Source: a virus. Taken from it: DNA of 26,473 nucleotides. The notes beneath the pieces are model-generated. The model made no database searches. It saw only the letters and a program-made list of their open reading frames with translations, and was not told where the DNA came from. The translations under genes and the position numbers were made by a program. This document shows, piece after piece, positions 1 through 26,473 of the stretch. Numbering within the stretch: the first letter of the stretch is position 1; every line of letters begins with the position of its first letter. Location: the IMG/VR virus record IMGVR_UViG_3300024256_000051, positions 1 to 26,473 of that record; one strand, 5' to 3'.

Positions 1-2548
1 TTTTTAAGTCTTTCATATTTGCAAAAGTTTTTTGTAATGCAGGTACGATAAGTGGATGTCCATCTTTACGATTTTGTCTTTTCCAATCATATCCTTTATA
101 TTTTGCTTCATTTACGGATTCATTGAATCTACGAGCCTCTTCCACCTCGACCCAATCAACTCCCTTAATTAAATCCTTTATAGATTTAAATTGTGGAGAA
201 CCAATCATTTTACCAGGCAGAGTATAAACAACTTTTCCTGATAAACTTTTACCTTTTTTAATTTTACCTTTTGATATTACTTGCCAAAAATTTCTATTAA
301 ATCCCTTTGGAACAAAAAATGAGATGATATTTCCAGTTCCCTGTATAATTTTTAGTTTCTGTGTATCTGAGATTTTGGTTAAAGGTGTTTTATCATCAAT
401 CCCATCTAACCCTTTAAATTGTCTTTCATTTACAACTGATTCACTCATACTCAAAATAGCTTTTTTCTTTTTAAGCATTAGTTTAAGGAACGCATCTACT
501 AACTTACCATTCTTATCATCAGTCATACGATGTGGTCTACCAACAAAATCTTGTCCGATACCGTTCAACTTACCTGAACGGTGGAACTCAATCGTTCCTT
601 TTGGAGATTTTACTGCAAAGTCACCCATACCTAAATGCACAAGTTCTGAATTTGGTAATACACCTTTACTATAGTTTACAAAGTTACTATCTACTATTGT
701 TTGATTTCCAACTCTTTCGTAGTGGCCTATATTCTTTCCTTCATTTACGGATTCATTACCAGTTCTTCCCATATATCTAACAAATTGTTTAGCACCTTCA
801 ATATATCCTAATAATTCTTTTTTATCAACCCCACTAAACATTCTATCTTTCATCACAATACTAAGAATAGCCTTTGAATTTTTATTTTTATTTTTCATTA
901 CTATGCCATGTAATACATCTGTTTGGTCTTTGTCTAAAATACCCATTCCACCTTCATTTACGGATTCTTTAAATGATGTTTTAAATTCCTGTGATATCTT
1001 TTTAAGTGATTGCATCAACTTAGGTTCTTTTTTAATATTTTTATCCCATATAGTAAGTTTACCATCTTCACTTATATGAGCTATATTTTTATAATCACCA
1101 CCTTGACTTTGATTTCTATCATATATGGTCATACCATTACCCTTAAAAGCAGCTCCAGTATCATACTTTCCAAACGCACCTTCATTTATAGGCATTTTTA
1201 ATTTATATTCCATAAAATTGGATTCGGATAATTTCTTTAATAATTTCTTTTGAAACTTCTTCTTTACATCCGGAGTCATGTCCACCCCACCACTCAGTAC
1301 ACCAGTTAATGTATCTAATGCCCTTTTCTTTCCTTGACTTTTAACCAAATCTTTAAATGCGTCCTTTATAGACACTTCTTTAAATTCATTTACGGATTCA
1401 TTTGCCCCTTTCATTAATTTTGATATCTTTATTAAAGTATCTCTGTCTTTCTTGGAAATAGATTTTAATTGTCTATCTTTAGCAATTTTATCTAATGTTT
1501 TACCATATTCTTTAGTTGATTCATTTACGGATTCTAATTTTTTAGTTCTATCATATTTTTTTATAAAATCTTTAAAGAATTTTTCTGCTTTATCGTGTTT
1601 ATTAACATTTCCTGGCATATCAATATATTTTGTTACTTCACCTTTTTTACCATGAAAGACAATATAATATTTGTTATTACCACTATAATAAGACATTTGA
1701 TTACCATCTGCAGTATAATCAGTTCTACCATAAACATCTTTTGAATTCTTTTTAACTTTCGTCAAAATACTTCCTGACAATCCTTCATTTACGGATTGTA
1801 ATTCTTCTCTAATTATTTTACGGAGTGTATTACGTGATACCGTTTCTTTTTTCAATCTACTCTTTGTTGCCCCATTTACGGATTCTTCAAAGTATCCCTT
1901 TTGTCTTAAATCTTCTTTACCCTTTTCAAGAGATTTTTTGTTTTTATGGATTTGCAGATCCCAAAAATCACTTCCGTCAGTATGTTTTGATTTACCGTTA
2001 TGGAAACTGATAACGTATTTAGCTCTACCTATATTATGTCCGATTCTAAATCTTTTTTGGCCTTCATTTACGGATTCTTTTTTCAATCTGCTCTTTTCGG
2101 CTCTACCTCGATTTTTTGATTCTGATTCAAATCCCACAATTTTTCCTCCCTTATGTGATGCATCTTTACCATCACCATTTCCATAAGTACCTTTCTTACG
2201 ATTGTACTTATTTAATTCAGCTCTATACTTTTTAGATTTAGTGGATGAACCATACTTTGCGTATTCTTTTTTGTAATCCCTCTCCGTTCCACGAGAATCT
2301 TTTTTCTTGGTTTCTTTTATATCACTTGTACCTGAAAGTTTATATCCCAAGACTTCGGCATTCTTTTTTCGTTGGTCATTCCACTCATCTGTGAATCCAC
2401 CATCGTATTTTTCAAGTTCTTCTCGTACCATATCACTAAGATAGGCTGATAATCTTGATTTATATTCGTCCACAGGTTCTTCCTTATGTTTTACCCAAAC
2501 TGGGTGTTCTTCACCACTATATGGTCAAGTGTGATGACCAGGTTTCAT
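1..2548 (-). CDS. Polyprotein-like modular protein with repeated ESVNE sites (3' end off window; in-frame TGA near start)
   Basis: One minus-strand frame stays open from 2524 to the window edge. It reads as about ten modules of 29-160 residues separated by the motif (N/K)ESVNE(G/A/S/F), encoded by a nearly invariant 15-base repeat. Variants are INEG near 1181-1193, SVVNER near 424-440 and ESVNGA at 1871-1885. The motif resembles the (L/I)-x-E site cut by T4 gp21-type prohead proteases, and such a protease is encoded 0.5 kb upstream, so I infer processing into separate peptides. Modules include a Lys/Arg-rich one (around 2110-2240) and one with an internal leader-like helix just before the site at 1784-1798. 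The ATG at 2548 overlaps the upstream stop (TAATG), but codon 8 is TGA (2525-2527). The next in-frame ATG is at 2431 and lacks a ribosome site. The true C-terminus is outside the window. Coding is certain from the long open frame and in-frame repeats; function is unproven. Confidence 0.8.
107..2077 (-). repeat. Dispersed 15-base in-frame repeat encoding ESVNE
   Basis: Copies of ttcatttacggattc (plus-strand reading) lie at 107-121, 740-754, 953-967, 1385-1399, 1520-1534, 1784-1798 (last base changed) and 2063-2077. Related copies are at 1871-1885 (NGA in place of NEG) and about 424-440 (SVVNE). All are in the same reading frame, coding ESVNE. Spacing is irregular (87-316 bases) and the intervening sequence codes for unrelated modules. 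This excludes a simple tandem repeat or CRISPR and suggests module shuffling through a shared linker. Confidence 0.9.
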
Positions 2549-2808
2549 TATCTAATATACTTTTTAAGTGATTTTACAAAATCGTTTTTTGCACCACCAC
2601 CAAACTCTGTTTTAATTAGAAATGCAACACCTCGTGCAACTTCATCTAAACTAACACTACCACCACCTTTTTTCTCGGCCTTTTTGAATCCACCCAATAC
2701 ACCTTTGTATACCCAAGTCCAAAGAGATTCATTTTCTTCGTTTAGTTTTTCATCAAGACGGAATTCTCTCCATTTCTTGTTCATTTCGTATATTTGTCTA
2801 TCTTTCAT
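2548..2808 (-). CDS. Small hypothetical protein of the prohead cluster
   Basis: An 86-residue basic protein of unknown function. Its first 24 residues form a charged helix ending KLNE followed by ENE, which could be a prohead-protease site (L-x-E), but the leader is not one of the two clear types seen elsewhere here. The remainder holds an aromatic patch (LWTWVY), a lysine/glycine stretch (KKAEKKGGG) and a basic C-terminus. Its stop overlaps the ATG of the modular polyprotein (TAATG), and it follows the next gene upstream with one base between them, so the genes are probably translationally coupled. No family recognised. Confidence 0.75.
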   Translation of the reverse strand: MKDRQIYEMNKKWREFRLDEKLNEENESLWTWVYKGVLGGFKKAEKKGGGSVSLDEVARGVAFLIKTEFGGGAKNDFVKSLKKYIR

Positions 2809-2809
2809 G

Positions 2810-3049
2810 TTATAATCCCTTTTTAACTAATCTAACGTATCTTGCTAATTCATTAGCCTCAATACCAAGTGCAGTAACTACTTGACCTAAAATGGCACCA
2901 ATTTTCTTTTTGTTTAAATTTGCACCTTTTGTGGCTTCGATAAACTTATTCATATGTCGTTTTACTTGTGCTGGGATTGGAGCGTCAAATGCATCACCTT
3001 CCTCAGATACTATTTCTCTAATCATTTCTCTTAATTGTGTTTTTGTCAT
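2810..3049 (-). CDS. Small leader-bearing protein, predicted capsid-targeted
   Basis: A 79-residue protein opening with MTKTQLREMIREIVSE, a slightly shortened form of the long leader (KTQLRExIREE) shared by many small genes in this window. The leader ends V-S-E before EG, compatible with cleavage near residue 16. The mature part (about 63 residues) is basic, mostly helical in appearance (KRHMNKFIEATKGANLNKKK, then a hydrophobic helix GAILGQVVTALG). It lies directly downstream of the prohead protease, where T4-like phages keep core and internal head proteins. Function of the mature peptide is unknown. Confidence 0.8.
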   Translation of the reverse strand: MTKTQLREMIREIVSEEGDAFDAPIPAQVKRHMNKFIEATKGANLNKKKIGAILGQVVTALGIEANELARYVRLVKKGL

Positions 3050-3051
3050 TG

Positions 3052-3666
3052 TTACTCTCCTCTAATAATGTCGTTAATAATTTCTTCTACTTTACAGTAT
3101 TTGTTACACGTTCTACCATCTTCTACTTTCTCTACTCCTTCTTTAAGTGGATATAAAAATGCACCGTGTGTGCTTGGATTACTGACAAAATCAAATGCAA
3201 TTAACTCAAAATCATCTCCTACTTGTTGACCATCACCCTCCTTTAGTGGTTCTACTGAACCCATACCTCTTGACGAAATACCTAATTTTATTCCTGCCTT
3301 AAATAATTCCGTTAGAATATTTCCTGATGGTGTCCCTAATACTTCTACTGTTCCTACTAAGTTTTTTCCTTCCCAATGCATTTCAGTAATATTGTGAGAT
3401 ACATTTTGTAAATTTACCACGGATGATTCTGGATGGTCTAATTCACCCATTGCTCGTTTTTGATTAATAAATCCTTCAGAATATTTCGTTGCTTCACGAG
3501 CTAATATCTTGCCTGGATAAACTCTACCATTCTGGTTTTTTGCATCTGCTCGCTGTAATACTCCATGCACTACGAGACGACCCTGATTAGTTTTTAGTGA
3601 TTCAGTTATTTGTTCCCGTGAAATTTCAAACGGGAGATAATCGACAATCAACTGCCTATTACTCAT
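3052..3666 (-). CDS. 21: Prohead core protein protease, T4 gp21-like
   Basis: This is the serine protease that matures the head by cutting scaffold and internal proteins at (L/I)-x-E in T4. At 204 residues it is close to T4 gp21 (about 212). The herpesvirus-assemblin/gp21-type active site is visible: His78 in GELDHPE, Ser131/Ser132 in KLGISSRGMG, then the conserved FELIAFDFVSNPS block (about 153-165). The N-terminal HGVLQRADAKNQNGRVYP block (34-51) is typical of the family. It is surrounded by genes whose products carry leaders ending in L/I/V-x-E, which makes it the obvious processing enzyme for the cassette. It overlaps the upstream gene at its start. Confidence 0.93.
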   Translation of the reverse strand: MSNRQLIVDYLPFEISREQITESLKTNQGRLVVHGVLQRADAKNQNGRVYPGKILAREATKYSEGFINQKRAMGELDHPESSVVNLQNVSHNITEMHWEGKNLVGTVEVLGTPSGNILTELFKAGIKLGISSRGMGSVEPLKEGDGQQVGDDFELIAFDFVSNPSTHGAFLYPLKEGVEKVEDGRTCNKYCKVEEIINDIIRGE

Positions 3667-3992
3667 TATATTCTCCTATTGATAATTCTATCATGTAATT
3701 CCGTGAAATTGTAACTTGATTTTTTTGATTCTGTAATTGATCTGTATTGTTTTCCGTTTACTGTGATTTCAGCACCATCGTCTACCTTAGCATCCTGTAC
3801 TTTTTGTCTTGTTGAATGAGATTTAGTGTAAGTTGGTTGGTCTGCTCTATCTAAATCATCCCACCAATCTTCTTCTAATTTATTTATTTGATGTCGTTTC
3901 ATTACATCTTCAAATGTAGGTAGTGGATCACCAAATTCCCTCTTTACAAAAAATCTCTCATAATTTTCTTGTAATATGTGTTTTTTTGTCAT
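3666..3992 (-). CDS. Small FGDPLP-module protein, predicted to release a peptide
   Basis: A 108-residue protein starting MTKKHILQE, a short leader ending L-Q-E. It continues with a module shared with two upstream genes (4002-4778 and 5883-6464): REFGDPLPTFEDVMKRHQ, then KLEE before DWWDD. Both flanks of the module are L-x-E, so cleavage would release a peptide of about 30 residues. The C-terminal part (TVNGKQYRSITE) matches the end of the 4002-4778 protein (MIDGKQFRRISE), so the two genes look like a diverged duplication with the middle lost. The GGAG ribosome site before the ATG is good. Function unknown; location next to the protease suggests a prohead core component. Confidence 0.8.
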   Translation of the reverse strand: MTKKHILQENYERFFVKREFGDPLPTFEDVMKRHQINKLEEDWWDDLDRADQPTYTKSHSTRQKVQDAKVDDGAEITVNGKQYRSITESKKSSYNFTELHDRIINRRI

Positions 3993-4001
3993 TTTAATCT
4001 C

Positions 4002-4778
4002 CTATCTCTTAAATCTTTTGTAAAACTCTGAAAATTCATATTTTGATTTTGGTTCTTTTTCCACTTCACTAATTCTACGAAACTGTTTTCCATCAATCAT
4101 AAGTGTTTCTTGGTTTAATTCATTACCAGTTCTGGGGGATTTGGCACCAACTACCTTCTCCATGCGTCCGAGTTCTCTCCTACTTTTTCTAAATTCTTCT
4201 CTATCATCATCAACAATTGATTGAATCCTTGATATTTCTTCTTCATCACCCGTTTCTTTTGCATCGTCCAACTCCCCCTTTGAAAAAGTAAGGTTTTCTT
4301 CGGCGGTATCATAATCATCTTCAATTTTTTCCTGATTAGCAGTATAATATGTTTTACGAGATGCAACGAATTCTTTTCTATCACCATCAACAATTGATTG
4401 AATCCTTGATATTTCTTCTTCATCGCCCATTGCTTTTGCATCGTCCAACTCCCCCTTTGAAAAAGTAAGGTTTTCTCCAGCAGTAGCATAATCATCTTTA
4501 ATTTTTTGTGGGTCTAATTTTTCTTCACCACTTGGTCCTTCACCACTCGGTTCTTCACCACCATCATCATCATCAGCTTGTTGTGCTTGTTTTGAACCTG
4601 GATGGGCTTTTATATATTGTGCCTGTGCTGATGCATCCATATCATCCCACCAATCTTCTTGTAATTTACTTTCTTGATGTTGTTTCATTACATCTTCAAG
4701 TGTTGGAAGTGGATCACCAAATTTTCTTTTTGTGAATCCAGGTGTACTTTCGTTTATTAATTTTTTTAATTTTATCAC
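4002..4778 (-). CDS. Leader-bearing FGDPLP protein with internal duplication
   Basis: A 258-residue acidic, highly charged protein. The leader MIKLKKLINE is of the short type, with predicted cleavage after residue 10. It is followed by STPGFTKRKFGDPLPTLEDV, then KLQE before DWWDD (second likely site). Residues about 70-90 are an acidic low-complexity linker (DDDDGGEEPSGEG). Two near-identical copies of a helical unit follow (ENLTFSKGELDDAK, then DEEEISRIQSIVD), offset by 59 residues. The C-terminus resembles the next gene downstream. Acidic, coiled and proteolysed fits a scaffold or core protein, or a source of internal peptides as T4 gp22 and gp67 are, but it is not a recognisable gp22. Confidence 0.82.
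   Translation of the reverse strand: MIKLKKLINESTPGFTKRKFGDPLPTLEDVMKQHQESKLQEDWWDDMDASAQAQYIKAHPGSKQAQQADDDDGGEEPSGEGPSGEEKLDPQKIKDDYATAGENLTFSKGELDDAKAMGDEEEISRIQSIVDGDRKEFVASRKTYYTANQEKIEDDYDTAEENLTFSKGELDDAKETGDEEEISRIQSIVDDDREEFRKSRRELGRMEKVVGAKSPRTGNELNQETLMIDGKQFRRISEVEKEPKSKYEFSEFYKRFKR
4196..4500 (-). repeat. Direct tandem duplication (unit about 177 bp) inside the 4002-4778 gene
   Basis: The segment starting at 4211 (caacaattgattgaatcctt) recurs starting at 4388, an offset of 177 bases (59 codons). Each copy continues for about 110-120 nearly identical bases and encodes the same helical unit. Being a multiple of three it preserves the frame. The high nucleotide identity points to a recent duplication. 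Confidence 0.85.
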
Positions 4779-4779
4779 A

Positions 4780-5160
4780 TTACTTCTCCGTTTTCATAAA
4801 ATCATATTCTTGATTTTTAAAAATTTGTTCAAATTCATCTACATAATCTTTTGCTAACATAATTCTTTGTCTCTTTGGAAATATGTCTCTATCGTTTCCA
4901 CCGAACTCTTTAACATACTTCTTAGCTCCATCATTGACAAGATATACAAATCCTTTCATGGCTAATGATGAATTATACTTTCCCTTTTGTTTCTTTTTAG
5001 ATAAATTCTTTAATATTGGAATATATGTACCATTATATAAACGAGAATCATTATCAATGTAGAGTTTTAATTCTTCCATTTCACCAGAAAGACTGCGTTC
5101 AGTTAATAGTTGAATTTCTTCTTTGATTATTTCTCTTAATTGTGTTTTGGTTATTTTCAT
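4780..5160 (-). CDS. Small leader-bearing protein, predicted capsid-targeted
   Basis: A 126-residue protein beginning with the long leader MKITKTQLREIIKEE then IQLLTE, with predicted cleavage after Glu21 (L-T-E before R). The mature part of about 105 residues is basic and mixed alpha/beta, with YIDNDSRLYNGTYIPILKNL and a lysine cluster KKKQKGKY; it has no cysteines or obvious catalytic motif. I do not recognise the family. The leader is the same, also at DNA level, as those at 5689, 20626, 20909 and 22166. Confidence 0.82.
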   Translation of the reverse strand: MKITKTQLREIIKEEIQLLTERSLSGEMEELKLYIDNDSRLYNGTYIPILKNLSKKKQKGKYNSSLAMKGFVYLVNDGAKKYVKEFGGNDRDIFPKRQRIMLAKDYVDEFEQIFKNQEYDFMKTEK

Positions 5161-5171
5161 TTTATTTGTTC

Positions 5172-5450
5172 CTATATACCATCGACATTAAATTTTATAC
5201 CACTTCCTTTTAGGGCTTTATAAATTTTATCGGCTACACTTTTATCAATATAACCACTAAAATCAAAAAAAGTTGAAGTTTTTTCATATTTAACATTTGG
5301 AAACTGTTTCTTTAATAGTGATGATATTTTTATACTTTGTATAGAATTTTTAGCATCAATAGCAAAATTTGAATTATTTTCTATAAGATAAATTTCTTCT
5401 CTAATTATTTCTTTTAATTGTGCTTTAGTTAATTCCAATAATGTCTTCAT
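5172..5450 (-). CDS. Small leader-bearing protein, predicted capsid-targeted
   Basis: A 92-residue protein whose leader is a lengthened long-type: MKTLLELTKAQLKEIIREE then IYLIE before NN (L-I-E, predicted cut about residue 24). The mature part contains a pattern resembling a small alpha/beta domain (SIKISSLLKKQFPNVKYEKT, then ADKIYKALKGSGIKFNVDG). It overlaps the upstream gene by four bases (ATGA). Function unknown. Confidence 0.8.
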   Translation of the reverse strand: MKTLLELTKAQLKEIIREEIYLIENNSNFAIDAKNSIQSIKISSLLKKQFPNVKYEKTSTFFDFSGYIDKSVADKIYKALKGSGIKFNVDGI

Positions 5451-5689
5451 TTCATTTTCCCTATTATTTTAGTCAGCCGAGATATCATATCCAACATCCC
5501 AGGTACAGATCTATAGTATTTTTCAGCCCATCCTTCTACTTTACCTTTATATTTAGTTGCATTGAAAATCTCATTTCTCAACGTATTCAACCCATCAACT
5601 AACATCTTAGGTGCATCATCGGGATCTATATAAGCTTCAGTTACTTCTTCTTTGATTATTTGTCTTAATTGTGTTTTAGTTATTTTCAT
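5447..5689 (-). CDS. Small leader-bearing protein, predicted capsid-targeted
   Basis: An 80-residue protein starting with the long leader MKITKTQLRQIIKEEVTE, predicted cut after Glu18 (V-T-E before AY). The mature part of about 62 residues is a short helical domain (DDAPKMLVDGLNTLRNEIFN, then YYRSVPGMLDMISRLTKIIG). No family is recognised. The start overlaps the stop of the upstream small gene and has a GGGGA-like ribosome site just upstream. Confidence 0.8.
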   Translation of the reverse strand: MKITKTQLRQIIKEEVTEAYIDPDDAPKMLVDGLNTLRNEIFNATKYKGKVEGWAEKYYRSVPGMLDMISRLTKIIGKMK

Positions 5690-5874
5690 TTTGATTTCCC
5701 CATCATTATTTCATGTCTTAACTTTTCAAGTTTCTTAATCCACTTATTTAGTGAATCAATCATATAATTCTTATTTATATCTTTGTTTTGTATTTCGGTG
5801 TGCCATCGTTTTAATAAAGTAGAAATACTAAACAAAGAGTCCAAATAGGACTTTTTATTTTCTGTAAAGGGCAT
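5686..5874 (-). CDS. Small hypothetical protein without the leader
   Basis: A 62-residue, basic, mostly helical protein (SLFSISTLLKRWHTEIQNKD, then SLNKWIKKLEKLRHEIM). It sits in the small-gene run between the portal and protease genes, with a four-base overlap to the next gene. Unlike its neighbours it does not start with either capsid-targeting leader and has no L-x-E site near the N-terminus. Its reality is supported by tight packing and translational overlap. Function unknown. Confidence 0.65.
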   Translation of the reverse strand: MPFTENKKSYLDSLFSISTLLKRWHTEIQNKDINKNYMIDSLNKWIKKLEKLRHEIMMGKSK

Positions 5875-5882
5875 TTTAGGCC

Positions 5883-6464
5883 TTAATACAGTTTCCCAAT
5901 TTTATTGGATAATTTCACCAATTTTTCACTAATCTTGCCCATGGCTTTGTGAGTGTTTTTCCAGTAGCTTCTGGAATCAATGGACAGCTCGGTTTTTAGT
6001 TTGACATTCATCTTAACTAACTTATCTAACTCATTTAGTTTATCACGGACTTCTCTCATTGACTGACCAATTTTTTGTTTAGCACTCATCGATTCATCAT
6101 TTCTGTAATCATGATACTTTCCCTCTCTTACTTTTGATTTGTGATTTTTCATGATACCAGCTAAAGTTGGAAGTGGATCACCGAATTTCCTGTTGGTAAA
6201 TCCTGGAGTTTTTGATTCGTTTATAGACTCTTTTCTCAATTTTGGGTTCTTTGTGACATATAAACCAGTTCCACGAGTTGGTTCTTCGTGACCTTTCGTG
6301 TATCCAGCCTTTCCTTTTTTAGTACCCTTTTTATTACTACCACTGAAAGCGTGTGGTGTATTATAACTACCACCTACACTTGCAGTTGAATTTGCCTCAT
6401 CTAATTCTTGTTTAATAAGTTCACGGACGAGTTTTCGTATTAGACTTTCCCTATTTAACGACAT
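5883..6464 (-). CDS. Leader-bearing FGDPLP-module protein
   Basis: The ATG at 6464 is chosen because GGAG lies 9 bases upstream; a TTG at 6479 in the same frame would swallow that site. From this start the product is 193 residues: MSLNRESLIRKLVRELIKQE then LDE before ANS, a long-type leader with cut at about residue 23. Next is a Gly/Lys/Thr-rich disordered stretch (about 25-75), a second site in KESINE before SKTPGF, then the FGDPLPTL module shared with 3666-3992 and 4002-4778, ending KVRE before GKY. The C-terminal 80 residues are a coiled helical region. It overlaps the upstream gene by 14 bases. A multi-peptide precursor is likely; the peptides' role is unknown. Confidence 0.8.
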   Translation of the reverse strand: MSLNRESLIRKLVRELIKQELDEANSTASVGGSYNTPHAFSGSNKKGTKKGKAGYTKGHEEPTRGTGLYVTKNPKLRKESINESKTPGFTNRKFGDPLPTLAGIMKNHKSKVREGKYHDYRNDESMSAKQKIGQSMREVRDKLNELDKLVKMNVKLKTELSIDSRSYWKNTHKAMGKISEKLVKLSNKIGKLY

Positions 6465-7317
6465 TTCTAAGTTCTCCAATAAGTGAATAATATCTCATTA
6501 GTGATACAACCTGCTTATCTCTAACAATTTTACCTTTTGTTAGAGTATCAGCTTGTGCTATAGATTCTTTTAACTTAATTTTAGTAATTTTATCAGTAAT
6601 CTTTGGTAGTGATTTAGTCAAAATCTCTTTTACCTTTTTAACTTCACCGTTGATAAATTCTCTTAATGAATTTGTATTAGAAATGTTATTTACATATTCT
6701 TTTAATAGATTTCGTTGCATTGAATTAAGAGTTTTATATTTACCATTAAAATTATCCACCATTAACTGATAAGACAACAATCGTAAATCTGTATCTTCTT
6801 TTTTGAATTTAGCAAGAGTTTTATTGTCTGTATTTCTCGGTTTTGTTTTATTTCGTGTGATGTGTTCCATTATAGTAAATGTACTATTTACTTCATCTGC
6901 TGGATCAAATACCGGAGTAGTTTCTGCAAGAAATGACTTATATATTGAAGCATATACCTTGTAATTAGGTATTCTCACATTAAAAAAATCTTCTACTTTA
7001 TAATTTTCTTTAATTTTCTTAATTAAATTATATTTTTCAGTTCGTAATTTTTTGTTCTGTAGTTTTTCCCTTGACTTTAAAACTACTTCAAGTAATTTTT
7101 CAGCTTTCCGTGGTGAATTATAATTTTCCTTTAATAAAACTTGATAGAGTTGATTCTCTTTACCTAACTCCGTTCCCTCATTGAAAAATTTCTTTAAAAT
7201 TTCAACTGATTTGCTTTTCGCATTATCATTCATCACGTCTACTGTGATCTGACGAGATAGTAATTCGAAAAGTATCCCAGTATTCTTAATTTTACTATGA
7301 CGTACTCTTTGACTCAT
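6451..7317 (-). CDS. Hypothetical protein downstream of portal
   Basis: A 288-residue, lysine-rich, helical protein starting MSQRVRHSKIKNTGILFELL with a clean GGAGTTAAATT ribosome site. It has no leader, signal peptide or recognisable catalytic motif. A C-terminal helix (ESIAQADTLTKGKIVRDKQV) and the position between portal and protease suggest a structural or assembly role in the head. It is preceded by one of the few real intergenic gaps (7318-7374), which holds a promoter-like motif, so it may start a transcription unit covering the small leader genes and the protease. Family not identified. Confidence 0.8.
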   Translation of the reverse strand: MSQRVRHSKIKNTGILFELLSRQITVDVMNDNAKSKSVEILKKFFNEGTELGKENQLYQVLLKENYNSPRKAEKLLEVVLKSREKLQNKKLRTEKYNLIKKIKENYKVEDFFNVRIPNYKVYASIYKSFLAETTPVFDPADEVNSTFTIMEHITRNKTKPRNTDNKTLAKFKKEDTDLRLLSYQLMVDNFNGKYKTLNSMQRNLLKEYVNNISNTNSLREFINGEVKKVKEILTKSLPKITDKITKIKLKESIAQADTLTKGKIVRDKQVVSLMRYYSLIGELRNVVK

Positions 7318-7350
7318 AATTTAACTCCTAAATAAGTATATTTCTTCATC

Positions 7351-7358
7351 TATAAATA
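7351..7358 (-). promoter_or_regulatory. Promoter-like motif TATTTATA upstream of 6451-7317
   Basis: The minus strand reads TTATATTTATAGATGAA here, 34 bases upstream of the next start. The same core occurs at 15057-15064 and 25448-25455, again in intergenic gaps and 30-42 bases before a start codon. The core is the reverse complement of the T4 late consensus TATAAATA, so orientation is uncertain, but position favours a late-type promoter for the downstream minus-strand genes. Confidence 0.45.
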
Positions 7359-7374
7359 TAAAAACTTCTAATAA

Positions 7375-9234
7375 TCAATCATTTATTTCGTTACTTAACG
7401 ATGATGATAATTCATTTTTATATTCTTCTTCTACATCACTAGCTTCAAATAAAATCTTCCTATCTTCTTTACCAATTTTACCTAAACTTTTCTTTAATGT
7501 ATCGTAGTGTGCTAATGCGAGTCCATATTTCGGACTACCACTACTTGCCTTTCTTTTATCATGTGACCCTAATGGATCACGACCTCTGATACTCGAATCT
7601 TTACCATATTTTGGACCTTCTTTTGGACGACCACTTCCTGGCCAACCGTCGTCTGGCATTTCCATATCTAATTCTTTTCCGGTTCTCCCAAATGGACTAC
7701 CACCACCTTGTTGATCTTGACCTGCCATAGCACCTTGAGTTCCAACTGCTTCCTCACTTTGAACTGGGTCATTTCCCTCTTGTTCTATCTGATCCCATCT
7801 GAATTTACGTTTTTGGTCTTTAATAATACCGAGTCTAACATTCTTCTTCTCTTCTTCTGTAAACTTGAAAATGTTATTGTAAATCCATTCTGTATCTGCT
7901 ATTTTGGAGTCCATCATACTTGACGCAAGACTTTGTTTGTTGTTCCATAACTCTATCTTTTCTTCTTCGTATATTGTGGATGGGTTTGTAAGTTTCAATT
8001 CAAAATTGACTAGGTCAGCGTCAGTATAACCTTGTGCATATAAATGAACGATACCAATTTTAGTTAATTCACTTGTTACTATTCGTTGGAGTCGTTCTAT
8101 TGTTCTTGCGAAACGAACATCTTCGGCTGCAAGAGTAGCTTTTCCACTTACGTTTTCATCATAACCAAGAAATGGTTTTGGGATTTTTAATGCTGCTAGG
8201 AGTTTATTTCTCAAATACTCTATATCGTCCACAGCTTCGTATGTAAGACCACTTAAAGTTTCTATTGACGTTCCACTATCGCCACCACGAACAGGGATAA
8301 AAAAGTCCTCTGTAAGATTTTGGATGTTGTATTTTAAATTGTAATCACCAGTTGCTGTATCCATAACTGGAGCTTTCTTCATTTTATTTGTAACTTTTTG
8401 CATGAAGTTATCAACTTCTGCAGGTGGGATGTTTCCAATGTCAAATTTGAAAATTCTCTTTTCTGGTGCTCTCATAATACGATGGATTAACATAGCGTCT
8501 TCCATAAGTGAAAGTTGTTTCCAGATTTTACGACCACCTTCAATCATACTTTTACCATAAGGTAGGAAATTTGAATCTGATAGTAATCTGAAATGTGCCA
8601 TTTCATAATTTTCCAATTCTTTGTTGCCATTCATATTTGAACTATGTCTCGCGTCACCGTGCTCCACTACGAACTGTGTCATGTATGGATTATCTGGATC
8701 TTCACCCTCTATACGAGTAACATCATACGCTGAAAGTGGTACTACATTTGTAATGCCATATTTTTCCTTAATATCCAAATAAAGATAGAAGTCACCGTAT
8801 TTGCACATATTACGAACCCATGGCCAGAGATTGAATTCTATATTCAAAACATCGTAATATAAATTATGTAATATATCATGAATATTTTCATTTTCAGATC
8901 TAATTTCTAACACTTTACCATATTCGGATCGTAACGTACTTTCATCAGCATAAATATCCAATGCACTTGACAGGATTGCGTCATTATCCATTTCTTCATA
9001 ATCTTTGAATAATCCAAGACGTTGTGCTTGGAAACTAATTGCTTGAGCGTGTCCATATCCACCAGTTGTTAAATTGGTGTGTATTCTGGACCATCTGTCC
9101 ACAAGACTGTTTCTTGTAGCGTTCTGAACTTGGTTTGTATCAGCAATTTTTAACTTTTTACCACCAGTGTGTCTAACGATCGCATTTGTGCTGAATAATC
9201 GGCGGAGACGGCTCCGTAAACTTTTATCTGCCAT
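7375..9234 (-). CDS. 20: Portal vertex protein, T4 gp20-like
   Basis: A 619-residue protein that forms the dodecameric DNA channel at the head vertex and the site where terminase docks. Family features seen: the N-terminal segment with RWSRIHTNLTTGGYGHAQAI (about 47-66), the EMDNDAILSSALDIYADEST block (about 81-100), the WPWVRNMCKYGDFYLYLDI block, the long helical clip/stem region (MEDAMLIHRIMRAPEKRIFK), and GYDENVSGKATLA near 350-365. The C-terminal 120 residues are Gly/Pro/Asp-rich and probably disordered. The start is fixed by AGGAGT ten bases upstream, inside the end of the homing endonuclease gene, which overlaps it by 11 bases. The stop is TGA, showing that TGA is a normal stop in this genome. 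Confidence 0.93.
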   Translation of the reverse strand: MADKSLRSRLRRLFSTNAIVRHTGGKKLKIADTNQVQNATRNSLVDRWSRIHTNLTTGGYGHAQAISFQAQRLGLFKDYEEMDNDAILSSALDIYADESTLRSEYGKVLEIRSENENIHDILHNLYYDVLNIEFNLWPWVRNMCKYGDFYLYLDIKEKYGITNVVPLSAYDVTRIEGEDPDNPYMTQFVVEHGDARHSSNMNGNKELENYEMAHFRLLSDSNFLPYGKSMIEGGRKIWKQLSLMEDAMLIHRIMRAPEKRIFKFDIGNIPPAEVDNFMQKVTNKMKKAPVMDTATGDYNLKYNIQNLTEDFFIPVRGGDSGTSIETLSGLTYEAVDDIEYLRNKLLAALKIPKPFLGYDENVSGKATLAAEDVRFARTIERLQRIVTSELTKIGIVHLYAQGYTDADLVNFELKLTNPSTIYEEEKIELWNNKQSLASSMMDSKIADTEWIYNNIFKFTEEEKKNVRLGIIKDQKRKFRWDQIEQEGNDPVQSEEAVGTQGAMAGQDQQGGGSPFGRTGKELDMEMPDDGWPGSGRPKEGPKYGKDSSIRGRDPLGSHDKRKASSGSPKYGLALAHYDTLKKSLGKIGKEDRKILFEASDVEEEYKNELSSSLSNEIND

Positions 9235-10015
9235 AACTTATATTACTCCTATTTAATTTAATTCGTATAACATCATATCCTAAACTTTCAAGATATGTTT
9301 GTCGTTTTATATCCTTCTTTCTTAATTCACCATTCTTAAAATGATGACTTTCATCAACTTCTATAATTGTTTTTCTATTTTCATCTAATCCATCTGGATA
9401 ATATCCACCTATTCTTACTTCACCACCATTTTCTGCGTGTTGGAAGTTGTAGCCGTTTTCTTTTCCGTAGTTTTCTATTATTTTACAGGCGTCTGGGTTG
9501 TAGTTTGGTATCAATTGACCTCCATTTAATTCAGTTCGTTCAATTCTTCTTATGGCAGATATTCTTTGTTTTTTCTTTGTTTTTTCTGTATGAATGTTTC
9601 CAGTATTTGCAATACTTAATTTTTTTCTTGTTTCGTTACTCACTTCATGACCCATTCTTAATTTACTAAATTCTGGACGTTTCTTTCCATAAAATGGATT
9701 ATTTTTTCCAGACATTGATATACTTATATTTTTTATATGATCTTCAGATAAAATTCTACCTTTCTGTGAGCAACTCCTACACAAACTTTCATTTTTGATT
9801 GCTAAGTCTCGTCTATATTTGGTAGTATGTAAAACTTCCACAATACATTTTGGACAAAATCTCTCATATTTTTTTTCATTTAAAATTTTCATTTTTCCAA
9901 TGTGAGAACACGAATTGCAATTAGAATTTATTTTATTTGAATAAGTATATCCAGACGTACTTGTATAAGTTAATTTTTTATTACAAGTTGGACAATTTCT
10001 TTTATATTCTGCCAT
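9224..10015 (-). CDS. Free-standing EDxHD (Vsr-like) homing endonuclease
   Basis: A 263-residue protein between terminase and portal. The N-terminal half has two zinc-binding clusters (CPTC/CNSC at about 8-37, CPKC/CRSC at about 54-82), then a NUMOD3-type DNA-binding segment (ISMSGKNNPFYGKKRPEFSK) and its repeat. The C-terminal 70 residues show the Vsr-like nuclease of the EDxHD family: IIEVDESHHF, then KKDIKRQTYLESLGYDVIRI. This family was described from phage fractured genes and introns, where it makes a strand break in a conserved gene and copies itself in. Terminase-portal neighbours are conserved targets. It is not inside an intron or intein that I can see, and it overlaps the portal start by 11 bases. 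Confidence 0.88.
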   Translation of the reverse strand: MAEYKRNCPTCNKKLTYTSTSGYTYSNKINSNCNSCSHIGKMKILNEKKYERFCPKCIVEVLHTTKYRRDLAIKNESLCRSCSQKGRILSEDHIKNISISMSGKNNPFYGKKRPEFSKLRMGHEVSNETRKKLSIANTGNIHTEKTKKKQRISAIRRIERTELNGGQLIPNYNPDACKIIENYGKENGYNFQHAENGGEVRIGGYYPDGLDENRKTIIEVDESHHFKNGELRKKDIKRQTYLESLGYDVIRIKLNRSNISYGR

Positions 10016-10027
10016 TTTACCCTCTTA

Positions 10028-11605
10028 TTATTTTATTAACCATGTTAAATTTTCTTTTTCTCCAGCAACTTCCATTTCCCAAGAATCATTTCTATTATCC
10101 ATTGGTTGGTAAACTGCTTCGTAATCTAATGTTCTACTTAATACATCTTTCTGTAATGCTATTCCTTCTGATTTTAATCTTAATGCTGTATCTCTAACCC
10201 ACATACCTATTGCAAGACTGATTGAAAGATCATCATTATATCCTTCCATTGCCTGTGCCTTAAAATTGTGGTAAATAAATACAAACAATTCTTCTATCAA
10301 TCTAGATGAATGAACTATTACAGTTTTTTCTCTAAAATACTCTTCTAATTTTGCTATTACTAATGGTCGTGTTTTCATGGTCATACTGAAACCCGGGACC
10401 ATCTTTTGATCCATATTTCTATATTTATTTGATATTTGACGCTGAACATCCACGTAGTGTAAATCCTTACTCGTATAAAACAAATTATCATAATCTCTGT
10501 CTATAACTTGCTGTATTGCTGCCCAACCTATTGATGCATTTTCAATAACGAGTAACGCGTTGTTATATTCTACTGCAGTATTCATACATAAATTACCAAA
10601 ATCTTTTGTGGATATTTTTCCTTTATATTCCGCTACTTGTTCCATTTTCTGTACATCTATTACGTGGAATGCTGAAAAGTCATTACCATCACCACGGGCA
10701 ACGTCAGCACTCAATACATAATCTTGTGTGTAATCTGGTGGTCTCCATATCCATAAATTACTATCAAATCCCCTTTTTTCCATTGGTTCTTCAATGTGGG
10801 TATTTTTATATTCTTCAAGTATAACACCATCAATTACAGTTTGACCAGATGTGATGAATGAGCAATCACATTCTTGTGCTGCCATTGAAGGACCTAATAG
10901 TTTATCTTGGTCATCTCTCCAATCTTGTTCCCTATCTGGGTGTACTGTCCAATGGAGTTTAATGAAATTCCAATCATTTTTCCCTTCTTCAGCTCCAGCC
11001 CATGTTTTATGAAACCAATTTCCTACTCCATTGGGTGTGCTTAATGCAATACATTGACCACCAGTAGATAAGGTACTTTGTGCCGCTGTCCATATTGCAT
11101 CAATTTTTGGAATAAATGAGGCTTCATCGAGTATCAATAATGATAATGCTTCTGATCTACCACTATCTTCACCACTGGAAATTGCCTTTACTTGTGAACC
11201 ATTTGAATATTTTAAAGATAATTTATTATCCTCCGTACAACTGGATTTTACCCAATTTGGAAGATTAGCATGCATAACTCGTATTTTTGTTACGAGATTT
11301 TTTGCTGTATCCTGTTTGGTAGCAATAACCAATATATTCTTGTCTGTTTGAAAGGTCATCATCCATAATGAATAACCAGCTACGAGAGTGGATATTCCTA
11401 ACTGACGAGCTTTGAGAATAATATTATAATTGTGCTTATTAAAATCTTCTAATGTTTTTTCTTGGAAATCATATAAGGAAAATGGAATTTTACCGTCTAT
11501 TGGATGTTGAATGACAGCATACTTTTTTAGAAAGTATATTGGGTCTTTAGCACACTTTATGTATTCGGCTTTTATTATTTCTTTTATGTTTTGGCTATTA
11601 CTCAT
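10028..11605 (-). CDS. 17: Terminase large subunit, T4 gp17-like
   Basis: The DNA-packaging motor and headful nuclease, 525 residues. The ATPase half has the family's Walker A variant KARQLGIST (about 65-73), the Walker B LLILDEASFI (about 155-165) and the coupling motif LSTPNGVGN. The RNase-H-like nuclease half shows SADVARGDGNDFSAF (first acidic cluster), LVIENASIGW and the final YNDDLSISLAIG. The length is a little shorter than T4 gp17 (610), as usual in marine relatives. The ATG abuts the upstream stop with no spacer. No small terminase (gp16) is recognisable nearby, though one of the unknown genes upstream could be it. Confidence 0.95.
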   Translation of the reverse strand: MSNSQNIKEIIKAEYIKCAKDPIYFLKKYAVIQHPIDGKIPFSLYDFQEKTLEDFNKHNYNIILKARQLGISTLVAGYSLWMMTFQTDKNILVIATKQDTAKNLVTKIRVMHANLPNWVKSSCTEDNKLSLKYSNGSQVKAISSGEDSGRSEALSLLILDEASFIPKIDAIWTAAQSTLSTGGQCIALSTPNGVGNWFHKTWAGAEEGKNDWNFIKLHWTVHPDREQDWRDDQDKLLGPSMAAQECDCSFITSGQTVIDGVILEEYKNTHIEEPMEKRGFDSNLWIWRPPDYTQDYVLSADVARGDGNDFSAFHVIDVQKMEQVAEYKGKISTKDFGNLCMNTAVEYNNALLVIENASIGWAAIQQVIDRDYDNLFYTSKDLHYVDVQRQISNKYRNMDQKMVPGFSMTMKTRPLVIAKLEEYFREKTVIVHSSRLIEELFVFIYHNFKAQAMEGYNDDLSISLAIGMWVRDTALRLKSEGIALQKDVLSRTLDYEAVYQPMDNRNDSWEMEVAGEKENLTWLIK

Positions 11606-11980
11606 TTACTTTGATACTTCCACAATTTTTATTCCAAAATACGTAGGTATAATTATAGATGCTGCTCCGTATGTGAAATATAGCCATTTATTTTCATACC
11701 ACGAAGGCTTGGAAAGTTTCACTTGTTTTTCCAATAAATCATTACGTTCTTCTAATAATCCAATCTGTTCATCTTTCTTTAATAATAAAGTAGAATCGGT
11801 TTTAGCCTGTTCATTATAACCAACCAGTAATTCTTCGTATATTCCAAGTTGCACAGATTTAGTGCTATCAGAATACTGAAGTTCTTTTATTTGATTTGCT
11901 ATAGCCACTACCTGTTCGTCTGTAAAAGTCTGTTGCCCGAACAGAACAGTGGATAATAATACTATCCAAATATATTTCAT
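11606..11980 (-). CDS. Membrane protein with signal peptide, coiled coil and C-terminal TM
   Basis: A 124-residue protein. An N-terminal hydrophobic signal (MKYIWIVLLSTVLFGQQ) has no cysteine for lipidation. A periplasmic coiled-coil segment follows (about 60-95: KKDEQIGLLEERNDLLEKQV) and then a membrane span near the C-terminus (WLYFTYGAASIIIPTYFGI). The architecture recalls spanin-like lysis proteins that bridge inner membrane and envelope, but no sequence family is recognised and the lack of a lipobox argues against a classical unimolecular spanin. It directly precedes the terminase gene. A second membrane/coiled-coil gene lies 0.3 kb upstream (12282-12596), and the two could act as a pair. 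Confidence 0.72.
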   Translation of the reverse strand: MKYIWIVLLSTVLFGQQTFTDEQVVAIANQIKELQYSDSTKSVQLGIYEELLVGYNEQAKTDSTLLLKKDEQIGLLEERNDLLEKQVKLSKPSWYENKWLYFTYGAASIIIPTYFGIKIVEVSK

Positions 11981-11981
11981 A

Positions 11982-12260
11982 TTATCTATGTAATACGTAG
12001 ACTACGCCGGTTTCACCAATTACTACTTTGTTTACTCCAATTGGATATAGTGTTTTCGTGTTTAATACTGTCGATGGTAGTGTTCCACCACCTGATCCGT
12101 GAACAACCACGTTTGTAGTATTTTCAACTATAAATGCAGCTCCAGCGTTTGATCCAGTGAATTCTACTGTTGTACTCGATAGTACTTTTGTTATACCATT
12201 GTAATCACCAAGCTTTTGGTCTGTTGGTAATGATCTGAACATTGTCCCTGCATCTGCCAT
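11982..12260 (-). CDS. Small hypothetical, probably structural protein
   Basis: A 92-residue protein rich in Gly, Thr, Ser and Val (EFTGSNAGAAFIVENTTNVV, then VHGSGGGTLPSTVLN), a composition typical of small beta-rich virion proteins. There is no leader, signal or cysteine. Its ribosome site is GGAG seven bases before the ATG. It lies between two membrane-protein genes upstream of terminase. I cannot name the family. Confidence 0.75.
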   Translation of the reverse strand: MADAGTMFRSLPTDQKLGDYNGITKVLSSTTVEFTGSNAGAAFIVENTTNVVVHGSGGGTLPSTVLNTKTLYPIGVNKVVIGETGVVYVLHR

Positions 12261-12281
12261 TTAATTTCTCCTTATATATAA

Positions 12282-12596
12282 TTATTTACTTTTGGAAAAT
12301 TTCCTTAAAAATTCTGCTGCATCATCTGCGTCATCATTTTCAAAGGCTGTTTCCATTTTCTGGACATCTTTTTTAGTTTTAGTCAATTTCCGTTTTAATT
12401 TTGTTATTTCTTTCTTGTTTTTCTTCTTATTTTTCTGTAAAGTTTTTATTTCTTTTAGTACCACTTCTTCTTTTTTCTTGTTCTCTTTAATAACCCTCTT
12501 CAACTCTTTGGCTTCTTTTGATTTTTTTGCACTCAGTAATGTGCTCAACCCGAAAAGTCCTAAAATCGCAATAATTAACTTCTTTAACCATTCCAT
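12282..12596 (-). CDS. N-terminally anchored lysine-rich coiled-coil protein
   Basis: A 104-residue protein with one N-terminal membrane span (WLKKLIIAILGLFGLSTLL) followed by about 65 residues of Lys/Glu coiled coil (KELKRVIKENKKKEEVVLKE onward) and a short acidic tail (ENDDADDAAEFLRKF). Inner-membrane anchor plus periplasmic coiled coil matches the layout of i-spanins (Rz) but the sequence is too low in complexity to assign. It overlaps the upstream gene (TAATG). Lysis is one possible role, together with 11606-11980. Confidence 0.7.
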   Translation of the reverse strand: MEWLKKLIIAILGLFGLSTLLSAKKSKEAKELKRVIKENKKKEEVVLKEIKTLQKNKKKNKKEITKLKRKLTKTKKDVQKMETAFENDDADDAAEFLRKFSKSK

Positions 12597-12904
12597 TATT
12601 CCATCTCCATTATTTTTTTATAAGTAGACTTACCTTCTAACTTCTTAGTTTTTGACGGTTCATCAAATTCACTATCCATTGGTTCTTTATATTTACCATA
12701 TCCTTCACTATCACGTTTTATGTCCTCAGTAAAACCTTTGTCGAAAATATTTACAGTTTTAAAAAGTCTAAATTTAAGTGCTGGGCGATCATTTATCAAT
12801 AAATCCCCCTTTTCATTCCATTTAATAGATTTAATTACTACTGGCTTATTCTTAAATTTACCCATTTTTACAGTGTCGCCTTTTTTAATCGGTAATTCAA
12901 TCAT
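12596..12904 (-). CDS. Small hypothetical protein, rebuilt or paralogous N-terminus next to homing gene
   Basis: A 102-residue basic protein. The N-terminal part looks like a small KOW/SH3-like beta barrel: IKKGDTVKMGKFKNKPVVIK then SIKWNEKGDLLINDRP. The short ORF at 13694-13777, on the far side of the homing endonuclease, has a related start (VGDVIKTGKFKN). The gene therefore appears to have been interrupted by the GIY-YIG gene, with the N-terminus supplied again on this side. The ATG overlaps the endonuclease stop (ATGA). The C-terminal half is charged and probably disordered. Function unknown. Confidence 0.75.
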   Translation of the reverse strand: MIELPIKKGDTVKMGKFKNKPVVIKSIKWNEKGDLLINDRPALKFRLFKTVNIFDKGFTEDIKRDSEGYGKYKEPMDSEFDEPSKTKKLEGKSTYKKIMEME

Positions 12905-13692
12905 TTTTTGCTCCTACAATTATTGAAATGATATCGTTTCATATTAGTTACTCCTCCAGTTTTATCACAGTTAGGACAAGTATCTATTTTTTGTTTATGT
13001 ATCCGTCCACAATTTTCAAAATGATATCGATGCATCAAATTTATTCCACCAACTACACCACATGATGGGCATTCAACTCTTGAAAATTTCATACCTGTTC
13101 TGCCAATGCTCATATTTCGACATCGTTCTTTAGATAATGGTATGCCCATTAACGCATCACTAATACTTTTACGATGAGATTCTGTTAATTTTTTTTCAGT
13201 AAGACCTTTGCTAATATTATTACAATGTTCTTCAGATTTAGTTACTCCAAACATTGTCTTACTAATATTTTTACGATGTTCATCAGATAAATTTCTACCC
13301 AGCAAGCCTTTACTAATATTCATAGAATGTTCTTTAGAACGAATTCTTCCTTTTAATGATTTGCTTTTTTTCTTATTTGATTCTTCCGAAAAAATATGAT
13401 TAAATCCACCAGTAGTCATATTATATCCGGTTCCCTCATCCATAAAAGTATTATATTCTTTAATATAATATGATTCCATTTTATTTAACTCATCCATAGA
13501 ATTACACTCACATATAATACCCCACTTAAAATTTTCTATGCCATATTTACGAAGTGCATTATGAAAATAAAAATTTGAATTTCCATTAAATGCGCTCTGG
13601 CAATGACCTTTTTTTCTATCTTCCAATGTCTTAATCGTCTGACCAATATAAGATTTATCATTTATTTCATTGTGTGCTCGATAAATAATCAT
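12901..13692 (-). CDS. GIY-YIG homing endonuclease with NUMOD3 repeats
   Basis: A 263-residue free-standing endonuclease. The N-terminal GIY-YIG nuclease is clear: IIYRAHN (the GIY strand), SYIGQT (YIG), LEDRKKGH (catalytic Arg) and the downstream MESYYIKEYNTF with its Glu. The middle (about 105-205) is a tandem series of five or six NUMOD3-like DNA-binding segments (SDEHRKNISKTMFG, SEEHCNNISKGL, TESHRKSISDALMG, SKERCRNMSIG). The C-terminus has two matching C2HC zinc fingers, each CPxC, GG, RYHFxNC. This is a selfish gene that cuts a recipient site and copies itself there. Its flanks (13694-13777 and 12596-12904) encode similar peptides, marking the likely insertion point. Confidence 0.92.
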   Translation of the reverse strand: MIIYRAHNEINDKSYIGQTIKTLEDRKKGHCQSAFNGNSNFYFHNALRKYGIENFKWGIICECNSMDELNKMESYYIKEYNTFMDEGTGYNMTTGGFNHIFSEESNKKKSKSLKGRIRSKEHSMNISKGLLGRNLSDEHRKNISKTMFGVTKSEEHCNNISKGLTEKKLTESHRKSISDALMGIPLSKERCRNMSIGRTGMKFSRVECPSCGVVGGINLMHRYHFENCGRIHKQKIDTCPNCDKTGGVTNMKRYHFNNCRSKK

Positions 13693-13693
13693 T

Positions 13694-13777
13694 TTAATTT
13701 CTCCAGCTTATCATGAGATTTTTGAACTTCCCCGTTTTGATCACATCTCCCACGGAAACATCTATTGTAATTGCCAT
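13694..13777 (-). pseudogene. 27-residue 5' remnant of the gene interrupted by the GIY-YIG endonuclease
   Basis: A short ORF starting with ATG at 13777, overlapping the upstream stop (TAATG) and coding MAITIDVSVGDVIKTGKFKN plus seven more residues before TAA. The GDxxKxGKFKN core is the same as residues 9-19 of the 12596-12904 product, but the sequence after KFKN diverges (LMISWRN). It looks like the original beginning of that gene, cut off by insertion of the endonuclease. It could still be translated because of the overlap with the upstream gene. Confidence 0.6.
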
Positions 13778-14457
13778 TATTTTTTCCCCTTTGGTAATAA
13801 ATCAACTAATTTATTTCCTTTCCATTCTCTACTATCTACTCTACCACCTATTCTATGGTCTACCCATTTTCCCCATAATTTTTCATTTTTAGCAAATATA
13901 GACTGACCACCTTTTTGAACTTGTCTATATCCACTTGCACTTCCCATTTCCTTAGAACCCGGTTCTGGTGTTGGATCGATTCCACCACTTTTAGTTCCCT
14001 CTGGAGGTGTAGTTGGTTTAATCAAAGTTTCCGACGTTGAATGGAAGTTTGAGGTTTCTGGTGGAATTGTATATTCTTGTTTTCTATGAAATCCGTGGAT
14101 TCCATACATTCTCTGTTTTGGTGCTAATGGTGGAGTGTCGTCTCGTAATTCATTTGCCATTATTGATGCGTATTCTTCTGGACCACTTAAATAACGATAT
14201 ACCATTGCTTTATCTCGTTCTGCCCGTTTTAAATTATTTAGACTTCCGTTACCACCGTAAATATTGTCCGATGCTGGAAAATCAATTTGTGTCATACCAC
14301 GAGTTAAACTTGCAGGTCCCACTACTCGTCTCTCTCCACGTTTAGTGTAAAGACCGTCTGGCCATCCATCTCCAATTTCACCTAAACCTGTACCATGTCC
14401 GCCAGCTGATGACCCTTCATTTATAAGTTTTAACATTTTCGTTTCAAATTTATTCAT
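13777..14457 (-). CDS. Leader-bearing hypothetical protein
   Basis: A 226-residue protein that begins MNKFETKMLKLINE followed by GSSAGG, a short-type leader with likely cut after Glu14 (I-N-E before G). The rest is Gly/Pro-rich, basic and low in hydrophobics (GLGEIGDGWPDGLYTKRGER, then a Pro-rich stretch about 145-175), with a final WGKWVDHRIGGRVDSREWKG segment. No catalytic motif is recognised. It shares the GDGWP-type stretch with the portal C-terminus (DDGWP), which may be chance. It follows the previous gene with no gap (TGA next to ATG). Function unknown; the leader implies packaging in the head. Confidence 0.75.
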   Translation of the reverse strand: MNKFETKMLKLINEGSSAGGHGTGLGEIGDGWPDGLYTKRGERRVVGPASLTRGMTQIDFPASDNIYGGNGSLNNLKRAERDKAMVYRYLSGPEEYASIMANELRDDTPPLAPKQRMYGIHGFHRKQEYTIPPETSNFHSTSETLIKPTTPPEGTKSGGIDPTPEPGSKEMGSASGYRQVQKGGQSIFAKNEKLWGKWVDHRIGGRVDSREWKGNKLVDLLPKGKK

Positions 14458-15027
14458 TCAATCTTCCAATAAGTTAGTCTTCCACCATTCAGGTGATAAA
14501 TTCTCTACATGAAGTCGCGGTCTACCTCCACTAAATTTTGGTGATTTCTTTGCGGGGTCTGATGTATTACGTATGTTATCTTCTATACGACCTTCAGCGT
14601 CAATTCCAGATGCTACAGGTGGACCAGCAAATAATACATTCTTATCATCTACTCCCAACCATTTAATTACACTCCAACCTAAATTTTCTATCACATCACG
14701 TAATCTGTTTTTATATTTTTTCTTAGCTCCGTATGAAATTGCTGGAACTTCTCTGTAGTCCATAGTATAATCTTCTTCTGGATCCATTGCACCGTCACTT
14801 AAAATATATCCAATTACCTTATATCCTAAATCATTCTGTAATTGCTTAACCCAGTCTTTGGTTTCTTGTTTATATTGATCCAATGATTTGTAAAATGTTC
14901 CTGGACCGTCATCTACTGGTGCTTTTCTGGTACCTGCACCTTCTTTTATGATAGAAATTATATCATTTTCTACTATAAAATCTCCTATTTTATCACCACT
15001 AAACTCATTTAAAATCTTTTTATGCAA
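14458..15027 (-). CDS. Leader-bearing hypothetical protein with TTG start
   Basis: A 189-residue protein. The start is TTG at 15027, supported by GGAG seven bases upstream and by the resulting short leader MHKKILNE before FSGDK (L-N-E). The mature domain is mixed alpha/beta: KDWVKQLQNDLGYKVIGYIL, then KNRLRDVIENLGWSVIKWLG, two similar helix-strand units that suggest a small repeat fold. The acidic DPEEDYTMDYREVP lies between them. No known family is recognised. It is the first gene after the promoter-like motif at 15057-15064. Confidence 0.75.
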   Translation of the reverse strand: MHKKILNEFSGDKIGDFIVENDIISIIKEGAGTRKAPVDDGPGTFYKSLDQYKQETKDWVKQLQNDLGYKVIGYILSDGAMDPEEDYTMDYREVPAISYGAKKKYKNRLRDVIENLGWSVIKWLGVDDKNVLFAGPPVASGIDAEGRIEDNIRNTSDPAKKSPKFSGGRPRLHVENLSPEWWKTNLLED

Positions 15028-15056
15028 TAATCTTCTCCAAGATATACTTTATCACT

Positions 15057-15064
15057 TATAAATA
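15057..15064 (-). promoter_or_regulatory. Promoter-like motif TATTTATA upstream of 14458-15027
   Basis: The minus strand reads TGATATTTATAAGTGATA in the 46-base gap between two genes, 30 bases before the TTG start at 15027. It is the second of three intergenic copies (others 7351-7358 and 25448-25455). Orientation is uncertain for the reason given at the first copy. Confidence 0.45.
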
Positions 15065-15073
15065 TCAATTTAC

Positions 15074-15631
15074 TTAACTATTAGACAATTCTTCCTCAAC
15101 TTCTATTTTCATTTTGAGTAAATCTTTGAGTGCGTCATCTGCCATTTCTTTTACTTTCTCGTCACTTTGAGTCCATTTCTCTTTCTCTATTTCTACTGAC
15201 TGGACTCCAACTTGATTGTAAAATTCGGGTGTGGTCTGTGTTTTCCAATCTTCTACACTTTCTATTTGTTCGTTTAACCATGAAAGTTTATTTTTCAACA
15301 CTTTTTGATTTTCCCAATCTTCAAATGTTCCATCTACCCGAAGTTTATTCTCAAATTTTACTTGACAATCAAAACATTGATTGTATAATCTATACATCTT
15401 ATCATCAAGTTTCAATTTCATTATTTTATCACACTTTGGACAAAACCATGGCATCTTTGCTTCTTGTAATACCTCCATTCTTCCATTTATTCTGTCTCTT
15501 TCGTCTTGTATCTCTTTTTTACGAGCTTTCTTTTCTTTTTTATCTTCCGTGACCACCATTATTCTTTTATTTGGCGTTTCATTTCGTAAAATGGATTCTC
15601 TTGCCTCTACGTGTCTTTGATGTTCTCCCAT
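15074..15631 (-). CDS. Zinc-ribbon, coiled-coil protein of the terminase cluster
   Basis: A 185-residue charged protein. Residues about 60-95 form a four-cysteine zinc ribbon: FCPKCDKIMKL, then YNQCFDCQVKF. It is flanked by helical segments, upstream KKARKKEIQDERDRINGRME and downstream a long Glu/Lys coiled coil (about 110-182). The combination of zinc ribbon and coiled coil a few genes upstream of the large terminase is what one would expect of a DNA-recognition factor, and a small-terminase role is conceivable, but nothing in the sequence proves it. No leader of the capsid-targeting kind. Confidence 0.75.
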   Translation of the reverse strand: MGEHQRHVEARESILRNETPNKRIMVVTEDKKEKKARKKEIQDERDRINGRMEVLQEAKMPWFCPKCDKIMKLKLDDKMYRLYNQCFDCQVKFENKLRVDGTFEDWENQKVLKNKLSWLNEQIESVEDWKTQTTPEFYNQVGVQSVEIEKEKWTQSDEKVKEMADDALKDLLKMKIEVEEELSNS

Positions 15632-15636
15632 AACCG

Positions 15637-16671
15637 TTACCTCAAATGTTTGTTTACTATTTTAACTGCCTCTAAAGCATGTTTTCGTGTTTGCTTTATC
15701 ATTTCAAATGACTCTGGCGTTTCTGCTTTCTTAAATTTTGAATTCGATAATTGTTTCTTTGTTTGTTTTGCGTAATTACTTCTAACATTCTTTATGAATT
15801 CCTTTGAGTTTTTCATATTACTCAATCCACCTTTACCAAGAACTCCATTTTGTTCTAATGTCTTTGCCATTCCTATAATTCCAATACAGAAACTTTTTAT
15901 GGATACATTTTCGGTATCTATTCCCTTATACTTAATAAGTAGTGGGTCAATCTTTATTTCTTTAATATTTATTTTTGGGTCGTTTAGTTTAACTAAAAAA
16001 CGAGTTGCGTGATACATAAACTTACCAATATCTGTTGAAATTAACTTAAACTCTATTCCTTTTCTATTTCTTGACGTAACTAAAATGTTATTCTTGAATC
16101 TTCCCAAAACACCCTCTGTTCCAAATGACATTGTTACTGTATTTCCAAGAGCACTATATAAATTTCCAATAGTAAACCCCTTTAATCCATATTGTGGCTT
16201 ATATCTTCCACTCATCCAGTCTGTATATGGTTTGAATGTCAATATCAAATCAACTTGACTATAAACTTCCTCTCCCAAATTGAAAATTACTGAATTTCCT
16301 TTGGTGTGTAATGTATCAGTAATCTCTACGTTTTTTGGAGCCTTTGTTTTTACATAAGTAAGAAAAGTTTCAAGATATTTTCGTCTTATTGCATTTTCCT
16401 TCTTTCTAAAATCTTTTTGGTCTATAACTGAAATTGGTATTTCTACCAACATATCAATATCACCATATATTTTATCAACTTTATGTTTCAAATCATGCTT
16501 ATAGTAACTTGTAGATCCAACTGGAGTTAATTTACCAAGTGGTTGTAGTCCACTCGTTTTCAAAAAAACATTAAAATTTTTAACAAACCTCTCAAACTCT
16601 TTTACTGACGCCTTCACTATCATTGGAGTTAATTTAGTTTTCTGGGTTTTTACTGTTTCCCATCCGCCCAT
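15637..16671 (-). CDS. Polymerase-beta superfamily nucleotidyltransferase
   Basis: A 344-residue protein with the nucleotidyltransferase signature: VGSTSYY (Gly52-Ser53), YGDIDMLVEI (Asp71, Asp73) and SQVDLILTF (Asp141), i.e. hG[GS], Dx[DE] and the third carboxylate that together bind two metals and the NTP. Enzymes of this fold add nucleotides to RNA ends (CCA-adding, poly(A)), proteins or small molecules. The substrate cannot be read here. The C-terminal half is helical and ends in a lysine-rich segment. It lacks the capsid-targeting leader that its relative directly upstream (16675-17574) has. It abuts that gene with three bases between. RNA 3'-end metabolism is suggested by the ligase next door. 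Confidence 0.82.
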   Translation of the reverse strand: MGGWETVKTQKTKLTPMIVKASVKEFERFVKNFNVFLKTSGLQPLGKLTPVGSTSYYKHDLKHKVDKIYGDIDMLVEIPISVIDQKDFRKKENAIRRKYLETFLTYVKTKAPKNVEITDTLHTKGNSVIFNLGEEVYSQVDLILTFKPYTDWMSGRYKPQYGLKGFTIGNLYSALGNTVTMSFGTEGVLGRFKNNILVTSRNRKGIEFKLISTDIGKFMYHATRFLVKLNDPKINIKEIKIDPLLIKYKGIDTENVSIKSFCIGIIGMAKTLEQNGVLGKGGLSNMKNSKEFIKNVRSNYAKQTKKQLSNSKFKKAETPESFEMIKQTRKHALEAVKIVNKHLR

Positions 16672-16674
16672 TTT

Positions 16675-17574
16675 TTATAACTCCTTTGGAATTGGGAATT
16701 TATATCTTGTTAGTGTAGTTTTGTATGCATCAAATATTTTCCTATTCAACTTTTTAAATAAAAAGTCCTTTGACTTCATCAACTTATATAATTTTTCAAA
16801 TGAATCAATATCTTTAAACGTGCGTTTTGATCCGAATAAAAATTTTGCTAACTTATCCATATCCCCAATTACTTTTCTTATTTTTAGTTTAACTCGTTTT
16901 CCCTTTTCGTTTGTGGTAAAATCAACTAACTCTACACCATTTTTCCAATTCATTTGAAATTTTCTCTTAACGTCAGGATCTTTTGTTTTTAATATCGTTT
17001 GAGAAAAAATATCTGCAATTAATAAATTACGATATACTGCTTTGTATTTACTTCTATAATCTGATGCAGAAAGTGCTTTTTTCATGAATTCTAAATCACC
17101 AATCATAACATCAATCTGAACATATCCAGGATCACCTAAATCATTTCCATCTTTATCTACAGCGTTTAGTTGAGTACCACTTTTATCTACAAGTGGGGTG
17201 ATGAAGTGAGCCTGTTTTAATCCCTTATTAATTTTATGATCCTTAATTTTAGTTCTACCTAAAAACTTATCTAACTCTCCCCAAAATTCAGTTGCTTCAC
17301 CGTTAAACTTCATAATTTTAGCCATGACTGATACATCTACTGCAATATCAATATCCCCTAAAAATGGTTTTTTATAGTTTCCTATGATTGTGTATTTTAA
17401 TTTTTTTAGACCAGCATCTACGAGAGATTTTTTGATTGTAGCATCCAGATGTTCACTTGGGACTACTGAATTTACATCACTAAAAACATTACCACCTTCA
17501 AGTAATAAACGTTTAAAATGTCTCTTTATTTCTTCTCGTATTAATTTTCTTACACTATTTTCCGTTATCATCAA
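16675..17574 (-). CDS. Leader-bearing nucleotidyltransferase (polymerase-beta superfamily)
   Basis: A 299-residue protein. Its N-terminus is a long-type leader (ENSVRKLIREEIKRHFKRLL, then LE before GGN; predicted cut after Glu26). The catalytic pattern is IIGNYKKPF (Gly65), LGDIDIAVDV (Asp74, Asp76) and VQIDVMIGD (Asp155), matching the same superfamily as the next gene downstream. The remainder contains helices and a basic C-terminus (FDAYKTTLTRYKFPIPKEL). The Gly-Asn in place of the usual Gly-Ser in the first motif is a mild deviation. Given its leader, this copy is predicted to be packaged in the head, the other not. The substrate is unknown, plausibly an RNA 3' end. Confidence 0.82.
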   Translation of the reverse strand: MMITENSVRKLIREEIKRHFKRLLLEGGNVFSDVNSVVPSEHLDATIKKSLVDAGLKKLKYTIIGNYKKPFLGDIDIAVDVSVMAKIMKFNGEATEFWGELDKFLGRTKIKDHKINKGLKQAHFITPLVDKSGTQLNAVDKDGNDLGDPGYVQIDVMIGDLEFMKKALSASDYRSKYKAVYRNLLIADIFSQTILKTKDPDVKRKFQMNWKNGVELVDFTTNEKGKRVKLKIRKVIGDMDKLAKFLFGSKRTFKDIDSFEKLYKLMKSKDFLFKKLNRKIFDAYKTTLTRYKFPIPKEL

Positions 17575-17582
17575 TTCTCTCC

Positions 17583-19286
17583 CTAATCTACATTACGGTC
17601 TAAATACATTTGAGATACAACTTCTGGAGTATTTTTCTTTAATAAGTTTTTCATATTCTTAATTCTATTAATTGTCAATATTATACTTTTTCGTGTATCT
17701 TCACGTTTCTTTGGAATGGTTACTAATTCATCACCATCACTTTTAAATTCAGCGGCTATTGATTTAACACTTGCTTCAAGTTTAACCAAATAACCTTCAA
17801 GTCCAGTTGGGTCTACCTTAATGCGTTTAACCAACTCTTTTTCTGCGTTCTGTAAATCATTCATGTATTTCCAATTGCGTTCTTTACGAGCAGTAAACTG
17901 ATTTTTATCTACTATCTTGACCACATTTCCATCAGGAACATATAATACAAGTCCTTCATCTTCTTCACCAAATGCACGTTGAAAATCTACTTTCAATACT
18001 TTACCTTTCATCTTTTTACCAATCAAATTTGCTATTCTCTGTATTTGATATTTGATTTTTTTATGGTGTGGTTTTCTTGCTGGGGTATTTAATAAATTTC
18101 CATATTTTTCAATCATCTTACTTAACAAAATTTCATAACTTTCTTCAAAATGAACTTGTTTTAAATTTACTTTTGGATTTGAAAAGAATTTAATGGTAGT
18201 TTTCTTATTTGCTTCTTTAGCAAATACATCGTGAAATGCTATTGGAGTTTCTACACCATCAACTATTATTTTAAATAATACTACTATACCATCACCAATT
18301 TTTTCTGGATCATATAATACTATATTGTAATCCCATGATGGTATTGCCTCACATTCAATAGATATGTTTTTAGTATTACCTTCAATGCCAAATTTCTTTG
18401 CATATTTATCTACTATTTTCTTATATGGAATTTTCTTTAATAATTTATGATACTTTACGAAATCTTCATAAAAATATAATGAAGGATAATCTTTTTCGTG
18501 TTTAACAGTTTTAGTTTTTGATCCTGAATAAAACCCTCCACCCCTTATTCCAAATTGGAAAAAGTGACCATCTACCTTTTCATTAACTTCAAATTTTGTA
18601 TTGTCGGCATTCCACAGTTTTAAGAAGTTTAATAAATCCTTTGGTTTCATATCCTCTATATGTTTAATACCTTCTGTTAAAACTCCCTCTGTGATACCAA
18701 ATTTCGTCTTAAAGATACCATATACGGACTTATTAACTTTACCGTATAGAGTTTTAAATGCATCCTTTGGATTATCACCTTTGAATGCATTTCTAACAAC
18801 AGTTCCACTAATAGTTTTTCCATCAATTTTCATTTGAAGTTGTGGGACAGTAATTACATATCCTTTTGTTTCAAAACTTTCCATATCTTTACCTGTATAT
18901 GGGTTATAATACTTTCCACTTAATCTACCAGCATCCTTTTCACCGAGACCAACTACCAACGCAGTAGTTTTCTCATCAAACTTAGACTTTATCTCTACAG
19001 TATTATATGGATTTTTAACTTGAATGATGTTAGATTTTGGAACTTTAAACATTTTAGATATTATAGCTTCTTTTTCCTTAAAATCAAATGGTGATTTACC
19101 ATCAGTTTTATTTGAAGTTCCTATAAATACATTTTTCTTACCGAATTTTTTAACTAAGAATTCGTATGCGTGATGATGTCCTTTATGATATGGTTGGAAT
19201 CTACCGGAGTATACTGCTATGGTTTTTTTTATTTCACCAGTATCTTCCAATAATTCTTGTATTAACTGTGTTGCTAATTTACTCAT
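17583..19286 (-). CDS. Leader-bearing fusion: NMNAT-like nucleotidylyltransferase + RNA/DNA ligase
   Basis: A 567-residue, two-enzyme protein. The leader MSKLATQLIQELLE is predicted to be cut after Glu14. Domain 1 (about 20-195) is a HxGH-type nucleotidylyltransferase: SGRFQPYHKGHHHA (His34, His37) and the late KTISGTVVRNAF motif, as in NadM/NMN adenylyltransferases. Domain 2 (about 206-500) is a nucleotidyl-transferring ligase: motif I EKVDGHFFQFG (lysine 237 as AMP acceptor), ISIECEAIP, motif IV EGLVLYV (444-450) and motif V VVKIVDK (455-461). The linker reads ITE then GVLTE then GI (198-206), two further (I/L)-x-E sites, so the head protease could split it into two enzymes. An RNA-ligase role is favoured by the adjacent phosphatase, kinase and nucleotidyltransferases. 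Confidence 0.85.
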   Translation of the reverse strand: MSKLATQLIQELLEDTGEIKKTIAVYSGRFQPYHKGHHHAYEFLVKKFGKKNVFIGTSNKTDGKSPFDFKEKEAIISKMFKVPKSNIIQVKNPYNTVEIKSKFDEKTTALVVGLGEKDAGRLSGKYYNPYTGKDMESFETKGYVITVPQLQMKIDGKTISGTVVRNAFKGDNPKDAFKTLYGKVNKSVYGIFKTKFGITEGVLTEGIKHIEDMKPKDLLNFLKLWNADNTKFEVNEKVDGHFFQFGIRGGGFYSGSKTKTVKHEKDYPSLYFYEDFVKYHKLLKKIPYKKIVDKYAKKFGIEGNTKNISIECEAIPSWDYNIVLYDPEKIGDGIVVLFKIIVDGVETPIAFHDVFAKEANKKTTIKFFSNPKVNLKQVHFEESYEILLSKMIEKYGNLLNTPARKPHHKKIKYQIQRIANLIGKKMKGKVLKVDFQRAFGEEDEGLVLYVPDGNVVKIVDKNQFTARKERNWKYMNDLQNAEKELVKRIKVDPTGLEGYLVKLEASVKSIAAEFKSDGDELVTIPKKREDTRKSIILTINRIKNMKNLLKKNTPEVVSQMYLDRNVD

Positions 19287-19435
19287 CTTCGTCCACCTTT
19301 ATCAAAGTCCTTTGAAAACTTCTGTAATTTACCAAATGCTCTAAACTTTTTCATTTTCTCTTGTTTACTCCATTTCATTTTATCAAATACTTTCATTCTC
19401 TCCGTTAGTGGAAGTAGTGATGACAATTTAATCAT
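19283..19435 (-). CDS. 50-residue leader-bearing mini-protein
   Basis: A small ORF in the gap between the HAD phosphatase and the ligase fusion. It starts ATG at 19435, overlapping the upstream stop by 8 bases, and ends with a TGA that overlaps the ATG of the ligase. The product opens with MIKLSSLLPLTE, a short-type leader ending L-T-E, and the rest is a basic helical peptide (MKVFDKMKWSKQEKMKKFRA, then a lysine/glycine tail). Perfect overlaps on both sides and the leader support it as a real gene. Predicted to be packaged as a peptide of about 38 residues. Function unknown. Confidence 0.75.
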   Translation of the reverse strand: MIKLSSLLPLTERMKVFDKMKWSKQEKMKKFRAFGKLQKFSKDFDKGGRR

Positions 19436-19952
19436 ATTTTACCAACTGTGACTTCATTTTTATATGTGGATATTTCCGTTTTAATTTCTTTACTGCATTT
19501 ACATTTTTATTGGAATCATCGAAAAATGCTATATCATCGTATCCTTTTTTGATTTGGCCTTCTACCCAATCCGCTTTCTTTTGTGGATTTGCATCTGCAA
19601 GTGCTACTACAAATACATCTCCGTGGCCACTATCCTTAAAAAATTGTCTGACTGGTTTATATTTTGATCTGGCTGTAAGTATAGTTAGACGACGATTTCC
19701 AACTGCACTATGTATTCTCTTAAATACCTTAAACATACTTTTTATTTTTTTAGGGTCTATTACTTTATCAAATTCTGAAAAATCTATTTCATCACCTGGT
19801 TCTGGTTTATATACTGCGTATAGTCCTGGTGTCATTGTTATTTTCTTTCCATTACGCATTAAATAAACTTTAGAATTAGATTTTACTAGTGTATCATCAA
19901 AATCAAATACTCGGAGTTTTTTTTCTATTAATAAATCTTTAAGTTTTATCAC
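19428..19952 (-). CDS. Leader-bearing HAD-superfamily phosphatase
   Basis: A 174-residue protein with GTG start. The leader is MIKLKDLLIE, predicted cut after residue 10. HAD motifs are complete: motif I VFDFDDTLV (Asp17 nucleophile, Asp19), motif II LTAR (Thr93), a lysine in PQKKADW (125/126) and motif IV FFDDSNKN (Asp145, Asp146). It is a compact phosphatase with no large cap. Members of this type in T4-like phages remove phosphates from nucleic-acid ends or nucleotides, and together with the kinase and ligase genes nearby a 3'-end-healing role like that of T4 Pnk phosphatase is a reasonable guess. The exact substrate cannot be read from sequence. Confidence 0.85.
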   Translation of the reverse strand: MIKLKDLLIEKKLRVFDFDDTLVKSNSKVYLMRNGKKITMTPGLYAVYKPEPGDEIDFSEFDKVIDPKKIKSMFKVFKRIHSAVGNRRLTILTARSKYKPVRQFFKDSGHGDVFVVALADANPQKKADWVEGQIKKGYDDIAFFDDSNKNVNAVKKLKRKYPHIKMKSQLVKYD

Positions 19953-20043
19953 TACCTAATTCCATCACATAATATAGTATTACAAACACCACCGCACTCA
20001 ATAATAAAAAATCAAATTTTGCTACTATGAAATCACTAAACAT
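19939..20043 (-). CDS. 34-residue membrane mini-protein
   Basis: A small ORF with ATG at 20043 (TAATG overlap with the upstream stop), ending 19939, which overlaps the GTG start of the HAD gene. It codes MFSDFIVAKFDFLLLSAVVF followed by VILYYVMELGSDKT, i.e. one hydrophobic span with a short charged tail. No leader of the capsid type. Supported by exact overlaps on both sides and by otherwise unexplained space. Possibly a small membrane effector. Confidence 0.6.
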   Translation of the reverse strand: MFSDFIVAKFDFLLLSAVVFVILYYVMELGSDKT

Positions 20044-20315
20044 TACTTATCTAGCTTCCAACGTTTATCTGCTATTTTCTTCATACTTTTAAGAATAGTT
20101 TCTAATGCAACTACACTCTGATAATTATGTTTCCAATTTGGTTTAACAAAATCTTTATTTGTCCTGTTGGCCGTATTAAATATTTTATTAGCATGACCAA
20201 GAACTGTTTTAGCATATATTCTAAATTTTTTAGTTAGTTCTTCCCTTCCACTTTCACTAATAATCTCTCTAATCTTTTTTCGTAATACTCGTTCTTGTAA
20301 TTCATCTTTTGCCAT
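20043..20315 (-). CDS. Small leader-bearing protein
   Basis: The frame is open from a TTG at 20405, but a GGGAG ribosome site sits just before three consecutive ATGs (20321, 20318, 20315). The third has the best spacing (about 6 bases), so I place the start at 20315. The product is 90 residues: MAKDELQERVLRKKIREI then ISE before SGREEL, a long-type leader variant with cut at about residue 21. The mature part is basic and helical (TKKFRIYAKTVLGHANKIFN, then WKHNYQSVVALETILKSM). The 74 bases upstream (20316-20389) hold nothing else I can support. Function unknown. Confidence 0.65.
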   Translation of the reverse strand: MAKDELQERVLRKKIREIISESGREELTKKFRIYAKTVLGHANKIFNTANRTNKDFVKPNWKHNYQSVVALETILKSMKKIADKRWKLDK

Positions 20316-20389
20316 CATCATCTCCCGTTTAGATATTTTAACTTTTTGTTTTCCGATTTCTCTCGGTTTGTCTATGTGAAATTGTGCTA

Positions 20390-20626
20390 TTATTTTATAT
20401 CCCAAGTTTTAATAGATTTTAAAACATAAGTAAGCGTTCCAACCTCATAATTAAATGCCTTTGCTAATTTATCATTTTTAAGATGTAAAATCATTGAGTA
20501 TTTCTTAAATGTTTCTATTGAAGATTTAAGTGTTTTTACTATAGCCATTTTATTTCCAGCACCTGCATATTCATTCAAAAGTTCTTCTCTGATGAGTTCT
20601 CTTAGTTGTGTTTTAGTTATTTTCAT
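20390..20626 (-). CDS. Small leader-bearing protein, predicted capsid-targeted
   Basis: A 78-residue protein starting with the archetypal long leader MKITKTQLRELIREELLNE, predicted cut after Glu19 before YAGAG. The mature peptide of about 59 residues is helical (MAIVKTLKSSIETFKKYSMI, then LAKAFNYEVGTLTYVLKSIK). The ribosome site GGAG is eight bases upstream. No family known. Confidence 0.8.
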   Translation of the reverse strand: MKITKTQLRELIREELLNEYAGAGNKMAIVKTLKSSIETFKKYSMILHLKNDKLAKAFNYEVGTLTYVLKSIKTWDIK

Positions 20627-20648
20627 TTTATTTCTCCATTAAAGTGTA

Positions 20649-20909
20649 TCACTCAAATTTCATTGGTTCTTGTGCCACTTTGTCTGCAAGTGTACCTATA
20701 CCAAAACTGACCTGGGATAAAAGTTCAAGCCAAGAATCCAAATTTTCCTTTCCTTTTATTGAAGATTTTACCTCTTTGATAGCCTTACCCAACATCTTTT
20801 CATAAACCAGTAAATGTTTTAATAATTCCTTTTTCCTCGTTGGGTCATCCCACCCCTCATTTAACTCTTCCCGAATCATTTCTTTTAATTGTGTTTTAGT
20901 TATTTTCAT
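20649..20909 (-). CDS. Small leader-bearing protein, predicted capsid-targeted
   Basis: The ATG at 20909 is chosen over one at 20924 because GGAGG lies eight bases before it, formed by the end of the upstream gene. The product is 86 residues: MKITKTQLKEMIREELNE, predicted cut after Glu18 before GWDD. The mature peptide is an amphipathic helical domain (ELLKHLLVYEKMLGKAIKEV, then LDSWLELLSQVSFGIGTLAD). The coding start is nearly identical at DNA level to those at 20626 and 22166. Function unknown. Confidence 0.82.
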   Translation of the reverse strand: MKITKTQLKEMIREELNEGWDDPTRKKELLKHLLVYEKMLGKAIKEVKSSIKGKENLDSWLELLSQVSFGIGTLADKVAQEPMKFE

Positions 20910-20913
20910 TCTA

Positions 20914-21195
20914 CTATCCTCCAAACCTACTGTTTTTCCACATCAACTTCTGCAATCTTTCATACTCACGTTGTTGTTCTGGTGATATTTTAATTGTTTT
21001 CAATGGCCCAAATATTCTTTGTTTTCTACTGTTTTGTTTATAAACATCATCCATCTTCTTTTCATCTTTATCTACTGCAATTACTTTTTTAAGGTTGCTA
21101 CTTACCACTATCCAATATCCAGCCTTTCTCATTTCTTGTGCCTTGTCAATAGTAATGTCTACTTTTTCGTTTAGTAAATCTATTAGTTTAATCAT
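20914..21195 (-). CDS. Small leader-bearing protein, predicted capsid-targeted
   Basis: A 93-residue protein with the short leader MIKLIDLLNE, predicted cut after residue 10 before KVDITID. The mature part has a pattern of short strands and helices (KAQEMRKAGYWIVVSSNLKK, then VIAVDKDEKKMDDVY) and a basic C-terminal helix (EQQREYERLQKLMWKNSRFG). The start overlaps the stop of the ADP-ribosyltransferase-like gene by four bases (ATGA type). No family recognised. Confidence 0.8.
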   Translation of the reverse strand: MIKLIDLLNEKVDITIDKAQEMRKAGYWIVVSSNLKKVIAVDKDEKKMDDVYKQNSRKQRIFGPLKTIKISPEQQREYERLQKLMWKNSRFGG

Positions 21196-21749
21196 TTTAT
21201 ACCCATCAACTCTAATTCTTTTTCCCAGAATAATCCGTATACGGCTAATGCATTGACTTTAACTAACACATTCATTGTGTTTCCAACGTGAAATACTTCT
21301 TGTTCATTTCTTTTTAATCCAACTTCTTTTCCAATCTTACCTAACCACTTATAATTACCAACAAAATTATTATCTATTTTAGTAATAATAATTGATTCTG
21401 GATAATCGGGCTTAGCATTATATTTAGCAAACTTTTGAGCTAAATCAAAATTATATGTAAATGATTGTACTGGTCGTCTTGACCTATACTTCATTTTTAA
21501 AAACAACCATTTGTCATCTCGTTTAGCTATTTTTAGTTTTTTTAAATCTTTTTTAGATATAGCCGTTCCTCTATACACTTCACCACTAATCGGGTTTAAT
21601 TCTTTTGAGTATTTAGATTTTTTTGAATACAAAGATTTAATAGTAGAATCTATTTTAGTAGTTCTTTCACCGCCAGCTTTCATATACTTTTTTAACATTT
21701 CTATTTCAGTATCTAAGTTTTCTGTCAATAAATATTTTAGTTTGATCAT
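21192..21749 (-). CDS. Leader-bearing ADP-ribosyltransferase-like protein (R-S-E type)
   Basis: A 185-residue protein. The leader MIKLKYLLTE is predicted to be cut after residue 10. The C-terminal 130 residues show the arginine-specific ADP-ribosyltransferase pattern: Arg60 in SGEVYRGTAI, the serine motif in RPVQSFTYNFDLAQKFA (Ser96-x-Thr98), and Glu149-x-Glu151 in RNEQEVFHVG, followed by a strand (NVLVKVNAL). Such toxins move ADP-ribose from NAD to a target protein, often on arginine. T4 Alt is an ADP-ribosyltransferase packaged in the head through its own leader and injected to modify host RNA polymerase, and this gene looks like a small functional parallel. Overall similarity to Alt is not visible; the assignment rests on motif order and spacing. 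Confidence 0.7.
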   Translation of the reverse strand: MIKLKYLLTENLDTEIEMLKKYMKAGGERTTKIDSTIKSLYSKKSKYSKELNPISGEVYRGTAISKKDLKKLKIAKRDDKWLFLKMKYRSRRPVQSFTYNFDLAQKFAKYNAKPDYPESIIITKIDNNFVGNYKWLGKIGKEVGLKRNEQEVFHVGNTMNVLVKVNALAVYGLFWEKELELMGIK

Positions 21750-21785
21750 AATTTATCTCCTAATAATAAAAAGCTATGTTTAGTT

Positions 21786-21881
21786 TCAGTTCTTACAATA
21801 TGTACGTACTTTTGCCAATTGCCGTTTTGTAATGATATCCGCATCTAATAATAGGTGCCCTAATTTTGCATCACCATTCAC
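21786..21881 (-). CDS. 31-residue mini-protein resembling an MshEN-type N-terminal motif
   Basis: A small ORF starting GTG at 21881 with a strong AAGGAG site seven bases upstream, ending TGA at 21786. The product is MNGDAKLGHLLLDADIITKR then QLAKVRTYCKN. The LGxLLxxADxITxxQL pattern is that of the N-terminal GspE/PilB (MshEN-like) domain, which is normally followed by a much larger ATPase and binds c-di-GMP in MshE. Here it stands alone and is followed by about 36 bases of non-coding sequence before the next gene. It is either a mini-protein or a remnant. Confidence 0.5.
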   Translation of the reverse strand: MNGDAKLGHLLLDADIITKRQLAKVRTYCKN

Positions 21882-21896
21882 TTTACTTCTCCTTAT

Positions 21897-22166
21897 TTAC
21901 CCCTTTAATAATTCGTGATATAATTTGTCAAGCATAATTTTGGTAAAAGCGTCATATTCACTTAATGCACTTTTAATCAATTTATTTGAAGCACTCGAAT
22001 ATTCTTTTGATTTGGATTTAGCGAACTTTTTTAATTCCTTACCAAAATCTTCAGCTTTATTTCCAATAGCCAAATACTCATCGTCATCATGTGGATGATA
22101 ATAATCATTCTCATTCAAGAGCTCTTCCCGAATCATTTCTTTTAATTGTGTTTTAGATATTTTCAC
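21897..22166 (-). CDS. Small leader-bearing protein, predicted capsid-targeted
   Basis: An 89-residue protein with GTG start at 22166, two bases beyond the upstream stop codon. The long leader MKISKTQLKEMIREELLNE is predicted to be cut after Glu19 before NDYYH. The mature peptide starts with a His/Asp-rich stretch (YYHPHDDDEY), which could bind metal, followed by helices (EDFGKELKKFAKSKSKEYSS, then KLIKSALSEYDAFTKIMLDK). The ribosome site is GGAG, within the end of the upstream gene. Function unknown. Confidence 0.8.
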   Translation of the reverse strand: MKISKTQLKEMIREELLNENDYYHPHDDDEYLAIGNKAEDFGKELKKFAKSKSKEYSSASNKLIKSALSEYDAFTKIMLDKLYHELLKG

Positions 22167-22167
22167 T

Positions 22168-22770
22168 TCATTTCTCCAATGAATTTACAATGTTCATAAT
22201 GCCCTTATTTCGTTTTTGGGCTCCATTATGTGTGGATAATCCCTTTTTACCTGCAAAATTCTTTTCCAATGACTTGACTATTTTTGGGTATGCTATTCCA
22301 CCACCACTTTCGGCCCATTTTCTACTTCCCCTTTCTATTAATTTAGAGGCTTTATTTAATTTCATCGTCATTATCTTGGAAGTCTTTTCATGCCAAAATT
22401 TAACTTCATTATCTTCAATTTGTAATATGACTATTTTACTAATACCATTTAACTCAATCCAATATACAGTTAAGGGGGCAATATACATTGATTCATTTAA
22501 TGTATTTTCTTTAACTAAAATTTTTGATATATACGTTGAAATTCTGAATTTAGTTCCGGCTACAGGGACCAAACCCTTATCTTTAACTTTCTGTGTAATA
22601 TCATATTTACCATTTCCCAATTCTTTAATGAACCAATCACTTTTACCGACTCTACCTTTCCATATTTGTTTTTCTATCATATGTTTAATGGCTCGCTTGT
22701 CGGTAGCGGTAAGGTGTCCGTCTAATACTTTTATCTTTATTTCATTGAGTAGGTCTTTGAGTTTAATCAT
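22168..22770 (-). CDS. Leader-bearing protein with two cleavable modules
   Basis: A 200-residue protein. The leader MIKLKDLLNE is predicted to be cut after residue 10. A first module (about 11-94) is followed by a second site, ENTLNE before SMYIAP (L-N-E), so processing would give two peptides of about 85 and 105 residues. Module 1 contains a beta-rich stretch (GKYDITQKVKDKGLVPVAGT), and module 2 begins with hydrophobic strands (APLTVYWIELNGISKIVILQ) and ends with a basic tail (GAQKRNKGIMNIVNSLEK). No known family. It is part of the leader-bearing run. Confidence 0.8.
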   Translation of the reverse strand: MIKLKDLLNEIKIKVLDGHLTATDKRAIKHMIEKQIWKGRVGKSDWFIKELGNGKYDITQKVKDKGLVPVAGTKFRISTYISKILVKENTLNESMYIAPLTVYWIELNGISKIVILQIEDNEVKFWHEKTSKIMTMKLNKASKLIERGSRKWAESGGGIAYPKIVKSLEKNFAGKKGLSTHNGAQKRNKGIMNIVNSLEK

Positions 22771-22782
22771 AATTTATTCCTA

Positions 22783-23691
22783 TTAAAAGTAGGCGTCACC
22801 ACCTCTATCTGAAATCCATTTGTTGATGTCTTTGGGTTCATTTGTTATTTCTATTTTATTGCCAAACATCTTTTTAGCTTTTTCTATTTCTTTTCTTTTT
22901 TGTTTACCTTCAGTTGAATTATAGTCATCTTCAAATACTTCGTCGTCATAGTAATACATATCTTCTATATACCCCAATACATCCACTACCATAATTTTGT
23001 CAACCACTAATTCGTTCCACCACCAATCACCTGTAAATGGGTGTGGTTCTCCGAAATGTTTATTTAATTGTTTTTGATGTGTCTTTATTACTTTGACAAC
23101 ACCCTTCTCATATAAATTGAATACTTTTTTCACTCCCCTTTTATCTAACGTATTTCCATCTTTATCTTCTAAGTGACTAAACAGGCCGTGTACATTTCTT
23201 TTATATTTTAACTTTAACTTGCGTATAATGTCATCAAAAATAAAAGTCATCTTTCCTTTTATTTTATCACCTATTTTACTATCTGATGCTTTATTTAATA
23301 AATAAGTCAATGACGATGAAAATTGTGGTTCAGTTGATACCCACCTCATTCCAGTTTCATCTGGTCGAGACATTATATCATCGGAAGAAGCTATTTTCAA
23401 TTTACCTATCATATGGACAAGAAACCCACCATCGGTTCTAATTCCACTTAGATTTCCTATATTACTTTGAGAAGTTGTAGTAAATGTTGAAAGTGCCTTT
23501 GATGTACCTTGAAGTTTTTTTAGATTTACCAATCCTTTAAAATCCGTTACATGAAATGTTGGAATATCTACATCACCTACAATTACATCTACCACTTTTT
23601 TTGATAATGGAATCATAGTAGAATCCATCATATTTAGTTGAGAGTCTTCCCAAGATATTACTTCATATAATAAATCTTTTAATTTAATCAT
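22783..23691 (-). CDS. Leader-bearing protein, possible ADP-ribosyltransferase-like fold
   Basis: A 302-residue protein with leader MIKLKDLLYE, predicted cut after residue 10. The middle shows PTFHVTDFKGLVNLKKLQGT, then ALSTFTTTSQSN, and later WWWNELVVDKIMVVDVLG. A His at a strand end, a Ser-Thr-Phe strand and an Asn-Glu-Leu-Val-Val strand in that order recall the H/R-S-E layout of the ADP-ribosyl-/RNA 2'-phosphotransferase fold, but spacing is long and the match weak. The region about 240-290 is acidic then basic (DDEVFEDDYNSTEGKQKRKE). Its ATG is 3 bases from the upstream stop. The leader marks it as predicted head cargo. Confidence 0.75.
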   Translation of the reverse strand: MIKLKDLLYEVISWEDSQLNMMDSTMIPLSKKVVDVIVGDVDIPTFHVTDFKGLVNLKKLQGTSKALSTFTTTSQSNIGNLSGIRTDGGFLVHMIGKLKIASSDDIMSRPDETGMRWVSTEPQFSSSLTYLLNKASDSKIGDKIKGKMTFIFDDIIRKLKLKYKRNVHGLFSHLEDKDGNTLDKRGVKKVFNLYEKGVVKVIKTHQKQLNKHFGEPHPFTGDWWWNELVVDKIMVVDVLGYIEDMYYYDDEVFEDDYNSTEGKQKRKEIEKAKKMFGNKIEITNEPKDINKWISDRGGDAYF

Positions 23692-23694
23692 AAT

Positions 23695-24015
23695 TTATCT
23701 CGGTGGGTTATAATCCCACGGTCCCCAATGTTCGTGTTTTAACATATTTATCATTGTTTCTTCAACTGAATATTTGTGAATCTTTTTACCATTCGCTGGT
23801 ATTCCACCTAACTCATAGTATTTCTTTTTATTAAGTATTATTTTTCTATTATTACTGAAATCTAATACCATCCCACCTTTCTCAATCCAACAATGACCGA
23901 ATGGTTTGCCATTAGTGGATAGTATCGCAAGACCATGACACAATACTAAATCTTTATCGTGTCCTTTACTAACAAATCTACCGTTAGCTTCGTAGCAATC
24001 ACCTTTACCTGCCAC
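23695..24015 (-). CDS. Conserved phage protein with possible Cys-His-Asp site
   Basis: A 106-residue protein with GTG start overlapping the upstream TAG (TAGTG). It carries no leader. Residues MAGKGDCYEANGR (Cys7), KPFGHCWIEKGG (His41, Cys42) and MVLDFSNNRK (Asp52) follow the order Cys-His-Asp of papain/transglutaminase-like folds, and the protein type (GDCYE..., HxWIE...) is common in marine phages, where it has no assigned function. It is the gene directly downstream of the split kinase. Enzymatic activity is only a guess. Confidence 0.72.
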   Translation of the reverse strand: MAGKGDCYEANGRFVSKGHDKDLVLCHGLAILSTNGKPFGHCWIEKGGMVLDFSNNRKIILNKKKYYELGGIPANGKKIHKYSVEETMINMLKHEHWGPWDYNPPR

Positions 24016-24791
24016 TATCTCTTCTTCAACATTTTTTGTTTTTCAATCCACTTTTTAGCTTGTCTATTCTTAATAGGTGCCTTTATAAATTTACCAATAC
24101 CTTTACCGACCAACATATTAAATTTACTTGTTGCTTGTTTTGTACTTAAATGTTTATTATTGTCAACTAATAGGAAATTGGCATTTCCAAATAACCCCTG
24201 GAAATAAGCCATATTCTTTTGAACTGAATGCCAATATTTTTCAACAACATGAGCTGGTAATCTTCGTGGTCTTTCTTCATTTCGCTGTTGTGCAATTTCC
24301 AATGAAGTATTTACAAATACCATGAATGTATCATATCCCAATTTCATTAAATCTTGTCGTTCATTCTTTACATCTTTAAATTTATGACCCGTACCATCAA
24401 TAATAACACCCAATCTACCTTCTGTATAATTTTTTAGTCGTTGTTTACTTAATGCTTTTGTACGAGTTCTCATACCACTGTAATCATCGTATTCTGGGTC
24501 AGTAAGTTGTTTGAATAACTCTTCTGGCATATTGTCAATGTCGACAGTTCCAAAATATTTTTTCATAAATTTTTCTAATTCAGTATCTTGATTAACCATT
24601 TTTAATCCGGTATAGGATACGCTAACTTTTTTGGGTATTCCGAATAATTGAGATGCAACGTAGGTTTTGCCTGAATTGTGGACATTAACTTCTGATTTTC
24701 CCACATAATAATTATGATTATTATTTATTCGTAAATCATATACATATTTTTTATCATATTTTATTAGCTTAATTGATTTAATTTTCACCAT
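24015..24791 (-). CDS. Split-intein C-half plus P-loop kinase body
   Basis: A 258-residue precursor. Residues 1-39 are a C-terminal split intein (YVYDLRINNNHNYYV block, ending VNVHN). Residues 40-258 are the body of a P-loop kinase that begins in the middle of its Walker A motif (SGKTYVASQLF). Its mate, at 25035-25406, ends in GGPG before the N-intein, so trans-splicing would restore GGPGSGKT and give a kinase of about 249 residues. Other kinase features are GVIIDGTG (Asp132, Walker B or substrate loop) and a basic lid-like QQRNEERPRRLP (169-180). The family is of zeta-toxin/polynucleotide-kinase type and the substrate is undetermined. It overlaps the middle ORF by 14 bases. Confidence 0.88.
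   Translation of the reverse strand: MVKIKSIKLIKYDKKYVYDLRINNNHNYYVGKSEVNVHNSGKTYVASQLFGIPKKVSVSYTGLKMVNQDTELEKFMKKYFGTVDIDNMPEELFKQLTDPEYDDYSGMRTRTKALSKQRLKNYTEGRLGVIIDGTGHKFKDVKNERQDLMKLGYDTFMVFVNTSLEIAQQRNEERPRRLPAHVVEKYWHSVQKNMAYFQGLFGNANFLLVDNNKHLSTKQATSKFNMLVGKGIGKFIKAPIKNRQAKKWIEKQKMLKKR
24675..24791 (-). other. C-terminal split intein segment (Int-C, 39 residues)
   Basis: Intein block F (YDLRINNNHNYYV) and block G (VNVHN followed by extein Ser) are present. His38-Asn39 is the penultimate His and the cyclising Asn; Ser40 is the +1 nucleophile. It has its own ATG at 24791. The length is typical of natural split Int-C pieces. Confidence 0.92.
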
Positions 24792-25044
24792 ATTCTCCGT
24801 GATTTTTAATAAATCTAATATTTTGTTTTTCTGACCAAAATATTTCTTTATTTTTTAATAGTGATTTTATATTTACCATTGATATATGACAATAATCACC
24901 ATCCCATTTTTTACGTGAATTAACATAGCTACAGTAACGTCTATTATTAAATTTAAAATTACACCTATCACATTTATATGATATACTTTGACCTGTATGT
25001 GGGTTTCCTGTTTTAGTATAAATTAAATCAGTTGCTAATAACAT
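24778..25044 (-). CDS. Small zinc-finger ORF between the split-intein halves
   Basis: An 88-residue ORF that overlaps both intein halves (10 bases at its start, 14 at its end). It contains a treble-clef-like cysteine pattern: SYKCDRCNFKF, then RRYCSYV and DGDYCHI, followed by a basic helix (VNIKSLLKNKEIFWSEKQNI). In the fractured-gene arrangement known from marine phages, the space between split-intein halves holds a homing endonuclease of the EDxHD type. This ORF has no complete nuclease motif, so I read it as the zinc-finger/DNA-binding part of a decayed endonuclease or a small DNA-binding protein. Confidence 0.65.
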   Translation of the reverse strand: MLLATDLIYTKTGNPHTGQSISYKCDRCNFKFNNRRYCSYVNSRKKWDGDYCHISMVNIKSLLKNKEIFWSEKQNIRFIKNHGEYGEN

Positions 25045-25406
25045 AATACGTCATCACCATCTTTCAAATCCTTTGCCATAATCCAGTTACCATTCGATAG
25101 TCTTATTTCATGATCTAATGTACAAACAACAGTTTCACCAGTTTCCAATTCTATATTTACCATTTCAGTATCAGCATCGTACTTAAAAAGTTCAACTACT
25201 TCTGAAATTTCTGATTTACCTTTTGTGTTCAATGTCCAAACTCTTTCACCTTTAATTACTTCAGATATTTTAGTATATCCAGTTTCAGTTTTTATTAATG
25301 TATTTTCATCGAAGCAACCTGGACCACCGGCAAGGAATACCGCTTTGAATATGCCTGGATCATTTACTCCCTCGTTTAATTGTATAAGATCTTTTAATTT
25401 AATCAT
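25035..25406 (-). CDS. Capsid leader plus kinase N-half fused to split-intein N-half
   Basis: A 123-residue precursor. Residues 1-12 are a capsid-targeting leader (MIKLKDLIQLNE, cut before GV), 13-30 are the kinase N-terminus ending AVFLAGGPG, and 31-123 the N-intein, starting Cys31 in CFDENTLIKT and carrying block B TLDHE (Thr96, His99). After trans-splicing with 24015-24791 the leader is joined to the kinase body and Walker A is completed, so neither targeting nor ATP binding can occur without splicing. It follows a 76-base intergenic gap with a promoter-like motif. Confidence 0.9.
   Translation of the reverse strand: MIKLKDLIQLNEGVNDPGIFKAVFLAGGPGCFDENTLIKTETGYTKISEVIKGERVWTLNTKGKSEISEVVELFKYDADTEMVNIELETGETVVCTLDHEIRLSNGNWIMAKDLKDGDDVLCY
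25038..25316 (-). other. N-terminal split intein segment (Int-N, 93 residues)
   Basis: Block A begins at Cys31 (CFDENTLIKTETGYTKISEV) and block B has the T-x-x-H of TLDHE, the residues that drive the first N-S acyl shift. The segment ends at DDVLCY with TAG and no endonuclease domain. It matches in role the Int-C at 24675-24791. Confidence 0.92.
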
Positions 25407-25447
25407 TGTCCTTGTCCTTATTCATAAAAAATATATTATCCATCAAC

Positions 25448-25455
25448 TATAAATA
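25448..25455 (-). promoter_or_regulatory. Promoter-like motif TATTTATA upstream of the split kinase
   Basis: The minus strand reads TTATATTTATAGTTGATGG in the 76-base gap between the carbamoyltransferase stop and the Int-N gene, 42 bases before the ATG at 25406. It is the third intergenic copy of this motif in the window. A direct repeat AAGGACAAGGAC just before the ATG probably serves as ribosome site. Confidence 0.45.
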
Positions 25456-25482
25456 TAAGAGAATGGAAAAGTTAGATATTAT

Positions 25483-26473
25483 TTAGAATACTTTGACATC
25501 GTATTTTTTAGAAAACTGGAAGCCGTCCTGTTTAGTATTTACTATTGGATGCCCTTTTATGTTTAGACTTGTGTTTAAAACCATAGGACAACCTGTTTTC
25601 TCATAAAACTCTTTAATAAGTTTATAATAACCTGGATTATCTTCTTTACTGACTGTTTGAACTCTGGAAGTATTATCCACGTGACATATTGCCGGATACT
25701 TATCTGGCCACTTACACTTTGCAGTGAATTGCATAAATTGGGATTTACGAACTGGCATATCAAAAATTTCATGAGCATGTTCTTCCAATACTGATGGGGC
25801 GAATGGTCTAAATTTTTGTCGATGCTTTATAACATTTACTTTATCTTTTATATCATCACCTCTTGGGTCTGCTAATAAACTTCTATTTCCAAGTGCTCGT
25901 GGACCAAACTCAGCTCGTCCATTTGCCACCCCTACTATGTTTCCTTTAAGTAGTTCATTTAATACTTTTTTAACTGGATATTTTCCATCTATGTTATGTC
26001 CTGTGAATGGAGTCTCCCAATTTATATGTTTTCCATAAACATATGCCGCAGAACCGAGTGATGAACCAGCATCACCAGGATTTGGTAATATCCATAAGTC
26101 AGGATAGTAATCACGGGCTATAATAGAGTTAGCTACACAATTCAGTGCAACTCCCCCCATATAAACACAATTATTAGTTTCAGGAATAAGTTTTTGAGTG
26201 AGACTGAATACCTTATGGATTTCTTCTTCGCATATCCATTGGACATTTGCTGCTATATTAAACTTCCAATCATCACTATCATCATCTGGGTAGTATTCTG
26301 GATTCCAATCTAAACAACCTCTATGTAAATTGTTCTTTAAATCAATCGGTTTATCGGAGTCATTAAAGAAATCTTCACGAATACTATTCTTTAGTTTGTG
26401 GTCTTGTGTTCCCCAACCTGCCATTCCCATTAAGATGTATTCATCTTCTTGTGGTTTTAATCCAAGTCGTTGT
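25483..26473 (-). CDS. Carbamoyltransferase, NodU/CmcH family (5' end off window)
   Basis: The frame is open to the window edge, where it reads QRLGLKPQEDEYILMGMAGW; the ATG at 26430 is internal, and the real start lies outside. Family motifs are clear: GGVALNCVANS (nucleotide/metal site of the ASKHA-like N-domain), WILPNPGDAGSSLGSAAYVY, then the C-terminal domain AEFGPRALGNRSLLADPR, FRPFAPSVLEE and VLNTSLNIKGHPIV. Such enzymes make carbamoyl-adenylate from carbamoyl phosphate and ATP and move the carbamoyl group to a sugar or nodulation-factor-like acceptor. Phage members are common in marine T4-like viruses; the acceptor is unknown and could be modified DNA, lipopolysaccharide or a glycan. 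No capsid leader can be checked because the N-terminus is missing. Confidence 0.9.
   Translation of the reverse strand, partial: QRLGLKPQEDEYILMGMAGWGTQDHKLKNSIREDFFNDSDKPIDLKNNLHRGCLDWNPEYYPDDDSDDWKFNIAANVQWICEEEIHKVFSLTQKLIPETNNCVYMGGVALNCVANSIIARDYYPDLWILPNPGDAGSSLGSAAYVYGKHINWETPFTGHNIDGKYPVKKVLNELLKGNIVGVANGRAEFGPRALGNRSLLADPRGDDIKDKVNVIKHRQKFRPFAPSVLEEHAHEIFDMPVRKSQFMQFTAKCKWPDKYPAICHVDNTSRVQTVSKEDNPGYYKLIKEFYEKTGCPMVLNTSLNIKGHPIVNTKQDGFQFSKKYDVKVF

Follow-up and report, generated by a model that had tools for sequence, protein, structure and literature searches.

A chain of small proteins joined by protease-site-like linkers in the head-gene block of an apparently marine T4-like virus

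Results

The locus and its open frame

The window, by which we mean the whole stretch of DNA analysed here (26,473 bases), is the IMG/VR virus record IMGVR_UViG_3300024256_000051, an uncultured contig whose source appears to be a marine T4-like virus infecting bacteria. Its minus strand carries a T4-type head block in which Pfam and PHROG matches identify the large terminase, the portal and an S77 prohead protease (Table 1); judged by terminase and protease, the nearest isolates are Microcystis phage Mel-JY01 and the Flavobacterium phages immuto, with protein identities of 48-55%. Two small genes separate the upstream protease gene from a long frame, open from 2524 on the minus strand, and the polyprotein that it encodes is truncated here because the frame leaves the window at base 2. 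The preliminary description had reported a frame of more than 800 codons with a protease close by, and both points hold: 824 codons are visible, and of 48 relatives 39 carry a counterpart of the Peptidase_S77 gene (Pfam 1e-25) within the same locus. On sequence grounds the GTG at 2473 is the likely start of the polyprotein; this codon is GTG, ATG or TTG in 15 of 15 distinct relatives.

Six identical 15-mers, GAATCCGTAAATGAA in the minus-strand frame of the polyprotein and TTCATTTACGGATTC on the plus strand, are all read in frame as ESVNE. With up to three mismatches allowed, the window holds 8 linker copies, against a mean of 1.9 and a maximum of 6 in shuffles. About ten near-identical ESVNE copies had been described earlier; there are indeed ten sites, but only six are identical, the other four being variants, one of which (ESVNG) is without the P1 glutamate. 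Nor could the module lengths first given, 29 to about 160 residues, be kept, since the usable sites are spaced by 45 to 106 residues, with an N-terminal piece of 54. The whole appears to be a chain of some eleven unrelated small proteins with protease-site-like linkers between them. Its first piece is conserved in three related loci (L022, L025 and L026), and Module 4 recurs at 96% identity in a second ORF of L002. An AlphaFold2 model of A2-linker-A1 contains two folded domains (one of three helices, the other alpha/beta), and all three linkers, which are predicted from this model to be disordered, have pLDDT values below 50.

Table 1. Features of the window discussed in the text (positions in the window; a slash within a motif marks a possible cut).
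Feature	Position	Strand	Remarks
Modular polyprotein	2-2473	-	GTG start 2473; at least 824 codons; exits window at base 2
N-terminal piece	2312-2473	-	VDEYKSRLSAYLSDMVREELEKYDG...SDIKE; putative targeting segment; I-K-E site at its end
Module 1	2063-2311	-	phrog_6437 family; terminal ESVNE linker 2063-2077
Module 2	1784-2062	-	degenerate ESVNG 1871-1885; CTS relic RNTLRKIIREELQSVNE; terminal QSVNE 1784-1798
Module 3	1520-1783	-	GLSGSILTK...; terminal ESVNE 1520-1534
Module 4	1385-1519	-	STKEYGKTLD...; terminal ESVNE 1385-1399
Module 5	1181-1384	-	FKEVSIKDAF...KMPINE; possible extra site KLSE/S at 1223; terminal INE 1181-1189
Module 6	953-1180	-	GAFGKYDTG...; terminal ESVNE 953-967
Module 7 (A2)	740-952	-	GGMGILDKDQ...; terminal ESVNE 740-754; three-helix domain (model)
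Module 8 (A1)	425-739	-	GKNIGHYERVG...; terminal VVNE 425-436; alpha/beta domain (model)
Module 9	107-424	-	RQFKGLDGID...; terminal ESVNE 107-121
Module 10 (A4)	2-106	-	AKYKGYDWKR...; incomplete at window end
Exact ESVNE 15-mers	107-121, 740-754, 953-967, 1385-1399, 1520-1534, 2063-2077	-	one common frame
Near copy QSVNE	1784-1798	-	1 mismatch
Near copy ESVNG	1871-1885	-	2 mismatches
Variant INE (within PINE)	1181-1189	-	
Variant VVNE	425-436	-	
Structured RNA leader	2462-2557	-	two hairpins with compensatory changes and a third, weaker one; 15 distinct sequences
Prohead protease	3052-3666	-	Peptidase_S77 (T4 gp21 family), presumed cutter; Pfam 1e-25, phrog_207 8e-52
Portal protein	7375-9234	-	gp20 type, head context; phrog_213 1.3e-62
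Large terminase	10028-11605	-	gp17 type, head context; phrog_2 1.1e-50
Recurring N-terminus examples	4780-5160, 5447-5689, 20390-20626, 21897-22166, 22168-22770, 22783-23691		repeats D1, D5

A structured leader before the polyprotein start

The leader looks like an element of translational control of the polyprotein. Base changes in two of its hairpins are matched on the opposite side of the stem (CAC/GTG to CAT/ATG; UAUCAU/AUGAUA in L026), and the third hairpin spans the Shine-Dalgarno sequence and the start codon. The leader is also present in L005 (from 7842), L096, L108, L113 and L126, and an Rfam search with it gave no match. It contains a micro-ORF of 6-7 codons whose terminal TGA is unchanged in all 15 distinct sequences. 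A leader peptide or TGA readthrough was suspected because the codons flanking this invariant in-frame TGA vary mostly at their third positions. We do not favour this as the main reading: 8 of the 39 genes of the window end in TGA, and the same changes preserve the base pairs of two hairpins.

Related polyproteins

A protein search of viral contigs returned 27 loci and four single-module queries returned many more, from which we compiled 49 non-redundant polyproteins (27,849 residues in total), each with at least two canonical linkers; as the loci were picked via modules of this window, the frequencies given below describe this set and are not population estimates. Most of the 49 adjoin T4-type head genes. 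The median number of modules per polyprotein is six and the maximum eleven; most modules have a length of 36 to 180 residues, and 91% are net positive. The linkers are spelled ESVNE, ESINE, ESVVNE, ESTVNE, ESVKE and the like. The modules are under purifying selection, with median dN/dS values of 0.11 for A1, 0.30 for A2 and 0.064 for A3.

Searches for function returned little. A Pfam scan of the 49 polyproteins found DUF3008 in 7, otherwise single weak matches, and no peptidase domain; the families matched in PHROGs are all without function; a structure search with two modelled modules returned nothing from the PDB and a single nameless viral match at E <1e-3; and module A2 was not found among bacterial and archaeal genome contigs. 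By analogy with the T-even internal proteins, the natural guess is that the modules are anti-defence proteins. None of the isolate phage records in our collection covers most of the polyprotein, the phrog_6437 module being the sole match.

Two isolates carry genes of related interest. In Mel-JY01 (L036, PP395634.1), a standalone gene (8705-9169) adjoining the protease encodes, by eye, a homologue of a module that lies within the polyproteins of L006 (3662-6148), L009 and L011. In Flavobacterium phage vB_FspM_immuto (L035, MW353175.1), an unannotated 360-residue protein (7579-8661) stands before the protease and might be a small polyprotein in a phage that can be cultured; it has six [VIL]xE[GAS] sites where 1.3 are expected (p=0.0015).

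The linker follows the rule of a gp21-type site

Across the 49 polyproteins ESVNE occurs 125 times, 83 of them with one and the same 15-mer. Each of the 86 distinct occurrences of the 15-mer belongs to a long ORF and is read there as ESVNE, and information content drops steeply at its edges. The residue that follows, P1', is G, A or S at 131 of 201 sites. In other contexts ESVNE has been replaced. Among 144 such non-canonical contexts (all modules except the phrog_6437 module), the module boundary carries an exact [VIL]xE in 82, with 1.4% expected by chance, and [VIL]xE lies within 3 residues in 115 (chance 9.1%), the middle residue, P2, being free to vary. For A1 and A2, [VIL]-x-E stands directly ahead of the module in 38 of 38 distinct contexts counted, in polyproteins and single genes alike.

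The same modules found as standalone genes follow short CTS-like N termini (CTS, capsid targeting sequence), as in MKITKTQLKQMIREEIQSLKE/GGMGIL of L063, MKLTKSKLKQIIREEIKKLNE/GGIGKF of L136 and MKHLNEFLNE/AKDVGHY of L087. The capsid proteins of the relatives have [VI]xE/[AS] at the gp23 cleavage position, which is LTE/A in T4 (position assigned by homology). Inside the modules, by contrast, the motif is avoided: [VIL]xE occurs 63 times and its mirror Ex[VIL] 106 times, against 1570 and 1468 in the remaining proteins encoded at these loci (p=2.7e-4, uncorrected for shared ancestry; p=1.3e-6, equally uncorrected, if matches followed by G, A or S, of which many are plainly additional junctions, are excluded). 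Some [VIL]xE sites do fall within modules, for example HISE/D.

According to PMC9026906 and PMC5694885, proteases of the T4 family cut after a glutamate within a short motif. The earlier proposal that the motif fits a gp21-type site is borne out by the contexts lacking ESVNE, by those of A1 and A2 and by the gp23-position motif of these phages, and the comparisons support the linker as a putative protease-site-like signal following the T4 gp21 rule.

Modules are exchanged at the linker

Approximately 37 of the 42 module families shared by at least two polyproteins have differing neighbours (the figure is approximate because families were built by single-linkage clustering), and the same modules also occur singly, behind capsid-targeting-like N termini. 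Of 383 homology breakpoints, 96 fall near [VI]NE, compared with 31 ± 6 (maximum 50) in 2000 runs with rotated sites, again uncorrected for shared ancestry.

At the DNA level, blocks of identity begin or end at linkers to the base in L005, L002, L019, L021 and L080. L005 matches the window left of the linker at 953-967 and right of that at 740-754, and is without exactly one module (A2) and one linker copy, 213 bp in all. From base 121, the first base of the linker at 107-121, onward, and not before it, L019 and L021 match the window at 99-100% identity. For the terminase, portal and protease, identity between L019 and the window is 61-74%. L002, with core proteins 99-100% identical, is nearly identical up to Module 3 and diverges immediately past the linker at 1520-1534. 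In L080, whose core proteins are 51-62% identical, 352 bp match window positions 747-396 at 98.9% DNA identity, starting at the site. In L002, moreover, a CTS gene start is fused in frame within the chain together with its ribosome-binding site, and the same DNA opens a gene in L019, an illustration of how chains may lengthen.

The six exact 15-mers of the window agree with the earlier statement that the linker is conserved in DNA. Across the set, the serine codon of the linker is TCC in 70% of cases against a background of 12%; the linker DNA is thus more uniform than the protein requires, so its conservation may stem in part from a history of recombination rather than from cleavage, and we infer that this uniformity fits the role of a recombination word. 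The comparison of module order in related genomes that the preliminary description had proposed found modules both singly and in other orders, and together with the base-exact ends of identity blocks this upholds its suggestion that modules are swapped through the linker.

Discussion

The explanation that we hold with considerable confidence, on the comparisons above, is that the gene encodes a capsid-targeted polyprotein of head cargo, cut by a gp21-like protease, whose cassettes are exchanged via the shared linker. The gene would be translated as one chain, which would enter the prohead core via N-terminal and/or internal CTS-like targeting segments; the neighbouring gp21-type S77 protease would cut after the glutamate of the [VIL]-x-E linkers, mostly ESVNE, and release some eleven small proteins, most of them basic, which would stay in the head. 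By analogy with the T4 internal proteins, the cleaved pieces would probably accompany the DNA into the host. A module with its linker would form a cassette, and homologous recombination over the shared 15 bp could insert, remove or replace modules in frame, so that payload lists would differ between phages. We also lean towards a broader view, in which one and the same 15 bp word serves as the protease site for releasing the payload and as the crossover point for in-frame gain, loss and reordering, allowing lineages with 50-60% identical core head genes to trade near-identical payload genes and to reconfigure the injected set.

Targeting, cleavage and the location of the pieces in the virion are what we infer from sequence comparison. 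CTS-like N termini are present on the standalone homologues and on the polyproteins of L006, L009 and L019, and PMC9026906 and PMC5694885 describe the ten N-terminal residues of IPIII as enough to target a protein into the head. The N terminus of the window polyprotein (VDEYKSRLSAYLSDMVREELEKYDG) does not clearly match the CTS types found on other genes and is therefore only suggestive of targeting. About half of the 39 genes of the window start with one of two N termini, MKITKTQLREMIREE.. or MIKLKDLLNE.., placed before unrelated proteins (examples in Table 1); much of this region may therefore encode head cargo with capsid targeting sequences.

A gene of the head block beside the protease could also be expected to encode a core or scaffold protein like gp22, gp67 or gp68, chopped so that its fragments exit and without function afterwards, and the T4-like scaffold genes of the isolates are likewise rich in [VIL]xE sites. 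We nevertheless consider this unlikely. The polyprotein gene does not occupy the place of a gp22-type scaffold gene, before the major capsid gene, and its modules are 91% net positive; in L029 a separate, acidic, scaffold-like ORF lies directly before the capsid gene, as do similar ORFs in two isolates. Moreover, purifying selection acts on the modules, which are conserved domains that avoid the motif in their interior, are exchanged as units and are also found as single genes.

Nor does it seem probable that the protein stays uncut, ESVNE being merely a flexible spacer or a recombination relic of fused genes, although the uniformity of the linker DNA beyond what the protein needs is what a recombination word would produce and the gene start of L002, ribosome-binding site included, has been fused in frame. 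A spacer needs neither [VIL] at P3 nor E at P1 when all else changes, it need not match the ends of standalone CTSs or the capsid cleavage site, and module interiors should not avoid a motif that only spaces. As for the reshuffling being an artefact of metagenome assembly, with misjoins at the 15 bp repeat, several contigs do end near a linker (L003, for example), but we regard this as exceedingly improbable: assembler k-mers are normally longer than 15 bp, several contigs agree on neighbourhoods (L019, L020 and L027; L011-L013), the behaviour of junctions is no different where the linker is spelled otherwise, and modules diverged by 10-40% stand in different orders.

The proposed cargo polyprotein resembles several known systems and differs from each: (i) Like the T4 internal proteins (IPI, IPII, IPIII and Alt), whose CTSs gp21 cleaves, it would supply small diverse proteins whose content varies between related phages, in the presence of a phage-encoded S77 protease; the short CTS-like N terminus of the standalone genes ends in a hydrophobic-x-Glu site, and such sites lie ahead of the predicted mature N termini. 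PMC3012670 describes the T-even internal proteins as diverse defence proteins that have nothing but the CTS in common. Each of the T4 genes has one CTS and one cargo, whereas here many cargo modules share a chain, with sites between them, and are reshuffled. (ii) The T4 core proteins gp22, gp67 and gp68 are also head proteins with several sites each, which gp21, of the same protease family, cuts. However, their fragments mostly leave the head, while those considered here look folded, selected and individually mobile, and a separate scaffold-like gene exists. (iii) The polyvalent proteins of phages and conjugative elements, which their authors compare with the polyproteins of RNA viruses, likewise place many domains on one polypeptide and are delivered with the DNA, but they combine known enzyme domains with an embedded metallopeptidase that is thought to act (PMC5512222). 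In the Pfam scan of the 49 polyproteins no such combination of enzymatic or conflict domains with an embedded peptidase was found; they have instead a uniform short linker and a separate presumed cutter. (iv) In the giant phages phiKZ and SPN3US many head proteins are cut after Glu by relatives of gp21, and the multiple sites described in parts of PMC9026906 and PMC5694885 are in propeptides, not between several cargo proteins of one chain.

In its logic, one chain, a virus protease and several proteins, the sequence would fit a polyprotein of the RNA-virus type. The S77 protease, the CTS and the hydrophobic-x-Glu sites are known parts; a search of the open-access full-text literature returned no description of such a polyprotein or of an arrangement of reshuffled cargo cassettes. 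If our reading is true, tailed phages load many proteins from one gene by the polyprotein processing familiar from RNA viruses, and phage payload evolves through cassette swaps at the cleavage site. It would also explain why unrelated small proteins of these phages share their first few N-terminal residues. Almost all of the modules belong to families unknown today, and cutting the chains at [VIL]xE would then catalogue injected proteins, each module being a candidate early-acting or anti-defence protein.

Additional features of the window

Within the head block, a module KRKFGDPLPTLEDVMK is common to three genes (3666-3992, 4002-4778 and 5883-6479), and a tandem duplication of 177 bases with 93% identity lies at 4192-4507. 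At 24015-25406 on the minus strand, a P-loop kinase-like gene (weak AAA_33/zeta-toxin matches) has the CTS-like start MIKLKDLIQLNEG. An intein interrupts its P-loop; the N half and the C half of this intein lie in separate ORFs, both with Intein_splicing matches, and a small ORF stands between them, an arrangement of the fractured or split intein kind. The protein encoded at 21192-21749, which has a CTS-like start, and that of Mel-JY01 at L036 9430-10596 resemble ADP-ribosyltransferases by eye (compare T4 Alt); a Pfam search with the window protein gave no match. Finally, two probable free-standing homing endonuclease genes lie between head genes at 12901-13692 and 9224-10015; both are zinc-finger and repeat-rich, and the former has what by eye is a GIY-YIG-like start.
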